From the NCBI RefSeq assembly GCF_023556315.2, contig NZ_CP116221.1, positions 3,858,001-3,922,000 on the forward strand: a DNA stretch of 64,000 nucleotides, written 5' to 3'. Position numbers and translations under genes: made by a program. The notes under the pieces are model-generated. The model did not search any database. It was given only the letters and a program-made list of their open reading frames with translations, and was not told the DNA's origin. The DNA comes from Psychroserpens ponticola (GTDB lineage Bacteria; Bacteroidota; Bacteroidia; Flavobacteriales; Flavobacteriaceae). How positions within the stretch are numbered: the first letter of the stretch is position 1; each line of letters starts with the position of its first letter. Positions 1-64,000 of the stretch are shown here, piece after piece.

Positions 1-1
1 A

Positions 2-3000
2 ACATCTGAAACGTTTGAAACTTATAATTATAACATTCAACAATTCGAAAAATTAGGCATTAATGAACTTTTTATCGATAAGCAAAACCTGTTATGGGTA
101 GCCACTAATAAAGGTTTATTTAAAGAAAGTTTATTGGGAAAAGTTTTTACTGGCACAATAGATTTACATGCTAGAAAAATTTTAAAAAGCTTAGACACGA
201 CATACATTGGTGGAGGCAAAGGCTTACATAGAATTATTAATAATACTGATGGATCACAAGAACAAGAAACACTTAATAATACTAGAGTAACTTCACTTTG
301 CAAAACTAAAGATGGTTTGTGGTTTGGCCATTATTATGGAAGCGTATTTTTTGTTGATAAAAATGATAATATAAAAACGATTGATTTGCGACAAGGGAAT
401 CACGAATCACTTAGAATTTATGGAATTGTTGAAGATAAAAACAATAGAATATGGGTAAGCACTTGGTTCGGAATTTATATGCTCAATCCTGATGGTGAGA
501 TTAGTAATACATATAATTTAAAATCTAAGCATGATGGAAAAGATGTTAAAATACTCAAAGTATTAATTGATAATGATGATAATTTATGGGCAATAACCGT
601 TGGTGATGGCGTGTTTAGAATACCAAATATTTCTGAAGTAAATGCTTCAACAGATACATTGATTTACAAACATTATGTACATGATGACGATGATGAAAAT
701 ACTATAAATACCAATGTTGTTATGGAAATTCATTTAAGTCCAAAAGGCAATATTTGGATTGGTTCAGATTTTGGAATTAATACATATAACAAAGAAAAAG
801 ACAATTTTGACCCGTTGATTGTTAATGGTACTTTTTTCGATAAAAAAATAATGGCAATTGAAACAGATGTTAATAATTTAATGTGGGTTAGCACTATTAC
901 TGATGGCATTTATGTTTACAACCAACGAAACAATAGACTTTTTAACTTAAGAGAAGAAGATGGCTTAGTGTCTAACGCATGCTTATATACATCGAGCACA
1001 AACGATAAAAACACACTCTATTTTGGCACAGATAATGGTGTGCAAATTATCGATGCATCGCGTTTTTCTTATCCAGAGGTTAAAACCGCACCCAAATTTA
1101 CTGCGTTAACTATTAAAGACGAAAAATTATCTGTAATTCAAAATTTATCTGCACAAAATCAACCTATTAATATTGATTATAGTCAACCTAATTTTTCGGT
1201 GAGTTTTGCAATAACAGATTATCGTTTTCCGCAAAAAATAAATTATTATTACAAATTAGGTGATAATGCTGTTTGGACAAAATCTGAAGACAATACCATT
1301 AACTTTAGCAGCCTAAATTTTGGAACTTATAACCTATATGTAAAGGCTGCATATCAAGTTGATGATGATGCTCCAATTGCTACGCTAGCATTAAAAATAA
1401 ATCCACCTTGGTATAAATCAATAGTAGCTTATAGTTTGTTTTTTCTCCTATTAGCAGCAGTTATTTTTTACTTTTTTCAATTGCGATACAAACAAAAATT
1501 GGCTTCCACTAAACTAAAAGCAGTAGAAGAATTAGACCATATAAAATCAAACCTTTTTACAAATATATCTCATGAACTCAGAACACCTCTAACCTTAATT
1601 TCTGGACCCATTGAGCATCAATTATCTAAAAACAATTTAGAAGAAGATGATCGAGAAGAATTAAGCTTAGTTAAGCGAAATGCAGACCGATTACTGAATC
1701 TTGTTAATCAACTCATGGATTTAGCTTTAATAGATTCAGGACAATTAAAACTTAAAATAAATGAAGGCAATTTAAATTTGCTTTTAAAACAAGCTGTAGA
1801 TGCATTTCGATACCAAGCAGAAATTAATGGCATTAAAATATACTCAGACATAAATCAACTAGAATCTGTTTGGTACGACAGAGATAGCCTTCAAAAAATA
1901 GTCTTTAATTTATTATCGAACGCTGTAAAATACGCAACATCTAATTCTAGTATTGCGTTTAATGCTAGTCAGCAGGATAAAAACTTAGTGTTATCTGTTG
2001 TAAACTCTAGTAAAACTAAAAATGATTTAGCGCAACTTTTTCAACGTTTTTACCAGAATGATGCTTCTGCTGAAGGTATTGGTGTTGGCTTAGCTTTGGT
2101 GAAAGAATTAGTCATGCTAAACAATGGTACTATTTTGGCGAATAAGCTAGATGACGATACAATTCAGTTTACGGTAACCTTACCAATTGATAAATCAGCA
2201 TTCAATATATCTGAAATTGAAAATAAGACGATTCAAAAAAATAAAAACGATGTTGTTTCAGAGATAAGTTTAACTGATGATACAGTTATACTTATTGTTG
2301 AAGATGATGATGATATAAGAGCATTTGTAACCAATGTTTTTAAAAATCACTATAAAATTATTGAAGCCGTAAATGGAGAAGAAGGAGTAAATATAGCGTT
2401 GCAACACATTCCAGATTTGATTATTAGCGACATTATGATGCCTATAAAAGATGGCGTTGTACTTTGTAATGATTTAAAAAACAATCAGTTGACAAGTCAT
2501 ATTCCTATTGTATTACTTACAGCAAAAGTTGGAGAGGAGCATGAAATTATAGGACTTAAAACAGGTGCAGATGCTTATATTACGAAACCATTCAGCTTAG
2601 AAAAACTAAAAACTAGAGTTGAAAAATTATTAGAAAGTAGAACACAATTACAAAAACATTACAGCAAAGGTTTTAATATTAGTCCAGAAATAAAAATTAC
2701 ATCTACAGAAACCGAATTTATTAAACGCCTACAAGAAACACTTCAATCTCATCTAACAAATTCCGATTTTACTAGTGAACAATTTGCAGAAGCAATGCTA
2801 ATGAGTAGAACACAATTGCACAGAAAACTAAAAGCAATTGTGAATATGACAGCTTCCGAATTCATTCGAAAAGAACGCTTAAAATTAGCTGTACAATTAC
2901 TAAAAGAATCTGATGAAACTGTAGCAGAAATAGCATATCAAGTCGGTTTTAATTCCTCTTCCTATTTTATTAAATGTTTTAAAGACATTTACGGCTGCAC

Positions 3001-3028
3001 ACCCAATGAATATCTTACTAAAAAATAA
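2..3028 (+). CDS. Hybrid two-component system regulator (sensor kinase/response regulator/AraC), 5' truncated
   Basis: One-protein signalling system of the Bacteroidota HTCS class: a periplasmic beta-propeller sensor, a membrane segment, a histidine kinase, a receiver and an AraC-type DNA-binding domain. The frame is open from base 2 and begins mid-propeller (LLWVATNKGLF is a Reg_prop motif), so the N-terminus lies outside the window; the first internal start, TTG at 134, is not the real start. In order: Reg_prop repeats (to about base 1080), a Y_Y_Y domain (about 1110-1400), one TM helix (about 1420-1490), HisKA with NISHELRTP (His codon 1571-1573), HATPase, receiver with SDIMMP (Asp codon 2429-2431) and YITKPF, then an HTH ending at 3028. 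The ATPase N box (NLLSNAVKYA) and G2 (GIGVGLALV) are present, but the G1 box DxGxG is replaced by NSSKTK. It probably controls the adjacent downstream genes. Confidence 0.93.
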   Translation, partial: TSETFETYNYNIQQFEKLGINELFIDKQNLLWVATNKGLFKESLLGKVFTGTIDLHARKILKSLDTTYIGGGKGLHRIINNTDGSQEQETLNNTRVTSLCKTKDGLWFGHYYGSVFFVDKNDNIKTIDLRQGNHESLRIYGIVEDKNNRIWVSTWFGIYMLNPDGEISNTYNLKSKHDGKDVKILKVLIDNDDNLWAITVGDGVFRIPNISEVNASTDTLIYKHYVHDDDDENTINTNVVMEIHLSPKGNIWIGSDFGINTYNKEKDNFDPLIVNGTFFDKKIMAIETDVNNLMWVSTITDGIYVYNQRNNRLFNLREEDGLVSNACLYTSSTNDKNTLYFGTDNGVQIIDASRFSYPEVKTAPKFTALTIKDEKLSVIQNLSAQNQPINIDYSQPNFSVSFAITDYRFPQKINYYYKLGDNAVWTKSEDNTINFSSLNFGTYNLYVKAAYQVDDDAPIATLALKINPPWYKSIVAYSLFFLLLAAVIFYFFQLRYKQKLASTKLKAVEELDHIKSNLFTNISHELRTPLTLISGPIEHQLSKNNLEEDDREELSLVKRNADRLLNLVNQLMDLALIDSGQLKLKINEGNLNLLLKQAVDAFRYQAEINGIKIYSDINQLESVWYDRDSLQKIVFNLLSNAVKYATSNSSIAFNASQQDKNLVLSVVNSSKTKNDLAQLFQRFYQNDASAEGIGVGLALVKELVMLNNGTILANKLDDDTIQFTVTLPIDKSAFNISEIENKTIQKNKNDVVSEISLTDDTVILIVEDDDDIRAFVTNVFKNHYKIIEAVNGEEGVNIALQHIPDLIISDIMMPIKDGVVLCNDLKNNQLTSHIPIVLLTAKVGEEHEIIGLKTGADAYITKPFSLEKLKTRVEKLLESRTQLQKHYSKGFNISPEIKITSTETEFIKRLQETLQSHLTNSDFTSEQFAEAMLMSRTQLHRKLKAIVNMTASEFIRKERLKLAVQLLKESDETVAEIAYQVGFNSSSYFIKCFKDIYGCTPNEYLTKK

Positions 3029-3092
3029 TGAAACCCTTTTATTAGATTTTTTTTCATACAAAAACATCAATAAACAAAGGTTTTTTTAGTGT

Positions 3093-3158
3093 TGTCACAT
3101 ATGTCTTATGCTCTGACACATATTTAGCATCCAACGTATTACATATCGTATAGATTTA
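3093..3158 (+). promoter_or_regulatory. Direct-repeat operator candidate plus -7-like element upstream of the secreted-protein genes
   Basis: Two 12-bp direct repeats, TGTCACATATGT at 3093-3104 and TGACACATATTT at 3114-3125, match at 10 of 12 positions. They are offset by 21 bp, about two helical turns. A TAGATTTA sequence at 3151-3158 resembles the Bacteroidota -7 box TAnnTTTG and lies at the right distance downstream for an activator site. AraC-type HTCS regulators typically bind direct repeats. That the regulator at 2-3028 binds here is inference. Confidence 0.4.
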
Positions 3159-3185
3159 CCATATCATCTAAAACAATGGTTATTC

Positions 3186-3326
3186 ATGGTAGATAGTAAT
3201 AAGAGTAATCCTAAAAATAAAACATCAAAAATTTACATCAATATAGACCACCTTAAAGATGGACTCTACCAACTACATCTCTTAAAAGAAAACAAGGTGA
3301 TTAAAAAATTAAACTTTAAAAAATGA
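3186..3326 (+). CDS. Tiny protein resembling a free-standing T9SS C-terminal tail (46 aa)
   Basis: A 46-residue ORF starting at ATG 3186 and ending at TGA 3324-3326, 54 bases before the next gene. It has no signal peptide or membrane helix. The second half (residues about 15-46) has the pattern INIDHLKDGLYQLHL, then KVIKKLNFKK. This strongly resembles the last strands of type A T9SS sorting domains (I-D-x-L-x-x-G-x-Y, hydrophobic strand, basic end). It sits between the HTCS regulator and two secreted proteins that lack such a tail of their own. The role is unknown. It could be a co-expressed accessory peptide, a relic of a lost sorting domain, or a chance ORF; the protein-like composition and the motif argue against chance. 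Confidence 0.5.
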   Translation: MVDSNKSNPKNKTSKIYINIDHLKDGLYQLHLLKENKVIKKLNFKK

Positions 3327-3328
3327 AT

Positions 3329-3359
3329 TGTCATTGCGAGCAAAGCGCAGCAATCTCAT
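3329..3359 (+). repeat. Half-palindromic intergenic repeat fragment
   Basis: The 31-base sequence TGTCATTGCGAGC...GCAGCAATCTCAT is of the TGTCATT/GCGAG type dispersed between genes in many bacteria. It lies directly upstream of the first S74 protein gene. It is related in style, though not identical, to the elements at 26965, 28726, 50173 and 50871. Confidence 0.5.
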
Positions 3360-3380
3360 AAATTAAAAAAACATATTAAC

Positions 3381-5588
3381 ATGAAAACAAAACTCTCACT
3401 TTTAGCACTATTAGTTTCAACAATTTTATTTGCACAAAATGGTATAAATTACAAAGCCATAATAAAAGATGCTAATGGTAATGTGGTTGCTAATGATTTA
3501 ATACAAGTGCAATTTAGCATTCTACAAGGTGTAGCACAAACCAATGTGTATCAAGAAACACATACACCAACTACAGATACCAATGGACTTATAATTCTCA
3601 ATATAGGAGAAGGTACAACACCTGATGATTTTAATAGTATTAATTGGAGTAACGACGACCACTTTTTAAATGTACAGGTAAATATAGGCTCTGGATTGGT
3701 AGATTTAGGAACCACTAGTTTTGGTACAGTGCCATATGCAATGCATACTTTAAATCCCCAAGGATTGGAAGCTATTAATGAAGGTAATGGTGTTGGTTGG
3801 CGAATAGCAACTGGAGCAGATGAAGATTATTATGGTGATATAGGAGCCCAAGCGGTAGATTTATCCTTTCAAGGTTTTTCTAGTAATAGAGGAGCAACAG
3901 GTCTTTATTCTTTTGCTTCAGGTGCAGCAACTATAGCTAATGCTCCATACTCTGTAGTATTTGGTGAAGGATCTAATTCATTGGGTAGATCATCTTTTTC
4001 TTTAGGAAGATATGCAACTGCCTCAGGAGATTATTCAACAGCTATGGGAGAAAGCACACAAGCTTCAGGCAGTTATAGTTTTGCTATAGGAAACGATACT
4101 GAGGCTTCAGGTAACTATTCTACAGCAATTGGACTTGCTAATGAGGCTTTAGCTGATTTTGCGCATACTATTGGCAGAGGACTTATAACAGATTCTTATT
4201 CGTCATTTATAATAGGACATTATAATCTTAATTATGGTGGATTAAATTCAGCAGAGTGGATTCCATACGATCCACTTTTTGTAATAGGCAATGGTTTTAA
4301 TGATAGTAATAGAAGTAACGCATTAATTGTTTATAAAAATGGTTCTATGAACATAAATAGCTCAACAAATGGTCTTAGAATAAATTCTAATGGGTCTGAT
4401 GGCATTCGTATATTGGGTGATAATGATAACGGCATTCTTGTGACTAGCGCTAATCAATATGGTGGAAGTTTCATAGGTGATTCTGCTGCGATTTTTGCTG
4501 AAGCCAATATCAATGCAAATCCAGATATTATTCTAGGAGGTGATAGTGGTGGAAATACTATGGATGACGGAATCATAGCGTCAGACCCTAGTCTTGATGG
4601 TAGCGACATTTATTTAAGAAGTAATGATGCTGTCGTTATTGAATTAGATCATGATGCTAGTTCTACAAATAGTTCGTTTCAAGTACATGACAGTTCAGGT
4701 GATGCTGTCTTTCAGGTATTTGAAAGTGGTAATCATATTATTGATTCAGAAGTAATTGGTTTAAATATTATATCAGAATATATAGGGCTTTATATTCCTA
4801 ATTCTGGGAACGAAGCAATATTTATAAATAATCCAGGTAGTAATGGTATTCAAATTTCTAGCCCAACAAATGCTGGTGTTGTAATCACCAGCCCAGGCAA
4901 TAGTGGCTTGTATGTTGTTAATGCAGGTGATTTTGGAGCAGATATAGAAGGTGATACAGCTGGATTAGCTGTTAGTAGTTCTACAAGTAGTAATCCAGAT
5001 ATCATATTAAGAGGAAATAGTTCTGCAAATACTAGTGATGACGGTATTATAGCGTCAGATCCTAACTATTCAGGCAGTGACATTTATTTAAGAAGTAACG
5101 ATGCTGTGGTTATTGAATTAGATCATGATGCTAGTACTGCAAATAGTTCCTTTCAAGTACATGACAGTGCAGGTAATGTCGCTTTTCGGGTATATGAAGA
5201 TGGTAATGCTAATTTAGCTGGTAATTTAACTCAATTTTCAGACAGACGCTTAAAACAGGATATTGCCGACTTGCATTATGGTTTAAATGAAATTCTACAA
5301 CTACAACCTAAAGCATACCATTGGAAAAAGAATAAACAAGAACATAAATCATTAGGTCTTATTGCGCAAGATGTTCAACTTATTATAAATGAGATTGTCA
5401 ATACTCAAAATGATGAATCCAAAACATTAGGGATTAGTTATATAGAATTGATTCCTATACTCATTAATGCCATAAAAGAACAGCAAAAAATAATTGATAA
5501 CGAAAAGTCAATTAATTCTAAACAAAACTCACAACTAGAAGCACTCTTATCAAGAATAGAAATATTAGAATCTAATGCTTCAAATTAA
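3381..5588 (+). CDS. Secreted protein with YadA-like head repeats and C-terminal S74 intramolecular chaperone
   Basis: A 735-aa exported protein. It has a Sec signal peptide (MKTKLSLLALLVSTILFAQ), then a conserved N-terminal domain (NGINYKAIIKD, about 20-125) also found in its downstream paralog. Residues about 180-270 carry 14-residue head repeats of the type ASGxYSxAxG, as in trimeric adhesins. A middle region contains two near copies of a SDPxxxGSDIYLRSNDAVV segment. The C-terminus (from about 610) is a Peptidase_S74/endosialidase chaperone domain with the SDRRLK motif where such domains self-cleave, followed by a coiled coil. No beta-barrel anchor or T9SS tail is visible, so it is not a classical autotransporter. 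It probably trimerises as a surface or released fibre. The downstream paralog begins 11 bases after its stop, so the two are likely cotranscribed. Confidence 0.88.
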   Translation: MKTKLSLLALLVSTILFAQNGINYKAIIKDANGNVVANDLIQVQFSILQGVAQTNVYQETHTPTTDTNGLIILNIGEGTTPDDFNSINWSNDDHFLNVQVNIGSGLVDLGTTSFGTVPYAMHTLNPQGLEAINEGNGVGWRIATGADEDYYGDIGAQAVDLSFQGFSSNRGATGLYSFASGAATIANAPYSVVFGEGSNSLGRSSFSLGRYATASGDYSTAMGESTQASGSYSFAIGNDTEASGNYSTAIGLANEALADFAHTIGRGLITDSYSSFIIGHYNLNYGGLNSAEWIPYDPLFVIGNGFNDSNRSNALIVYKNGSMNINSSTNGLRINSNGSDGIRILGDNDNGILVTSANQYGGSFIGDSAAIFAEANINANPDIILGGDSGGNTMDDGIIASDPSLDGSDIYLRSNDAVVIELDHDASSTNSSFQVHDSSGDAVFQVFESGNHIIDSEVIGLNIISEYIGLYIPNSGNEAIFINNPGSNGIQISSPTNAGVVITSPGNSGLYVVNAGDFGADIEGDTAGLAVSSSTSSNPDIILRGNSSANTSDDGIIASDPNYSGSDIYLRSNDAVVIELDHDASTANSSFQVHDSAGNVAFRVYEDGNANLAGNLTQFSDRRLKQDIADLHYGLNEILQLQPKAYHWKKNKQEHKSLGLIAQDVQLIINEIVNTQNDESKTLGISYIELIPILINAIKEQQKIIDNEKSINSKQNSQLEALLSRIEILESNASN

Positions 5589-5599
5589 AACCTAAGAAA

Positions 5600-7681
5600 A
5601 TGAAAACAAAACTTACAGTTTTAGCACTATTAATTTCAATAGTGACAGTAGCCCAAAATGGTATCAACTATAAAGCCGTTATCAAGGATGATTTAGGTAA
5701 TGTTGTTGCAAATTCCAATATTGATGTTCAAATATCTTTAGAAATTTTTACACTACCAGTATATGTTGAAACGCATAATGTTGATACAAATGCAAATGGT
5801 TTAATTATTCTAAACATTGGAGAAGGAACTGTTGTTGAAGGCGCTTTTGAGAGCATTGATTGGAAAAATGATAAACCAAACCTCAATGTACAAATAGATA
5901 TAGGTAATGGGTATGTAGATTTAGGAAGCACACCATTTAAAGTAGTACCTTATGCCATACGAGCCATGCAAAATGAAGGTTTAGTAGAAATTTTTGAAGG
6001 AGGCAATAGAGGTTTAAGACGTCATAATGCTAATCCAGATTATTATGGAGATATTGGAGAAGGCGCAGTTGATTTGAGTTTTTCTGATTCAGATTTTGCT
6101 CCTTTTGGAGCCATTGGAGATTATTCTTTTGCTATGGGAATATATGCTTCTGCTTTAGGAACTAACTCCTTGGCTATAGGCTTAACAGCAGATGCATCAG
6201 GCAGAGGTTCAATAGCATTAGGGTCTTATTCAGAAGCATCAGGAAATGATTCTTTTGCAATAGGAAGAAGTGCTGAAGCAATATCAGATTACGCAATAGC
6301 TTTGGGCAATGAAACTGTTGCTTCAGGTGAATATTCAACAGCAATTGGCTATGATTCAAGCGCATCAGAAAACTACTCCACAGCAATAGGTTCTAGTGTA
6401 AATGCATCAGGTTTTGCTTCGATGGCAATGGGTACGGCTATAACAGCTTCAGGTGATAGGTCTACAGCAATGGGATTTAGTACAACAGCTTCAGGCGAAT
6501 ACTCAACAGCAATGGGTAGATCTACGCAAGCATTTGCCTATAACTCAACAGCAATAGGGCGTTACAATGTTAGTGGAGGAAATGCAACTATATGGAATGA
6601 TATAGATCCACTATTTGAAATTGGTAATGGAACTTCAAGTACAGAAAGAAGTAATGCCTTAACTGTTCGAAAAAATGGAAATCATATTATTAATTCAAGC
6701 TCTACAGGTTTAACAATTTCTGCAGAGAGTACAGGGATAATTATTAATAACCCTGGACAAAGTGGTGTTTTTGTATCTGGAGCTGAAAACTATGGAGCAA
6801 GTTTAGAGGGTGAAATATCTGGTCTAACAACTAGAAGCTCAAATAGTGAGAATCCCGATCTTATTTTAAGAGGAAATAGTTCAGCTAATAATAGTGATGA
6901 CGCTATTATTTCATCAGATCCTACTTATGGAAGTAGTGATTTTTACATCAGAAGTTATGATGGAGTCATAGTTCAGTTGGATTATGATGATAATGAATCT
7001 GGCTCTTTTATTGTAAGAAATGGAGATAATGAAAATTCGTTTTCTGTTAGTGAAGGTGGAAATATTGACATTTATGGTAATGTGGATATTTCAGGTAATA
7101 CAGATATATCAGGAAATGTCGATATAGATGGGACTTTACGAATAGGAGATGAAGATATTGAGGATGAAGGATTAAACCAACTTTCATTTAATGCAGATTT
7201 AATACCTGCTGTTGAAGGTGCTTTTAGTATTGGAAGTGCATCTCGCAGATGGAGATATATTTATGCTACCTATGGAAATATTCTTATCTCAGATAGAAGA
7301 AATAAAACAAATATTGTGTCATTAAACTACGGATTAAAAGATATTATGAAACTAAATCCTGTAAGTTTTAATTTTAAAACAGATCCAAACGGCGACGTCA
7401 AGTTAGGTTTAATAGCTCAAGATGTATTGAAAGTCATTCCAGAAATTGTAAAAACACACGACTGGAAAACTGATGAGAATGGTAATAAAATAAAAAAGGA
7501 GCTAGAGCGAATGGGTGTGTTCTACTCAGATTTAATACCTGTACTTATCAAAGCCATTCAAGAGCAACAAAAACTTATAGATACTCAAAAAACAGAGTTA
7601 AATAATCTATCCGCAGAAATAGAAAACGTAAAAAATATTGATTTACGTGTAAAGCAATTAGAAGCACTATTAAAACAGTAA
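5600..7681 (+). CDS. Second YadA-head/S74 chaperone secreted protein (paralog)
   Basis: A 693-aa paralog of the preceding gene with the same signal peptide style (MKTKLTVLALLISIVTVAQ), the same N-terminal module and a longer head block. At least ten 14-residue repeats (about residues 170-325) carry the SxAxG/ASG pattern. A short repeated NVDISGNTDISG segment (about 495-510) precedes the C-terminal S74 domain, which has SDRRNK at the expected self-processing site and GLIAQDV. A C-terminal helix is predicted to form a coiled coil. Family knowledge: S74 domains drive trimerisation of phage tailspikes and then cleave themselves off. Whether this happens here is inference. A long palindrome and a good terminator follow the gene. 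Confidence 0.88.
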   Translation: MKTKLTVLALLISIVTVAQNGINYKAVIKDDLGNVVANSNIDVQISLEIFTLPVYVETHNVDTNANGLIILNIGEGTVVEGAFESIDWKNDKPNLNVQIDIGNGYVDLGSTPFKVVPYAIRAMQNEGLVEIFEGGNRGLRRHNANPDYYGDIGEGAVDLSFSDSDFAPFGAIGDYSFAMGIYASALGTNSLAIGLTADASGRGSIALGSYSEASGNDSFAIGRSAEAISDYAIALGNETVASGEYSTAIGYDSSASENYSTAIGSSVNASGFASMAMGTAITASGDRSTAMGFSTTASGEYSTAMGRSTQAFAYNSTAIGRYNVSGGNATIWNDIDPLFEIGNGTSSTERSNALTVRKNGNHIINSSSTGLTISAESTGIIINNPGQSGVFVSGAENYGASLEGEISGLTTRSSNSENPDLILRGNSSANNSDDAIISSDPTYGSSDFYIRSYDGVIVQLDYDDNESGSFIVRNGDNENSFSVSEGGNIDIYGNVDISGNTDISGNVDIDGTLRIGDEDIEDEGLNQLSFNADLIPAVEGAFSIGSASRRWRYIYATYGNILISDRRNKTNIVSLNYGLKDIMKLNPVSFNFKTDPNGDVKLGLIAQDVLKVIPEIVKTHDWKTDENGNKIKKELERMGVFYSDLIPVLIKAIQEQQKLIDTQKTELNNLSAEIENVKNIDLRVKQLEALLKQ

Positions 7682-7712
7682 AATATTAATCTTATATATT
7701 AATTAGTAACCT

Positions 7713-7887
7713 GCTGTGCATTTTGTGTCTAAAAACTCGGTTTGCTGTCAGTTCGAGTGATTTTGAGGCACGAAAAATTGTATCGAGAACCTTTTTATAG
7801 CTAAAATCATTGTTATCGATACAAGTTTTTCTCATTTCCAATCGAAAAATTCGCTCGAACTGACGAATTTCATCAAAATGCACAACG
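7713..7887. repeat. Nested imperfect palindrome of about 175 bp (intergenic element)
   Basis: Three pairs of arms nest around a central loop. TGTGCATTTT (7715-7724) pairs with AAAATGCACA (7875-7884). GTCAGTTCGAGTGATTTT (from 7747) pairs with the near-complement ending CTCGAACTGAC (to 7863). GAAAAATTGTATCGAGAAC (from about 7772) pairs with GTTATCGATACAAG (from 7812). The element fills most of the 391-base gap between the S74 genes and the SH3 gene. It is not a gene; the 63-codon frame inside it is a by-product. Confidence 0.7.
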
Positions 7888-7901
7888 GGTTAATTAGTAA
7901 T

Positions 7902-7943
7902 AAAGGAATAACTTAAACTTAGGTTTGTGTTATTCTTTTTTTT
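7902..7943 (+). terminator. Rho-independent terminator after the S74 gene pair
   Basis: The stem GAATAAC (7906-7912) pairs with GTTATTC (7929-7935), with an inner AAAC/GTTT extension, and is followed by eight T residues (7936-7943). It sits downstream of the palindrome and ends the 3381-7681 transcript. Confidence 0.75.
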
Positions 7944-8108
7944 AGTTATATACCCAATTATCAACGAATTCTATACCATCTTCAACGAATTCTAGAAGCG
8001 TCCAAATTTTACTCCAAAACCAATATACATTTGAAGTATCAAACAAGTATAAACCCATAAAAACAAATCATTATGAGAACTTTAAAGAACACCCAAGAAA
8101 ACAAAACA

Positions 8109-8795
8109 ATGTCTACTTCAAAAAGAATAGTACAAAGCCTTTTAATTGTAGCTGTATTATTTATTGCATCAGATGTATTTTCACAAACTAAAGAAGTCGA
8201 ATTTGATGTCTACACAACATCAGCAACAAAAGCATCAAAATATTTATTAGCAGATGATGTTGCACTTCGTGATTGCCCTTCAGTACAATGCGAACAATTA
8301 ACAACCATAAATATTGGAACCAATGTGAGATTGTTAGCAAAGAGCGAAACACCACATACCATAAACGGAATTAAAAGCAAATGGTATAAAGTAAAAATGG
8401 GTTCGCAAATCGGATGGATTTTTGGAGGAATGATCTCTCAAAAAACAATGGTAAGTAACACCAATCCAGAAATAAGATTTGTTTTTGGTGAAGCTGGATT
8501 TGATTTTAAAGGAAATAAACAATTTCAAGTAAGAGCTTTAAAAAATGGAATTCAGGTCGATAAAATTGTATTCCAATCAGAGCGATTAAGTCATGCTAAT
8601 ATTACATTATTGAATCAAAAAGACAAGAAATCAACAGTAGATGTTATTACACTTAATAATACATTAGATGCTGCATCTTACATTGTATTTAAAAATAATA
8701 AACTTCAAAAAACGAACACTTTAGTTGCTAGTAACATGACTAAACCAATATACACTGGCTTGTCATATGTGTTTTGCGAAGGAGAAGAAAATTAA
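8109..8795 (+). CDS. Secreted bacterial SH3-domain protein
   Basis: A 228-aa exported protein of unknown specific role. The start at ATG 8109 is chosen because a standard signal peptide follows at once (MSTSKRIVQSLLIVAVLFIA, cleaved after VFSQ). An in-frame ATG at 8073 would add a 12-residue extension before it and remains possible. Residues about 45-110 form a bacterial SH3-like fold: LADDVALRDCPS, then GTNVRLLAK, then KWYKVKMGSQIGWIFGGMI. The pattern of a conserved WxKV strand followed by GW is typical of SH3_3 domains, which bind peptidoglycan or other ligands. The C-terminal half has no recognisable domain. The gene stands alone with a strong terminator after it. Confidence 0.75.
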   Translation: MSTSKRIVQSLLIVAVLFIASDVFSQTKEVEFDVYTTSATKASKYLLADDVALRDCPSVQCEQLTTINIGTNVRLLAKSETPHTINGIKSKWYKVKMGSQIGWIFGGMISQKTMVSNTNPEIRFVFGEAGFDFKGNKQFQVRALKNGIQVDKIVFQSERLSHANITLLNQKDKKSTVDVITLNNTLDAASYIVFKNNKLQKTNTLVASNMTKPIYTGLSYVFCEGEEN

Positions 8796-8818
8796 TTAAT
8801 GTTGTAGTTGATGTTTTT

Positions 8819-8854
8819 AGCGCTACGTTTCTTTTTAGAGCGTAGCGCTTTTTT
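8819..8854 (+). terminator. Rho-independent terminator of the SH3 gene
   Basis: A perfect 9-bp GC-rich stem, AGCGCTACG (8819-8827) with CGTAGCGCT (8841-8849), is followed by a run of T residues to 8854. Confidence 0.9.
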
Positions 8855-8911
8855 ACATATCATCAAAATTGTATATACTACAATACCTAAAACTGCGTTC
8901 AAAATTGTAAG

Positions 8912-11900
8912 TTGCACATAGATATCTATACTATATTGAAACCTATTTTATCATATTGCCTTTTTGTTTTTTGCTCGTTTTTTGTTGTTAATATGCAATC
9001 TCAAAATAAGCAACTTAGAGCCTATACTTTAGAAGATGGTTTACCTCAATCTCAAGTATATGCTTTAACGTTAGATGCCAAAGGATATTTGTGGTTAGGT
9101 ACTCAAGGTGGTGGTTTAGCGCGTTTTGATGGAAGTGATTTTAAAGTGTTTAATAAAACACACGGATTAGCTTCTAATTATATTCACGCAATTAAGGCTT
9201 CGAATGACACACTGTTCTTAGGAACTCAAAAAGGGATTTCTGTTAAGGTTAAAGACGTCTTTTATAATATAAAAACACCTCAGGTTAATGAAATTTTAAA
9301 GTTTGGACATACAGTTTATGCATTAACTGATAACGGGCTTTATAAATTAATCAATGGCATTTCCGTAGAAAAAGTAAAATTACATTCAGTAATAAACAAT
9401 AGTCAAATCAATGATTTGGTTTTTGATGGAAATTATTTTTGGGTAGCAACCAACAACGGACTTTGGAAATTAAGTGCTCTAAATTCTGAAGCAAAAACAA
9501 TAGAACAATTGGATCACAATGATTATATAGATCTTGCAATTTTAGATGCAAAGATTTTTGCGTCAACATTTAATTATGGCACACTGGTCATTGAAACTCA
9601 AAACTTTGAAGACGCATATTTAATTAGAACACCTTTAAGAATCAATAGTATCTCAATTCAAAATAGTAATCAACTTTGGATCGCGACCGATAATGAAGGC
9701 GTTTCTGTTGTTGATACCGAAACATTTAAAGTGCTTTTTACTATTAAAAACACAAACGGACTTTCTACGTCTGATGTTAGAGAAGTGTTATCTGATCAAC
9801 ACGGAAACATTTGGATTGGCACTTCAGGAGGAGGCTTGTATAAATATTTTCAAAACAGTTTCAAGCACTATAATATTGAAACCGGTTTAAATGGAAACCG
9901 AATTTATGCTGTTCATCACAATGAAAATGGCTTATGGGTTTCAAATTCTGAAGCTGGATTAATGAAAATTGATCCAATGGGAATTCATGATGTAGAACTT
10001 CCTGAAGCCTTTTCACAAGTCAAAATAAAATCCATTACGAGTGATAAAAATGGAAATATTTGGGCTGGATCTGATGGTAAAGGATTAGTGTTTAAAGGGA
10101 AAGTGCTCTCAGATTCGATTGCTATTGATACATTAAAAAAATCAAAAAAGAGAATTCCTATAGAACGCCTTAAAACAAAAATATTTAATACTGAAAATGG
10201 CTTCCCTTTTGATTGGATAAGAACCATACATACTGAAAATGATACAGTTTGGGCAGCGACATATTCTAACGGAATTGTGAAGTTTAGTTACGATCCTGAA
10301 TTAGATGATATAACCATTTATAGAACTTATTCGAGCCTTGAAGGATTAGAAGATGTTTATATAATGGATATGACTAAAGATGATGATGGTCGATTATGGT
10401 ATGCAACAAAAAATGGTCATTTAGGGTATTTAAAAGAAAATCGAATCACACATTTAGGATTGGCTTTAGATCAGGATATTTCAATTAATTCTATTGTAGT
10501 TCAAAATAGCACTGTGTTCTTAGGAACTGCTGGTAATGGAGTATGGTGGTCTAACGACACAAATTTTAGTGTGTTTAAAAAATTAAAAGGAACTAAAAAT
10601 CTAACGTCAGAAAATGTGTATCAACTCATTTTTGATGATCAAGGTTATTTATGGATTGGTTCAGAAAAGGGTGTAGATAAAGTAGAATTAAGTAAAGATT
10701 ATGATATTAATGATGTTTTTTTCTTCGGAAGAAATGATGGTTTCTTAGGTATTGAAACATGCTTAAACGCAGTTGATAAAGACCATAAAGGACATCTATG
10801 GTTTGGTGCTATTAATGGTTTAACTGAGTATCAACCAACAGATATTAGTCTAAATCTTAAAAAGCCCAAACTTTTTTTAGAGGATGTAAAAGTGGCTTAC
10901 AAAAGTATTGACACAATTAATTTGTCACTTTGGAGTAATTCAGACAAAGTGTTGAGGTTAAATCCAAATCAAAATCAAGTTAGTTTTTCTTTTAAAAGTA
11001 TAGATGTCAATCATCCAAACGGAATTGAATATCGTTATAAATTAAATGATAACGATTGGAGTCTTTGGTCTACAAATAATACTCAAGATTTTTCAGAACT
11101 CAATTATGGAGCACATAAATTTATTACTCAATCAAGAAACTATAGATGGATTGAAAGTGAACCAACTCGATTTTCATTTTTCATTGAAAAACCTCTATAT
11201 AAAAAAACATGGTTTCAGTGGTTAATTATTGGAATTACAGTATTAATATTTGTTTTTTCAATTCTTCAATATGTAAAGCGCTTAAAGAATAAAAACAGAA
11301 AAGAACAAGAACGATTGCAATTAGAAAACCATTTATTAACGCTAGAACAAAAGGCTTTGCGTTTACAAATGAATCCGCATTTTATTTTTAATGTACTAAA
11401 CGGAATTAAGGCGATGGCTCCAACAAAACCTGAAAAAATGAATGATACAGTGAATAGTTTTGCTACGCTTTTAAGAGAAACATTAGTAAATTCTAGAAAA
11501 GATAAGATTGGTTTAGATCAAGAAATTAAAACATTAAAACATTATATTGAAGTTGAGCGTTTAATGGCTGAAGAATCTTTTGAATATGATATTATTTTGA
11601 ATACCGATTTAGATGTTGAAGAAATTTTAATTCCTCCAATGTTAATTCAACCTTTTGTCGAAAACGCAATTCGACATGGGATTTTAAAAGGTCCAAGAAA
11701 AGGAAAACTCAAAGTTCAATTTGACACCACAGATGAAATTTTGAAAGTAGCCATTGAAGATAATGGTATCGGGATTTATAACTCTCAACAACAAAAGCCA
11801 AAAACAGATCATCAATCCATGGCTCTTAAAGTTACAAGAGAACGATTAGAGTCTATATCTGGCAAAGATGCTTTGAAAATAAATGAAACAAAACAAAAAG

Positions 11901-11959
11901 ACGGAACGATTGATGGCACAACAATAGTGTTTAAAATCCCGTTAGAAACTGATTATTAG
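8912..11959 (+). CDS. Propeller-type LytS-like sensor histidine kinase
   Basis: A 1015-aa membrane sensor kinase. Start: the frame is closed by TAA at 8888-8890 and no ATG precedes the hydrophobic leader (YCLFVFCSFFVV). The TTG at 8912 is therefore the best start; the next ATG (8993) would delete the leader. Order: signal/leader, two seven-bladed-propeller-like sets of Reg_prop repeats (about 40-660, motifs such as GYLWLGTQGGGL, GNIWIGTSGGGL, GYLWIGSEKG), a Y_Y_Y domain (about 690-765), one TM (about 770-790), a coiled coil, then a His_kinase domain of the LytS/YpdA type (LRLQMNPHFIFNVLNGIKA) with HATPase (PFVENAIRHGI, DNGIGI). The response regulator gene begins two bases after its stop, so the two form a dedicated pair. 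Confidence 0.9.
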   Translation: MHIDIYTILKPILSYCLFVFCSFFVVNMQSQNKQLRAYTLEDGLPQSQVYALTLDAKGYLWLGTQGGGLARFDGSDFKVFNKTHGLASNYIHAIKASNDTLFLGTQKGISVKVKDVFYNIKTPQVNEILKFGHTVYALTDNGLYKLINGISVEKVKLHSVINNSQINDLVFDGNYFWVATNNGLWKLSALNSEAKTIEQLDHNDYIDLAILDAKIFASTFNYGTLVIETQNFEDAYLIRTPLRINSISIQNSNQLWIATDNEGVSVVDTETFKVLFTIKNTNGLSTSDVREVLSDQHGNIWIGTSGGGLYKYFQNSFKHYNIETGLNGNRIYAVHHNENGLWVSNSEAGLMKIDPMGIHDVELPEAFSQVKIKSITSDKNGNIWAGSDGKGLVFKGKVLSDSIAIDTLKKSKKRIPIERLKTKIFNTENGFPFDWIRTIHTENDTVWAATYSNGIVKFSYDPELDDITIYRTYSSLEGLEDVYIMDMTKDDDGRLWYATKNGHLGYLKENRITHLGLALDQDISINSIVVQNSTVFLGTAGNGVWWSNDTNFSVFKKLKGTKNLTSENVYQLIFDDQGYLWIGSEKGVDKVELSKDYDINDVFFFGRNDGFLGIETCLNAVDKDHKGHLWFGAINGLTEYQPTDISLNLKKPKLFLEDVKVAYKSIDTINLSLWSNSDKVLRLNPNQNQVSFSFKSIDVNHPNGIEYRYKLNDNDWSLWSTNNTQDFSELNYGAHKFITQSRNYRWIESEPTRFSFFIEKPLYKKTWFQWLIIGITVLIFVFSILQYVKRLKNKNRKEQERLQLENHLLTLEQKALRLQMNPHFIFNVLNGIKAMAPTKPEKMNDTVNSFATLLRETLVNSRKDKIGLDQEIKTLKHYIEVERLMAEESFEYDIILNTDLDVEEILIPPMLIQPFVENAIRHGILKGPRKGKLKVQFDTTDEILKVAIEDNGIGIYNSQQQKPKTDHQSMALKVTRERLESISGKDALKINETKQKDGTIDGTTIVFKIPLETDY

Positions 11960-11961
11960 AT

Positions 11962-12711
11962 ATGTTAACTGCAATTATAGTAGAAGATTTATTAGATGCA
12001 ATGCTGCTTTTAAAAAGTGATATTGAAAAGCATCATCCAGAAATAAAAATTATAAACACAGCCAAAAGTGTAGTTGAAGCGGCAAAAGTGTTACGCACTA
12101 CTGATCCAGACATTTTGTTTTTAGATATTATGCTAGGTGATGGTACTGGGTTTGATGTTCTTGAGATTTTCCCAGAATTAAAATCTAAGATTATTTTTGT
12201 CACAGCAAGTGATGAATTTGCAATTAAAGCGTTCAAATTTGCTGCAATTGATTATGTTTTAAAGCCTTATGCGCAAGAAGAATTAACACAAGCAATAGAA
12301 AGAGCTAAACAACAAATTCAACCAAATAAAGAACGACTAAACATTTTAAAACAAACGTTAAATTCTCCAGATAAGAAGCCAGATAAAATCTCGCTACACA
12401 CTTTAGATAAAATTATAATTGTCAACTTAGATGATATTATTCGTTGTGAATCTGATAGTAATAATACAATGTTTCATCTTCAAGACGGAAGAAAAATATT
12501 TGTAACTAAAACTCTAAAGTATTTTGCAGATCTATTAAAACCTTATGGGTTTTTGAGAGTGCATCAAAGCCATTTAGTCAATTTGCAATGCATAAGTGCG
12601 TTTATTAAAACAGATGGTGGCTATTTAATGCTTAAAAACGGAAAAAGTGTTCCAGTATCAGTGAGAAAAAAATCTGAAGTCATTGAAGTTTTAGACCAAA
12701 TGCACAGATAG
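11962..12711 (+). CDS. LytTR-family response regulator
   Basis: A 249-aa cytoplasmic response regulator, partner of the kinase encoded just upstream (two-base gap, same strand). The receiver occupies residues 1-120: acidic pocket IVED, phospho-acceptor Asp55 in LFLDIMLGDG, Thr in IIFVTASDEF and Lys in YVLKPY. A LytTR DNA-binding domain covers about 140-245 (KISLHTLDKIIIV, RVHQSHLVNLQ, VPVSVRKK). Family knowledge: LytTR regulators bind paired direct repeats. No target is obvious here, though the small gene at 12999 is the next one downstream. A weak T-rich hairpin follows the stop. Confidence 0.92.
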   Translation: MLTAIIVEDLLDAMLLLKSDIEKHHPEIKIINTAKSVVEAAKVLRTTDPDILFLDIMLGDGTGFDVLEIFPELKSKIIFVTASDEFAIKAFKFAAIDYVLKPYAQEELTQAIERAKQQIQPNKERLNILKQTLNSPDKKPDKISLHTLDKIIIVNLDDIIRCESDSNNTMFHLQDGRKIFVTKTLKYFADLLKPYGFLRVHQSHLVNLQCISAFIKTDGGYLMLKNGKSVPVSVRKKSEVIEVLDQMHR

Positions 12712-12723
12712 AAAGGAGAGTTT

Positions 12724-12749
12724 TTGAATTTAATTCAATGTTTTTTTTT
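12724..12749 (+). terminator. Weak AT-rich terminator after the LytTR gene
   Basis: A 7-bp palindrome, TTGAATT (12724-12730) with AATTCAA (12732-12738), is followed by nine T residues at 12741-12749. The stem is AT-only with a minimal loop, so efficiency is uncertain. Confidence 0.45.
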
Positions 12750-12961
12750 AAAAAAGAAAACCGAAACATAGATAAAATCGTATATTTAATGATAGTAATA
12801 TCCAACATAACAACGCATTAAAACTAAAATAATGTTGAATTACTTTTAATTTTGTCAAAAAAGCATATATTTGACATTCTGAAAATTTTAACAATTTCAA
12901 GACTACAAACTACATTTCGTCGATGTTTTTTGTTTTTTTGGGGTGAGTTTTCAAATTTTAT

Positions 12962-12991
12962 TTTGTTGACCCAGTTTTTTTTATACTTTTA
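12962..12991 (+). promoter_or_regulatory. Bacteroidota-type promoter of the small PID-motif gene
   Basis: TTTG at 12962-12965 and TACTTTTA at 12984-12991 (consensus TAnnTTTG) are separated by 18 bases. Transcription would begin within a few bases of the ATG at 12999, implying a very short or absent leader. Confidence 0.45.
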
Positions 12992-12998
12992 CCGCCTA

Positions 12999-13202
12999 AT
13001 GAGAATACAAAACAGGAAATATATTGCCTCAATCTTATTTGTATTAATAAGTTTTGTATGTAATGCACAGCCAGACGGCTCACCACCACCACCTGCGCCA
13101 CCACCACCTCCAGGTATGCCTATAGATGATTTTTTACCTATTTTATTAGTGATTGCAATTATTTATGGAATAGTAAAGCGATTTAAATTGTCAAGACGTT
13201 AA
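12999..13202 (+). CDS. Small proline-rich membrane protein with PID-CTERM-like tail (67 aa)
   Basis: The start chosen is ATG 12999, because a signal peptide follows directly (MRIQNRKYIASILFVLISFV, then CNAQ). The same frame is open upstream to 12852, but that part is unlike protein and is crossed by a promoter-like sequence. Order: signal peptide; a Pro-rich stretch of nine to ten prolines (about 26-38); the motif MPID; one hydrophobic helix (FLPILLVIAIIYGIV); a basic end (KRFKLSRR). This layout matches the short flavobacterial proteins with a PID-type C-terminal sorting signal: motif, TM, basic tail. Those are thought to be processed by an exosortase-like enzyme, none of which is encoded in this window. 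Function unknown. The gene is convergent with the riboflavin synthase gene, 13 bases away. Confidence 0.7.
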   Translation: MRIQNRKYIASILFVLISFVCNAQPDGSPPPPAPPPPPGMPIDDFLPILLVIAIIYGIVKRFKLSRR

Positions 13203-13215
13203 GAAGATATAACAC

Positions 13216-13803
13216 TTATCTGATATCGTAGAGTCTCTTTATATATTTTCCAACGACATCAAATTCTAAATTTACAACAGTTCCCTTAGTAAACATGTTA
13301 AAATTAGTGTGCTCATATGTATAAGGTATTATTGCTACACTAAATCTATTTGATTTAGAATTCACAACAGTTAAGCTAACACCATTAACCGTTATTGATC
13401 CCTTTTCAATAGTAATGTTTTTTAGACTTTTATCGTATTCAAAGGTGTAAACCCAACTTCCGTCTACTTCTTCAATCAATTTACAAATTGCTGTTTGATC
13501 AACATGACCTTGAACAATGTGGCCATCAAGTCTGTCGCCTAATTTCATTGCTCTCTCTAGATTTATTTGATCTCCATTTTTTAATTCGCTAAGATTAGTC
13601 TTGTCTAGCGTCTCTTTAATTGCTGTAACCGTATAAGTGTCATCTTTAATATGCACAACTGTTAAACAAATACCATTATGAGAAACACTTTGATCAATTT
13701 TTAATTCATGTGTTATTTTAGACTGTATAGTTAGATGAAGGTTTTCCCGTTCATTTTCTAATTTGATAACACTCCCTAAATCTTCAATAATACCTGTAAA
13801 CAT
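13216..13803 (-). CDS. ribE: Riboflavin synthase (alpha chain type)
   Basis: Catalyses dismutation of two 6,7-dimethyl-8-ribityllumazine molecules into riboflavin and a pyrimidinedione, the last step of vitamin B2 synthesis in the cytosol. At 195 aa it has the usual family length. It shows the two tandem lumazine-binding barrels: MFTGIIEDLG at the start and SVSHNGICLTV in barrel one, then GHIVQGHVD and GSITVNGVSLTVV in barrel two. The start ATG is fixed by the invariant MFTGI. It is transcribed divergently from pdxA across a short spacer, and no other riboflavin genes lie in the window. Confidence 0.95.
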   Translation of the reverse strand: MFTGIIEDLGSVIKLENERENLHLTIQSKITHELKIDQSVSHNGICLTVVHIKDDTYTVTAIKETLDKTNLSELKNGDQINLERAMKLGDRLDGHIVQGHVDQTAICKLIEEVDGSWVYTFEYDKSLKNITIEKGSITVNGVSLTVVNSKSNRFSVAIIPYTYEHTNFNMFTKGTVVNLEFDVVGKYIKRLYDIR

Positions 13804-13929
13804 AATGTCAATTAAATAGTTAAATTTGTAATGGTAAAAATACGCACAAAAGATAGCTTTTAATTAAAATGACATATAAATTTTAGCCAAAATCAAAGTG
13901 AGAAAGTGCTAAAGGATGAGAGTAAATAC

Positions 13930-14976
13930 ATGAAGAAAGAGAATAAAATAAAATTAGGAATTTCAATTGGAGACCTTAACGGTATCGGTTCAGAAATCAT
14001 TATAAAAACATTTGAAGACAATAGGATGTTGGAGTTTTGTACACCTGTTATTTTTGCTTCAATAAAAACAATGTCTTTTTTTAAAAAGCATTTTAAAAGT
14101 AATATTAATTTTCATGGAATTAATCATACAGATCAAATTGTTGAAGGAAAAGTGAATGTACTTAATGTTTGGAAAGAAAATGTGATTATTAAGTTTGGTG
14201 AAGAGAATGTTAAGATTGGTCAGTATTCAGTTAAATCTCTTGAGAAAGCAACTGAAGCGTTAAAAACAGAAGCAATAGATGTACTCGTAACTGCGCCAAT
14301 TCATAAACACAATATCCAATCTGAAAGTTTTAAATTTCCTGGTCACACTAATTATTTAGCCGAAAAACTTGGAGGTGAAAGCCTTATGTTTATGGTTACT
14401 GAAAACCTAAAAGTAGGATTGCTTACAGACCATGTGCCAGTAAAAGATGTACCTAAGCAAATCACTTCAGAACTCATTATAAAAAAAATTGACACAGTTT
14501 ATAATTCTTTAGTTAAAGATTTTAGAATCAGTAAACCTAAAATTGCTGTTTTAGGTATCAATCCTCATGCTGGTGATAATGGTGTCATTGGAAATGAAGA
14601 TGATAATGTGTTGAAACCAACCTTAGAAAAAATTAGAGAAAACAAAAAACTAGTTTACGGACCATATTCAGCTGATAGTTTTTTCGGTTCAGGTAATTAT
14701 AAAAACTTTGATGCTGTAATTGCTGCTTATCACGATCAAGGTTTAATCCCTTTCAAAACCATAGCGTTTGGACATGGTGTAAACTATACTGCAGGACTTA
14801 ATAGAGTAAGAACATCTCCAGATCATGGTACAGCTTTTGAAATTGCAGGAAAAGGTGAAGCTGACAATGGTTCGTTTAAAGAAGCGGTTTTCTCAGCCAT
14901 TCAAATTTTTAAGAATAGGACTGAATTTGAAACAATCTCCAGCAACCCTTTAAAACAAAGGCCAAAAAAGATATAA
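13930..14976 (+). CDS. pdxA: 4-hydroxythreonine-4-phosphate dehydrogenase
   Basis: NAD-dependent oxidation of 4-phosphohydroxy-L-threonine in the DXP-dependent pathway to pyridoxal phosphate. The 348-aa length is slightly longer than the E. coli enzyme but normal for Bacteroidota. Motifs: ISIGDLNGIGSEI at the N-terminus, TAPIHKHN, the metal-binding segment FPGHTNYLAE, LGINPHAGDNG, and YHDQGLIPFK with a second metal-binding histidine. I chose ATG 13930; the GTG at 13906 would add eight residues with no family support. The gene is divergent from ribE and followed by the yceD-rpmF pair on the same strand after about 70 bases. Confidence 0.94.
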   Translation: MKKENKIKLGISIGDLNGIGSEIIIKTFEDNRMLEFCTPVIFASIKTMSFFKKHFKSNINFHGINHTDQIVEGKVNVLNVWKENVIIKFGEENVKIGQYSVKSLEKATEALKTEAIDVLVTAPIHKHNIQSESFKFPGHTNYLAEKLGGESLMFMVTENLKVGLLTDHVPVKDVPKQITSELIIKKIDTVYNSLVKDFRISKPKIAVLGINPHAGDNGVIGNEDDNVLKPTLEKIRENKKLVYGPYSADSFFGSGNYKNFDAVIAAYHDQGLIPFKTIAFGHGVNYTAGLNRVRTSPDHGTAFEIAGKGEADNGSFKEAVFSAIQIFKNRTEFETISSNPLKQRPKKI

Positions 14977-15018
14977 ACATTTTTTGTTTATAACACATAA
15001 AAAACAAATAAATATATA

Positions 15019-15026
15019 TATATTTG
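15019..15026 (+). promoter_or_regulatory. -7 box upstream of yceD-rpmF
   Basis: TATATTTG matches the TAnnTTTG consensus exactly, 23 bases before the preferred ATG at 15049. No TTTG at the normal spacing is clear, so this is tentative. Confidence 0.35.
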
Positions 15027-15048
15027 CAGGCTCAAAATGAATGCGATC

Positions 15049-15591
15049 ATGAAGCCTTTAAACGACTATACCATACCATATGTTGGTCTTAAGATAGGAA
15101 AGCATCATTTTGATTATCAGATTGATAAAAAGTTCTTTGAGTATTTTGAGTATGATGATTTTAATGATGTAGATGTCAAAACAGAGTTGATTTTTGAAAA
15201 GAAAACAACACTGTTAGAGTTGCATTTCCAAGTTTCGGGCTTTGTAAATGTTAATTGTGATCTTACAAATGAACCCTATAATCAAGATGTAAACGGCATG
15301 TTTGATCTGGTTGTTAAGTTTGGAGATGAATATAATGATGATTTTGAAGACATCGTTATTTTACCTCATGGTGAGTATGAAATAAATGTTGCACAGTTTA
15401 TATATGAGTTAATCATATTATCAATGCCAGCAAAACGAATACATCCAGGAGTTGAAGATGGTACATTAGATTCAGAGATACTTAAAAAATTAGAAGAGTT
15501 AAGCCCAAAAGGCTTAAAAGAAAAAGAAGAAACATCTGAGGATATAGATCCTCGTTGGAATACATTAAAAAAACTATTAACGGATAAATAA
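15049..15591 (+). CDS. yceD: DUF177/YceD family protein
   Basis: A 180-aa member of the YceD (DUF177) family. Relatives are linked to 23S rRNA accumulation and are nearly always encoded immediately before ribosomal protein L32, as here (8 bases before rpmF). The preferred start is ATG 15049, giving [17 protein letters not shown], which matches the usual family beginning. An ATG at 15037 adds four residues and would leave almost no leader after the -7 box at 15019. Conserved features are the central beta-rich part with a Cys residue in NVNCDLT and the acidic, helical C-terminus ending in [11 protein letters not shown]. Cytoplasmic. Confidence 0.88.
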
Positions 15592-15599
15592 CATATAAA

Positions 15600-15803
15600 A
15601 TGGCACATCCTAAAAGAAAAATATCTAGAACAAGAAGAGATAAGCGTAGAACACATTATAAAGCATCTGTTCCTACTATTGCTACGTGTCCTACAACAGG
15701 AGAAGCACACCTTTACCATAGAGCTCACTGGCATGAAGGTAAATTGTATTACAGAGGTCAAGTATTAATTGACAATTCTGAAAAAGAAGAAAATTTAGCA
15801 TAA
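15600..15803 (+). CDS. rpmF: 50S ribosomal protein L32
   Basis: A 67-aa large-subunit ribosomal protein. It starts with the invariant [17 protein letters not shown] and has the core [15 protein letters not shown]. Only one cysteine is present, so this is the zinc-independent form without the two CxxC pairs. It is cotranscribed with yceD (8-base gap) and closed by a strong terminator. Confidence 0.97.
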
Positions 15804-15823
15804 GTATTATGCACGCATATAAT

Positions 15824-15852
15824 AAAACGCTCAGAGATGAGCGTTTTTTTTA
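15824..15852 (+). terminator. Rho-independent terminator of yceD-rpmF
   Basis: A 10-bp stem, AAAACGCTCA (15824-15833) with TGAGCGTTTT (15838-15847), has a GAGA loop and a T run. Confidence 0.92.
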
Positions 15853-15981
15853 TGTTTAATTTCTATAAGTCTTAAAAACGACTTAATTTGCGCCATAATG
15901 GTTCAAAATTTAGTAAATTCATTAAAATTTCGCCTTTTTTTGATGATTTTTGCCTTTTTAGTACTGTTTTAAAATTTCAAT

Positions 15982-16977
15982 ATGAGTAAAATCACAGCTG
16001 CAATAACAGGTGTAGGAGCTTATTTACCTGAATATAAATTGACCAACCAAATTTTGGAAACCATGGTCGAGACTAATGACGAATGGATTACCACACGTAC
16101 AGGTATTAAAGAACGTAGAATTCTTAAAGAAGAAGGTAAAGGAACATCTTTCCTTGCTATAAATGCTGCAAACGACCTTATAAATAAAAAAGGACTTGAT
16201 CCCAAAGACATTGAATTAGTCATTGTTGCTACAGCAACTCCAGATATGAAAGCGGCTTCAACCGCAGCTTTTACTGCCACAGAAATAGGTGCAACCAATG
16301 CCTTTTCATTCGATTTAGAAGCTGCTTGTTCGAGTTTTCTATTCGGAATGTCTGTTGCTTCGAGTTATATTGAATCTGGTAAATACAAAAATGTGTTGCT
16401 TATTGGTGCAGATAAAAACTCATCTTTTATAAATTATAAAGATAGAGCTACCTGTATTATTTTTGGAGATGGAGCAGGTGCTGTACTATTTGAACCAAAT
16501 AACGAAGGTCTAGGACTACAAGATGAATTATTAAGAAGCAATGGTGAAGGAAGAGAGTTCCTTCAAGCGACTTATGGAGGATCTTCATATCCAATTAATG
16601 CAGATACATTTAATGAAGGAAAGCACTACGTGTTTCAAGAGGGAAAGACTGTATTTAAGAATGCTGTCTTTAACATGGCAGATGTAACCGAACGTATTAT
16701 TGAAAGAAATAACTTAACAAATGATGATATTTCTTGGTTAGCAGCACACCAAGCTAACAAACGCATCATTGAAGCCACGGCAAAGAGAGTCTCTCTAGAT
16801 CCTGCCAAGGTGATGATGAACATTCATAAGTATGGAAATACAACATCGGCAACACTACCATTATTATTACACGATTACGAATCACAATTAAAAAAAGGTG
16901 ATAAGATTATATTCGCAGCATTTGGAGGCGGATTTACTTGGGGCTCAATATATTTGAAATGGGCTTATAATTCCTAA
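15982..16977 (+). CDS. fabH: 3-oxoacyl-ACP synthase III
   Basis: Initiates type II fatty-acid synthesis by condensing an acyl-CoA primer with malonyl-ACP. At 331 aa it is normal length. The catalytic triad is visible: Cys in EAACSSFLFG, His in AAHQANKRI and Asn in YGNTTSATLP. The family start ITGVGAYLPE is also present. It leads the order fabH-accB-accC, a standard arrangement in Flavobacteriaceae, so initiation of fatty-acid synthesis and supply of malonyl-CoA are coordinated. This is the housekeeping enzyme and is distinct from the type III PKS at 25103. Confidence 0.96.
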   Translation: MSKITAAITGVGAYLPEYKLTNQILETMVETNDEWITTRTGIKERRILKEEGKGTSFLAINAANDLINKKGLDPKDIELVIVATATPDMKAASTAAFTATEIGATNAFSFDLEAACSSFLFGMSVASSYIESGKYKNVLLIGADKNSSFINYKDRATCIIFGDGAGAVLFEPNNEGLGLQDELLRSNGEGREFLQATYGGSSYPINADTFNEGKHYVFQEGKTVFKNAVFNMADVTERIIERNNLTNDDISWLAAHQANKRIIEATAKRVSLDPAKVMMNIHKYGNTTSATLPLLLHDYESQLKKGDKIIFAAFGGGFTWGSIYLKWAYNS

Positions 16978-16985
16978 CTTTTTTA

Positions 16986-17013
16986 ACTAACTAATTAAAA
17001 GACTAACTAATTA
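16986..17013 (+). repeat. Perfect 12-bp direct repeat over the accB start
   Basis: ACTAACTAATTA occurs at 16986-16997 and again at 17002-17013. The second copy ends on the A of the accB ATG. It may be a translational or regulatory signal, or simple duplication. Confidence 0.5.
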
Positions 17014-17501
17014 TGGATATTAAGGAAATTCAAAACTTAATCAAATTTGTAGCCAAATCAGGCGCAAGTGAGGTTAAATTAGAAATGGATGATATTAAAA
17101 TCACCATTAGAACCGGTTCAGAAGATAGAGGAGAATCAACTACTTACGTTCAACAAATACCGATGAATCAACCAGTAGCTCAAGCAATACCAGCTGTAGC
17201 TCCTGCAGTTGCTTCTGCTGCTACAGTAGTAGAAACAGAATCTTCATCAGATGATTCAAAATATATTACTATTAAATCACCAATCATTGGAACGTTTTAT
17301 CGTAAGCCATCTCCAGACAAACCTGTATTTGTTGAGGTAGGAACTTCAATCGGAGAAGGTGATGTGCTTTGTGTTATTGAAGCAATGAAATTGTTTAATG
17401 AAATAGAATCTGAAGTGTCAGGGAAAATCGTTAAAATTTTAGTTGATGATTCTTCACCAGTAGAATTTGATCAACCATTATTCTTAGTTGATCCATCATA
17501 A
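17013..17501 (+). CDS. accB: Biotin carboxyl carrier protein of acetyl-CoA carboxylase
   Basis: Carries the carboxylated biotin between biotin carboxylase and carboxyltransferase in malonyl-CoA formation. At 162 aa it has an N-terminal helical part ([18 protein letters not shown]), an Ala/Pro-rich linker (about 48-80) and a C-terminal biotinyl domain with the canonical [10 protein letters not shown]; the Lys of AMKL is biotinylated. It lies between fabH and accC, 35 and 75 bases apart, and the accB-accC spacer can fold into a long hairpin. Confidence 0.96.
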
Positions 17502-17505
17502 CCAA

Positions 17506-17565
17506 ATTTAAAATTCCAAAATGAAATTCCTAATATATTGGAATTTGGAATTTGAGATTTTAAAT
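17506..17565. repeat. 60-bp inverted repeat between accB and accC
   Basis: Outer arms ATTTAAAAT (17506-17514) and ATTTTAAAT (17557-17565) enclose AATTCC/GGAATT arms around TAATATATT. It resembles the AAATTCCAA-rich hairpins common in flavobacterial intergenic DNA. It may attenuate or protect the operon mRNA. Confidence 0.55.
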
Positions 17566-17576
17566 AGAAATAAGTT

Positions 17577-18926
17577 ATGTTTAAAAAAATATTAATAGCC
17601 AATAGAGGTGAAATAGCACTACGTGTTATTAGAACCTGTAAAGAAATGGGTATCAAAACCGTTGCAGTATATTCTACAGCTGATGCCGAAAGTTTACACG
17701 TAAAGTTTGCTGATGAAGCAGTTTGTATTGGACCTCCTTCAAGTAGCGAATCATATTTAAAAATACCAAACATTATTGCAGCGGCAGAAATTACAAATGC
17801 TGATGCTATTCATCCAGGCTACGGTTTTTTATCAGAAAACGCTAAGTTTTCAAAAATCTGTGAAGAACACGATATTAAATTTATCGGAGCTTCCCCAGAG
17901 ATGATTAATCGAATGGGAGATAAAGCAAATGCTAAAGCGACCATGCTTGAAGCTGGAGTACCTTGTGTGCCTGGAAGTGAAGGCGTAATAGAAGATTTTG
18001 ACGAATGTAAAAAAGTAGCAAAAGAAACCGGTTATCCAGTTATGCTTAAAGCATCTGCTGGTGGTGGTGGAAAAGGAATGCGTGCCGTTTGGAAACCTGA
18101 AGAACTACAAAACGCTTGGGAATCTGCTAGAGCAGAATCTAAAGCGGCCTTTGGAAATGATGATATGTACATGGAAAAACTCATTGAAGAGCCACGTCAT
18201 ATTGAAATTCAAATTGTAGGAGATTCTACAGGAACAGCATGCCATTTGTCAGAAAGAGATTGCTCAATTCAAAGACGTCATCAAAAACTAACTGAAGAAG
18301 TACCTTCGCCTTTTATGACGACAGCTTTACGTAAAAAAATGGGTGATGCAGCGGTAAAAGCAGCAGAATACATTAAATATGAAGGCGCAGGAACTGTAGA
18401 ATTTCTGGTAGATAAGCATCGCAAGTTCTACTTTATGGAAATGAATACGCGTATTCAAGTTGAACATCCTATTACAGAGCAAGTTATAGATTTTGATTTA
18501 ATTCGTGAACAAATATTAGTGGCAGCTGGAGTTCCAATCTCTGGTAAAAATTATACACCTAATTTACATTCAATAGAGTGTCGTATCAATGCTGAAGATC
18601 CATTTAACGATTTTAGACCATCACCAGGTCGTATCACAACATTACACGCTCCAGGTGGTCATGGTGTACGTTTAGATACACATGTTTACGCTGGTTATGT
18701 GATTCCGCCAAACTATGATTCTATGATTGCAAAGTTGATTACAACTGCGCAAACTCGTGAAGAAGCCATCAATAAAATGAAACGCGCTTTAGATGAGTTT
18801 GTTATCGAAGGTATTAAAACCACCATTCCTTTTCACAGACAATTAATGGAGCATCCAGATTATCTGGCTGGTAATTACACCACGAAGTTTATGGAAGATT
18901 TTGTGATTAAACCTATAGAAGAATAA
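17577..18926 (+). CDS. accC: Biotin carboxylase subunit of acetyl-CoA carboxylase
   Basis: ATP-dependent carboxylation of biotin on AccB. At 449 aa it is full length. It begins [20 protein letters not shown], the invariant family start. It has the ATP-grasp glycine-rich loop ([12 protein letters not shown]), the metal- and bicarbonate-binding segment [15 protein letters not shown], and a C-terminal domain with RINAEDP. It closes the fabH-accB-accC transcript, followed at once by a strong terminator. Cytoplasmic, working with accA/accD encoded elsewhere. Confidence 0.97.
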
Positions 18927-18929
18927 TAA

Positions 18930-18963
18930 AAAAACTCCGAAATTAACGTTTCGGAGTTTTTTT
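18930..18963 (+). terminator. Rho-independent terminator of the fabH-accBC operon
   Basis: A 13-bp stem, AAAAACTCCGAAA (18930-18942) with TTTCGGAGTTTTT (18949-18961), encloses a six-base loop and ends in T residues. Confidence 0.93.
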
Positions 18964-18966
18964 ATG

Positions 18967-19060
18967 CTGTTACCCTTTTCCGCAATAGCTCCAAAGCGTC
19001 AGGCTATCCGCTAAATCTTTTTTGAAAAAACAAAAAAGGATATCACTTCTATCCTTAACA
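18967..19060. repeat. Probable dispersed flavobacterial intergenic element
   Basis: This roughly 95-base stretch has AGGCTATCCGCTAAATC, a TTTTTTG/CAAAAAA hairpin and then AAAGGATATCACTTCTATCC. It resembles an intergenic sequence I associate with many Flavobacteriaceae genomes. A minus-strand frame runs through it but is not a gene. The identification is from memory and only moderately sure. Confidence 0.4.
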
Positions 19061-19142
19061 GAGGTGTATACAAAAATGTAGTTCCAGATTTTAGAGTTAA
19101 GCCAGCCAAAAATTACTATTTTTACTAAACAACACAACAATA

Positions 19143-20258
19143 TTGAATTTATCTTATTGGGAAATAAAATCATGGCTTACCAATGTAGATTACACTATAG
19201 TTGGTAGCGGAATTGTAGGTCTAAATTGTGCGCTACAGTTAAGACAACGATTTCCTAAAGCAAATATTTTGGTGCTTGAAAAAGGAATGTTGCCACAAGG
19301 AGCAAGTACTAAAAATGCTGGTTTTGCATGCTTCGGAAGTTTAAGTGAAATAATTGACGATCTTAAATCACATTCTCAGGAAGAGGTGTTTCAATTGGTT
19401 AAAAAGCGCATCAATGGATTGCAATTATTGAGACAAACTCTAGGAGATGACAATATCAATTATCAACAATTAGGAGGTTATGAGCTGTTTTCTAAAACAG
19501 ATGACTTATTTGAAGAATGTAAAGCCAAACAAGACAACATAAATTCGTTTTTAAAACCACTATTTAATCAAGAAGTGTTTCGTTTTCAGTCTAATACATT
19601 TGGTTTTCAAAACAGTCATGACATTTTAAGTGTTAATCAGTTTGAAGGTCAAATTGATACAGGGAAAATGATGATGTCATTGACGCAATTAGCTTTAAAT
19701 TCTGGAATAAAAATATTAAATAATATAAAGGTTGAGACCTTTTCAGAAGACTCAACATCTGTAAAAATAAAGACTAATCAGTTTGAATTTACATCATCTA
19801 AATTACTAATTGCGACTAATGGCTTTGCTTCAACTTTAAACATTTCCGAAGTAAAACCAGCAAGAGCACAAGTATTAATTACTAAACCTATTGATAATTT
19901 AAACATAAAAGGGACGTTTCATTTAAATCAAGGCTATTATTATTTTAGAAATATAGATGATAGAATTTTATTTGGTGGTGGGCGACATCTCGATTTTAAA
20001 GGTGAAGAAACAACCGAATTAAAACAAACTCAGCTCATTCAAAATAAATTAGAAAATCTTTTAAAAACGATAATTTTACCAAATACTCCTTTTGAAATTG
20101 AACAGCGTTGGAGTGGAATAATGGGAGTTGGACAACAAAAGAAACCAATTGTAAATCAGTTGAACGACAATGTGTATTGTGGAGTTCGTTTAGGAGGAAT
20201 GGGAATCGCTATTGGGAGTTTAGTAGGAAAAGAATTGGCCGATTTAATTCCTTCATAA
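19143..20258 (+). CDS. FAD-dependent oxidoreductase (DAO/glycine-oxidase-like)
   Basis: A 371-aa flavoenzyme of the D-amino-acid oxidase superfamily, probably oxidising an amine or amino acid. The N-terminal Rossmann motif is IVGSGIVGLNCALQL with VLEKG for the adenine ribose; STKNAGFACFG is the segment after the first helix; the C-terminal RWSGIMGVGQQKKPI and GGMGIAIGSLVGKELA contact FAD. The start is TTG 19143, chosen because MNLSYWEIKSWL continues the conserved beginning and no upstream ATG is in frame. It is an orphan gene: no partner enzyme sits beside it and the substrate is unknown. Confidence 0.82.
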   Translation: MNLSYWEIKSWLTNVDYTIVGSGIVGLNCALQLRQRFPKANILVLEKGMLPQGASTKNAGFACFGSLSEIIDDLKSHSQEEVFQLVKKRINGLQLLRQTLGDDNINYQQLGGYELFSKTDDLFEECKAKQDNINSFLKPLFNQEVFRFQSNTFGFQNSHDILSVNQFEGQIDTGKMMMSLTQLALNSGIKILNNIKVETFSEDSTSVKIKTNQFEFTSSKLLIATNGFASTLNISEVKPARAQVLITKPIDNLNIKGTFHLNQGYYYFRNIDDRILFGGGRHLDFKGEETTELKQTQLIQNKLENLLKTIILPNTPFEIEQRWSGIMGVGQQKKPIVNQLNDNVYCGVRLGGMGIAIGSLVGKELADLIPS

Positions 20259-20336
20259 TATGAGGAACTTCAATATTTATCGAAGCATATTCAATTAATT
20301 AAACAAAAAACAGTTTTGTAACCAAACCATAAAAAA

Positions 20337-21413
20337 ATGAATAAAAAAATTATCACATTATTATCGACGTTTCTAATCTCTGGCGCTTTATTGATGCTAA
20401 ATAGCTGTGGCAATACAACTAAAGAATCTAATAAAACAGAAACTAAAAAAACCGTTTATGCAAGTGACGTTATTCCATTTTTTGATCATTGGAAATTGAT
20501 TTTAGGTGATGGTTCAAATGCAGGTATCGCAAATAATTTTGAGAATAAAGACTTCTTTTATAGTACAGATGATTGGGTAGTTTTTAAATCTCCTAATGGT
20601 GGAGATACTCATGGAACTTCTAACAATACAAGAACTGAATTGGCGCAAATAAAAAAATGGTATCCAGCTACAGCGAATGATAAATTGAACGCGACATTAA
20701 AAGTGATGAATGTATCAAATACTGGTGATGCTCGTGTAGCGGCTTCATATTCTGTAGTCGTAGGTCAAATTCATAGTGCTGATAAACATGAGAATGAACC
20801 GCTTAAAATATTTTATAAGAAATTTCCTGACCATACCAAAGGTTCTGTTTTTTGGCATTATGAAATCAATACAGCAGGTGATGACAATTCTGGAAGATGG
20901 GATTTTTCTTCAGCTGTTTGGGGAAATGACTTTTCTGTTGTTGGTACTGATGTAAATACTTATCCAGAAGAACCTAAAGATGGCATTGATTTAGGCGAAG
21001 AATTTAGTTACGAAATAGAGGTTAAAGATGGAATTATGCGCCTAAAATTCACGAGTGAAGGCCATGAAACTAAAACGTTTACAAAAAACTTAATCGAATC
21101 TGAATATACTACAACTGCAGATATTCCTAAGCAAACTCAAGATCTATTTGTGCCAATTGGTCAAGATGGTGTAGAACGTGAAAAAGCTTACGCAGGTGAG
21201 GGGTGTTTTTTTAAACTAGGATGTTACAATCAGACAAATGGGAAATCTCCTGAAGTAAATAAAAACTGGTGTTCTGGTGCTGAAACGCATGGAGGTGATA
21301 TTCAAAAACAATATAAAGACGGAAATTACGCTGAAGTTTGGTTTAAAGAAGCAAGCATATTTATAAGTGATGCTGCCGTGTCTAATGAAGGGTATTTTAC
21401 TAAAAATGACTAA
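20337..21413 (+). CDS. Lipoprotein alginate lyase, family PL7
   Basis: A 358-aa surface or periplasmic enzyme cleaving alginate by beta-elimination. Signal peptide type II with lipobox ending at Cys24 (LMLNSC). The three PL7 fingerprints are present: R(T)E(L) at 99-102 (NNTRTELAQ), QIH at 144-146 (VVGQIHSADK) with the catalytic His, and a Y-x-Q motif in FFKLGCYNQTNG (about 293-303) with the catalytic Tyr. Residues 100-340 form the jelly-roll domain. The gene is isolated: no SusC/SusD, PL6/PL17 or uronate pathway genes adjoin it, so it is outside a classical polysaccharide utilisation locus. It suggests a marine, alga-associated lifestyle. Confidence 0.9.
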   Translation: MNKKIITLLSTFLISGALLMLNSCGNTTKESNKTETKKTVYASDVIPFFDHWKLILGDGSNAGIANNFENKDFFYSTDDWVVFKSPNGGDTHGTSNNTRTELAQIKKWYPATANDKLNATLKVMNVSNTGDARVAASYSVVVGQIHSADKHENEPLKIFYKKFPDHTKGSVFWHYEINTAGDDNSGRWDFSSAVWGNDFSVVGTDVNTYPEEPKDGIDLGEEFSYEIEVKDGIMRLKFTSEGHETKTFTKNLIESEYTTTADIPKQTQDLFVPIGQDGVEREKAYAGEGCFFKLGCYNQTNGKSPEVNKNWCSGAETHGGDIQKQYKDGNYAEVWFKEASIFISDAAVSNEGYFTKND

Positions 21414-21524
21414 ATTAATATGTCAATTAGGTTAGCCATTGATTGCATTTTGTATCTAAATAACTGAGCATACTGTTTAAAACAAATCATTATTGGTAAT
21501 GCTATTGCTTTCTCTAGAAATATT

Positions 21525-22229
21525 ATGAAATTCATAAAACGGTTCTTTAAATTCATCTTCAAAACAATATTTTGGCTTTTTGTCCTTTCTATTGTTGTAG
21601 TTGTAATTTTTAAATGGGTTCCAGTACCGATGACATCTTTAATGGTTATCCGTAGTATTGAACAGACAGATGATAATATAAAAGGTTGGAAACATGATTG
21701 GGTTCCTATTGAAGAAATCTCTACCAATTTGCAATTAGCCGTTATTTGTAGTGAAGATCAAAATTTTTTGAAGCATCATGGATTTGATATTAAAGCCATT
21801 GAAAAAGCTTACGAGAATAATAAAAATGGAAAAAAAATAAAAGGAGCGAGTTCTATTTCACAACAAACAGCAAAAAATGTATTTCTATGGCCAAACCGAA
21901 GCTGGTTACGAAAAGGCTTAGAAACCTATTTCACTTTTATAATTGAACTTATTTGGAGTAAAGAGCGCATCATTGAAGTTTACCTCAATAGCATAGAAAT
22001 GGGACCAGGAATATATGGTGCAGAAGCTGCATCTCAATATTGGTTTAAGAAATCTGTATCAAAATTAACTAAATATGAAGCAGCAGCTATTGCATCAATT
22101 TTACCCAATCCATTACGTTACAAGGCGAATCCAGCAACACCTTATATTGAAGGTAGAAAGGCTTGGATTGTCAGGCAAATGGGTTATTTCGGGCCATTAA
22201 ATTATCCAAATCGATATGACAAAGAATAG
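21525..22229 (+). CDS. mtgA: Monofunctional biosynthetic peptidoglycan transglycosylase
   Basis: Polymerises lipid II glycan chains at the inner membrane. 234 aa: one N-terminal TM (about 8-28, FKTIFWLFVLSIVVVVIF), then a GT51 domain with the catalytic Glu in SEDQNFLKHHGFD, the GASSISQQTAKNVFLW motif and EVYLNSIEMGPGIYGAEAA. No transpeptidase domain, as expected for MtgA. The next gene starts 14 bases before its stop, so the two are translationally linked. Confidence 0.93.
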   Translation: MKFIKRFFKFIFKTIFWLFVLSIVVVVIFKWVPVPMTSLMVIRSIEQTDDNIKGWKHDWVPIEEISTNLQLAVICSEDQNFLKHHGFDIKAIEKAYENNKNGKKIKGASSISQQTAKNVFLWPNRSWLRKGLETYFTFIIELIWSKERIIEVYLNSIEMGPGIYGAEAASQYWFKKSVSKLTKYEAAAIASILPNPLRYKANPATPYIEGRKAWIVRQMGYFGPLNYPNRYDKE

Positions 22230-22674
22230 CATAAAAAATGACTTATATAGTCAGTGTCAGGCATTTGTTGATTGTCGCTTAAAAGCGATTCAAAAAACAA
22301 TTGATGAAATTCAAGAATCTTTAACCTCAGAAACTAAAAGTTCTGCTGGAGATAAACATGAAACTGGTCGAGCAATGTTACAATTAGAACGTGAAAAAGC
22401 AGGACAGCAATTGGCTGAAATACAGAAATTAAATCAATTATTGCCTAAAATTGATGTGTCAAATAATTCTGAAATTATCGGTTTAGGAAGCTTGGTTTAT
22501 ACATCTCAAGCTAATTATTTTATCGCCATAAGTGCTGGAGAATTAAAAGTAAATAATCAATCGTTTTATGCGATTTCTGCAAATACACCTATTGCTAAAT
22601 TACTCTTAGGGAAACTAAAAAACGATGAAATTATATTTAGAGATCAGGAGTTCAAAATTATTAAGATATTATAG
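22216..22674 (+). CDS. GreA/GreB-like protein (coiled coil plus C-terminal FKBP-like domain)
   Basis: A 152-aa cytoplasmic protein: an N-terminal helical coiled-coil half (residues 1-80, with SAGDKHETGRAMLQLEREKA), then a beta-rich domain with AISANTPIAKLLLGKLKNDE. That last segment matches the GreA/GreB C-terminal consensus SPxxxxLLGKxxGD. The acidic tip typical of true GreA is not evident, so it may act on RNA polymerase without cleavage stimulation. Bacteroidota relatives are often labelled 3-oxoacyl-ACP synthase in databases, which nothing in the sequence supports. It overlaps mtgA by 14 bases and precedes the YceI gene by 36 bases. Confidence 0.7.
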   Translation: MTKNSIKNDLYSQCQAFVDCRLKAIQKTIDEIQESLTSETKSSAGDKHETGRAMLQLEREKAGQQLAEIQKLNQLLPKIDVSNNSEIIGLGSLVYTSQANYFIAISAGELKVNNQSFYAISANTPIAKLLLGKLKNDEIIFRDQEFKIIKIL

Positions 22675-22710
22675 ATTTAACCTCAATCATTTTCAGTGTA
22701 TCTTTATTAA

Positions 22711-23250
22711 ATGAAAAAGAAAAAAATCACACTTGTATTATTTACCAGTTTCCTGCTTTCCGTTGTTGGGTTTTCTCAGGATTTGGTTGCTAAGTCTTCA
22801 GTAGCATTTAAAATTAAAAATTTAGGGTTCAATGTAGAAGGTTTCTTTTCTGAAATTAATATAGAAAGCAATTTTTCAGATGATGATATTTCGCAATGGA
22901 CATTAATAGGAAATGTTATTGTCAATTCTATTAGGACTAACAACGAAAAGCGTGATGTACATCTTCTAAAAGACGACTTTTTTGACGTTAAAACGTTTCC
23001 TAAAATAGTATTAATGGCAACGAATTTCAAGAAGACTTCCCTAAATAAATACGATGTTACATTTAGTTTAACTATAAAAGAAACGACTAAAAAGATTACA
23101 ATTCCCATGTTAATTATCAATAATAAAGATGCACTTCAATTGACATGTGATTTTGAAATTAACAGACGCGATTTTGATGTTGGTGGTAATAGTTTAGTAA
23201 TGTCAAAAACAGTAAAAATTGCTGTTAGTCATACTGTAAAAAAACAATAA
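22711..23250 (+). CDS. YceI-like lipid-binding periplasmic protein
   Basis: A 179-aa exported protein: signal peptide (MKKKKITLVLFTSFLLSVVG, cleaved near GFSQ), then a YceI-type lipocalin-like barrel. Typical pattern: SSVAFKIKNLGFNVEGFF, then VNSIRTNNEKRDVHLLKDDFFDV and FPKIVLMA, then the final strands with FEINRRDFDVGG. Family knowledge: YceI proteins bind polyisoprenoid or other long lipids in a hydrophobic tube. The next gene starts just one base after the stop, so it is the likely first gene of the polyketide operon. A role in carrying the lipophilic product is inference. Confidence 0.82.
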   Translation: MKKKKITLVLFTSFLLSVVGFSQDLVAKSSVAFKIKNLGFNVEGFFSEINIESNFSDDDISQWTLIGNVIVNSIRTNNEKRDVHLLKDDFFDVKTFPKIVLMATNFKKTSLNKYDVTFSLTIKETTKKITIPMLIINNKDALQLTCDFEINRRDFDVGGNSLVMSKTVKIAVSHTVKKQ

Positions 23251-23251
23251 A

Positions 23252-24391
23252 TTGAGTACACGTCTTTCGTCTTTTGATGTTATAATTGTTGGAGGTGGAT
23301 TGGCAGGTTTATCAAGCGCTATTCATTTGTCAAATGCAGACCTGAGTGTTTTAGTTATTGAAAAAAACAGCTATCCAAAGCATAAAGTTTGTGGTGAATA
23401 TATCTCTAATGAAGTACTACCTTATCTTCAATTTCTAGATATTGACGTCTTTAAATTAGGTGCAAAAAGGATTGATAAATTTCAATTGTCTACAACAAAA
23501 AGCAAATTGATTTCTTCAAGATTATCCTTAGGTGGTTTTGGAATTAGTCGGTTTTGTTTAGATCATACTTTAGCAATGAAAGCAGTTCAAGTTGGCTCAG
23601 AAATTATTCAAGATTCAGTTGAAGACATTCAGTTTTTTAATGACGAATTTTCTGTACAAACAAAAAATGATAAGCTATTTAAGGCAAAAATTGTAATTGG
23701 AGCCTACGGAAAACGTTCAAACCTCGACATCAAACTCAATCGGAAATTCATAAAACGTAAATCGCCATATTTAGCTGTTAAAACTCATGTAAAAGGAAAT
23801 TTTCCTGACGATGTTGTAGCATTGCATAATTTTGAAGGTGGATATTGTGGTGTTTCAAAAGTTGAAAATAATAGCATAAATTTATGCTACATTACTAATT
23901 TAGATGCATTTAAAGCCTACAAAGATATGGACGAATTTCAACATAAAGTGGTATTCAAAAACACCTTCCTTAAAACTGTTTTTAGTAGTTCAAACCCTGT
24001 TTTTGATGAGCCTTTAACCATAAGCCAAATCTCATTCGATAGTAAAAAACCTATTGAAAATCACATCCTTATGTGTGGTGATACAGCAGCTTTAATTCAT
24101 CCACTTTCGGGAAACGGAATGAGTATGGCAATACGAAGTGCCCAAATAGCTTCGATACTTATTATTAAATATTTTAATTCGAAAACTTACGATAGAGAAG
24201 CACTAGAAAAACAGTACCTTAGAGAATGGAATACAGCGTTTAAATGGCGTTTAAAAACGGGTCATATAATAGCGGATTTATTTAATCAACCCAAATTATC
24301 AGAGGTATTGATGCAAATCTTAAAATGGTTTCCAGGTATTTTGCCTTTTATTATAAAGCGAACGCATGGTAAAGTTATGAAAGTAGAATGA
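23252..24391 (+). CDS. FAD-dependent oxidoreductase of the geranylgeranyl-reductase/hydroxylase family
   Basis: A 379-aa flavoprotein. FAD-binding motif VIIVGGGLAGLSSAIHL near the N-terminus with IEKNSYPKHKVCGEYIS (the PxxKxCGE motif of the GGR-like family), and the second FAD motif MCGDTAALIHPLSGNGM near 275. The C-terminus has positive and hydrophobic stretches that could touch the membrane. The start is TTG 23252, one base after the YceI stop; no ATG lies closer. It shares an ATGA overlap with the methyltransferase gene. In this operon it probably hydroxylates or reduces the polyketide lipid, comparable to the flavoprotein of the Streptomyces srs locus (inference). Confidence 0.82.
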   Translation: MSTRLSSFDVIIVGGGLAGLSSAIHLSNADLSVLVIEKNSYPKHKVCGEYISNEVLPYLQFLDIDVFKLGAKRIDKFQLSTTKSKLISSRLSLGGFGISRFCLDHTLAMKAVQVGSEIIQDSVEDIQFFNDEFSVQTKNDKLFKAKIVIGAYGKRSNLDIKLNRKFIKRKSPYLAVKTHVKGNFPDDVVALHNFEGGYCGVSKVENNSINLCYITNLDAFKAYKDMDEFQHKVVFKNTFLKTVFSSSNPVFDEPLTISQISFDSKKPIENHILMCGDTAALIHPLSGNGMSMAIRSAQIASILIIKYFNSKTYDREALEKQYLREWNTAFKWRLKTGHIIADLFNQPKLSEVLMQILKWFPGILPFIIKRTHGKVMKVE

Positions 24392-25113
24392 ATTTATTAG
24401 TAAACACAAAACATAGAAGTGAGCAAAATGAAATCATGGACGATTTGAATTATAATGGCCCAATACTTCATGATGCACTTGATAAGCTCGCTAAAATAAA
24501 CCAATGGTTAGGAGGAAATAAAGTCACAATTAATGGACTTAAAAAAGTGCTCAAAAATCACCCAAAAAATGAGGTAATAACCATTATTGATTTAGGTTGT
24601 GGAGGAGGAGATATATTAAGAGACATCTCTGAGTTTGGTAAGAGAAATGGTTACCGATTTCACCTTATTGGAATAGACGCAAATCAACACACAGTAGATT
24701 ATGCCAATTCATTATCTGTAACCTATGATAATATTGATTTTAAAGCCATAGATATTTTTTCTGAAAGGTTTAATGAACTAAATTACGATTTAGTTTTAAC
24801 TACACTATTTTTGCATCATTTTAAAGAAAGAGTACTCCTGTCATTTTTAAAACCCGTTTTAGAGAAAGCAAAATTTGGAATCGTAGTTAATGATTTACAC
24901 AGACATAAACTCGCCTATTACTTGTTTAAATTGCTGTGTACCACTATAAAAAATAAAACAATTATTGAAGATGGATTAACTTCTGTGTTAAGAGGATTCA
25001 AACGGAAAGAGTTAATTGAAATGGCTCAACAATTGCATACAAATTATCAAATACAATGGAAATGGGCTTTTCGTTTCCAGTGGATTTTGAAGCATAAAAA
25101 ATATGAGTGTTAA
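24388..25113 (+). CDS. Class I SAM-dependent methyltransferase
   Basis: A 241-aa cytoplasmic methyltransferase. Motif I is IIDLGCGGGDIL (about 65-76) with the acidic residue GIDANQHTV after strand 2, motif II-like DLVLTTLFLHHF, and a later segment VNDLHRHKLAYYLFK seen in methyltransferases that adjoin type III PKS genes. The ATG at 24388 overlaps the upstream stop as ATGA, so translation is likely coupled; an internal ATG at 24436 is an alternative. The stop overlaps the PKS gene by 11 bases. It probably O- or C-methylates the polyketide; the site is not predictable from sequence. Confidence 0.82.
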   Translation: MNLLVNTKHRSEQNEIMDDLNYNGPILHDALDKLAKINQWLGGNKVTINGLKKVLKNHPKNEVITIIDLGCGGGDILRDISEFGKRNGYRFHLIGIDANQHTVDYANSLSVTYDNIDFKAIDIFSERFNELNYDLVLTTLFLHHFKERVLLSFLKPVLEKAKFGIVVNDLHRHKLAYYLFKLLCTTIKNKTIIEDGLTSVLRGFKRKELIEMAQQLHTNYQIQWKWAFRFQWILKHKKYEC

Positions 25114-26155
25114 GATCACATCAGTTGCAAAACAGCTGCCTAAATATACGAGAGAAACTAAGGATATTATTCCGTATTTAAAAATATGGATGTCTGGTCA
25201 AGAAGAACGATTTCAGCGGAAAGTTATTAAGCTTTTCGAAAATGCAGGAGTTGACAAACGCTATTCAATTATGGATGCTGAAGAGGTGTTTTTAAACACG
25301 TCATTTGAAGAAAAAAACGAAATTTATTCTCGTGAAGTAGTTAAATTAGCGGAACAATCTTTGGTCAAAGCTTTACATAAAGCTAATTTGAAACCAATAG
25401 ATATTGATTACATCATAACTGTGAGTTGTACAGGAATTATGATTCCGTCAATGGATGCTTATTTGATTAATAATCTCAAGATGAAGCAAGATGTTGTAAG
25501 GCTTCCTGTCACAGAAATGGGATGTGCAGCAGGTGTTTCTGGAATTATTTATGCAAAGAATTTTTTAAAATCAAATCCTAACAAACGCGCAGCAGTAATC
25601 GCTGTCGAATCACCAACAGCTACATTTCAACTAGATGATTTCTCTATGGCAAATATTGTTAGTGCAGCAATTTTTGGTGATGGTGCTTCGAGTGTTATTT
25701 TATCTTCTTATAAAAATGAAGAAGGCCCGAAAATAGTTGATGAAGCTATGTATCATTTTTATGATGCAGAAACTATGATGGGTTTTAAATTGACAAATAC
25801 AGGCTTACAAATGATTTTAGATAAAGCGGTTCCCGAAACAATTTCAGAGCACTTCCCTATGATAGTGCATCCGTTTTTAGTACAAAATAAAATCACAATT
25901 GAAGATATAGATCACCTCATATTTCATCCAGGAGGAAAGAAAATTGTACAAACTATTGAAGATTTATTCGGATCTTTAGGAAAGAATATAGACGACACTA
26001 AAAATGTACTTAAGTTGTATGGAAACATGAGTAGTGCAACCGTTTTATATGTTTTAGAACGCTTTATGGACAAACAACTGCCTAAAGGAGATAGAGGATT
26101 AATGCTAAGTTTTGGACCTGGCTTTTCGGCACAACGCATATTATTAGAATGGTAA
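25103..26155 (+). CDS. Type III polyketide synthase (chalcone/stilbene-synthase family)
   Basis: A 350-aa homodimeric condensing enzyme that extends a CoA- or ACP-borne starter with malonyl units and cyclises the product. The triad is intact: Cys141 in TEMGCAAG, His275 in IFHPGGKK and Asn308 in YGNMSSAT. The C-terminal GPGFS loop (LSFGPGFSAQ) is also present, and the length is normal for bacterial members. No carrier or other domain is fused. It is distinct from fabH (15982), which has AHQANKR. The gene overlaps both neighbours (11 bases upstream, 7 downstream). With a dedicated ACP, KAS and dehydratase in the same operon, a long fatty acyl starter is likely (inference). Confidence 0.93.
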   Translation: MSVKITSVAKQLPKYTRETKDIIPYLKIWMSGQEERFQRKVIKLFENAGVDKRYSIMDAEEVFLNTSFEEKNEIYSREVVKLAEQSLVKALHKANLKPIDIDYIITVSCTGIMIPSMDAYLINNLKMKQDVVRLPVTEMGCAAGVSGIIYAKNFLKSNPNKRAAVIAVESPTATFQLDDFSMANIVSAAIFGDGASSVILSSYKNEEGPKIVDEAMYHFYDAETMMGFKLTNTGLQMILDKAVPETISEHFPMIVHPFLVQNKITIEDIDHLIFHPGGKKIVQTIEDLFGSLGKNIDDTKNVLKLYGNMSSATVLYVLERFMDKQLPKGDRGLMLSFGPGFSAQRILLEW

Positions 26156-26946
26156 AAGAATTTCAAAATAAAAATTATTGGACACTCATTTTAGGAGGCT
26201 CTAGCGGATTAGGTTTAGCAACAGCCCAAAAACTTGCAAAACATGGTATGAATATTTGTATCATACATCGAAACTCGAGAGCCCAAGAAGATGAGATTAA
26301 TACTGAATTTAATAAAATTGTAGCTGAAGGCGTGCAATTCAAATCGTTTAATATTGACGCTTTCAAATCTGAAAAAAGAGAACAAATTATATCTGAATTA
26401 AAAATTGTATTTGGCTCACTTGGAAAAATAAGAACCTTAGTACATAGTGTTGCTAAAGGAAATTTAAAACCCATGTTAGATGATCAAAAACCAACACTTA
26501 AGACAGATGATTTCAATTTAACTATTAATGCAATGGCAATAAGTTTGTACGATTGGACAAAAGCGATTTTTGAAGCTAAATTATTTTTTGAAGATGCTCG
26601 AATTATTAGTTTCACAAGTGAAGGCAATACTAAAGCTTGGAAAAATTACGCAGCAGTTTCAGCAGCAAAAGTAACATTGGAAGCCATAAGTAGAAACATA
26701 GCTTTAGAGTTTGCTCCTTTTGGAATTAGAGCCAATTGCGTTCAGGCAGGAGTAACAGACACAGCATCTTTGAGAATGATTCCTGGAAGTGATAAAATTA
26801 AAGAACACAGTTTAAAACGAAATCCGTTTAAAAAATTAACACAACCTGAAGACGTAGCAAACGCTGTATATCTCTTGTCTAAAGACGAAGCATCTTGGAT
26901 TAATGGTTGTGTTATCCCTGTGGATGGAGGAGAACATATATCCTAA
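26149..26946 (+). CDS. SDR enzyme with FabL/FabI-like enoyl-ACP reductase signature
   Basis: A 265-aa short-chain dehydrogenase. Cofactor motif GGSSGLG near residue 16-22; active site Tyr167-x6-Lys174 (NYAAVSAAK). The six-residue spacing is the enoyl-ACP reductase hallmark; classical ketoreductases have Tyr-x3-Lys. HSVAKG at 99-104 resembles the SVGFA loop of FabI. The C-terminus has the SDR end motif INGCVIPVDGG. It most resembles B. subtilis FabL (enoyl reductase III). The start overlaps the PKS stop as ATGGTAA. It probably reduces the enoyl chain of the starter acyl group. The operon has no clear ketoreductase, so FabG from primary metabolism would be needed. Confidence 0.8.
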   Translation: MVKEFQNKNYWTLILGGSSGLGLATAQKLAKHGMNICIIHRNSRAQEDEINTEFNKIVAEGVQFKSFNIDAFKSEKREQIISELKIVFGSLGKIRTLVHSVAKGNLKPMLDDQKPTLKTDDFNLTINAMAISLYDWTKAIFEAKLFFEDARIISFTSEGNTKAWKNYAAVSAAKVTLEAISRNIALEFAPFGIRANCVQAGVTDTASLRMIPGSDKIKEHSLKRNPFKKLTQPEDVANAVYLLSKDEASWINGCVIPVDGGEHIS

Positions 26947-26964
26947 TTATAAATTAAAACTAAA

Positions 26965-26993
26965 TGTCACCTTGAGCGCAATCGAAAGGTCTT
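26965..26993 (+). repeat. Intergenic repeat copy (forward) inside the polyketide operon
   Basis: TGTCACCTTGAGCGCAATCG then AAAGGTCTT belongs to the TGTCACC-TCGAGCGCAGTCGA-GAGGT type of Bacteroidota intergenic repeat. It lies in the 65-base gap between the SDR and FabZ-like genes. A related copy in inverse orientation lies at 28726-28753. Confidence 0.6.
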
Positions 26994-27011
26994 TAATAAT
27001 TAATATTTTAA

Positions 27012-27449
27012 TTGAACAGCAATCAAATCATAGCTTTATTACCCTATCAAGAACCATTTTTGTTTGTTGATGAGTTAACCGAAATATCTTCGGAAGGCAT
27101 AACAGGAAACTTTACCTTTAAAGAAGATGCCTTTTTTTACGAAGGACATTTTAAAGACAATCCAATTACTCCTGGTGTAATTCTTACAGAGTGTATGGCT
27201 CAAATTGGTGTTGTGTGTTTAGGAATTTATATAATGAAAGATGAACTTTCAGAACAAAATCATCCGCAAATAGCATTAACCTCTAGTCAAATGGATTTCT
27301 TTTTACCCGTGTTTCCTGGAGAAAAAGTTACTGTAGTTTCTGAAAAAGAAGTCTTTCGTTTCAATAAGTTAAAATGTAATGTGAAACTTTTTAATGAGAA
27401 AGAAGAATTAATGTGTCGTGGTATGATTTCAGGAATGCTAAAATTATGA
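27012..27449 (+). CDS. FabZ-like 3-hydroxyacyl-ACP dehydratase (hotdog fold)
   Basis: A 145-aa cytoplasmic hotdog protein. It has LLPYQEPFLFVDEL at the start and the catalytic segment GHFKDNPITPGVILTECMAQ with His46 and Glu60, the FabZ/FabA pair. The start is TTG 27012: no ATG lies between the repeat element and the conserved LLPYxxP motif. The gene overlaps the KAS start as ATGA. It probably dehydrates beta-hydroxyacyl-ACP on the operon's own ACP. It is a second FabZ-type enzyme, apart from the lpxC-fabZ type expected elsewhere in the genome. Confidence 0.85.
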   Translation: MNSNQIIALLPYQEPFLFVDELTEISSEGITGNFTFKEDAFFYEGHFKDNPITPGVILTECMAQIGVVCLGIYIMKDELSEQNHPQIALTSSQMDFFLPVFPGEKVTVVSEKEVFRFNKLKCNVKLFNEKEELMCRGMISGMLKL

Positions 27450-28714
27450 AAAATAGAGTCGTCATTACAGGATTGGGAGTTGTAGCGCCAAATGGAGTTG
27501 GTCTCGATGCATTTTCTAAAGCGATTAAAAAAGGTAAATCAGGAATTACCTTTCATCAACAATTAGCCGACTTAAATTTCTCGTGTTGCATTGGTGGAAT
27601 TCCTCATATTTCAGAAGAAAAGAAACTCGAATATTTAACACCTTTACAATTAAGAGGATTCAATAGCTCAGGAATTTTATATGGCTGTATGGCAGGAATT
27701 GATGCTTGGAAAGATGCTGGATTTAATATAGAAACTAACAGTGAATTAGATTTTGATAGCGGAACTGTTTTCGGAACAGGAACTTCTGGTGTTGAGAAAT
27801 TCAGAGAAGCGATTTATAAACTAGATGATAATCAAGTAAAACGTTTAGGAAGTACTGTTGTTGTGCAAACTATGACAAGTGGAATCAGTGCATTTTTGGG
27901 TGGGATTTTAGGCTTAGGAAACCAGGTTACAACGAATTCTTCAGCATGCACCACAGGAACCGAAGCTATTTTGATGGGTTATGAACGTATCAAAAATGGT
28001 CAAGCGAAACGAATGTTGGTTGGAAGTTGTAGTGATGGTGGACCCTATATTTGGGGTGGATTTGATGCCATGCGAGTCATGACTTATAAACACAATGATT
28101 CTCCTAAACAAGGCTCGAGACCAATGAGTGCATCAGCATCAGGATTTGTTCCTGGAGCAGGAGCAGGAGCTTTGGTTTTAGAATCTTTAGAGAGTGCTCA
28201 AGAACGAAGTGCAACTATTTATGCTGAGGTTTTAGGAGGACATATTAATTCGGGAGGACAACGTAATGGAGGAACGATGACTGCTCCAAATGCTGAAGCA
28301 GTTCAGCGTTGCATTAAAGAAGCTATTGTAAATGCTAATATTTCAGCAAATGATATTGATGTTATTAATGGTCATTTAACAGCAACTTCAAAAGATAGCC
28401 TTGAAATAGAGAACTGGACGATAGCTTTGAATAGAAAAGGCGACAACTTTCCTTTTATTAATTCCTTGAAATCAATGGTTGGCCATTGTTTAGCTGCTGC
28501 TGGAAGTATTGAAAGTGTAGCAACTATTTTGCAATTAAAAGAACAATTTGTGTTTCCAAATAGTAATTGTGAGGATGTACATGATGAAATTTCCGAATTA
28601 ATTTCTGAAGATAAAATTGTCAAACAATTAATGCATACCGAATTGAATATTGCAGCAAAAGCAAGTTTTGGGTTTGGTGATGTGAATGGTTGTGTTATCT
28701 TTAAAAAGTATTGA
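27446..28714 (+). CDS. Beta-ketoacyl-ACP synthase (FabF-like)
   Basis: A 422-aa elongating condensing enzyme. Catalytic Cys168 in SSACTTGTEAI, His310 in INGHLTATSKDS and His347 in SMVGHCLAAAGS. The first His motif reads GHLTAT instead of the usual AHGTST, which marks a divergent subfamily; all three catalytic residues remain. The start is ATG 27446 (MKNRVVITGLGVVAPNG, the family start), overlapping the FabZ-like stop as ATGA; an ATG at 27413 is too far upstream. A possible role is elongation of the acyl primer used by the type III PKS. A repeat fragment lies after the stop. Confidence 0.88.
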   Translation: MKNRVVITGLGVVAPNGVGLDAFSKAIKKGKSGITFHQQLADLNFSCCIGGIPHISEEKKLEYLTPLQLRGFNSSGILYGCMAGIDAWKDAGFNIETNSELDFDSGTVFGTGTSGVEKFREAIYKLDDNQVKRLGSTVVVQTMTSGISAFLGGILGLGNQVTTNSSACTTGTEAILMGYERIKNGQAKRMLVGSCSDGGPYIWGGFDAMRVMTYKHNDSPKQGSRPMSASASGFVPGAGAGALVLESLESAQERSATIYAEVLGGHINSGGQRNGGTMTAPNAEAVQRCIKEAIVNANISANDIDVINGHLTATSKDSLEIENWTIALNRKGDNFPFINSLKSMVGHCLAAAGSIESVATILQLKEQFVFPNSNCEDVHDEISELISEDKIVKQLMHTELNIAAKASFGFGDVNGCVIFKKY

Positions 28715-28725
28715 AAAGATAACTC

Positions 28726-28753
28726 AAACCTCTCGACTGCGCTCGCGGAGACA
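28726..28753 (-). repeat. Intergenic repeat copy (reverse) between KAS and ACP genes
   Basis: Read on the minus strand it gives TGTCTCCGCGAGCGCAGTCG then AGAGGTTT, related to the copy at 26965-26993. The two copies bracket the FabZ-KAS pair in opposite orientations. Confidence 0.6.
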
Positions 28754-28765
28754 GTTTACAAAACT

Positions 28766-29020
28766 ATGACCAAAGACGAATTGATTGCCAAATTAAAAAC
28801 GATTGTAAAGCCTTACATTCAAGATAAAACTGCGTTTGATAACTTATCTGAAGACACAGATTTTATTAATGATTTAAAGATTAATTCTGCAAATTTAGTT
28901 GATGTTATTCTTGATGTTGAAGACGAATTTGATATTAGAATCGAGAATGATGATATGGAAAAAATGATATCAGTAAAAGCAGCTATGGATATTGTAAATG
29001 AAAAATTAGCTCAAAGATGA
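28766..29020 (+). CDS. Acyl carrier protein of the polyketide operon
   Basis: An 84-aa four-helix carrier protein. The phosphopantetheine Ser41 lies in KINSANLVDVIL (motif N-S-A rather than the D-S-L of FAS ACPs), followed by DVEDEFDIRI. Acidic overall and normal length. It would hold growing acyl chains for the KAS, dehydratase and SDR. The PPTase start overlaps its stop as ATGA, so holo-ACP formation is directly coupled. Confidence 0.9.
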   Translation: MTKDELIAKLKTIVKPYIQDKTAFDNLSEDTDFINDLKINSANLVDVILDVEDEFDIRIENDDMEKMISVKAAMDIVNEKLAQR

Positions 29021-29583
29021 TTGGAAATGACGTTGTAGATTTAAAGCAAGCAGCAAAAGATTCTAATTGGAAAAGACCTCGTTTTTTAGATAAAGTATTT
29101 ACACAAAAAGAGCAATCAATTATTTTTTATTCAGCAAACAAGGAACAAATGGTTTGGTTGCTTTGGAGTATGAAGGAAGCTGCGTATAAAGCTTTCGTAA
29201 GGGAATTTAAGCATTGCTTCTTCAACCCAAAACTAGCCGAATGTCAATTGGATTTAAACAATGAAGGTTTCGTTAGTATAAACGATAACACGTATTATTT
29301 AAAATCAACAATTACTTCAGAATATGTTCATAGTATAGCAAGTAATACAAATGAAAAATTTCCAAAAGCTGACCTTTTTAAATTGTATGATAATAATTTA
29401 AGTGACGAAGTCAGATCACGATTAATACATCAAGTCATAAATGGAAAAGATCGAGATATAAATTCAATTAATATTAAAAAGACAGTATTAGGAGTTCCAA
29501 ATGTGTTTTTAGGCAACCAACAAATTTTTGAAGCTTTATCAATATCTCATCATGGTAAATATGCTGCTTTTGCTATTTATTAA
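29017..29583 (+). CDS. 4'-phosphopantetheinyl transferase
   Basis: A 188-aa enzyme that transfers phosphopantetheine from CoA to the Ser of carrier proteins. The three superfamily motifs are present: MIGNDVVDL at the N-terminus (metal ligand Asp), WSMKEAAYKA (the WxxKEA motif, about 51-60) and SISHHGKYAAFA at the end (SHxxxxA). The length lies between AcpS and Sfp types. The ATG is inside the ACP stop (ATGA). It probably serves the operon's ACP; the genome likely has another for the FAS ACP. Its 3' end overlaps the convergent ABC ATPase gene by 11 bases. Confidence 0.85.
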   Translation: MIGNDVVDLKQAAKDSNWKRPRFLDKVFTQKEQSIIFYSANKEQMVWLLWSMKEAAYKAFVREFKHCFFNPKLAECQLDLNNEGFVSINDNTYYLKSTITSEYVHSIASNTNEKFPKADLFKLYDNNLSDEVRSRLIHQVINGKDRDINSINIKKTVLGVPNVFLGNQQIFEALSISHHGKYAAFAIY

Positions 29584-30484
29584 TACTCAAATAAACAGTG
29601 TTTCCTTCAGAAAGTTCTTCGAAGTGTTCGAAAAATATAGTTTCATTTTCGAAATAAGATTCAATTAAATAATAAGTTCCTTTAAAATAGTTTTTATTAA
29701 CGATTACTTGAATATTTGATTTTTCAACGATGCCCAATTGATGTGCATATACGATTTCATTATTGATCGTATTAAATTCATCAAAAAAGGAAGCGATTAA
29801 TGGTGTATTTGGATTCTGAAATAAATATTTAGGAGTGTCGTTAGCTTCAATTTCTGCATTATTTAACAAAATTATACGATTTGCAAATTCTAAGACATCA
29901 TTTTTATCATGAGTAGCAACAATGCATGTGATTTTTTTGTCTTTTAAATAGTTAAAAACACGTCGTCTGAGGGATTGTTTTTTGAAATTATCAATGTGAC
30001 TAAAAGGTTCATCTAAAAGAATGATTTCTGGCTCTTTCGCTAATGCTCGAGCAAGTGCCACACGTTGTTTTTGTCCGCCACTGAGTGTTTTTACTTTTAC
30101 ATGAGCAAACTTAGTGAGTTCAACAACCTCAAGTAATTCTTTAGTTCGTTTTTGTTTTTCTTCTGGAAAGAAATTTGAGAGAAATTTACCAATATTTTCT
30201 TCCACGCTAATGTATGGCATTAAATCAAATTCTTGAGCCACATATTTTATAAAATCATAACCTATTACAAGATTATATTTTGGTCCTAAAATTTGTTGTT
30301 TTCCCCAAAATAATGAACCACTGTCTAAGTCATATTCACCGTAAAGAAGTTTGAGCAATGTGGTTTTTCCAGATCCACTTTCACCAATTATAGAAATGTT
30401 TTCCCCAAGATTTACAGAGAAGTTTATATGATTTAAAATCTTAGTTTTATTATAACTAAAAGAAAGGTTTTTAACTTGAAGCAT
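29573..30484 (-). CDS. ABC transporter ATP-binding protein
   Basis: A 303-aa ATPase with a complete nucleotide-binding domain (about 1-215): Walker A GESGSGKTTLL, Q-loop YVAQEFDL, signature LSGGQKQR, Walker B IILLDEP, switch histidine VATHD. A C-terminal extension of about 85 residues has a regulatory-domain-like beta pattern, as in some amino-acid or sugar importers. No permease gene adjoins, so the transport substrate and partner are unknown. Convergent with the polyketide operon. Confidence 0.85.
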   Translation of the reverse strand: MLQVKNLSFSYNKTKILNHINFSVNLGENISIIGESGSGKTTLLKLLYGEYDLDSGSLFWGKQQILGPKYNLVIGYDFIKYVAQEFDLMPYISVEENIGKFLSNFFPEEKQKRTKELLEVVELTKFAHVKVKTLSGGQKQRVALARALAKEPEIILLDEPFSHIDNFKKQSLRRRVFNYLKDKKITCIVATHDKNDVLEFANRIILLNNAEIEANDTPKYLFQNPNTPLIASFFDEFNTINNEIVYAHQLGIVEKSNIQVIVNKNYFKGTYYLIESYFENETIFFEHFEELSEGNTVYLSINK

Positions 30485-30500
30485 TTAGCAAAAATAGCAT

Positions 30501-30534
30501 AAAAAGCCGCTACATTTCTAGTAACGGCTTTTTT
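30501..30534 (-). terminator. Terminator at the end of the FG-GAP gene 30556-32997
   Basis: The stem AAAAAGCCG...CGGCTTTTTT (about 30501-30534) has an imperfect CTAC/GTAA extension and functions on the minus strand. It sits directly after the stop of the minus-strand gene ending at 30556. Confidence 0.7.
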
Positions 30535-30555
30535 ATAAAAAATAAATAAATAGAA

Positions 30556-32997
30556 TTATTGCTTTATGAATTTTTGATTTCTAATCGTGTTGTCAGATAC
30601 AATACTGATGATATAGTTTCCGGCAGATAATTGAGATACATCAATTGACTTAGAATTACTTAATGAATTGGTCATCACACGTCTTCCGCTTATATCATAA
30701 ATATTGTAGAATGCATTTTCTAACTGTAAGCCAGTTGTAATATTTAAAACATTTTTAGTTGGGTTTGGCGACAAAATGAAATCATTAGCAAATACCTCTT
30801 CATCAACTCCGAGTGCGTCACAAGAAGAATCCCCTGCACCTTCAACAGCATTAAATGTTTTATTAATGTCTGGGTTTAAAAACACTTCACAAGGAGAGTT
30901 TGGCCAATACACAATGATATGATTAACACTATCGTCGTTTCCAAGTCCAAAATGTGTATTTAAAGTACTCATATATTCAAACCCTTCACCACTACGAACA
31001 TCTCTAATTTGGACACCACTATCAGTGTATATTTCTACACGAGCACCAATACCATCAATATTACTTGCAGTACCAACAGTGTTTATTTTAATCCAATTGT
31101 TACTCGTTGTTAAGTTCCAATAAATATTACCGCTATAATATGCATCAATAAATCCATCATTATTTAAATCACCAAAAGATCCATTTTTATAATTGATTTG
31201 AGTATCATCGGCATCTTCAAAAGTAAGATCACCTTTTCCATACATAATTGTTCCATTACATAGAATATCTAAAAACCCATCATTATCTATATCATAACTC
31301 ACATTTTCGTGACCATTCGAAGCTCCACTTACACCAGCACCAGTTGTTACATCTGTAAAAGAACCATCGCCATTATTACGCATAAGTTTATGATTTCCTG
31401 AGCTAGCACCAACAAAAACGTCCATGTCTCCATCGTTATCATAATCTGCCCAAGATGATGACCAAGTTTGCATAGGATCAGCAAGGCCTAAAGCGTTTGC
31501 ATTTTCTGTAAAAGTACCATCACCATTATTGGTAAGCATGACATTTGTTCTTCTAGCAGTTTCACCTCCACATTTAGCGATAAACATATCCATGTCTCTA
31601 TCGTTATCATAATCGATCCAAATAGAACCATAATTACCACCAGAATAATAGTCGCCTAAATTAAAAGGCGCATCTGGCGTAACGTTAGATTGATAAAACG
31701 TAAGGTTACCAGAACCATCATTTATATAATATACATTTGGCTCAACATCATGACAAACAAAAGCATCTAAATGGCCATCTTGATTGATATCAACAAAATT
31801 TGAACGTTGAGAAAACACATATTCACCAGTAGAGATTTCAGTAAAACCAGAACCAGTACCATCACTTTTCATAAATGTAACACCGCTTCCAGATCCATAA
31901 AGTAAATCGGTATAACCATCTTTATTAAAATCGGCCGCAGCCATACTCCAACCAGGTAAAAAGTCGGCACTAGGTGTTGGAATATCCACTTCGTTAAAAC
32001 CTCCAGAAGCTAATTGATAGTGTATGTTTACATTACTTGTAGATGCAGACACAATATCATCTAAGTTATCTCCATTCATATCCACAACAGTTAAGTCGTA
32101 ACCTCCAATACTGATAGCTTGAAGAGAGAAATCTACTCTAGAAGGAATTAATGTGGTAAAGTTTACGGGTCCCATCCAATTGCTAAAATCAGCTCCTCCA
32201 CAAAAGCCTCTTACATAGATTTCATAGGAAGTATTCTGAGTTAATCCGCTTAATACATGTGGATTATTAGTAGTTGTAGATGTTCCAGAGCCAGAAGGAA
32301 TACCAGTTCCAGGAGCTTGTAAAGCTATTTCCCAAGACGTTTCTACATCACCAGCATCCCAATATACATTGGCACCATCTGAAGAAATAAAAGTAACAGA
32401 TAGATCACTCACGTTTGGACAAGCAGGAGGTGTTTCAGACCTAATTAATGGAGAATTAAAACAAAATCCCCAACCAAATGAACCATTATCCTCATAAAGG
32501 ATACGATATTTAAAATTAGCTAATTGAGAAGCTGTAAAAGAAGCAATATTTATAGTTTCATTAACTTGTTCAGGAGTTCCATTACAAAAACCCGAATTTG
32601 GAGCGTTATTTGTTTCAGATAATTCTGAACCATAATCCTGCCAATTTCCAGCATCATTATCCCAATACTGTATGTTTAAATCTTCAGTTTGGAAAATATT
32701 AAATACATATGAGCCAGATACTGTAATCCAAGTTTCTCCTGCAGCATGAGCAGCAGTTAAATCAATGGTGTTAGATTCTGCAGCTAGATTATTGTTTGAA
32801 TCTCCACCTGGTAAGTCATCATTAAATGAGAAGTTTGATGAGTTGTCAGTTGGGTTGTCTGTAAAGTAGTCAGTATTTGCATCATAAGAACCAGTAATTG
32901 TCCAGTTATTGTTTGGCCAGTTTGCTGGTTCGTTTAAAACCTGAGCAACGGAACAATAAGAAATAATCAAACATGCTATTAATGTAATTTTTTTCAT
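30556..32997 (-). CDS. T9SS-secreted FG-GAP/ASPIC protein (short form)
   Basis: An 813-aa exported protein: signal peptide (MKKITLIACLIISYCSVAQ), a beta-sandwich region (about 20-190), a fibronectin type III domain (about 192-280), then FG-GAP/VCBS propeller repeats with calcium-binding DxNxDGxxD loops (about 285-600). After these come an ASPIC/UnbV domain (about 640-705, IGARVEIYTDSGVQIRDVRSGEGF) and a C-terminal type A T9SS sorting domain (FILSPNPTKNVLNI to IRNQKFIKQ). It is a surface-anchored or released adhesin- or enzyme-like cargo of unknown ligand. Its FG-GAP/ASPIC DNA is near-identical to the middle gene, with a constant offset of 3850 bases. Confidence 0.88.
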   Translation of the reverse strand: MKKITLIACLIISYCSVAQVLNEPANWPNNNWTITGSYDANTDYFTDNPTDNSSNFSFNDDLPGGDSNNNLAAESNTIDLTAAHAAGETWITVSGSYVFNIFQTEDLNIQYWDNDAGNWQDYGSELSETNNAPNSGFCNGTPEQVNETINIASFTASQLANFKYRILYEDNGSFGWGFCFNSPLIRSETPPACPNVSDLSVTFISSDGANVYWDAGDVETSWEIALQAPGTGIPSGSGTSTTTNNPHVLSGLTQNTSYEIYVRGFCGGADFSNWMGPVNFTTLIPSRVDFSLQAISIGGYDLTVVDMNGDNLDDIVSASTSNVNIHYQLASGGFNEVDIPTPSADFLPGWSMAAADFNKDGYTDLLYGSGSGVTFMKSDGTGSGFTEISTGEYVFSQRSNFVDINQDGHLDAFVCHDVEPNVYYINDGSGNLTFYQSNVTPDAPFNLGDYYSGGNYGSIWIDYDNDRDMDMFIAKCGGETARRTNVMLTNNGDGTFTENANALGLADPMQTWSSSWADYDNDGDMDVFVGASSGNHKLMRNNGDGSFTDVTTGAGVSGASNGHENVSYDIDNDGFLDILCNGTIMYGKGDLTFEDADDTQINYKNGSFGDLNNDGFIDAYYSGNIYWNLTTSNNWIKINTVGTASNIDGIGARVEIYTDSGVQIRDVRSGEGFEYMSTLNTHFGLGNDDSVNHIIVYWPNSPCEVFLNPDINKTFNAVEGAGDSSCDALGVDEEVFANDFILSPNPTKNVLNITTGLQLENAFYNIYDISGRRVMTNSLSNSKSIDVSQLSAGNYIISIVSDNTIRNQKFIKQ

Positions 32998-33035
32998 AAA
33001 AATTTATGTATTAGGTAAATAGTTTCTAAAAATAA

Positions 33036-33066
33036 TAAAAAAAAACCTCCAAATATAATTTGGAGG
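33036..33066 (-). terminator. Terminator of the middle FG-GAP gene
   Basis: The stem CCTCCAAAT (33046-33054) with ATTTGGAGG (33058-33066) is followed, on the minus strand, by nine T residues. Confidence 0.82.
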
Positions 33067-33151
33067 CCTTTAATAAAGACTAAATAAGTCTTAAGCTTTT
33101 GATTTAAAATAGAATATTTACATGTTTTTCAATAGTAATTAGTAAATTAAA

Positions 33152-34775
33152 TCTGTTCAATAAATGATTACAGCATTATTGTTTTATCAATTTTAATGTT
33201 GATGTATTATTTTTCGCATAAACTTTTAAGAAATAAATAGCTGCATTTAAATGGCTAACATCAATTTGATTAAAATCAGCATTAATTGTTTTTATTAATT
33301 GGCCATTAATGTTAATAATCTCAATTTTAGTTAAATTTTCTGTATTTCCTTTAATGTATAGGGTATTCTTTACAGGATTAGGATAAAGTTTAAAAGAATT
33401 ACTTTCATAAGAAGCGATATCTAAGGTGGTCACACCAGCAGCAGCACAATCATAAGTGTCGTCTGTTATTTGCACTCCAGGGTTACCTGTACAATCTGGA
33501 GCACCAGCACCACCACAAGCTGTATAAAATTGATCTTGAAATACGCCATCATTATAGAAACACACATCAGCATCTTGACCAGCATTAACATATTTTATTT
33601 TAATATGAAACAGTACTTTAGGTGTTGCAGTAATTTGGATGTTAGGAATGTTACTAGCAATGAACGATTCGGAAAAATTTTGTTGAAAAGATAGTGACAC
33701 TCTAGAAGCGGTATTATCATTTTGGACAAAATCTTTATAAGCAGGAAGTGTAGCAAAATTACCTTCTAAAATAGAACCAGTAGGTTGAGAGTATTCAATA
33801 GCTCCATTTGAAGATATATTCCCACCAAAAGCTGCGGTATTATACTCAAAATAGACTTGCCCAGAACCTACATAGAAATCTTCTGTAGATGCAATTAAAA
33901 TATCTGCTTCATAAAAATTATCACTACCATCATTAGTAATTTGAGCATTAGCAAAAGTTAAAGTAAGGTTAGATTCTAATTGATCTTCATTAGATTCGCC
34001 AGACCTTTGAAATTGTTGACCACGTCCAATATTAGGATTAATTAAAGTGTTGACATCTGAATTTTGAATTTGTGCATTAGCATCCATATCCGCATTATTA
34101 TATCCAGAACCACCAATAAGTTGAATCACACCACTAGCATCCGAATTTTGTACTTGCTCATTTCCATCAAAATCACCTGTATACATTCCATATTTACCAT
34201 TAGCTAGAGCAACAACAGCATTGTTGTCACCTTCAACTGTGTTTGGGTTTGAAGCAAAATCAATAATTGATTTGGAAGGACTTAAAGCATGTGTTGTAGC
34301 ACTCATAACACCAAGATGGTTACGGTGTTTAATAGCGATGAAATAGTCGTCTTGATCTTGGTCAAAACCTAAGGCAGAGAGACCATCTACACCAACCACA
34401 TCACCATCACGTTGTAAAAGAGCAGATTGAGAATCAATAACAATAGAGTTATCGTTTTTATCTCTAAGTTCCACAAACACCCAATCAACAATAGCATCAT
34501 CACCAGTAGTATTAAACACAGAAGGGTCAGCGATTAAAGCATCAGCATAAGGGCTAGTAGTAGCATTAGAAGCTAACCAACCATTAAGTCTTAAATCATC
34601 ACGCATTAAGTTGTTTTCACCAGAATTAGGGTTTAAAGCGGCACCTTCTAAGTAAGCTATTGGAGATACGACACAACGAAAACCAGTACCTTCAACAGCA
34701 TTGAAAGGTTGATTTATAGGCGGATTTAAAAATGTTTCACCACCAGAGTTAGGCCAGTATATAGTAATATGTGAG
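33152..34775. repeat. Large near-identical duplicated block, copy 1 (3' module of the middle FG-GAP gene)
   Basis: About 1.62 kb matches 36935-38558 with a constant offset of 3783 bases. Only a handful of substitutions are visible, and the 24 bases after the stop codon are included. It encodes the linker, dockerin-like, cohesin-like and sorting modules. Confidence 0.92.
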
Positions 34776-36844
34776 ATACTAGTATCACTTCCAAGTCCAA
34801 AATGCGTATTTAAAGTACTCATATATTCAAACCCTTCACCACTACGAACATCTCTAATTTGAACACCACTATCAGTGTATATTTCTACACGAGCACCAAT
34901 ACCATCAATATTACTTGCAGTACCAATTGTGTTTATTTTAATCCAATTGTTACTCGTTGTTAAGTTCCAATAAATATTACCATTATAATAGGCATCAATA
35001 AATCCATCATTATTTAAATCACCTAAAGATCCATTTTTATAATTGATTTGAGTATCATCGGCATCTTCAAAAGTAAGATCACCTTTTCCATACATAATCA
35101 TTCCATTACAAAGAATATCTAAGTAACCATCGTTATCTATGTCATAGCTTACGTTTTCATGTCCAAGAGGCGCTCCACTTACACCAGCACCAGTTGTTAC
35201 ATCTGTAAAAGAACCATCGCCATTATTACGCATAAGTTTATGTGTTCCTGAGCTAGCACCAACAAAAACGTCCATGTCTCCATCGTTATCATAATCTGCC
35301 CAAGATGATGACCAAGTTTGCATAGGATCAGCAAGATCTAAAGCGTTTGCATTTTCTGTAAAAGTACCATCACCATTATTGGTAAGCATGACATTTGTTC
35401 TTCTAGCAGTTTCACCTCCACATTTAGCGATAAACATATCCATGTCTCTATCGTTATCATAATCGATCCAAATAGAACCATAATTACCACCAGATTCATA
35501 ATCACCTAAATTAAAAGGCGCATTTGGCGTAACGTTAGATTGATAAAACGTAAGGTTACCAGAACCATCATTTATATAATATACATTTGGAGCTACATCA
35601 TGACAAACAAAAGCATCTAAATGGCCATCTTGATTGATATCAACAAAATTTGAACGTTGAGAAAACACATATTCACCAGTAGAGATTTCAGTAAAACCAG
35701 AACCAGTACCATCACTTTTCATAAATGTAACACCGCTTCCAGCTCCATAAAGTAAATCGGTATAACCATCTTTATTAAAATCGGCCGCAGCCATACTCCA
35801 ACCAGGTAAAAAGTCGGCACTAGGTGTTGGAATATCCACTTCGTTAAAACCTCCAGAAGCTAATTGATAGTGTATGTTTACATTACTTGTAGATGCAGAC
35901 ACAATATCATCTAAGTTATCTCCATTCATATCAACAACTGTTAAGTCGTAATTTCCAATACCCATAGCTTGTTGAGAAAAATTAACTCTAGAAGGAATTA
36001 ATGTTGTAAAGTTTAAAGGTCCAATCCAATTGCTATAATCTGTTCCTCCACAAAATCCTCTTACATAGATTTCATAGGAAGTATTCTGAGTTAATCCGCT
36101 TAATACATGTGGATTATTAGTAGTTGTAGATGTTCCAGAGCCAGAAGGAATACCAGTTCCAGAAGCTTGTAAAGCTATTTCCCAAGACGTTTCTACATCA
36201 CCAGCATCCCAAAATACATTGGCACCATCTGAAGAAATAAAAGTAACAGATAGGTCACTTACATTTGGACAAGCAGGAGGTGTTACTGAACTTATTGTTG
36301 GAGAATTAAAACAAAATCCCCAACCATAAGATCCATTATCATTATAAAGGATGCGATATTTAAAATTAGCTAATTGAGACGCTGAAAAAGAAGCAATATT
36401 TATAGTTTCATTTGCTTGTTCAGGAGTTCCATTACAAAATGCTACATTTGGAGCATTAGCTGTCTGTGTTAATTCTGAGCCAAAATCTTGCCAATTTCCA
36501 GCATCATTATCCCAATACTGTATGCTTAAATCTTCAGTTTGATAAATATTAAATACATATGAGCCAGATACAGTAATCCAAGTTTCTCCTGCAGTATGAG
36601 CAGCAGTTAAATCAATGGTATTTGATTCTGCAGCGACAGTATTATCTGAATTTTGTCCTCCTTCATCATCATCAAAAGAAAAATTTGAACTCACTGTTGG
36701 ATTGTCTGTAAAAATAACTGGATCAGCGTCATAAGAACCAGTTATTGTCCAGTTATTGTTAGGCCAGTTAGCAGGTTCGTTTAAAACCTGGGCTAACGAG
36801 CAATAAGACATTACAAGAAATGTTAATAATGTAATTTTTTTCAT
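33176..36844 (-). CDS. T9SS-secreted FG-GAP/ASPIC protein with dockerin-like and cohesin-like modules (mosaic)
   Basis: A 1222-aa exported protein. Signal peptide MKKITLLTFLVMSYCSLAQ; beta-sandwich and FN3 regions, FG-GAP repeats and ASPIC domain as in the short paralog (about 1-710). It then has an extra C-terminal half: a segment DFDGNEQVQNSD...DMDANAQIQNSD (about 900-960) resembling calcium-binding dockerin repeats, a cohesin-like beta-sandwich (about 975-1110), and a type A T9SS sorting domain (KLYPNPVKNTLYI, final LKLIKQ). The N-terminal two thirds match the downstream paralog and the C-terminal third matches the upstream paralog, switching near 34775-34795. It is a gene-conversion product or duplicated mosaic. 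Confidence 0.88.
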   Translation of the reverse strand: MKKITLLTFLVMSYCSLAQVLNEPANWPNNNWTITGSYDADPVIFTDNPTVSSNFSFDDDEGGQNSDNTVAAESNTIDLTAAHTAGETWITVSGSYVFNIYQTEDLSIQYWDNDAGNWQDFGSELTQTANAPNVAFCNGTPEQANETINIASFSASQLANFKYRILYNDNGSYGWGFCFNSPTISSVTPPACPNVSDLSVTFISSDGANVFWDAGDVETSWEIALQASGTGIPSGSGTSTTTNNPHVLSGLTQNTSYEIYVRGFCGGTDYSNWIGPLNFTTLIPSRVNFSQQAMGIGNYDLTVVDMNGDNLDDIVSASTSNVNIHYQLASGGFNEVDIPTPSADFLPGWSMAAADFNKDGYTDLLYGAGSGVTFMKSDGTGSGFTEISTGEYVFSQRSNFVDINQDGHLDAFVCHDVAPNVYYINDGSGNLTFYQSNVTPNAPFNLGDYESGGNYGSIWIDYDNDRDMDMFIAKCGGETARRTNVMLTNNGDGTFTENANALDLADPMQTWSSSWADYDNDGDMDVFVGASSGTHKLMRNNGDGSFTDVTTGAGVSGAPLGHENVSYDIDNDGYLDILCNGMIMYGKGDLTFEDADDTQINYKNGSLGDLNNDGFIDAYYNGNIYWNLTTSNNWIKINTIGTASNIDGIGARVEIYTDSGVQIRDVRSGEGFEYMSTLNTHFGLGSDTSISHITIYWPNSGGETFLNPPINQPFNAVEGTGFRCVVSPIAYLEGAALNPNSGENNLMRDDLRLNGWLASNATTSPYADALIADPSVFNTTGDDAIVDWVFVELRDKNDNSIVIDSQSALLQRDGDVVGVDGLSALGFDQDQDDYFIAIKHRNHLGVMSATTHALSPSKSIIDFASNPNTVEGDNNAVVALANGKYGMYTGDFDGNEQVQNSDASGVIQLIGGSGYNNADMDANAQIQNSDVNTLINPNIGRGQQFQRSGESNEDQLESNLTLTFANAQITNDGSDNFYEADILIASTEDFYVGSGQVYFEYNTAAFGGNISSNGAIEYSQPTGSILEGNFATLPAYKDFVQNDNTASRVSLSFQQNFSESFIASNIPNIQITATPKVLFHIKIKYVNAGQDADVCFYNDGVFQDQFYTACGGAGAPDCTGNPGVQITDDTYDCAAAGVTTLDIASYESNSFKLYPNPVKNTLYIKGNTENLTKIEIININGQLIKTINADFNQIDVSHLNAAIYFLKVYAKNNTSTLKLIKQ

Positions 36845-36885
36845 AATAATTCATGTATTAGGTAATATAGTTTCTAAAAGTAACC

Positions 36886-36917
36886 AAAAAACCTACAAAC
36901 TGTATTTGGAGGTTTTT
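36886..36917 (-). terminator. Imperfect terminator of the upstream FG-GAP gene
   Basis: The stem ACCTACAAA (from 36891) with TTTGGAGGT (to 36913) has one mismatch and T runs on the minus-strand side. Confidence 0.6.
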
Positions 36918-36934
36918 TTAGTTACTATGTTTTC

Positions 36935-38558
36935 TCTGTTCAATAAATGATTACAGCATTATTGTTTTATCAATTTTAATGTTGATGTATTATTTTTCGC
37001 ATAAACTTTTAAGAAATAAATAGCTGCATTTAAATGGCTAACATCAATTTGATTAAAATGAGCATTAATTGTTTTTATTAATTGACCATTAATGTTAATA
37101 ATCTCAATTTTAGTTAAATTTTCTGTATTTCCTTTAATGTATAGAGTATTCTTTACAGGATTAGGATAAAGTTTAAAAGAATTACTTTCATAAGAAGCGA
37201 TATCTAAGGTGGTCACACCAGCAGCAGCACAATCATAAGTGTCGTCTGTTATTTGCACTCCAGGGTTACCTGTACAATCTGGAGCACCAGCACCACCACA
37301 AGCTGTATAAAATTGATCTTGAAATACGCCATCATTATAGAAACACACATCAGCATCTTGACCAGCATTAACATATTTTATTTTAATATGAAACAGTACT
37401 TTAGGTGTTGCAGTAATTTGGATGTTAGGAATGTTACTAGCAATGAACGATTCGGAAAAATTTTGTTGAAAAGATAGTGACACTCTAGAAGCGGTATTAT
37501 CATTTTGGACAAAATCTTTATAAGCAGGAAGTGTAGCAAAATTACCTTCTAAAATAGAACCAGTAGGTTGAGAGTATTCAATAGCTCCATTTGAAGATAT
37601 ATTCCCACCAAAAGCTGCGGTATTATACTCAAAATAGACTTGCCCAGAACCTACATAGAAATCTTCTGTAGATGCAATTAAAATATCTGCTTCATAAAAA
37701 TTATCACTACCATCATTAGTAATTTGAGCATTAGCAAAAGTTAAAGTAAGGTTAGATTCTAATTGATCTTCATTAGATTCGCCAGACCTTTGAAATTGTT
37801 GACCACGTCCAATATTAGGATTAATTAAAGTGTTGACATCTGAATTTTGAATTTGTGCATTAGCATCCATATCCGCATTATTATATCCAGAACCACCAAT
37901 AAGTTGAATCACACCACTAGCATCCGAATTTTGTACTTGCTCATTTCCATCAAAATCACCTGTATACATTCCATATTTACCATTAGCTAGAGCAACAACA
38001 GCATTGTTGTCACCTTCAACTGTGTTTGGGTTTGAAGCAAAATCAATAATTGATTTGGAAGGACTTAAAGCATGTGTTGTAGCACTCATAACACCAAGAT
38101 GGTTACGGTGTTTAATAGCGATGAAATAGTCGTCTTGATCTTGGTCAAAACCTAAGGCAGAGAGACCATCTACACCAACCACATCACCATCACGTTGTAA
38201 AAGAGCAGATTGAGAATCAATAACAATAGAGTTATCGTTTTTATCTCTAAGTTCCACAAACACCCAATCAACAATAGCATCATCACCAGTAGTATTAAAC
38301 ACAGAAGGGTCAGCGATTAAAGCATCAGCATAAGGGCTAGTAGTAGCATTAGAAGCTAACCAACCATTAAGTCTTAAATCATCACGCATTAAGTTGTTTT
38401 CACCAGAATTAGGGTTTAAAGCGGCACCTTCTAAGTAAGCTATTGGAGATACGACACAACGAAAACCAGTACCTTCAACAGCATTGAAAGGTTGATTTAT
38501 AGGCGGATTTAAAAATGTTTCACCACCAGAGTTAGGCCAGTATATAGTAATATGTGAG
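36935..38558. repeat. Large near-identical duplicated block, copy 2 (3' module of the upstream FG-GAP gene)
   Basis: Pairs with 33152-34775; identity falls sharply past about 38560 within the ASPIC coding region. Confidence 0.92.
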
Positions 38559-40213
38559 ATGCTAGTATCGCTTCCAATACCAAAATGTGTATTCATAGAA
38601 CTCATATATCTGAAACCATCACCACTTTTAACGTCTCTAATTTGAACACCACTATCAGTGTATATTTCTACACGAGCACCAATACCATTAATGTTACTTG
38701 TAGTACCAACAGTATGAATTTTAATCCAATTATTATTTGTTTCTTTATTATTTAGATAGATGTTACTAGAATTGAATGCATCGATGTAACCATCATTATT
38801 TAAATCTCCATAAGCTCCAGCTCCTGGAAAAACTCCAGTATGAACAGTGAAATTCATATTACCATCACCAAATAATAAATTACCACCAGACACTAGGTCA
38901 AGGTTACCATCATTATCAAAATCGTATGTTACAGTTTCTGTAGAAGTAAGTGATAATAAATCTACACCTGTACCTGCTGAGATATCGACAAAAGTACCAC
39001 CATCATTACGCATCATCTTATGACTTCCTGAGCTTGCACCAACAAAGACATCCATATCTCCATCATTATCAAAATCTCCCCATGCAGAAGACCATGTTTG
39101 CATTGGATCTGCTAAACCAATTGCAGCTGCATTTTCTGTATAGTTTCCATTTCCATCATTGGTATGCATTTGATTAGTTCTTCTTGCAGTCTCACCACCA
39201 CATTTAGCGATAAATAAATCTAAATCCCTATCATTATCATAGTCAATCCATATTGAACCATAATTACCTCCTGAAGAATAATCTCCTAAACCTCCTTGAT
39301 TAAAGGTAAGGTTTCCACTTCCATCATTTATATAATATACATTAGGAGCAACATCATGACAAACAAAGGCATCTAAATGCCCATCTTGGTTGATGTCAAT
39401 AAAATTAGAGCGCTGTGAGAACACATCTTCAGAACCAGAGACCTCAGTGAATCCATTACCAGTTCCATCACTTCTCATAAAAGTTACACCGTTTCCAGCA
39501 CCATAAAGTAAATCGGTATAACCATCTCTATTATAATCTGCTGCAGCTAAACTCCATGACGGTTCAAAATCTGCATTCGTGGTAGCGATGTTTTTTGTTG
39601 TAAATCCACCACCATTGTTTTGTTCTCTAATGTTTACATTATTAGATGAAATAGAAACTAAGTCATCTAGAAAATCACCGTTCATATCAACACAAGCAAT
39701 TCTATAAGATCCAGAAGACCCAGAAGTGCTTGAGGTAAATGTTATAGGAGTTGGAACAGGAGCATTGTCTGTAGATTCTAAGCAAAATGCAACATCAGAA
39801 AGACCAGTGCCTTCAAAATCATATATTTGAATAACAAGGTCATCTCCTATATTCCATCCACCAATAGTTTCATTGTCAAAGGTATTTGTACAGGCAATTT
39901 CTATAGTTCCAGTAGAATTATAAACTACAATACCTGGATTTCCTGGGTTTTGTGAGTAAAAATTCAAACCTAATTTTGTTGCTGTCCAAGTAAAGAATTG
40001 ATCTAAGCCAGAAGCTCTACAAGAACCTTGAACTCCACTATCTGTCGTGCCATCAGTTGAAAATGGAAGAGAAAATGAACTCGTGCAACCACTTCCATCA
40101 GCAGCAGGTGTAATTGGAATTGCACCTGAAAAAACATCATTTACTGGCTGAGCAAAAGCTTGAAAGCTAAATGCCATTAAAGCCGCTGTAATAAAAAGTA
40201 ATTTTGTTTTCAT
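36959..40213 (-). CDS. T9SS-secreted pre-peptidase-like/FG-GAP/ASPIC protein with dockerin- and cohesin-like modules
   Basis: A 1084-aa exported protein. Signal peptide MKTKLLFITAALMAFSFQAFA. The N-terminal domain (about 22-150, beginning PVNDVFSGAIPITP) resembles bacterial pre-peptidase C-terminal beta-sandwiches and replaces the FN3 region of its paralogs. FG-GAP repeats (about 155-470) with DxNxDGxxD loops are followed by ASPIC/UnbV (about 500-570) and then the same linker, dockerin-like, cohesin-like and T9SS type A modules as the middle gene. It begins 27 bases after the stop of the cytochrome gene on the same strand, so the two are probably one transcript. Confidence 0.88.
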   Translation of the reverse strand: MKTKLLFITAALMAFSFQAFAQPVNDVFSGAIPITPAADGSGCTSSFSLPFSTDGTTDSGVQGSCRASGLDQFFTWTATKLGLNFYSQNPGNPGIVVYNSTGTIEIACTNTFDNETIGGWNIGDDLVIQIYDFEGTGLSDVAFCLESTDNAPVPTPITFTSSTSGSSGSYRIACVDMNGDFLDDLVSISSNNVNIREQNNGGGFTTKNIATTNADFEPSWSLAAADYNRDGYTDLLYGAGNGVTFMRSDGTGNGFTEVSGSEDVFSQRSNFIDINQDGHLDAFVCHDVAPNVYYINDGSGNLTFNQGGLGDYSSGGNYGSIWIDYDNDRDLDLFIAKCGGETARRTNQMHTNDGNGNYTENAAAIGLADPMQTWSSAWGDFDNDGDMDVFVGASSGSHKMMRNDGGTFVDISAGTGVDLLSLTSTETVTYDFDNDGNLDLVSGGNLLFGDGNMNFTVHTGVFPGAGAYGDLNNDGYIDAFNSSNIYLNNKETNNNWIKIHTVGTTSNINGIGARVEIYTDSGVQIRDVKSGDGFRYMSSMNTHFGIGSDTSISHITIYWPNSGGETFLNPPINQPFNAVEGTGFRCVVSPIAYLEGAALNPNSGENNLMRDDLRLNGWLASNATTSPYADALIADPSVFNTTGDDAIVDWVFVELRDKNDNSIVIDSQSALLQRDGDVVGVDGLSALGFDQDQDDYFIAIKHRNHLGVMSATTHALSPSKSIIDFASNPNTVEGDNNAVVALANGKYGMYTGDFDGNEQVQNSDASGVIQLIGGSGYNNADMDANAQIQNSDVNTLINPNIGRGQQFQRSGESNEDQLESNLTLTFANAQITNDGSDNFYEADILIASTEDFYVGSGQVYFEYNTAAFGGNISSNGAIEYSQPTGSILEGNFATLPAYKDFVQNDNTASRVSLSFQQNFSESFIASNIPNIQITATPKVLFHIKIKYVNAGQDADVCFYNDGVFQDQFYTACGGAGAPDCTGNPGVQITDDTYDCAAAGVTTLDIASYESNSFKLYPNPVKNTLYIKGNTENLTKIEIININGQLIKTINAHFNQIDVSHLNAAIYFLKVYAKNNTSTLKLIKQ

Positions 40214-40240
40214 AATAATTTATTTCAAATTTTAATTTAA

Positions 40241-41626
40241 TTATTCACATTCTCCTTCTAAGGAGTTTATCCACTCTTCAATAAGTCTAACACCTTCGGT
40301 ATGTTGAAGTGTTCTTCCTAAAAGCGGCATTCTATTTTGTTCTTCTGTAGAACTAATTCTAAAGTGTAAAATTGATCTATCAATTCGACCACTTGAAACA
40401 ATATGCGTATATGGTGAAATTTGAGTATCTGGTGTAACACAAACTCCCTTATTTACATCATCATCATTTTCATTAAATGCTAGTCGTAAAGGACGATATT
40501 CGCAATAACTTTCCTCAGAGTGACAATGTGCACAGTTAATATCTAAATACGAACGAACCCTAAGTTCTAAAGGCAGAGAGTCGTCTTCCCAATTAACCGT
40601 TGAAACAATAGTTGAAGGCAACGTGTTTTCTAAATACCCAACTTCAATCCATTTGTTTAATTGATTAGCAGCACCATCAGTATAATTATAATCTTTGTTT
40701 AAGTTTTGAGGCTTTGGTCCAATAGGTAATGGTGTGCCAAATTTATTGTGACATGTAAAGCATTCATTTCGTGAAGGGATTCTATAATTTACAGAATTTG
40801 AATTTCCGTTTTCAATCCAATCAACTTCAATAAAGCTTCCGTCATTACTAAATGTGGCTTCGGTTTGTTCTTCATTCCAAACATATTTCGCAAAATCCCA
40901 ACCATCTTCTGTCATATACATTAAGCGAGTTTCAATGATTTTTGTTGTGTTTTCAGGTTGAACATTATCATAGTAAAAGTTCTTGATAAGCATTCCTCCT
41001 ACAGGAAAATCTAATGGTGTATGATCACTATTATAATTTGCCATAGTTCCATCAGGCATCCAAATAAACCTTTTTTTGTGAGCATAATCACTAAAAAGAG
41101 GAGAATTTAAATCATAAGGAAGTACTCCTGGTACTGGTTCTAAATCTTTTAATTCACCTTTAAAAAAATTGTACTCTGAAAGTGTTGGATAAGGAATTTC
41201 ATCAGGATTATATACAACTTCTAAATCTTGAGTTACAGTTACAGCTACATCTTCTGTAGCACAATTAATAGGATTTAAGTTATTACAAATAGTATATGTA
41301 AAGCTATCTGTTCCAATATAATCAGTATTTGGTGTGTATAAAACCATGTCATCCGAAGGATTATCTGGTGTATTATTAATGTCTAACACCTCAATAGTTC
41401 CGTTTGTAGCATTGCTTGTAACTAAACTACCAGATGTTGGCACATTAGTATCATTGCTCAAAACGTCTATTTGTATGGCATTATTTTGAACGACCTCAGC
41501 TAGATCTGGAGATGTTTCTATATTAATAGGAGTATAAATATCACTTTTATCATCATCATCTGCACAAGATTGTATTGAAATCATCAACACTACTAACGAA
41601 AGTGATTTAAGGTAATTTTTAAGCAT
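40241..41626 (-). CDS. Diheme cytochrome c lipoprotein (SO2930/HNE_0200-like family)
   Basis: A 461-aa exported lipoprotein (Cys21 after SIQS). Residues about 30-135 form an Ig-like/cadherin-like domain with DSFTYTIC. The remainder matches the conserved diheme family with PYDLNSPLFSDYAHKKRFIW and two CxxCH haem motifs: CFTCH at 289-293 and CAHCH at 365-369. The C-terminal RIDRSILHFRISS and MPLLGR motif is family-typical. It is likely periplasmic or surface-exposed electron transfer; the partner is unknown. It precedes the FG-GAP gene by 27 bases, and related loci often pair this cytochrome with a large secreted beta-structured protein. Confidence 0.82.
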   Translation of the reverse strand: MLKNYLKSLSLVVLMISIQSCADDDDKSDIYTPINIETSPDLAEVVQNNAIQIDVLSNDTNVPTSGSLVTSNATNGTIEVLDINNTPDNPSDDMVLYTPNTDYIGTDSFTYTICNNLNPINCATEDVAVTVTQDLEVVYNPDEIPYPTLSEYNFFKGELKDLEPVPGVLPYDLNSPLFSDYAHKKRFIWMPDGTMANYNSDHTPLDFPVGGMLIKNFYYDNVQPENTTKIIETRLMYMTEDGWDFAKYVWNEEQTEATFSNDGSFIEVDWIENGNSNSVNYRIPSRNECFTCHNKFGTPLPIGPKPQNLNKDYNYTDGAANQLNKWIEVGYLENTLPSTIVSTVNWEDDSLPLELRVRSYLDINCAHCHSEESYCEYRPLRLAFNENDDDVNKGVCVTPDTQISPYTHIVSSGRIDRSILHFRISSTEEQNRMPLLGRTLQHTEGVRLIEEWINSLEGECE

Positions 41627-41831
41627 TTATAATAAATTTGGAGAGTAAATGTACTTATAAATCTACAATTTCAAATGTTAAATTAGATGTAATACTCTTT
41701 TTATCAGACAACAAGAGCGCTTGAATAATGGATTTACGGTTATTTACAAGTTATTTCTCTAAAATTTGGTAGAGACTTCCGTATATATAACAATTCAACT
41801 CATAAAAACCCTAAAGCAATTATGCTTTTTT

Positions 41832-42821
41832 TTAAAGTAGATTTTTTTTCAATAAATATTCAGCAATTTGAACCGTATTTGTTGCAGCACCTTTGCGAAG
41901 ATTATCACTAACAATCCACATATTTATCGTATTGGGTTGAGACCCATCTCTACGAATTCTACCAACAAAAACATCATCTTTTCCATGAGCATAAATTGGC
42001 ATTGGGTATGTGTTTACATCAATATTGTCTTGAACAACAATACCTTCAGATTCGTTTAGTATTTGTCTAACCTCAGAAAGGTCATAGTCATTTTCAAATT
42101 CAACATTTACGGCTTCACTATGCCCTCCTGCTGTAGGTATTCTAACAGCTGTTGCTGTGATTGCTATAGTACGATCATCTAATATTTTTTGAGTTTCTCG
42201 AACTAACTTCATTTCCTCTTTGGTGTATCCGTTTTCTTCAAAGACATCACAATGAGGAATTGCATTTTGGTGAATAGGATAAGGGTAAGCCATTTCTCCT
42301 TTAATACCTGCAAGTTCATTTTCTAATTGTCTAACTGCTTTTACACCAGTTCCAGTTATAGATTGATAAGTAGAAACAACGATACGTTTGATTTTATATT
42401 TTTTATGAAGAGGCGCTAAAGCCAGAACCATTTGTATGGTTGAACAGTTTGGGTTGGCAATTATTTTGTCTTCAGAAGTTAATGTATTTGCATTAATCTC
42501 AGGAACAACTAAATGTTTTGAATGATCCATTCTCCAAGCTGAAGAATTATCAATAACAGTAATTCCTGCTTTTGCAAATTTTGGAGCCCATTCTAATGAG
42601 GTGTCTCCTCCAGCGGAAAATAATGCTACGTTAGGTTTCATGTCAATTGCATCTTGCATACCAACCACTTTGTAATCTGTTCCTTTATATGAAATTAATT
42701 TACCGATAGAGCGTTCTGAAGCTACAGGAATTAATTCTGAAACCGGAAAATTTCGTTCTTCAAGAACTTTAAGCATGACTTCGCCTACTAAACCAGTGGC
42801 ACCAACAACTGCTACTTTCAT
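41832..42821 (-). CDS. asd: Aspartate-semialdehyde dehydrogenase
   Basis: NADPH-dependent reduction of aspartyl phosphate to the semialdehyde, a branch point for lysine, methionine, threonine and diaminopimelate. 329 aa from the ATG at 42821, where the invariant MKVAVVGATGLVGEVM starts; a longer reading from 42884 adds 21 unrelated residues. The active-site Cys is in IANPNCSTIQM, the substrate-binding Arg in VRIPTAGGHSEAVN, and a catalytic His near the C-terminus. An AT-rich palindrome (about 41811-41832) follows but is a poor minus-strand terminator. The mscL terminator separates this gene from mscL upstream. Confidence 0.95.
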   Translation of the reverse strand: MKVAVVGATGLVGEVMLKVLEERNFPVSELIPVASERSIGKLISYKGTDYKVVGMQDAIDMKPNVALFSAGGDTSLEWAPKFAKAGITVIDNSSAWRMDHSKHLVVPEINANTLTSEDKIIANPNCSTIQMVLALAPLHKKYKIKRIVVSTYQSITGTGVKAVRQLENELAGIKGEMAYPYPIHQNAIPHCDVFEENGYTKEEMKLVRETQKILDDRTIAITATAVRIPTAGGHSEAVNVEFENDYDLSEVRQILNESEGIVVQDNIDVNTYPMPIYAHGKDDVFVGRIRRDGSQPNTINMWIVSDNLRKGAATNTVQIAEYLLKKNLL

Positions 42822-42883
42822 TATAATGATGTTTTGATAAAACAAAAGTAGGAATTTATTCATTTTTACTCTAAAAGAAAGCA

Positions 42884-42916
42884 TAAAAAAACCACCTCTT
42901 TTTCATAAGGTGGTTA
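42884..42916 (-). terminator. Terminator of mscL
   Basis: The stem AACCACCT (42890-42897) with AGGTGGTT (42908-42915) has a T run at 42885-42890 on the minus strand. Confidence 0.85.
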
Positions 42917-42952
42917 AAGTTTAAAAAATATATAATGTAGCGGTTAGCTATC

Positions 42953-43357
42953 TTATTTTTTAAGTAAATCTCTTATTTCGGCAAGTAAATCATTATCTGA
43001 TGGGCCTGCAGGAGCTGGAGCTTCAACTGGAGCTTTTGTTTTGTTGTATGCTTTTACAATCATAAACATTACAAATCCAACAATTATTAAATTAACAATT
43101 GTGTTAATCCAAGATCCGTATGCAATAACTGCTGCACCAGCTTCTTTAGCAGCTGCTAATGATGCATACTCAACTCCATCCATAGCGTAATGTAGGTCTT
43201 CAAAATTCATTCCACCAGCAAAATATCCTATAAAAGGCATGGCGATGTTAGATACAAAACCATTAATAACTGCACCTAGTGCACCTGCCATAATTACTGC
43301 AACAGCGAAATCAATGACGTTACCAGTCATGATAAAATTTTTAAATTCTTTCAACAT
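42953..43357 (-). CDS. mscL: Large-conductance mechanosensitive channel
   Basis: A stretch-activated inner-membrane channel that releases solutes on hypo-osmotic shock. 134 aa with the family start MLKEFKNFIMTGNVIDFAVA, two TM helices (about 15-45 and 80-105), a periplasmic loop with an Ala-rich stretch, and a C-terminal helical bundle (SDNDLLAEIRDLLKK). It stands alone between asd and alr on the same strand with its own terminator. Confidence 0.95.
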   Translation of the reverse strand: MLKEFKNFIMTGNVIDFAVAVIMAGALGAVINGFVSNIAMPFIGYFAGGMNFEDLHYAMDGVEYASLAAAKEAGAAVIAYGSWINTIVNLIIVGFVMFMIVKAYNKTKAPVEAPAPAGPSDNDLLAEIRDLLKK

Positions 43358-43438
43358 AATTTTAGTGTTTTATTAGTTAGTACATAATTAAGACTCTAAT
43401 TTAATTAAAAAGTCACAAATAATAACAAGAACAATTAA

Positions 43439-44548
43439 CTATCTTAATAAGACACGCTTAACTCTCTGAGAAATTGCTGTTAATATTTCGTAAGAAATAG
43501 TTTGAGTTGTTTTTGAAAACTCTGAAGCTGAGTGAGGATGATTACCAAAAACAATAACCTCATCTCCTTCGTTACAATCAATAGTTGTAATATCGACCAT
43601 AATCATATCCATACAGACATTACCTATTATATATGCAGGTTTATCATTGATAATTACATAGCCTTTACCATTACCATATTGTCTGCCAATGCCATCTGCA
43701 TGACCAATAGGAATCGTTGCAGTTTTAACAAAAGCATTACTTTTATACGCTCTATTGTAGCCTACAGATTGGCCTTTTTCAACACGATGAATTTGTGAAA
43801 TTACAGATTTTAATTTGGCTATAGGTTTGAGGTTTTTATTTTCTTTTTCTGAATTCCCAAAGCCATACAAGCCAATACCAGTCCTAACTATATCTAAATG
43901 TGCTTCTGGGTAATTTAATATTCCAGATGTATTACAAATATGAAACAATGGCTGATAGCCTATTTTTTTTGAAAATTCTTTCGTAATGTTTTCAAAATTT
44001 TGAATCTGATGACTTGTAAATTCTTTTTCAGAAAGATCTTCACTAGCTGCTAAATGTGAAAATATGGATTTAGTGATTACTGAATTTGTTCCTTTTAATT
44101 TTGATATGATATCATCTACATCATTTTTTTCAAATCCTAACCTATTTAAACCTGTATTGAATTTTATATGAATAGGATAATTGGTTTGCCCTTCCTCTGA
44201 AGCGACCGTAATAAATTCATTTAAAATCTTCGCATTATATAGACTTGGTTCAAGGCATCTTTCAATAAGCATTTTGAAATTTATGGCTTGAGGATGTAAA
44301 ACTAAAATAGGTGTAACGATTCCAGCATTTCTTAGAGCAACACCTTCAGAAACATATGCCACAGCAAAATAATCAACATCTAAACCTTGAAGATAATTGG
44401 CAATTATATCAGCATGACTTCCATAGGCAAAAGCCTTAACAACGGCTAATATTTTAGTGTCTTTTTGAGTTTTAGATTTAAGATACTCGAAATTGTGCTT
44501 GAGTGCTTTTAAATCTATTTCAAGTACAGTTTCTTGCGCTTTAGGCAT
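43439..44548 (-). CDS. alr: Alanine racemase
   Basis: PLP-dependent interconversion of L- and D-alanine for peptidoglycan. 369 aa: PLP-binding Lys in [13 protein letters not shown], the catalytic-region Tyr in VGYNRAYKS, and the C-terminal barrel with [13 protein letters not shown]. Unlike many Bacteroidota, the enzyme is not fused to MurF. The start overlaps the tdk stop by 8 bases on the same strand, giving an unusual but plausible tdk-alr operon. Confidence 0.95.
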
Positions 44549-45188
44549 TAGAGTTGTTGTTTTTTGTTGCTAACTCTTCAGCATCATTGACTTTCATGTT
44601 TCTTACTTTATCACGAAGCATTGCTTTGTAATATGCAGCTCGACTTAAGGGTTCATATTCATCAACTTCTCCTAACAGAACAAGACTATCATTTTTAGAT
44701 TTACGGTAGCTGTATTGTGCTAAATTCCCAGTACGTGTACATATAGCGTGTACTTTTGTTACGTATTCTGCTGTTGCCATTAAATAAGGCATTGGTCCAA
44801 ATGGATTGCCTTTAAAATCCATATCTAAACCTGCAACTATCACACGAACTCCTTTATTAGCCAAATCATTACAAACACGAACAATTTCATCATCAAAAAA
44901 TTGAGCTTCATCAATACCAACCACATCACAACCATCTGCTAAAATCGGAATATTAGCAGCAGCAGGAACTGGAGTTGAACGAATTTCATTCGAATCGTGA
45001 GATACCACCATTTCTTCATCATAACGCACATCTATTGCAGGTTTGAAGATTTCAACCTTTTGTCTAGCAAATTTGGCACGTTTGAGTCTACGAATCAGTT
45101 CTTCTGTTTTGCCAGAAAACATTGAGCCACAAATAACTTCAATCCATCCAAATTGTTCTTTATGATTTACTGTATTTTCAAGAAACAT
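44541..45188 (-). CDS. tdk: Thymidine kinase
   Basis: ATP-dependent phosphorylation of thymidine in the salvage pathway. 215 aa, type II thymidine kinase: Walker [22 protein letters not shown], and the lasso region ending with [10 protein letters not shown]. The zinc-binding cysteines of the usual lasso (two CxxC pairs) are reduced to a single Cys (AICTRTG), which appears typical of flavobacterial enzymes. The 8-base overlap with alr implies translational coupling; the divergent spacer faces the 45293 gene. Confidence 0.94.
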
Positions 45189-45292
45189 TTTGTAATTTTA
45201 ACACTAAAACAAACCGATTAGTCGTTTTGTATAAAGGTGGCGTAAATTTATTAAAAATCAATCGCATAAATTCGTTTTAAATTTAAAAAGTT

Positions 45293-46021
45293 ATGAAGAA
45301 GAAGTTAGAATCTGAATTAGTAAGCCTTGCGCATAGAATTTTAAAACTAAAGGGCAAGGAAGATGTATTAAAAATGCATGCTGAAGTTTCAGCTCTATAT
45401 GAAAAGTTAAGCGTTCTAAAATTTGCTCATGAAAACCTTGATGGAGATTTACCAACAATAGGAAATAATTCTTCTTTCTTTGGGATGTTAGATACCGCTT
45501 TTAATAATAAAGTGAGTGATAATATTGAAATTGAAGATAAGATTTATGTTAACCTCGACGAAAATGAGGATGATCATATTTACGAACCTGTAATGGCCAA
45601 AATAAAAGATATGGTAGCTCATATGCCTCAAGAGTCTCAAGAAGTGGATGATATAATCGAAACTATAGTTACCGAAAAGGAAATTTCAGTAACACATTTA
45701 GAAGATATAACTGCAGGTTTTGAAGATATGCCTGAATTTGAACCTGTTTCGGAAGCTAATACTAAAAAATCATTAAATGATCAATTAAAACATGGTGCTT
45801 TAAATATTGGTCTGAATGATAAACTAGCCTTTATAAAGCAATTATTTGATGGTAAAACTGAAGATTATGATCGCGTTATTTCTCAATTAAATACAACACA
45901 ATCTTTTGAAGATGCTACTAGTTTTATAAATGATATTGTAAAACCAGATTACAATAATTGGTCTGGAAAAGAAGAAATCGAAAATCGGTTTATGGGAATT
46001 ATTGAGAGTAAGTTTGTTTAA
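45293..46021 (+). CDS. Conserved hypothetical protein of Bacteroidota
   Basis: A 242-aa soluble protein, not assignable to a function. The N-terminal 50 residues are helical ([18 protein letters not shown]) and the middle is strongly acidic and low-complexity (about 80-165). The C-terminal 70 residues form a helical conserved domain with [15 protein letters not shown] and a terminal [13 protein letters not shown]. No signal peptide or TM. Homologs, as I recall them, occur near housekeeping genes in this clade. It is divergent from tdk and convergent with the T9SS gene by a four-base overlap. Confidence 0.75.
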
Positions 46022-49000
46022 TAATTTAAATACACCCAACCAATTACAGGTTCTATACCTTCAGAAATTTCTAAGATGTAAAAATAAGTTCCTACAGGAA
46101 GTCGTCCAGAATTTTCAGGAAATCCTCTATTTGCTCTACCATTCCAATCATTTTTATAGGTTTTAGCTTGGTAGATTAGTATTCCGTAGCGATTATAGAT
46201 TTTAATAGCGTTTTTAGGATAAAGTTCTAAACAAGGAATCACAAAAACATCATTAAGTCCATCGTTATTAGGAGAAATCCCTCGAGGAATATTTAAACAA
46301 TTATCGACTGAAGTTTCAGCTGAATCTTCATTATTGGTTTCATCTCGATCAACTTCATTCACCTGATTTAAAACAGCTACATTTAATAGGTTTTCTGAAG
46401 AAATTACACGAACCGTCAATGTTAAGCTTTCAGATTGATTAGGATCTAAAGTTGTTAAACTCCAAATTGATGACGTTATATCATAACTTCCTTCTGTTGC
46501 TGTGTGAGACAGATATTGATAACCAATAGGTAAGCTTTCTAGAATTTCAATTTGTGTGGCTGTTGTTGTACCAATATTGGTTGCAGTAATCGTAAAATCG
46601 ATGTCGTCATTTAAAAATACTGAGGTTTCTGAGACTGTTTTTAATACTTCAATATCAACATTTGAAGTATCTTCAATAACCGTTAGCGTTGCCTCTGTTT
46701 GTGATGTATTAATATTATTCTGATTACTGAAGTTGGAGTCATCATTTAGATAAATCCCAATTACATCTGAAGTCACTTGAACTGAAAACGTGCAACTACT
46801 AGCACCTTCCGGAAACGTTAAATCTGTGATACCTACAAAACTATCACCTGTGTTTCCGATAAAATTTGCGGTACATCCATTTGAATTTACCCAAATTGGT
46901 GAATCCACTAAATTGAGTTCTGGAGCAAGATTATCTGTAAAAGCAATATCGATTTGAGCAGGATTAGACGCTACATTATTAATGGTAAACGTTAATGTAC
47001 TTATGTTTCCAGCTATAATAGTATCAGGATTATAGTTTTTGGTTAAAGTTGGTGATACAACCTGAGCGTTACTAATTGAAATATTAGTTTCAGGTGTTAA
47101 TTCTTCATTATTAATAGCGCTAGGAAAGACATCAGCAGTATTATTAAAAACACCTCCATAATTTGGAGCCATTACAGGAATTAAAATGCGTATTGTAGAA
47201 GCCGCTTCTAGCAACGGAATTGTACCAGTAATCGTAGAACCATTTACATTAAAATTTGTAATGCATGTTGACGTACCATTCTGAACCTGACAAGTTGGTG
47301 CTCCAACAATGGTAAATGCAGGATTTAGAATATCTGAAAACGTAGCATCAATTGCAGTAGAACTCGTATTGCTATTTGTAATATCAACCACCCAATTAAA
47401 TGTTGAGTTTATAGGAATTATCGACGACGACGGAAATGTTTGAATAATTAAATCTACACAAGGTGTGAAGTAAGTCGTTGCAGAATATCCATTATTAGTA
47501 TAATTACTTTCCGGAACACCACCATAAGCATATACATTTACAGTATTTATTACTGGAATTGGTTCATTACTGCATTCTGGAAACCAAGAATGAACGGTTC
47601 TAAATGTTACAGAAGATCCAGATGGCATAAACCAATTATCATTTTCGGTAATTTCCCAAAAGGTAGAATCTGCAGAATCTTGATCAATTTCTACATCTAT
47701 ATTTTGAACAGTGACTGTACCACATGATGCACCTCCTGTTGAAGAAACGCAGTCAACACTCCTTAAAAAACTAGCAGCACTAACTCCAGAATTTGCATAC
47801 AAATCTACCAAAGTCATATAAGTATCTTCATCACCAATATTACTTACTGTAATTTCATATGTTACATTTCCCCATGGCATCGGACTTTGGTCTGAGCCAC
47901 CAATAGGTAATTGAGGATCGATTTGAGTTTTGGTAACTGTCAAGTCGGAAACTGTACATTCTTCAGCTGGAAAAAGTACAACAAAATCATCATCAAAATT
48001 ATTACTGTAATCAATGTCAATAATATCGTCTGGAAGAATAACAATAGCACTTCTTATTTGTGAAGTATATAATTGTGGATTTGGACTGCATTGCGGTTCT
48101 AAATAATTTAAAACGGTTTGAATAGTAATTGTTGCTCCAGCAGGAATGTCAAAATTCAAGGTATTCCAAGATTGTCCATTTAAACTAAAACTTAAATCAC
48201 TACAATCGATAGGACCAGTTGTTCCTGTGCAAGTAACGCTAATTAAGTTCCACGTTCCTGCTGCAGAGGTTAAATTTTGTAGAAAAAACTGAATAGGAAC
48301 AGGAAATGTTCCTAAGTTAGAGACAACAGTTTCTAAAATAACAATATCATCCCAATCACTAATACCACCACTTGTTGGTTGAATCACTTCAGTTTCGATT
48401 GCCAGATCAGTTAGTAAACAAGCTTCTGGAGTTAGTAAAAGTGTATTGACAATATTGGATTGGTTAGGAGATATATTATCATGGCTTAGTCCTATTTCAA
48501 CAATGCTTTCAATATTAATTACATCTGGTTCTTCTGCACAAGGACCTTCAAGAAATTTGACAACAATTTCAATAGTAATCGTGCCATTTACAGGGAATAT
48601 AACAGCTTCATTAAAAGCAAAAATTTCGGAAGTGCTTCCTAAATTAACTATAGTTGTTGAAAACGGAATAAGATCAGGACACAATACGCCATTTGTTGTA
48701 GCAATGCAATCTAAAGATTGAACCTGTATATCTGGCTCTCCATTTTCTACAGGATTACTAACCATACTCATTTCAAAAGCATCTAAAGGAAATGCAATAC
48801 TACTGTTATTACGTATTGTAAATTGATACGTAACATTGTCTCCCCAAACATTTATTGGAGTGCCTACATTTGGTGTGATTTGATTGAGAACAACTGTAAA
48901 ATCAATGTCAAGATCTGTAACATCTAGAGAAATAATAGATTGGTTATTTGTATTATCAATATCTGTTGTGTTACTTGGAGGAAAGACCGTTACATTAGTT

Positions 49001-49395
49001 GCAATTCCACCAACAAAAGTTGGTGCTATGACTGTAACTTTCACTTCTATACTTGAATCTGTTGGGAGTGACGTTATGGTTCCAGATACATTATTTGTAT
49101 TGTCGTCTAGGATTAAATCTGTAACAATTCCTGCACCTCCAGTTGCATTTTGATATTCAAAAGAAACAACTGTAACATTGGCATTTATGTCTTGTGTAAA
49201 TGTGGCATTGTTAACTAAGTTTCCAGAGTTAAGTATGGTGAGAATGTATTGAAATTCTTGATAAATATGAACTTGTGAAACTTCTGTATTACTCGTGTTC
49301 TGCGCTTCAACCAAAACAGCTAAATCTGTAGTTTGTGCTTCAGATTGAACATAAGAAGCACATAAAAAAAGAAATAAGAAACACTTTTTTAACAT
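46018..49395 (-). CDS. Giant T9SS-secreted DUF11/CARDB-like repeat protein with gliding-motility C-terminal domain
   Basis: A 1125-aa exported protein: signal peptide [20 protein letters not shown], then tandem Ig-like DUF11/CARDB-type domains through most of the chain, each with a VxNxG or NNxS-type edge (for example [28 protein letters not shown]). The C-terminal type B T9SS sorting domain has the hallmark [25 protein letters not shown] and VGTYFYILE. Likely a surface fibre-like adhesin. It is convergent with the 45293 gene and divergent from rsmI. Confidence 0.88.
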
Positions 49396-49458
49396 GGATT
49401 GGTTTGTTTATAGATACCAAATAGTCCTATTGGTTGCGTTAATATAGACTAAAGATTG

Positions 49459-49466
49459 TAAATTTG
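49459..49466 (+). promoter_or_regulatory. -7 box of rsmI
   Basis: TAAATTTG matches TAnnTTTG 18-19 bases before the ATG at 49485. A TTG at 49434-49436 is a possible upstream element with a slightly long spacer. This makes the longer TTG-start reading at 49464 unlikely. Confidence 0.5.
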
Positions 49467-49484
49467 GAAACAATCAAAATGATA

Positions 49485-50159
49485 ATGCCTAAACTTTATA
49501 TTGTTCCGACACCAATAGGAAATTTAAAAGACATGACTTTTAGAGCTGTTGAGGTGCTTAAGGAAGTCGATTTAATTCTTGCTGAAGACACTCGTACTTC
49601 GGGAAAATTACTCAAGCATTTCGAAATTGGAACCCAAATGCAAAGCCATCACATGCATAATGAACATAAAATGGTTGAAGGTTTAATTCAGAAGCTTAAA
49701 AACGGATTATCAATTGCACTTATTAGTGATGCAGGAACTCCAGCAATTTCCGATCCTGGATTTCTATTAACGAGAGCTTGTGTTGAAAATAATATTGAAG
49801 TCGATTGTTTGCCTGGAGCAACAGCGTTTGTTCCTGCACTTGTTAATTCGGGATTACCAAACGACAAGTTTGTTTTTGAAGGCTTTCTTCCAGTGAAAAA
49901 AGGCCGACAAACACGATTATTATTACTAGCTGAAGAACCTCGAACGATTATTTTTTATGAAAGTCCGCATAAACTAATCAAAACATTATCTAATTTCTGT
50001 GAATATTTCGGAGAAGAACGATTAGTTTCTGTATCGCGAGAATTGACAAAACTCTACGAAGAAACAGTTAGAGGAACGGCAAAAGAGGTTTTAGAACATT
50101 ACACAAACAAACCACCAAAAGGAGAGATTGTGATTGTTGTTGGTGGAAAGAAAAAATAG
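49485..50159 (+). CDS. rsmI: 16S rRNA (cytidine-2'-O)-methyltransferase
   Basis: Methylates the 2'-OH of C1402 in 16S rRNA. 224 aa from ATG 49485 (MPKLYIVPTPIGNLKDMT, the invariant start); an earlier TTG at 49464 overlaps the promoter-like element. Tetrapyrrole-methylase fold: AEDTRTSGKLLKHF, SDAGTPAISDPG, PGATAFVPALVNSGL and FYESPHKL motifs. Monocistronic on the plus strand, divergent from the DUF11 gene. Confidence 0.95.
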   Translation: MPKLYIVPTPIGNLKDMTFRAVEVLKEVDLILAEDTRTSGKLLKHFEIGTQMQSHHMHNEHKMVEGLIQKLKNGLSIALISDAGTPAISDPGFLLTRACVENNIEVDCLPGATAFVPALVNSGLPNDKFVFEGFLPVKKGRQTRLLLLAEEPRTIIFYESPHKLIKTLSNFCEYFGEERLVSVSRELTKLYEETVRGTAKEVLEHYTNKPPKGEIVIVVGGKKK

Positions 50160-50172
50160 TTTAAAAGCGTCG

Positions 50173-50232
50173 TCATTCTAAATTCATTTAACTCCGTTGA
50201 ATCTTCGATTTCAGAATCTCATTATTTTCGAG
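50173..50232. repeat. Degenerate intergenic repeat
   Basis: Starts GTCATTCTAAATTC, contains GAATCTTCGATTTC and ends in a TCTCATT-type block. It is similar in layout to the 50871-50948 palindrome on the other side of the next gene. It lies in the 126-base gap before the UDG-like gene. Confidence 0.45.
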
Positions 50233-50285
50233 TGTGAAACAGAAACAAGTTCAGTTTAACAAAAGGTTGATGTTTAATAATTAAA

Positions 50286-50861
50286 ATGGAAGATTTACTC
50301 CACGACATAAGACAATGCCGAATTTGTGAACATCACCTTCCATTAGGTCCAAGACCAATCGCAACAGCACATCCAAATTCTAAAATTGTCATAATTGGTC
50401 AGGCACCAGGAACTAAAGTTCATGCGTCTGGTATTCCTTGGGATGATGCTTCTGGTAAACAATTGCGTAAATGGTTAAATGTAACTGTAGAAGATTTTTA
50501 TGATGAAAGTAAGTTTGCAATTATTCCTATGGGATTTTGCTATCCAGGAAAAGGAAAAAGTGGCGATTTACCTCCAAGAAAAGAATGTGCTCCACAATGG
50601 CATCAGCTATTATTTGATGAAATGAAACATGTAGAGTTGGTCATTTTAATTGGAATGTATGCTCAAAAGTATTATTTGAAAGCACAAGCAAAACGTACAC
50701 TAACCGAAACGGTTGCAAATTATAAAGACTACTTGCCTCAATATTTTGCGTTACCGCATCCTAGTCCGAGAAACCGATTTTGGCTGACTAAGAATCCTTG
50801 GTTTGATGAGGAAGTTGTACCTGAATTGAAAAAATCGGTACATAATTTAATTCATAAGTAG
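50286..50861 (+). CDS. Uracil-DNA glycosylase family protein (4Fe-4S type)
   Basis: A 191-aa DNA-repair-like enzyme of the UDG superfamily. Active-site-like motifs are IIGQAPGTKVHASGIPW near residue 37 and ALPHPSPRNRFW near 155. Four cysteines at 11, 14, 85 and 101 (the second pair separated by 15 residues) match the iron-sulphur cluster of family 4/5-like glycosylases. The substrate base is uncertain because this subfamily (single-domain, Bacteroidota) is little studied. It is flanked on both sides by intergenic repeats. Confidence 0.8.
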   Translation: MEDLLHDIRQCRICEHHLPLGPRPIATAHPNSKIVIIGQAPGTKVHASGIPWDDASGKQLRKWLNVTVEDFYDESKFAIIPMGFCYPGKGKSGDLPPRKECAPQWHQLLFDEMKHVELVILIGMYAQKYYLKAQAKRTLTETVANYKDYLPQYFALPHPSPRNRFWLTKNPWFDEEVVPELKKSVHNLIHK

Positions 50862-50870
50862 TTTATGAAT

Positions 50871-50948
50871 TTTGTCATTCAGAACGAAGTGAAGAATCTA
50901 AAAATGAGATTCTTCGTCGTTCATACGTCACTTTGTTGGAATGACAAA
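50871..50948. repeat. 78-bp imperfect palindromic repeat
   Basis: TTTGTCATTC at the left and GAATGACAAA at the right are exact complements; internal GAAGAATCT and AGATTCTTC also pair. It is likely a dispersed repetitive element and could form a 3'-end hairpin for the UDG gene. Confidence 0.7.
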
Positions 50949-50991
50949 ACTTATAGATTTAAGTCAATTTTAAAATTGAAACTTATTAAAT

Positions 50992-51026
50992 AAAAAATGC
51001 GCCAGGAAAACTCCTAACGCATTTAA
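50992..51026 (-). terminator. Terminator of the HIRAN gene
   Basis: The stem AAATGCG (50995-51001) with CGCATTT (51018-51024), plus an inner AGGAG/CTCCT pairing, is followed by T residues on the minus strand. Confidence 0.78.
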
Positions 51027-51040
51027 AATAACGTATCATT

Positions 51041-51358
51041 TTAGTTAGTCACTAAATGAGCAACTAAACGAATTTGTTCTTCTGGACTAGCAGTAGCATC
51101 TATTTGTTGAATTCTTACCTGAATGTGATCAGACAAACCAACCTTCATTAATTTATAAAAGATTCTATTGTCTTGTCTTGGAATAAATCCAATTTTAAAA
51201 TCCTTATAGTAAATAGCTACAGCTCTTGGGTCATATTTATTTTCTTCTTCTAGTTTTAAAATAAGTTTTCTACCCATTTTTAATTTTCTAAAAATGGATG
51301 CGCCTTCATAATAAGTAAAACCTGCTATGTGGAAATTTGCTAAATGTTCTTTTTTCAT
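51041..51358 (-). CDS. HIRAN-domain protein
   Basis: A 105-aa single-domain protein matching HIRAN: FHIAGFTYYEGA, then KLILKLEEENKYDPRAVAIYYKDFKIGFIPRQDN. HIRAN domains bind single-stranded 3' DNA ends in helicase-like SNF2 proteins, and stand-alone copies exist in Bacteroidota. No signal peptide; cytoplasmic. It is monocistronic with a clear terminator, next to the TPR gene, from which it is separated by 72 bases. Confidence 0.85.
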   Translation of the reverse strand: MKKEHLANFHIAGFTYYEGASIFRKLKMGRKLILKLEEENKYDPRAVAIYYKDFKIGFIPRQDNRIFYKLMKVGLSDHIQVRIQQIDATASPEEQIRLVAHLVTN

Positions 51359-51430
51359 GATTAATAGTGTTTATTAGTTAGAACTAATGATGTTTTAATA
51401 ATTCTCCTGAAAAGAGCGTCAGGAGAATGG

Positions 51431-52012
51431 TTATAATAAATTATTCAGTCTGTTTTGAAACCAACTTTTATTAGCGGTTTCCATCTCTTTTTTTGACTGA
51501 TTTTCAATGATTCTATTTTCGTTAGCTTGAATTTTTTTCTTCTTTTTAACTCGAGATAACACATCATCTACATAGCTAATAAAATCGTTGTTTAAAGCTA
51601 ATTGCTTAGCATTTTTTAAAGCTTTTTCAGCGTCATTAAAGAAAGTCAAACTTTCATATAATTGACCTTGAGTTAATGCAATTCCTGCTTTGTCAATACC
51701 TTTTACTGTTTTAGCAAAGTCAATTAAGTTTTGCGCTTCTTTATAATCATCATTGTTGATTAACAATCTGATGTATTCTGGATAGATGTCAGGTATATCC
51801 ATTCTACTTGCTAAAGCCTTTTCAAAATAAGTCTTAGCCGTTTCATTATCACCTAATTGTTCGTAGTGAACTTTAGCCATCAAATGCAATGCTTTTACAT
51901 TTTCTGGATCATACGCTAAAGCATAGTTTAAAGCTTCAACGGCTTTTTCTAATTCCCAAGGATAAGCTTCTATAGCTTTAAAAATATAGTGGTTTTGTAA
52001 ATTTGTTTCCAT
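51431..52012 (-). CDS. TPR-repeat protein
   Basis: A 193-aa cytoplasmic protein of helical tetratricopeptide repeats (about 25-140): EALNYALAYDPENVKALHLMAK and later YKEAQNLIDFAKTV and NDAEKALKNAKQLAL. The tail (about 145-193) is basic and contains KKKKKIQ. The start chosen is ATG 52012 (METNLQN); the TTG at 52027 adds five residues. It is preceded at 52111-52299 by a structured leader-like region ending in a terminator, so its expression may be attenuated. Function unknown. Confidence 0.78.
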   Translation of the reverse strand: METNLQNHYIFKAIEAYPWELEKAVEALNYALAYDPENVKALHLMAKVHYEQLGDNETAKTYFEKALASRMDIPDIYPEYIRLLINNDDYKEAQNLIDFAKTVKGIDKAGIALTQGQLYESLTFFNDAEKALKNAKQLALNNDFISYVDDVLSRVKKKKKIQANENRIIENQSKKEMETANKSWFQNRLNNLL

Positions 52013-52110
52013 GACATTTCTATTCAATAGATTTGTATTGTTTTAAATGTTCCCTTAATTCGTGGAACTCTTAAAACTGATCAGATTGACTTATTTATGA
52101 TTTTTGAAAT

Positions 52111-52299
52111 AAAAAAATCCGAAACAGTTAGTTTGCTTCGGATTCTTCTCTGGAAAGTAGTTTACAGAAAATACCGAAGCCTCTTCATTAATGACTCATT
52201 GTCATTACTCAAAATTTGAAATGCTACTTTATGTTTTAGCATGGCTTCTTTGTTTTTGTTATTAATGATATAATGCAGAATAGGTTTGTTTAATTCTGC
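52111..52299 (-). ncRNA. Structured leader or small RNA with terminator/antiterminator
   Basis: On the minus strand a promoter-to-terminator unit of about 190 nt contains three perfect stem-loops. Coordinates of the pairing arms are 52275-52281/52293-52299 (7 bp), 52221-52226/52237-52242 (6 bp) and 52189-52195/52201-52207 (7 bp). An 8-bp terminator follows (52116-52123 with 52137-52144, then T run 52111-52117). The element at 52174-52180 pairs perfectly over 7 bp with the terminator's 5' arm (52135-52141), giving an alternative antiterminator. The terminator lies 100 bases before the TPR gene on the same strand. It matches no named family that I know. Confidence 0.5.
52162..52242 (-). CDS. 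Possible leader peptide (26 aa)
   Basis: ATG 52242 to TAA at 52162-52164 encodes MLKHKVAFQILSNDNESLMK then RLRYFL. Its start codon is in the second stem of the structured RNA. The frame is open further upstream with plausible protein composition but no standard start. It could be a leader peptide, a fragment of a longer small gene, or chance. Confidence 0.3.
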   Translation of the reverse strand: MLKHKVAFQILSNDNESLMKRLRYFL

Positions 52300-52303
52300 G
52301 ATG

Positions 52304-52334
52304 CAAAGATGAACACTATTTTTAAATATCCAAA
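52304..52334 (-). promoter_or_regulatory. Promoter of the structured leader RNA
   Basis: Read on the minus strand, TTTG (plus 52331-52334) and CATCTTTG (plus 52304-52311) are separated by exactly 19 bases, very near the Bacteroidota consensus TTTG-N19-TAnnTTTG. Predicted start near 52298, at the 5' base of the first stem. Confidence 0.55.
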
Positions 52335-52517
52335 CAAAAAATCAATTTATTTTATTGATAATCAAGTGTTTATGATTAAATTTAGACAAGGGTTTTCCTA
52401 TCCGCTTTATGCAGATTATTGAGATATGTTGCAAGAGTTTGTTTATCAATTGCTTAGTCTTCAAGTCTTATTATTTTATTTTTTAAAGTCTAAATTCAAA
52501 TGTTTTATTTTTTTTCA
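52335..52517. other. Gene-free AT-rich spacer
   Basis: Part of the 753-base gap between the TPR gene and the AhpD-like gene. I see no ORF of protein-like composition, no tRNA and no clear hairpin in this stretch. Confidence 0.5.
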
Positions 52518-52553
52518 TAAAAAAAGCGTCCAATATTTTGGACGCTTTTACTA
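52518..52553 (-). terminator. Rho-independent terminator, probably of the AhpD-like gene
   Basis: A perfect 9-bp stem, AGCGTCCAA with TTGGACGCT (within about 52524-52548), is followed on the minus strand by seven T residues. The nearest minus-strand gene ends at 52766, implying a 3' UTR of about 215 nt. Confidence 0.65.
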
Positions 52554-52586
52554 TTTATAGTTTTTGTGTTTAAATCATATTAAAAA

Positions 52587-52673
52587 ATGATTAAAAATAG
52601 TTACATAACGTCCTTGACCGATGAAATAATTCGCTATTTCCTCGATAATCCCACTGACACATCAGTGATTTAG
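52587..52673 (+). other. Tiny ORF or degraded small gene (28 codons)
   Basis: ATG 52587 to TAG 52671-52673 gives MIKNSYITSLTDEIIRYFLD then NPTDTSVI. The part EIIRYFLDNP with an aligned short continuation past the stop looks protein-like, suggesting a relic of a longer small protein. On the opposite strand the same bases form two hairpins, so it may instead be 3' UTR structure of the 52766 gene. Confidence 0.25.
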
Positions 52674-52765
52674 GTGCAATATGTACTATTGTAGTGTTCA
52701 TTTACGTCACAAATATAGATAAGTTTTTTAAATAGAAAATTTGAATTGAATGTTTTTACTCAAGT

Positions 52766-53368
52766 TTAATAATGTGAACCATCATGTTTTCCAACTTCAA
52801 AACCATGTTTACCAAGGTATTGATTACCACTTTCAACAGCGCCTTCTTCAATTGATGTTCCCATAGAATCATTCCAACGGTTGAGGTAACCAAACAATGA
52901 AATTACGCCAAGCATCTCTACAATTTCACCTTCATTCCAGTGTTCGTATAAACGCTTTTTAATCTCTGCATTTACAGCGTTTGGCACTTGCGAAGCTGCT
53001 AAACTAAAATCTAAAGCTGCACGTTCTGCTTCAGAAAAAGCCGAGTGTGTTCTATACTCCCAAATATTATCTAACTGTTCTTGTTCCGCACCATAACGTT
53101 CAGCTGCACGAATAGCATGCGCTTGGCAATACCGACAACCTGTAGAGTTACTACTCACCCAAGCAATCAAACGTTTTAAAGCCGAAGTCACTCTGCCTTC
53201 ATTTGCCATAACAGCTTTGTTTAAATTGATAAATGCCTTACTAATAGCAGGACGACGTTGCATTGTTAATACAGAATTTGGACAAAACCCAAGGGTTTCA
53301 TTAAAGAATTCTGCAAGTTGTTTTGTTTCTGGATCATGCTCAGCAGATAAAGGTGTAACTAATGCCAT
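52766..53368 (-). CDS. Carboxymuconolactone decarboxylase/AhpD-like family protein
   Basis: A 200-aa helical protein of the CMD/AhpD superfamily, mostly peroxidase-related or gamma-carboxymuconolactone decarboxylase-like. The redox motif CRYCQAHA (CxxC-x-x-H, about residues 79-86) matches AhpD-type proteins that reduce alkyl-hydroperoxide partners. No signal peptide. It is divergent from an OsmC-like gene, the shared spacer of which carries repeats resembling an HxlR-type operator. Peroxidatic role is likely but the partner is unknown. Confidence 0.82.
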   Translation of the reverse strand: MALVTPLSAEHDPETKQLAEFFNETLGFCPNSVLTMQRRPAISKAFINLNKAVMANEGRVTSALKRLIAWVSSNSTGCRYCQAHAIRAAERYGAEQEQLDNIWEYRTHSAFSEAERAALDFSLAASQVPNAVNAEIKKRLYEHWNEGEIVEMLGVISLFGYLNRWNDSMGTSIEEGAVESGNQYLGKHGFEVGKHDGSHY

Positions 53369-53402
53369 ATGTTATGTTTTTAGTAGTATTTTTGATTATA
53401 AA

Positions 53403-53434
53403 AGTACTTAAAGTTATAAGTATTTAAAGGTATA
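53403..53434. promoter_or_regulatory. Tandem repeats/palindrome between divergent redox genes (operator candidate)
   Basis: AGTACTTAAAGTTATA (53403-53418) and AGTATTTAAAGGTATA (53419-53434) are adjacent 16-bp direct repeats matching at 14 of 16. TACTTA (53405-53410) and TAAGTA (53417-53422) are inverted arms, similar to TACT...AGTA sites of HxlR-family redox regulators. No HxlR gene is in the window. Confidence 0.4.
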
Positions 53435-53525
53435 AATTTTATGTAGCTTAAACGTCTACTTATTATATATAACTTTTTTTTGAGCTTTAAATACGTTATC
53501 AATTCTTAATTTAAAACTTATAAAA

Positions 53526-53948
53526 ATGTCTAATAAAGTTGTCACACATTGGAAAGGAAACTTACAGTTTGAATCTGATAATCCTAGTGGGAAATTATTT
53601 ACCATGGATACATCACAAGAACATGGTGGTCATGATTCTGGATTAAGACCTAAAGCGATGATGCTATCTTCTTTAGCTGGCTGTTCTGGTTTAGATGTGG
53701 TTTCTATTCTAAAGAAAATGAAAGTGCCTTTTTCTGATTTCAGAATTGATACGTATGGAGAATTAACTGATGAACACCCAAAATATTACCATACAGTTTC
53801 TATGGAATATCATTTTTATGGTGAAAACTTAGACGAAGTCAAGATTAAAAAGGCCGTTGACCTTTCTGTTGATAAATATTGTGGTGTGATGGAAATGTTC
53901 AGAAGATTTGCCGAAGTAAAAACAGCGATCCATTATCATAATGTTTAG
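53526..53948 (+). CDS. OsmC family peroxiredoxin-like protein
   Basis: A 140-aa OsmC/YhfA-type organic hydroperoxide reductase. The two active cysteines are in LAGCSGLDV (about residue 60) and DKYCGVMEM (about residue 120), and RPKAMMLSSLAGC is the typical helix. Cytoplasmic homodimer. It is divergent from the AhpD-like gene and followed by recJ after 22 bases. Confidence 0.88.
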   Translation: MSNKVVTHWKGNLQFESDNPSGKLFTMDTSQEHGGHDSGLRPKAMMLSSLAGCSGLDVVSILKKMKVPFSDFRIDTYGELTDEHPKYYHTVSMEYHFYGENLDEVKIKKAVDLSVDKYCGVMEMFRRFAEVKTAIHYHNV

Positions 53949-53970
53949 CGAAAATTTTCTATATTAGTAC

Positions 53971-55656
53971 ATGCGTTGGACTCTAAAACCTAAACCAGTT
54001 TCTAAAACTGTTGAAGCTTTACAAAAAGCACTTCAGGTAGAGCGTTCTGTCGCCACCTTATTAATACAACGTGGTATTGATACTTATGATGCTGCTAAAA
54101 CATTTTTCAGACCAAGTTTAGAAGATTTGCACGATCCGTTTCTAATGAAAGATATGGATGTAGCTGTTGCTCGTATTGAAAAAGCTTTAGCAAATGATGA
54201 AAACATTTTAGTTTTTGGTGATTATGATGTGGATGGAACAACTTCTGTAGCCCTAATGTCATCTTATTTAAAAACAAAATCAGAAAGAATTGCGACTTAT
54301 ATTCCAGATCGTTATGACGAAGGTTATGGTGTCTCTTTTAAAGGAATTGATTTTGCTCAAGATAACGAATTTACGCTAATTATTGCCTTAGATTGTGGTG
54401 TAAAAGCAATCGATAAAGTCGCTTATGCTGCTGAAAAAGGGATCGATTTTATCATCTGTGATCACCATAGACCAGGAAAAGAATTACCCAAAGCAATTGC
54501 TGTTTTAGATCCTAAACGTGACGATTGTGAATATCCATATAAAGAATTATGTGGTTGTGGTGTTGGCTTCAAATTAATTCAAGCATTGGCTTCAAAAGAT
54601 GATCAACCGGTTGAAGCCTTAGCAGAATATTTAGATTTAGTTGCGACTGCGATTGGAGCAGATATTGTTCCTATAACTGGAGAAAATCGTGCTTTGGCTT
54701 ATTTCGGATTGAAAGTTATAAATACGAATCCACGACCTGGTATTAAAGCATTAATTTCCGAAGTCAAAAAAGAAGAACTAACGATTACAGATGTTGTGTT
54801 CGTTGTCGCTCCAAGAATTAATGCTGCTGGACGAATGAAGCATGGTAATTATGCTGTAACCTTATTAACTGAAACAGATGAATTTTTAGCTGAAACTTAC
54901 GCTAAAGAAATCAATGCATTCAATCTCGATAGAAGAGAAACTGATCAAAGAATTACTCAAGAAGCATTGATTCAAATTGAAGAAAACAAAGAAGAAGATA
55001 GACTAACTTCTGTCGTGTATCATGAGTCTTGGCATAAAGGCGTGATTGGTATTGTCGCTTCAAGATTAATAGAAACTTATTACAGACCAACTTTAGTGTT
55101 TACGAAAAGTGGTGATAAATTAGCCGCTTCTGCACGTTCGGTTAAAGGCTTTGATGTGTATAATGCTTTGGAAGCGTGTAGCGAACATATTGAACAATTT
55201 GGTGGACATAAATATGCTGCTGGTTTAACATTACGTCCTGAAAATTATGAAGCTTTCAAACAAGCGTTTGAAGAAGAGGTTTGTAAAACGATCGACCGAA
55301 GTTTACTTACTCCAGAAATTAATATTGATGAACAAATTGAACTTAGTGATATTACACCTAAATTTTTTCGAATTATAAGTCAGTTTGCGCCATTTGGTCC
55401 TGGAAATATGACACCAATATTCATGACTGAGAACTTAAAAGACACAGGTTATGGCAAGTGTGTTGGAGAAGATGATAAACATTTACGTTTAACAGCAATT
55501 CAAGGTCGTCAAAAAATTGTTGGGATTGGATTTAATATCGGAAATAAGCTAAAATTAATACAGAATAAGAAACCATTTAAAGCTGTGTATTCTATTGATG
55601 AGAATCATTGGAAAGGCCATGTAAGTTTGCAGTTGAAATTGCGAGATATAAAGTGA
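53971..55656 (+). CDS. recJ: Single-stranded-DNA exonuclease RecJ
   Basis: 5'-to-3' exonuclease used in recombination and mismatch repair. 561 aa. DHH-type motifs: FGDYDVDGTTSVALM, ALDCGV, and ICDHHRPGKELP with the eponymous DHH near residue 165; then the DHHA1 domain with VIGIVASRLIE and GGHKYAAGLTL, and a C-terminal OB-like domain (about 460-560). ATG 53971 gives MRWTLKPKPVS, standard for the clade. It lies 22 bases after the OsmC gene. Confidence 0.95.
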   Translation: MRWTLKPKPVSKTVEALQKALQVERSVATLLIQRGIDTYDAAKTFFRPSLEDLHDPFLMKDMDVAVARIEKALANDENILVFGDYDVDGTTSVALMSSYLKTKSERIATYIPDRYDEGYGVSFKGIDFAQDNEFTLIIALDCGVKAIDKVAYAAEKGIDFIICDHHRPGKELPKAIAVLDPKRDDCEYPYKELCGCGVGFKLIQALASKDDQPVEALAEYLDLVATAIGADIVPITGENRALAYFGLKVINTNPRPGIKALISEVKKEELTITDVVFVVAPRINAAGRMKHGNYAVTLLTETDEFLAETYAKEINAFNLDRRETDQRITQEALIQIEENKEEDRLTSVVYHESWHKGVIGIVASRLIETYYRPTLVFTKSGDKLAASARSVKGFDVYNALEACSEHIEQFGGHKYAAGLTLRPENYEAFKQAFEEEVCKTIDRSLLTPEINIDEQIELSDITPKFFRIISQFAPFGPGNMTPIFMTENLKDTGYGKCVGEDDKHLRLTAIQGRQKIVGIGFNIGNKLKLIQNKKPFKAVYSIDENHWKGHVSLQLKLRDIK

Positions 55657-55688
55657 TGTACACAATTTACCCAACAGATAAATCATAA

Positions 55689-56426
55689 ATGAAAAACAAA
55701 CAATTACTAAATAATCATATCTGCTTTTTGCAACAAAATAGAGGTTCTAAACGGGATGAAAATAAAAATATTCGAATATCAAGCGAAGTAGATAATTGGG
55801 ATATTACCTTTTTAATTAATGAATACCAACCAACCATTAATAGTAAAATGATTTACTTACCAGAATGGTCAAGTAATTCAAACCAAATTATTAAATCTGA
55901 TAAAGCAGAAAAAATAGCGGATTTAACATATATGTTCGCTAATCCAAATGTTTTAAAAGAATGGAAAACAAATAACTCTATTGTAACTAAAAAAGTTATA
56001 AATAATTCAGATTTAGAGCTATTCAGTATTGTTCAATCAAGAGGGTTTTGTGAAACCAATGCACTTTATAATGAATGGTTTCCTTTTTTTAGAAAAAAAA
56101 ACTTTGAAGGAGCTCTTTTCAAGAATCAACATTTTTTTATTGCCTACATAGCGGACAAAGCTGTAGGCACTTGTCTTATTATTGATTCTAATGATACATA
56201 TGGAATATATTCAGTAACTACTTTACCTGAATATAGAAAAAAAGGAATAGCAACAAATGTAATGAAATCAGCTTTAGTTAATTGTATCAATATTAAAGTT
56301 CAAAATCTTACACTTCAAACTATTAAAGATTCAAGCGCTGAAAAACTATACATTCATTTAGGATTTAAAAAAGAGTTTAACTGCCAGGTTTTAAAACGTA
56401 AAAATAGTTTACAACAACGTGTATAA
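55689..56426 (+). CDS. GNAT-family acetyltransferase
   Basis: A 245-aa protein. The C-terminal half (about 130-235) is a GNAT domain: FFIAYIADKAVGTCLII, then the acetyl-CoA loop LPEYRKKGIATNVMKSAL and SSAEKLYIHLGFKKEF. The N-terminal half has no recognised domain. Cytoplasmic; substrate unknown. It follows recJ by 32 bases, but no functional link is apparent. Confidence 0.8.
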   Translation: MKNKQLLNNHICFLQQNRGSKRDENKNIRISSEVDNWDITFLINEYQPTINSKMIYLPEWSSNSNQIIKSDKAEKIADLTYMFANPNVLKEWKTNNSIVTKKVINNSDLELFSIVQSRGFCETNALYNEWFPFFRKKNFEGALFKNQHFFIAYIADKAVGTCLIIDSNDTYGIYSVTTLPEYRKKGIATNVMKSALVNCINIKVQNLTLQTIKDSSAEKLYIHLGFKKEFNCQVLKRKNSLQQRV

Positions 56427-56587
56427 TTAATTGGTGTGGAATTTTCTACTAGTTCGTTTTCTTTTATTAACTTAGTTCTTGCCAACGCAACCAACTATAC
56501 ACAAACACGATCTAGTTTTTGATATGCTTCGTTGTTATCTGAATGACATTTTATCTACCTTTGGTACTTATTTAATCAACATTACAA

Positions 56588-57877
56588 TTGGCAAAAAAAG
56601 ATCCATACGCAGCATTGCGATATCGAGAATTTAATATTTTTATATTAGTCCGTTTTGCGTTAGTTTTTGGTTGGTCCATGCAATTTGTCATCATTGAATG
56701 GCAAGTGTATTCGCTTACCAAAGATCCTTTATATATTGGCCTAATTGGTTTAATGGAAATTATTCCAGCCTTAGGAATGGCATTGTTTGCTGGACATATT
56801 GTAGATCAAAAGGAAAAACGAAATCTACTCGCACTTTGTATTGCTTTGTTTTCGATCATTAGTTTTGCATTGTTTTGGATTACCTCTCCTGAAATATCTG
56901 AAGCATGGTCTACCAAACAAATATTATATTCTATTTATGCGCTTGTGTTTTTTGGTGGACTTTTACGATCTTTTTTCGGACCATCAATATTTTCATTAGT
57001 GGCTTTAATTGTACCCAAAAAGGCGTACCCAAATGCAGCCACTTGGAATAGTTCTACTTGGCAGATGGCTCGCGTTTTGGGTGTCGCTTTTGCGGGATTT
57101 TCTATTAGTTGGTTAGGAGAAACTGATCAAATGGGAGTGCATTGGTCGCTTTGCATAGTTTTCGGATTGGTTATGTTTTCATTATTGATGTTATTTCGTA
57201 TTAAAAGGAAACCTATTCTAAATCCGAATATTGGCGAACCAATGATTCAAAGTTTAAAGGAAGGTGTAAATTTTGTGTTTAAAACGAAAGCTATTTTAGG
57301 TGCTTTAACTTTAGATATGGTTTCTGTATTATTTGGAGGTGCAATCGCATTAGCTGCTGTTTTTGCTACTGATATCTTAGAAGTTGGATCAGAAGGTTTT
57401 GGTATTTTGGTAGCAGCTCCAAATGTAGGTTCTTTTTTAACAATGTTAGTAACAGCTTATATTCCTATTGTTAAAAAAGCTGGTATAAAGTTACTTGTGG
57501 CTGTTTTTGGATTTGGATTAAGTATTATCGCTTTTGGACTATCTTCTTGGTTTTGGATTTCTGTGATAGCTCTGTTTATGAGTGGCGTTTTTGATGGCGT
57601 TTCTATGGTGATTCGTCAAACGATTCTTCAGTTAAAAACACCAGATCATATGCGTGGTCGAGTGTCTTCAGTAAATTCTATGTTTGTAGGATCTTCAAAT
57701 GAATTAGGTGCTTTTGAAAGCGGATTAACAGCTAAACTCATGGGAACAGCTACTGCTGTTGTATTTGGAGGCACAATGACCTTAATTACTGTAATTACAA
57801 CAGCGCTTGCATCACCTTCATTTAGAAAATTAGATCTAACCGTAGATTTAGAAGAGCACGAAAATGCTGAAGATTAG
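56588..57877 (+). CDS. MFS transporter (EntS/enterobactin-exporter-like)
   Basis: A 429-aa integral membrane protein with about 12 predicted TM helices. It begins TTG 56588 (MAKKDPYAALRYREFNIF), matching the usual start of this MFS subfamily; no ATG is nearer. The A-type loop motif is VDQKEKRNLLAL, and QTILQLKTPDHMRGRVSSVN is typical of MFS_3/EntS-type exporters. The substrate is unknown. It is convergent with lpxH, three bases apart. Confidence 0.87.
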   Translation: MAKKDPYAALRYREFNIFILVRFALVFGWSMQFVIIEWQVYSLTKDPLYIGLIGLMEIIPALGMALFAGHIVDQKEKRNLLALCIALFSIISFALFWITSPEISEAWSTKQILYSIYALVFFGGLLRSFFGPSIFSLVALIVPKKAYPNAATWNSSTWQMARVLGVAFAGFSISWLGETDQMGVHWSLCIVFGLVMFSLLMLFRIKRKPILNPNIGEPMIQSLKEGVNFVFKTKAILGALTLDMVSVLFGGAIALAAVFATDILEVGSEGFGILVAAPNVGSFLTMLVTAYIPIVKKAGIKLLVAVFGFGLSIIAFGLSSWFWISVIALFMSGVFDGVSMVIRQTILQLKTPDHMRGRVSSVNSMFVGSSNELGAFESGLTAKLMGTATAVVFGGTMTLITVITTALASPSFRKLDLTVDLEEHENAED

Positions 57878-57880
57878 TTG

Positions 57881-58654
57881 TTATTTGTAATTTTTCAGTT
57901 CGAAGTTTTTTCCATCAAAAACACCATAAGTAAAATACGTAATCCAATCACCAAGATTAACATACTTAGCGTTGTTTTCTAAATCGACTGTCATAGGTAA
58001 ATGACGATGTCCATACACGAAATAATCACGATGAGATTCCTTTAATTTTGAATTACTATATTGAATGAGCCATTCTTTTTCAGCACCTAAATAGGTTGCA
58101 TCTTCATCTCCTGAAATCAATTTGTTTTTCACTGAAAAATATTGAGCAATTTTTACACCAATATCAGGATGTAACCACTTAAAAAGGAATTTAAAAAAAG
58201 GATTGGTGAATACTTTTTTCATGCGTTTGTAACCTATATCAAAAGGCCCTAAACCATCACCATGAGCTATAAAAAAAGACGTGTCATTAAATATAAATTC
58301 TTTAGGTTTATGAAAAACAGGAATATTGAGTTCTTTTTCAAAATAGCCATTCATCCAAAGATCATGATTACCTACAAAGAAGTAAATCGGAATTCCAGAA
58401 TCACTGATTTCGGCTAGTTTTCCTAAAGTTCTTACAAACCCTTTTGGAACTACAGTGCTATATTCAAACCAAAAATCGAATAAATCACCTAATAAAAAAA
58501 TTGCAGCAGCATCAGTTTTAATTTCATCTAACCAAGCCACGAATTTCTTTTCACGAGGTAGAGAAGCTTCCATCGTTGGTGCTCCTAAATGATTATCTGA
58601 AGCAAAATAAATGAATTTACCTTCTGGAATTTTTATGTGTGTTGGCTTAGTCAT
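57881..58654 (-). CDS. lpxH: UDP-2,3-diacylglucosamine diphosphatase
   Basis: Calcineurin-like phosphoesterase hydrolysing UDP-2,3-diacylglucosamine to lipid X in lipid A synthesis. 257 aa from ATG 58654 (MTKPTHIKIPEGKFIYFASD); a longer start at 58678 is not supported. Metal-binding motifs: SDNHLGAP, LGDLFDFWFEY, VGNHDLWM and GHRHLPM. It is translationally coupled to queD (8-base overlap, ATGACTAA). Membrane-peripheral, cytoplasmic face. Confidence 0.93.
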   Translation of the reverse strand: MTKPTHIKIPEGKFIYFASDNHLGAPTMEASLPREKKFVAWLDEIKTDAAAIFLLGDLFDFWFEYSTVVPKGFVRTLGKLAEISDSGIPIYFFVGNHDLWMNGYFEKELNIPVFHKPKEFIFNDTSFFIAHGDGLGPFDIGYKRMKKVFTNPFFKFLFKWLHPDIGVKIAQYFSVKNKLISGDEDATYLGAEKEWLIQYSNSKLKESHRDYFVYGHRHLPMTVDLENNAKYVNLGDWITYFTYGVFDGKNFELKNYK

Positions 58655-59099
58655 TATCTGAAGCAAACCACTGTGCATAAGAGGTTGCTGTTTCTTGTAA
58701 TTTTAACGAGTGTAGTTTGATATTACTTGGTAATCTATTTTTTATTTTTTTGGCAAAATCAATGACCATCATTTCACTTGTTGGTTGATAATCTACCAGC
58801 AATACATTATGATCTCTTTCACTTAATTCTTTTGCAAGCTCAACATGAGGTGTGTTTTTATTAAAAACGGTTGCATGATCAAAGACATCTACAATGTCTT
58901 CTTTTACGATTTTTTTCAGATCACTGAAATCGATAACCATTCCGAACTTGACATTGGTGTTGTCTGAAATAGGAGTTCCAATAACAGTAACATCTAATCT
59001 GTAACTATGTCCATGTACATTTTTACATTTTCCGTCATAGCCATATAAGGCATGACCTGTTTCAAAAGAAAACTGTTTGGTGATTCTAATGTTACTCAT
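58647..59099 (-). CDS. queD: 6-carboxy-tetrahydropterin synthase family protein
   Basis: A 150-aa T-fold enzyme of the QueD/PTPS family, converting dihydroneopterin triphosphate to carboxy-tetrahydropterin for queuosine, or a related pterin reaction. Zinc histidines and the catalytic Cys: TGHALYGYDGKCKNVHGHSY, then VDVFDHATVFN. The start ATG overlaps the stop of a 32-aa gene as TAATG with an AGGAGA just before, so it is strongly coupled. It overlaps lpxH by 8 bases. Confidence 0.9.
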   Translation of the reverse strand: MSNIRITKQFSFETGHALYGYDGKCKNVHGHSYRLDVTVIGTPISDNTNVKFGMVIDFSDLKKIVKEDIVDVFDHATVFNKNTPHVELAKELSERDHNVLLVDYQPTSEMMVIDFAKKIKNRLPSNIKLHSLKLQETATSYAQWFASDND

Positions 59100-59197
59100 T
59101 ATCTCCTTTTATTTCGGTTGTAGAAATATACAATAACGAGCACAATTCCTAAAATAAGGAATAAACCACTTCCGCTTATAAATGACATGAAATCCAT
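59099..59197 (-). CDS. Tiny single-TM membrane protein upstream of queD (32 aa)
   Basis: ATG 59197 to TAA 59099-59101. It has one hydrophobic helix (GLFLILGIVLVIVYF) and a basic end (YNRNKRR), so positive-inside orientation with the tail in the cytosol. Its stop codon overlaps the queD start (TAATG) behind an AGGAGA sequence. The next small gene ends three bases before its ATG. Function unknown. Confidence 0.65.
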   Translation of the reverse strand: MDFMSFISGSGLFLILGIVLVIVYFYNRNKRR

Positions 59198-59200
59198 AGA

Positions 59201-59356
59201 TTATTTTTTAGATTTATTTTTAAAATACCGAAACACAATAAACGCTAAGATTAGTAAAATTACATATGGTAAATTTTGCCCAATGGCATAACCAATATCA
59301 TAACCTGAATCATAAGATTCTGAATCTTGAAATAGAGATATCAAAAGCATATTCAT
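59201..59356 (-). CDS. Small single-TM membrane protein (51 aa)
   Basis: ATG 59356 to TAA 59201-59203 (51 aa). A short N-terminal hydrophobic start, an acidic Tyr/Asp/Gly segment (DSESYDSGYDIGYAIGQN), one TM (LPYVILLILAFIVFRYF) and a basic tail (KNKSKK). Its start is 25 bases after the MATE stop and its end is three bases before the next small gene, so it lies within one apparent transcript. Function unknown. Confidence 0.65.
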   Translation of the reverse strand: MNMLLISLFQDSESYDSGYDIGYAIGQNLPYVILLILAFIVFRYFKNKSKK

Positions 59357-59381
59357 GTTTAAAGTGTATTATTGTCCAAAG

Positions 59382-60716
59382 TTACGTCTTTTGGGAAAGC
59401 GATAAAAATAGTTGTCTAAATTTTATGATTAAAGGGAAGCCTCTAGCTATAATCCATAGTGTTAACGCAATAAACACAGCATATAATTTCAGATCATAGC
59501 AATCTAATAAGAACAAAACAGGAATAAATACTAATCCTGTTGATAATAAGAGGAGGTTTCTTAAAAATTTCATTTTCCCCATGCCTTTGAACATTCCGTC
59601 AAAAATAAAGGCTAAAGCACAAAGAGGCTGCATGGCTAAAACAATCCAAAAAACGTTATGAAATTCATTTAAAACCAATTGGTCTTGTGTGAAAATAGAA
59701 CCAACAAAATCATAGGTTATGAAACCTAGAATAGTTAAAATGATTCCGACACCAATTCCACATTTAATCAAGAATTGGCTTAATTCAACTAATTTCTTAT
59801 AATTTTTAGCACCCAAATATTTTCCAGATAAAATATTTCCAGCACTCGCATAGCCATCAATTATAAAAGCACCTAAGAACCAAAGATTAATAGCAATAGT
59901 ATATGCAGCAATATATTCGGTTCCATAAGAAGTAGCAAAACGTGTTGCAAAATATAAGGTGACGTTAAGTGCTAATGTTCTCACAAACAAGTTGAGGATC
60001 ATTAAGGTGAAATTCTTGATTTCCGCATTAAAAGGAAAGGTAACTCTCAACGAAATATCTGTCTTTTTCAATAAGAAATAAGCCGAACAAAAAGCCATTG
60101 TAATTTGAGCAATAACACTTGCATAAGCAGCACCTTTAATGTGCATTGGGTTGACAAGGCCTTCAATGCCATATACTAAAGCGAAGTCTAAGATGACGTT
60201 GACTATAGTTCCGATAATAGCAATTATCATTGGGTAATAGGTGTTTTGAAGCCCTCTAAAAGTCCCAAAAATGGCAATAGTGAAAAGTGTAAATGGGAAT
60301 CCGAAAACTCGAATATGATAATAGTCAATACTATATTCTAATATTAAGTGTGACGCATTGTAGAGTTTGAAAATTTGAGATGCAAAAGGCCACGTTGTAA
60401 TTATAATTATGATACTTATCGATGTAATAATAAATATGGCTTGAGCAGGTAAGTTTTTTACTTTTTCTAATTGATTTGCACCTAGATGTTGAGAAACAAT
60501 AGATGAAATAGCACTTCGTGTTTGTCCTAAAACCCAAATGAGCATCGAAATAAAAGTACCAACAATACCAACTGCTGCCAAAGATTCTGCAGCATTATAA
60601 TCGACGTTACCAATAATTGCAGTATCAGTTAATGACAAGATAGGTTCGGCAACTCCAGCAATTAAAGCAGGAATGGCAAGTTTGTTGATATTTTTTAATG
60701 TGATGTCTGTTTTCAA
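59382..60716 (-). CDS. MATE-family efflux transporter
   Basis: A 444-aa membrane protein with about 12 TM helices in two six-helix halves: LAIPALIAGVAEPILSLTDT at the start and DGYASAGNILSGKYLGAKN in the second half are typical of the DinF/MATE family. Probably a Na+- or H+-driven drug or metabolite exporter; substrate unknown. The start overlaps the GNAT stop by four bases (ATGA), so the two are cotranscribed, with the two small membrane genes and queD-lpxH following on the same strand. Confidence 0.9.
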   Translation of the reverse strand: MKTDITLKNINKLAIPALIAGVAEPILSLTDTAIIGNVDYNAAESLAAVGIVGTFISMLIWVLGQTRSAISSIVSQHLGANQLEKVKNLPAQAIFIITSISIIIIITTWPFASQIFKLYNASHLILEYSIDYYHIRVFGFPFTLFTIAIFGTFRGLQNTYYPMIIAIIGTIVNVILDFALVYGIEGLVNPMHIKGAAYASVIAQITMAFCSAYFLLKKTDISLRVTFPFNAEIKNFTLMILNLFVRTLALNVTLYFATRFATSYGTEYIAAYTIAINLWFLGAFIIDGYASAGNILSGKYLGAKNYKKLVELSQFLIKCGIGVGIILTILGFITYDFVGSIFTQDQLVLNEFHNVFWIVLAMQPLCALAFIFDGMFKGMGKMKFLRNLLLLSTGLVFIPVLFLLDCYDLKLYAVFIALTLWIIARGFPLIIKFRQLFLSLSQKT

Positions 60717-61213
60717 AGGATTAATTCATAACAATAAAAAGGATATTCACTTTGCTTCGGAAAAAAGATATTTCCTAATTTTTGATAACCTCTTAGTTCG
60801 TAAAATTTTTGATTCTTCTCATTTTGAGAAAAGGTATCTAATCTAATAGAAGTATAGTTGTTTTGTTGAGCAAATTCTTCTGCAAAATTCATTAAGTCTT
60901 GTGCATAGCCTTTTCCTTGATGTTTTGGATGAATTGCCAGCCGATGAATATAAATGTTGTTTTCATTTGGAGTTAACCATTGTATCGGAATGTATTCATC
61001 ATCCATCAATGTCGAAATGACAATACAACCTATAATTGTGTTTTCAATGTCTAAAACATAAAGTTCATCTCGCTTAACATCATTTTCAAAAGCGCTATGA
61101 GTTGGATAATGTTCGTTCCATTGAAAAATGTTTTTTGCAATCATAAATCGTGCGCAAGCTTTTGTAATATCTATTATATTATCAATATCGTTTAGAGTTG
61201 CTTTTCGAATCAT
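60713..61213 (-). CDS. GNAT-family acetyltransferase
   Basis: A 166-aa single-domain acetyltransferase. Acetyl-CoA motif IHPKHQGKGYAQDLMNF near residue 95 and C-terminal FYELRGYQKLGNIFF. Substrate unknown. It begins the minus-strand run and overlaps the MATE gene by four bases, suggesting joint action in detoxification (inference). Confidence 0.85.
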   Translation of the reverse strand: MIRKATLNDIDNIIDITKACARFMIAKNIFQWNEHYPTHSAFENDVKRDELYVLDIENTIIGCIVISTLMDDEYIPIQWLTPNENNIYIHRLAIHPKHQGKGYAQDLMNFAEEFAQQNNYTSIRLDTFSQNEKNQKFYELRGYQKLGNIFFPKQSEYPFYCYELIL

Positions 61214-61269
61214 TTTTAATAGTTACCTTTGCCAAATATTAATACAAAGTTACTTTTAAATATTTGATT

Positions 61270-62067
61270 ATGAAGTCTATTCTAGTTCCAGTTGGTTCAT
61301 CTAAAAATGCAGTAAGCCATTTACAATACGCAGTTGATTTTGCAAATACTTTTGGCGCAAAACTTTATGTAGTTCAAGTGTATAACGTGGACACTAAAGC
61401 AGGAACGATGATGAAAGTAGATGAAATGATTGAACGCGAAAGTTTAGGCTTTTTAAAGAGTCATGTTGATAAAGTTAATCAAAGGAATGTTGAGATTGTT
61501 TTAAAAACTTTTAAGGGCAAACTTGGAGATACTTTAGATACGGCATGTAAAACTTTAGATGTAGATTTAATTATTCTGGAGCCAAGAACAAACTCTATTA
61601 AAGATGAAGTTTATTTAGGAAAGACTTCAGGGAAAATTATAAAGCAGACCAATATTCCAGCGTTAATAGTTCCTGAAGGTTATGTGTATAAACCTATTGT
61701 AAAAATTTTATTAGCTATGAAATCGGCGATTATTAATAAAGATGATGCATTAATTCCGTTGATGGAAATTAAAAATCAATTTAAGTCGGTTTTGAATTTA
61801 CTATTGGTTAAAACACCATTTTACAATGAAGGTGATTTAGATGTGAGTGATAATTTATTAAATCACATTACAAATAGTACTACGTCAGAAAACGCAACCA
61901 CTTATCAAGGTGTGTTAGAACATTACAAAGAAAATAATCCAGATTTATTATGTGTGGTGAGACGTAATCGAGGTTTTTTCTCTAAGCTTTGGGAAAGCAA
62001 TACCATTTTAAAGAAAGATTTTCATAGCTCTAGCTTACCAGTTTTGGTATTGTCTGGTTTGAAATAA
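61270..62067 (+). CDS. Universal stress protein (tandem UspA-like)
   Basis: A 265-aa protein with two UspA-type domains. First domain: MKSILVPVGSSKNAVSHLQY with the LGKTSGKIIKQTNIPALIVP nucleotide-binding end. The second half is more diverged and keeps the final SSLPVLVLSGLK. The start is ATG 61270 rather than the TTG at 61264. Cytoplasmic stress-response protein, divergent from the GNAT gene. Confidence 0.87.
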   Translation: MKSILVPVGSSKNAVSHLQYAVDFANTFGAKLYVVQVYNVDTKAGTMMKVDEMIERESLGFLKSHVDKVNQRNVEIVLKTFKGKLGDTLDTACKTLDVDLIILEPRTNSIKDEVYLGKTSGKIIKQTNIPALIVPEGYVYKPIVKILLAMKSAIINKDDALIPLMEIKNQFKSVLNLLLVKTPFYNEGDLDVSDNLLNHITNSTTSENATTYQGVLEHYKENNPDLLCVVRRNRGFFSKLWESNTILKKDFHSSSLPVLVLSGLK

Positions 62068-62090
62068 TTTTGGAACTAAAGCTCGCTTAT

Positions 62091-62627
62091 TTATATTTTT
62101 CTATTCCTTAAAATTATCATAGTTACAACATAAATGCTAACAATGGAAAAAGGGATGACTACAAATCGATGATCTGGAAAGGCATACCAAAGGCATAGTA
62201 TAAGAATTGTTCGTAGAGTTGCATGAAACAATCCAACCCAATGCTTAATAATCCAAGAAAAAGGCAGCCACATCGTACCTGTTAAGATTCCTACTGATAG
62301 TGGTAATGAAGTATGGTCTAAGACAAAAAATGGGATAGCAATTGCATATATCAAAATTGATTGAGCTACAGTATAGAGGAATAATTTATCAAATACATTT
62401 TTAGGTTTAGTTTTATCTAGGAAATTCTCTCCAGTAAATTTAGAAATGAATAAGGCTAAATACACAATGCTTCCTGTTGCAATAAATAAAACCCAAACAG
62501 TAATTCTATCTGGGAACAACAATCCTGAAATACCAACTAATAACCATGCTATCATTCCAGAAAGAGGAGTTGCTAAAAATTTTCGATTTGAAAATTCTAT
62601 TTGTTGAGATTCTAGTGGTTTTTCCAT
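62091..62627 (-). CDS. Multi-pass membrane protein (DUF7010-like)
   Basis: A 178-aa membrane protein with about five TM helices (for example GMIAWLLVGISGLLF, ITVWVLFIATGSIVYLALFI). The N-terminus is polar. It most resembles small integral proteins of the DUF7010 type by hydropathy and length, a weak assignment. Function unknown. It lies 37 bases after the next membrane protein gene on the same strand. Confidence 0.6.
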   Translation of the reverse strand: MEKPLESQQIEFSNRKFLATPLSGMIAWLLVGISGLLFPDRITVWVLFIATGSIVYLALFISKFTGENFLDKTKPKNVFDKLFLYTVAQSILIYAIAIPFFVLDHTSLPLSVGILTGTMWLPFSWIIKHWVGLFHATLRTILILCLWYAFPDHRFVVIPFSIVSIYVVTMIILRNRKI

Positions 62628-62664
62628 AGTTATTTAATTGTAATGTCTTTTCAAACTTTCGAGT

Positions 62665-63081
62665 TTATTTGCTTTGTACTTTAGCAGTTGATTTTAAGTT
62701 AAATAGTAAACCGATAAAGGCTAATCCAAACCCAATAATTCCAATATTAATTCCGAACAGTGTTTTTTCACTTCCATCTAAATATGTCATTGAGCCTCCA
62801 TAAAATTCTTGTAATAAAAATGCTAATAAAAACCCACCAACAATTAATAGACTAAGTACTGTACTCATTTTAATTTCTTTTTTAACCCAAACCAACCATA
62901 GGCAAAATAGTCCAATACTCGAATTTGTAATGAGTTGCCAAACCTCATGAATCCTAACATGCGGAGTCCAATTAGGATTAAAAACATGTGACGTATTTAT
63001 TTCGAGAAAAGGAACCACAACTGCGTATAGAATGACACTAAATGTTAGTATTGCTTTTTTAATTATTCCTTGGTTGAACAT
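62665..63081 (-). CDS. Four-TM membrane protein of unknown function
   Basis: A 138-aa protein with four predicted TM helices and a short basic tail. The N-terminal loop carries HVFNPNWTPHVRIHEVWQL, an aromatic/His-rich segment between TM1 and TM2. No domain is recognised. The start ATG overlaps the stop of the serine hydrolase gene (TAATG), so it is translationally coupled to it. Confidence 0.65.
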   Translation of the reverse strand: MFNQGIIKKAILTFSVILYAVVVPFLEINTSHVFNPNWTPHVRIHEVWQLITNSSIGLFCLWLVWVKKEIKMSTVLSLLIVGGFLLAFLLQEFYGGSMTYLDGSEKTLFGINIGIIGFGLAFIGLLFNLKSTAKVQSK

Positions 63082-64000
63082 TATTGACCTTTAAGTTGTT
63101 TTAGCTTATTTTGAGAGTTCTCACACCAATGACAGTTATTTTTATTTGCCAATTTTAGTGCTTTTTTATAGGCTTTTATTGCATTTTCTTTCTGGTTATA
63201 TTTAAGATATGCATCACCAAGAGAATCCCATAGATTTCCATCATCTGGAAATAATTGAACGTTTATTTTTAAAAGTTCAAGACCCCAATTTGGGTTGTTT
63301 TCTTTTTTTGACAATTTTAATCCTATTCTGTTAAGCACTCCTTTATCGCTAAATTTTCTCTGAAGATTCTTTTCTAGAAAACTAGATATCATTTTTGCAT
63401 TTTCTAATTTGTTTATTCTTATAAAATCAAAGACAAGTTCGTAAACCGATTTAGTAATAGGTTTTGCATTATATTTTTCATCAAAAACCATTTTGCCTAT
63501 TCTCCAAGCAACAGTCTCACTTTCTTCTCCTAAAATAGCATTTGACAACTCAATAATAACGACGTCATCTTCAATATATCTGATGAAATTCGCAAAATAA
63601 ATTCCATTACTGCCATTATGAGTTACGATTTTAGTATCACGTTTGCTTTTATATATTGCCCATCCATAACCATAATGAGAGGTTCCTTCTTCATTTTCTG
63701 TTACATAAGGAGTTTCAAGCATTTCTCTTGATTTAGAACTTAACACTTTATTGCTTTGTAAAGCTAAATGCCATTTATAAAGATCTTCTACTGTAGAATG
63801 GATATCACCTTTGCCAATGCTATACCAATGCTTGTCATTAAATGGTAAGTGATCTTGAGTTGTTCCCCAATCTTTCCAAACACCATCAGTGTAATTGAAA
63901 TAATATCCGTGAGCAATTTGTTCGCTATTGAAGGGGATGTTTTTATAGTCAGTGTTATTCATTTTTAATGGCTTCCAGAAATTTTCTTGTAAAAAAGTAG
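63081..64000 (-). CDS. Beta-lactamase-like serine hydrolase with C-terminal TPR, 5' truncated
   Basis: C-terminal 300-odd residues of a class C beta-lactamase/PBP-like hydrolase. The frame is open to the window edge, encoding FLQENFWKPLKMNNT upstream of the apparent ATG at 63962, which is therefore internal; the catalytic SxxK lies beyond the window. HNGSNGIYFANFI is the conserved HxG motif near the C-terminus of the hydrolase domain, followed by a TPR-like tail (WDSLGDAYLKYNQKENAIKA). Probably exported and acting on peptidoglycan or an ester. Coupled to the 62665 gene by a one-base TAATG junction. Confidence 0.85.
   Translation of the reverse strand, partial: TFLQENFWKPLKMNNTDYKNIPFNSEQIAHGYYFNYTDGVWKDWGTTQDHLPFNDKHWYSIGKGDIHSTVEDLYKWHLALQSNKVLSSKSREMLETPYVTENEEGTSHYGYGWAIYKSKRDTKIVTHNGSNGIYFANFIRYIEDDVVIIELSNAILGEESETVAWRIGKMVFDEKYNAKPITKSVYELVFDFIRINKLENAKMISSFLEKNLQRKFSDKGVLNRIGLKLSKKENNPNWGLELLKINVQLFPDDGNLWDSLGDAYLKYNQKENAIKAYKKALKLANKNNCHWCENSQNKLKQLKGQ

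Follow-up and report, generated by a model that had tools for sequence, protein, structure and literature searches.

Operons that combine a type III polyketide synthase (T3PKS) with a methyltransferase (MT) and an FAD-dependent oxidoreductase are known from other phyla, where such trios are reported to make methylated alkylresorcinols or quinones (PMC10896814, PMC9927152, PMC8086630). The three enzyme kinds are shared by pkqABC of Mycobacterium and Streptomyces and by srsABC (PMC9927152), and the same trio is found in hidABC, responsible for hierridin in cyanobacteria, and in an MT-FAD-T3PKS operon of Planctomycetota (PMC8086630, PMC10896814). The hierridin pathway has been proposed to start from a C14 acyl-ACP (PMC8086630), and for planctomycete PKSs the formation of alkylresorcinols was shown by heterologous expression (PMC10896814). 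In the ars system of Azotobacter, a dedicated fatty-acid synthase feeds the T3PKS by acyl transfer from its carrier domain (PMC6274091). In flexirubin/dialkylresorcinol clusters the ring is made by DarB/DarA and not by a T3PKS; darA and darB together yielded dialkylresorcinol in a heterologous host (PMC3992019) and, therefore, an acyl cassette is not strictly needed by resorcinol makers. Of the 9,330 biosynthetic gene clusters in a genome survey of Flavobacteriaceae and Weeksellaceae, 10.74% belonged to the type III PKS class (PMC10734526).

The locus studied here, in a window of 64,000 nucleotides from Psychroserpens ponticola, comprises nine open reading frames (ORFs) on the + strand between positions 22711 and 29583. 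The coordinates proposed in the initial annotation were confirmed, and profile searches upheld all of its gene families. The features of the locus and its surroundings are as follows.

21525-22229, + strand: ORF upstream of yceI, read by eye as a transglycosylase
22216-22674, + strand: ORF upstream of yceI, GreA-like (21.7 bits, far under its cut-off)
22711..23250, + strand: YceI-like lipocalin of a periplasmic lipid/quinone-binding family, accessory (PF04264, 92.5 bits)
23252..24391, + strand: FAD-dependent oxidoreductase (GGR), geranylgeranyl-reductase superfamily/UbiH-like fold (TIGR02032, 110 bits, under the cut-off of 158.8)
24388..25113, + strand: class I SAM methyltransferase, MT (NF004851/PRK06202, 130 bits, under the cut-off of 243)
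25103..26155, + strand: type III polyketide synthase with Cys141/His275/Asn308, Phe228 and Met237 (Pfam Chal_sti_synt N + C)
26149..26946, + strand: FabL/FabI-type SDR, probable enoyl-ACP reductase, Tyr167-x6-Lys174 (PRK08063 FabL, 147.5 bits, under the cut-off of 328)
26972..26990, + strand: copy of a dispersed repeat between SDR and DH, outside the pathway
27012..27449, + strand: FabZ-like 3-hydroxyacyl-ACP dehydratase (DH), His46/Glu60 (PF07977, 51.4 bits)
27446..28714, + strand: FabF-like beta-ketoacyl-ACP synthase (KAS), Cys168/His310/His347 (TIGR03150, 260.7 bits, under the cut-off of 493.75)
28728..28746, - strand: copy of a dispersed repeat between KAS and ACP, outside the pathway
28766..29020, + strand: acyl carrier protein (ACP), phosphopantetheine Ser41 (PF00550, 23.2 bits)
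29017..29583, + strand: phosphopantetheinyl transferase (PPTase), accessory (PF01648, 58.6 bits)

The T3PKS, the only match of its kind in this genome, has both chalcone/stilbene synthase domains and the Cys-His-Asn triad. The text available for pkqABC and srsABC describes no fatty-acid synthase genes (PMC9927152), whereas the present cluster has an acyl cassette. Further differences, judged from descriptions of pkq and srs and not from sequence comparison, are a Phe at the ArsB-Trp281 site, a flavoprotein nearest to the geranylgeranyl-reductase superfamily and a PKS that differs in ancestry from the tested Bacteroidota trio PKSs. The hidABC and Planctomycetota operons have another gene order, and the portions of the reports available describe no dedicated KAS, DH, ACP or PPTase (PMC8086630, PMC10896814). 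Azotobacter ars employs a type I synthase and two PKSs, ArsB and ArsC; in contrast, the present locus encodes discrete type II proteins and a single T3PKS together with MT and FAD genes, and it is not of the ars type. In agreement with the initial annotation, no characterised product of this Bacteroidota gene set was found in the literature searched.

Gene order and conservation of the core

All junctions described initially were reproduced (yceI/GGR +1, GGR/MT -4, MT/PKS -11, PKS/SDR -7, DH/KAS -4, ACP/PPTase -4). Recomputing the two junctions that had been left out showed them to be spaced (SDR/DH +65, KAS/ACP +51), each with a copy of the dispersed repeat inside. Since two further same-strand ORFs precede yceI (-14 between them, +36 to yceI), the transcript may begin upstream of 22711. 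Scans for promoters (47 found versus 48.6 expected) and terminators (4 versus 4.2) were no better than shuffles.

Of 299 Flavobacteriaceae genomes sampled, 103 (about one third) carry an orthologue of the T3PKS, and the remaining 196 are without the cluster. The FAD oxidoreductase, MT and PKS stand together in 109/109 full-flank loci, as expected for the srs-like trio proposed initially. DH is present in 105 of these loci, SDR adjoins the core in 93, PPTase in 86 and yceI in only 42. The conserved unit is FAD oxidoreductase - methyltransferase - T3PKS - SDR - dehydratase - KAS - ACP; YceI and PPTase are accessories and not core. Of the nine-gene order first proposed, the seven-gene core thus recurs, whereas yceI, which had been described as leading the set, and the PPTase gene are variable. 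Among the first 40 loci compared, gene order is kept apart from individual genes lost, moved or split. The core, whole or minus SDR, is also found in three genomes of two families other than Flavobacteriaceae, and because its order recurs both there and family-wide, the gene set is beyond chance. A set conserved in roughly one in three of the genomes sampled from the family, with core and accessories told apart, allows a likely step to be assigned to each part and connects its acyl module to dialkylresorcinol loci.

The catalytic residues are intact. The PKS triad was correctly identified in the initial annotation and is invariant in 109/109 orthologues. In the SDR, whose best PDB sequence match is the enoyl-ACP reductase 3oic, the Tyr-x6-Lys spacing that is the rule for enoyl reductases is present in 93/93 aligned proteins. 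DH retains its His and Glu in 107/107, KAS its Cys in 107/107 and each His in 106/107 (one gap), and ACP its Ser41 in 106/106. The genome of the window has two ACPS-family matches, of which the PPTase is one. The cluster had been called self-contained; a scan of ten ORFs (22216-29583) revealed neither a ketoreductase (Tyr-x3-Lys SDR) nor a malonyl transferase, and this description does not apply.

A portable acyl cassette

The cluster-type KAS was detected in 101 of 103 PKS-positive Flavobacteriaceae genomes and in 0 of 196 PKS-negative ones. The two exceptions are G293, where the PKS lies on a contig of 4.6 kb, and G138, which possesses PKS, MT and FAD genes. Also, one locus (L101) is without the cluster KAS within the stretch seen. 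Within Flavobacteriaceae the KAS set is bound to the PKS, as the initially proposed dedicated acyl supply would have it. The opposite case, homologues belonging to another pathway without the PKS, was searched for with the KAS and occurred in 0/101 cases in Flavobacteriaceae and in 5/38 in a sample of the phylum, indicating that the KAS set is portable. Three of these five stand in another lipid-like locus and two beside dialkylresorcinol genes.

In the latter two genomes, which belong to other families, the SDR-DH-KAS-ACP-PPTase cassette lies back to back with darB (DarB was identified in both genomes, DarH was tested in one), and the KAS of the dar-linked cassette shares a branch with the cluster KAS (support 99/99). 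That the type II acyl cassette is portable and stands beside dialkylresorcinol genes is new here. The four flavobacterial DarB loci examined have other KASs. It is quite improbable that the cassette serves another lipid and is a mere neighbour of a PKS that takes housekeeping acyl-ACP or acyl-CoA. The five PKS-less KASs of the phylum sample and the trio of G138 without a detectable cluster-type KAS would fit such an arrangement, but within the family no KAS occurs without the PKS, two genomes have relocated DH-KAS-ACP elsewhere and yet kept them, and two of the five stray cassettes adjoin a resorcinol-lipid locus.

A flexirubin variant was rejected for the window genome, whose best DarB match reaches E 1.8e-9 and 38 bits versus a cut-off of 550. 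Across the 299 genomes, DarB and PKS co-occur above expectation (29 of 52 DarB-positive genomes are PKS-positive; Fisher p 6e-4, kinship ignored) and, therefore, the two are neither the same system nor alternatives to each other.

Ancestry and active site of the polyketide synthase

A split with support 100/100 separates the flavobacterial clade from the trio T3PKSs in the PKS tree, and the AU test gave p 0.00105 and 0.00025 against grouping it with same-class trio PKSs, for groups that were named after inspection of the trees and in a tree without actinobacterial and cyanobacterial PKSs. Unlike the PKS, the flavoprotein and MT group with those of same-class trios. Joint descent of all three from a class-level trio was rejected for the PKS by the AU test, and the T3PKS differs in ancestry from its methyltransferase and flavoprotein, which is new here.

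Both the best solved sequence and the best fold for the PKS are those of Pks11, a long-chain enzyme, with CylI close behind; the fold match is non-discriminating, because many T3PKSs attain TM values of 0.83-0.87. A DpgA-like function was rejected (NF042429, 166 bits versus a cut-off of 425). Through alignments with Pks11 and CylI, residues were mapped by eye to what we take to be the chalcone synthase positions Gly256/Phe265. The outcome matches the residues given for CylI and HidC in PMC8086630, as well as the nine-residue spacing of ArsC 284/293 (PMC6274091). Phe228 is found at the ArsB-Trp281 site in 18/18 cluster PKSs compared and is invariant in the 109-row alignment; the same site is Trp in 33/33 other Bacteroidota T3PKSs examined. 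The Glu138 and Pro171 of the cluster PKS occur in 0/33 of the distant Bacteroidota enzymes. Phe228 is of interest as a candidate active-site variant for the switch between resorcinol and pyrone.

The T3PKSs that share a side of the tree with the cluster clade are, for the most part, encoded ahead of an ORF resembling isoprenylcysteine methyltransferase (read by eye, and so annotated in one plasmid match), a layout that, we assume, resembles that of alkylpyrone bpsAB. This position of the clade, the status of Pks11 as a pyrone maker (PMC6274091) and the replacement of the resorcinol-favouring Trp of ArsB by Phe, which counts against a resorcinol head, would suit a methylated alkyl-alpha-pyrone: the PKS would lactonise a tri- or tetraketide, the MT would make a methyl ether or C-methyl pyrone, and the flavoprotein would oxidise chain or ring. 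We consider such a head group unlikely, as MT and FAD belong with same-class trios, Phe is still an aromatic residue at the site where aromaticity has been proposed to explain aldol closure (PMC6274091), and Met237 is the same residue as in trio-type and HidC-clade enzymes (HidC residue from PMC8086630). Also, the bps-side enzymes carry Trp at the Phe228 site in 12/12 cases, and the residue is therefore no predictor of a pyrone. Among plasmid records, 225 match the PKS, and one examined among the matches listed is bps-like.

Proposed pathway and product

We lean towards reading the locus as a phenolic-lipid operon in which a dedicated type II acyl cassette, a T3PKS, and tailoring by MT and flavoprotein are combined. 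Gene content, co-inheritance, intact catalytic residues and the separate origins of the parts are taken directly from the data; substrates, step order and product we infer. A saturated fatty acyl chain would be made or lengthened by KAS, DH and the enoyl-reductase-type SDR on the dedicated ACP, armed by the PPTase, while the housekeeping fatty-acid synthase would presumably lend ketoreductase and malonyl transfer. Primed by this acyl-ACP, the type III PKS would add malonyl units, of which a resorcinol takes three, and close the head-group ring, most likely to an alkylresorcinol. With methylation by the MT, either on the ring or on an oxygen, and oxidation of the ring by the flavoprotein, the result would be a methylated alkyl-resorcinol, -quinol or -quinone, which may be held in the envelope and, in some species, shuttled by YceI. 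The grouping of the PKS apart from the trio T3PKSs, on the bps-like side, speaks against this model, as do its Phe228, Glu138 and Pro171, the two PKS-positive genomes in which the cluster KAS was not detected, and the flavoprotein, which scores low against the PF01494 monooxygenase family (32.5 bits versus 162 bits in the f24 trio protein) and is nearest to the geranylgeranyl-reductase superfamily. In its structure model (pLDDT 85.5), the best PDB folds are flavin halogenases and 3nix, with quinone-pathway hydroxylases from rank 13.

More specifically, the product might be a polyketide quinone, a second redox lipid beside menaquinone for low-oxygen respiration or as antioxidant, comparable to those of Mycobacterium and Streptomyces, which is possible but doubtful. 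The same three enzyme kinds in pkqABC (PMC9927152), the ubiquinone-8 or other isoprenoids contained in most solved structures of the quinone-binding YceI lipocalins (PMC9113575) and a lipid/isoprenoid-binding protein that shares an operon with the T3PKS of 'Saltatorellus ferox' (PMC10896814) are in line with a quinone, but yceI is confined to 42/109 loci, 196/299 family genomes do without the cluster, and the flavoprotein could reduce instead of oxidise. Among 33 distant Bacteroidota T3PKS loci examined, 18 have MT and FAD neighbours, in keeping with the phenolic-lipid model in general, and eight, which would suit a quinone, have a prenyltransferase gene of the quinone-pathway family UbiA beside the T3PKS, seven of these with MT and FAD genes. 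Rather unlikely, in our view, is the broader proposal that the sampled third of Flavobacteriaceae make a fatty-acyl polyketide quinone/quinol as second redox lipid, in which a trio (FAD, MT, T3PKS; in sister lineages often with UbiA) had its PKS replaced and acquired a portable type II cassette, one that Bacteroidota would employ repeatedly for different phenolic or other special lipids; a fatty tail would then replace the prenyl tail.

UbiA-linked prenylation in the window organism was rejected, since the sister-cluster UbiA had no match at E 0.001 in its genome, in a search run without its own positive control; the four UbiA-family matches of this genome are at loci without a good match to that protein (best E 0.014). 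The flavoprotein is matched by 34 plasmid records and, of three examined among the matches listed, two are without an adjoining PKS and one is a Sphingobium trio.

Layout, conservation and distribution of the operon

The operon at 22711-29583 comprises nine complete open reading frames (ORFs), all on the forward strand, in the order:
YceI
GGR flavoprotein (geranylgeranyl-reductase superfamily)
methyltransferase (MT)
type III PKS (T3PKS)
FabL-like SDR
FabZ-like dehydratase (DH)
FabF-like beta-ketoacyl-ACP synthase (KAS)
ACP
PPTase

The families proposed for these genes in the initial annotation agree with profile matches, several of the NCBIfam scores being below the curated cut-offs. Recomputation of the gene junctions gave the same values for those listed before, but two spaced ones, SDR/DH (+65) and KAS/ACP (+51), had been omitted. 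The T3PKS C-terminal domain family has a single match in the whole 4.03 Mb single-contig genome.

In order to distinguish core from accessory genes, we gathered 123 loci, each with its own PKS DNA sequence (≥50% identity), and kept the 109 that remained after 14 with short flanks were dropped. Neighbours were scored by tblastn with identity thresholds that we set, and as loci were chosen by their PKS, all values are fractions of PKS loci. GGR, MT and PKS are adjacent in 109/109 loci, with DH (105), KAS (105), ACP (104), SDR (93) and PPTase (86) next door; a GreA-like ORF occurs in 67 loci and YceI in 42. DH-KAS-ACP is not adjacent in four loci: genomes G190 and G144 keep all three genes elsewhere, and in loci L101 and L112 (a contig of genome G138) the three were not found within the stretch examined. 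In genome G150 (86% complete; L071, ~5736-8669) GGR and PKS are each broken into two ORFs, a decayed or misread copy.

Of 299 Flavobacteriaceae genomes, which cover 236 genera and so mostly give one or two genomes for each, 103 contain a PKS orthologue (E < 1e-100), below which matches drop sharply to one at 1.4e-50 (30% identical) and then to 1.6e-17 or less. The cluster-type KAS (E < 1e-100) was detected in 101 of the 103 PKS-positive and in none of the 196 PKS-negative genomes of this sample of related genomes, the two exceptions being G293 (PKS contig of 4,634 bases) and G138 (130-contig draft). Outside the family, the core set occurs whole in G536 and without SDR in G375 and G428, with PKS identities of 71-73%, which is most simply explained by its transfer as one unit. 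In the extracts of published surveys available to us, T3PKSs account for 9% of Flavobacteriaceae biosynthetic gene clusters (PMC7440613) or for 10.74% of 9,330 clusters from 2,680 Flavobacteriaceae and Weeksellaceae genomes (PMC10734526), Aquimarina genomes of one study have one T3PKS cluster each (PMC9323603), and Reichenbachiella T3PKS clusters are listed either as 4% similar to a known cluster or as similar to none (PMC10752948). Neither in these extracts nor in the literature listings searched was a product found for such a cluster.

The acyl cassette

Catalytic residues of the cluster enzymes are conserved: the triad Cys141, His275 and Asn308 of the PKS in 109/109 sequences, and, at positions which we take to be catalytic, KAS Cys168 (107/107), His310 and His347 (each 106/107, one gap), DH His46 and Glu60 (107/107), ACP Ser41 (106/106) and SDR Tyr167-x6-Lys174 (93/93). 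Enoyl reductases of the FabI/FabL type are spaced Tyr-x6-Lys, and FabG is spaced Tyr-x3-Lys; the solved SDR nearest to the cluster SDR is 3oic, an enoyl-ACP reductase. Judging from these sequences, the cluster probably supplies condensation, dehydration and enoyl reduction. Neither a ketoreductase nor a malonyl transferase was found in it, so the housekeeping synthase has to provide both, and the earlier description of the operon as self-contained is not right.

Across the phylum, a cluster-type KAS (E ≤ 1e-70) is present in 38/395 genomes, namely all 33 with a flavobacterial-type PKS and 5 without it, showing that the KAS set also occurs apart from this PKS. In G394 and G675, genomes of two other families, SDR-DH-KAS-ACP-PPTase lies back to back with a DarB (dialkylresorcinol/flexirubin) locus, with DarB matches of 635 and 615 bits, respectively (cut-off 550), and a DarH match of 454 (cut-off 300) in G394, the one tested. 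The gene preceding DarB has no library match, and from its place and size it is presumably darA. That a resorcinol-lipid locus adjoins the cassette in two other homes supports an acyl-supply role. In three genomes of family group f24, which we guess to be Balneola-like (L227, L228, L229), DH-KAS-ACP is flanked by a GNAT-like ORF (supported by Pfam in the single case tested) and, on its other side, by a family-2 glycosyltransferase (supported in both cases tested), possibly an unknown lipid locus. The KASs of the PKS, DarB and f24 contexts form one branch (23 rows, support 99/99), and the acyl cassette therefore appears to be a portable chain builder. Apart from this branch stand nine KAS-like proteins encoded at four DarB loci of flavobacteria. 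About 4 kb from one f24 locus there is a BioF/serine-palmitoyltransferase-like gene, with scores below cut-offs.

Likeness, active site and origin of the PKS

By sequence, the solved enzymes nearest to the PKS are Pks11, THN synthase and CylI, in that order; long acyl chains are substrates of Pks11 and CylI. A structural model of the PKS (pLDDT 82, 15-sequence alignment) also placed Pks11 first (TM 0.88-0.90) and CylI next (0.84-0.87), but with many other T3PKSs at 0.83-0.87 the substrate cannot be read from the fold. PKS sites were mapped by eye to what we take to be chalcone synthase positions 256 and 265. According to the extracts consulted, the choice between resorcinol and pyrone in ArsB and ArsC, Azotobacter T3PKSs, is set at Trp281/Gly284 (PMC6274091, PMC9927152). 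The residue at this site in the flavobacterial PKSs is Phe228, in every row of the 109-row alignment, and Trp is present in 33/33 distant Bacteroidota T3PKSs, which were drawn, mostly as the better-scoring ones, from 138 other genomes with a match. Met237 is common to flavobacterial and trio-type PKSs (those with MT and FAD oxidoreductase partners), and 12 bps-like ones, likened to alkylpyrone bpsAB, have Val or Ile.

MT and FAD neighbours occur at 18 of the 33 distant loci. Another 12 showed neither, and the majority of them have a short membrane ORF that by eye resembles isoprenylcysteine methyltransferase and is annotated so in a Stenotrophomonas plasmid hit; at the remaining 3, neither partner kind was seen. 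Cluster-like fatty-acid synthase genes (>60 bits) were found within 8 kb of none of the 33. Thus, in the loci examined, the acyl cassette accompanies the flavobacterial-type PKS and not the trio-type.

In the GGR tree, flavobacterial proteins group with families f8 and f9 (99/93), and in the MT tree families f4-f9 fall inside the flavobacterial rows. In contrast, the PKS tree, unrooted and subject to a long-branch warning, splits the flavobacterial PKSs from all trio-type ones (100/100) and places them on the bps-like side. Grouping them with f8-f10 or with f4-f10 was rejected by AU tests (p = 0.00105 and 0.00025, respectively; groups picked after the trees had been seen). These tree positions and rejections indicate that the PKS has a history other than that of its MT and flavoprotein.

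A UbiA prenyltransferase lies beside the T3PKS at 8/33 distant loci, and MT and FAD genes are also present at 7 of the 8. These proteins (L204, L206, L207, L209-L212, L214; other Bacteroidota families) form a distinct clade, 32-70% identical among themselves, and their loci make up another uncharacterised cluster, quinone- or meroterpenoid-like in kind. Flavoproteins related to that of the window are encoded on plasmid stretches without an annotated PKS in Bernardetia (L221 5947-7164; 41% identical) and Hymenobacter (L222 4944-6128; 35%), the latter preceded by an isonitrile synthase-family gene and a TauD-family dioxygenase.

Proposed pathway and neighbouring features

The operon is a real, conserved and uncharacterised biosynthetic unit. 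In the path best supported by analogy, the cassette would make an acyl-ACP, which would pass to the T3PKS, and the resulting ring would be methylated and oxidised. As far as the extracts consulted go, the srs, pkq and hid trios provide the model for T3PKS action followed by tailoring (PMC9927152, PMC8086630, PMC10896814) and the ars system, where acyl groups are transferred from a fatty-acid synthase carrier, that for the hand-over from cassette to PKS (PMC6274091). Compared to known T3PKS-MT-flavoprotein operons, the dedicated type II acyl cassette and the altered PKS active site are new. The best folds for the flavoprotein model are flavin halogenases and 3nix, followed by quinone-pathway hydroxylases (ranks 13 and 18) and a geranylgeranyl-reductase-like protein (rank 17), and these close scores do not decide between hydroxylation and reduction. 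YceI lipocalins hold ubiquinone-8 or isoprenoids, according to the part of the source available (PMC9113575), and a YceI in the operon fits a lipid or quinone product, yet it is limited to 42 of the 109 loci. Product identity, chain length and physiological role are what we infer rather than observe. The operon matters as it is widespread and directly testable.

Each of the two operon spacers contains one copy of a dispersed repeat, GAGCGCAGTCGAGAGGT, at 26972-26990 (+) and 28728-28746 (-). It has 31 genomic copies at up to 1 mismatch (reversed pattern, 0), and just those two lie in the window at up to 3 mismatches to a longer pattern. In G207 the SDR/DH spacer (L039 6690-7250) contains an ORF that by eye is REP-associated transposase-like, and operon spacers of other relatives contain different small ORFs. 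Downstream, at 30556-32997 and 33176-36844 (-), two adjoining large proteins, strongly similar and by eye secreted-looking, are encoded, apparently a tandem duplication.
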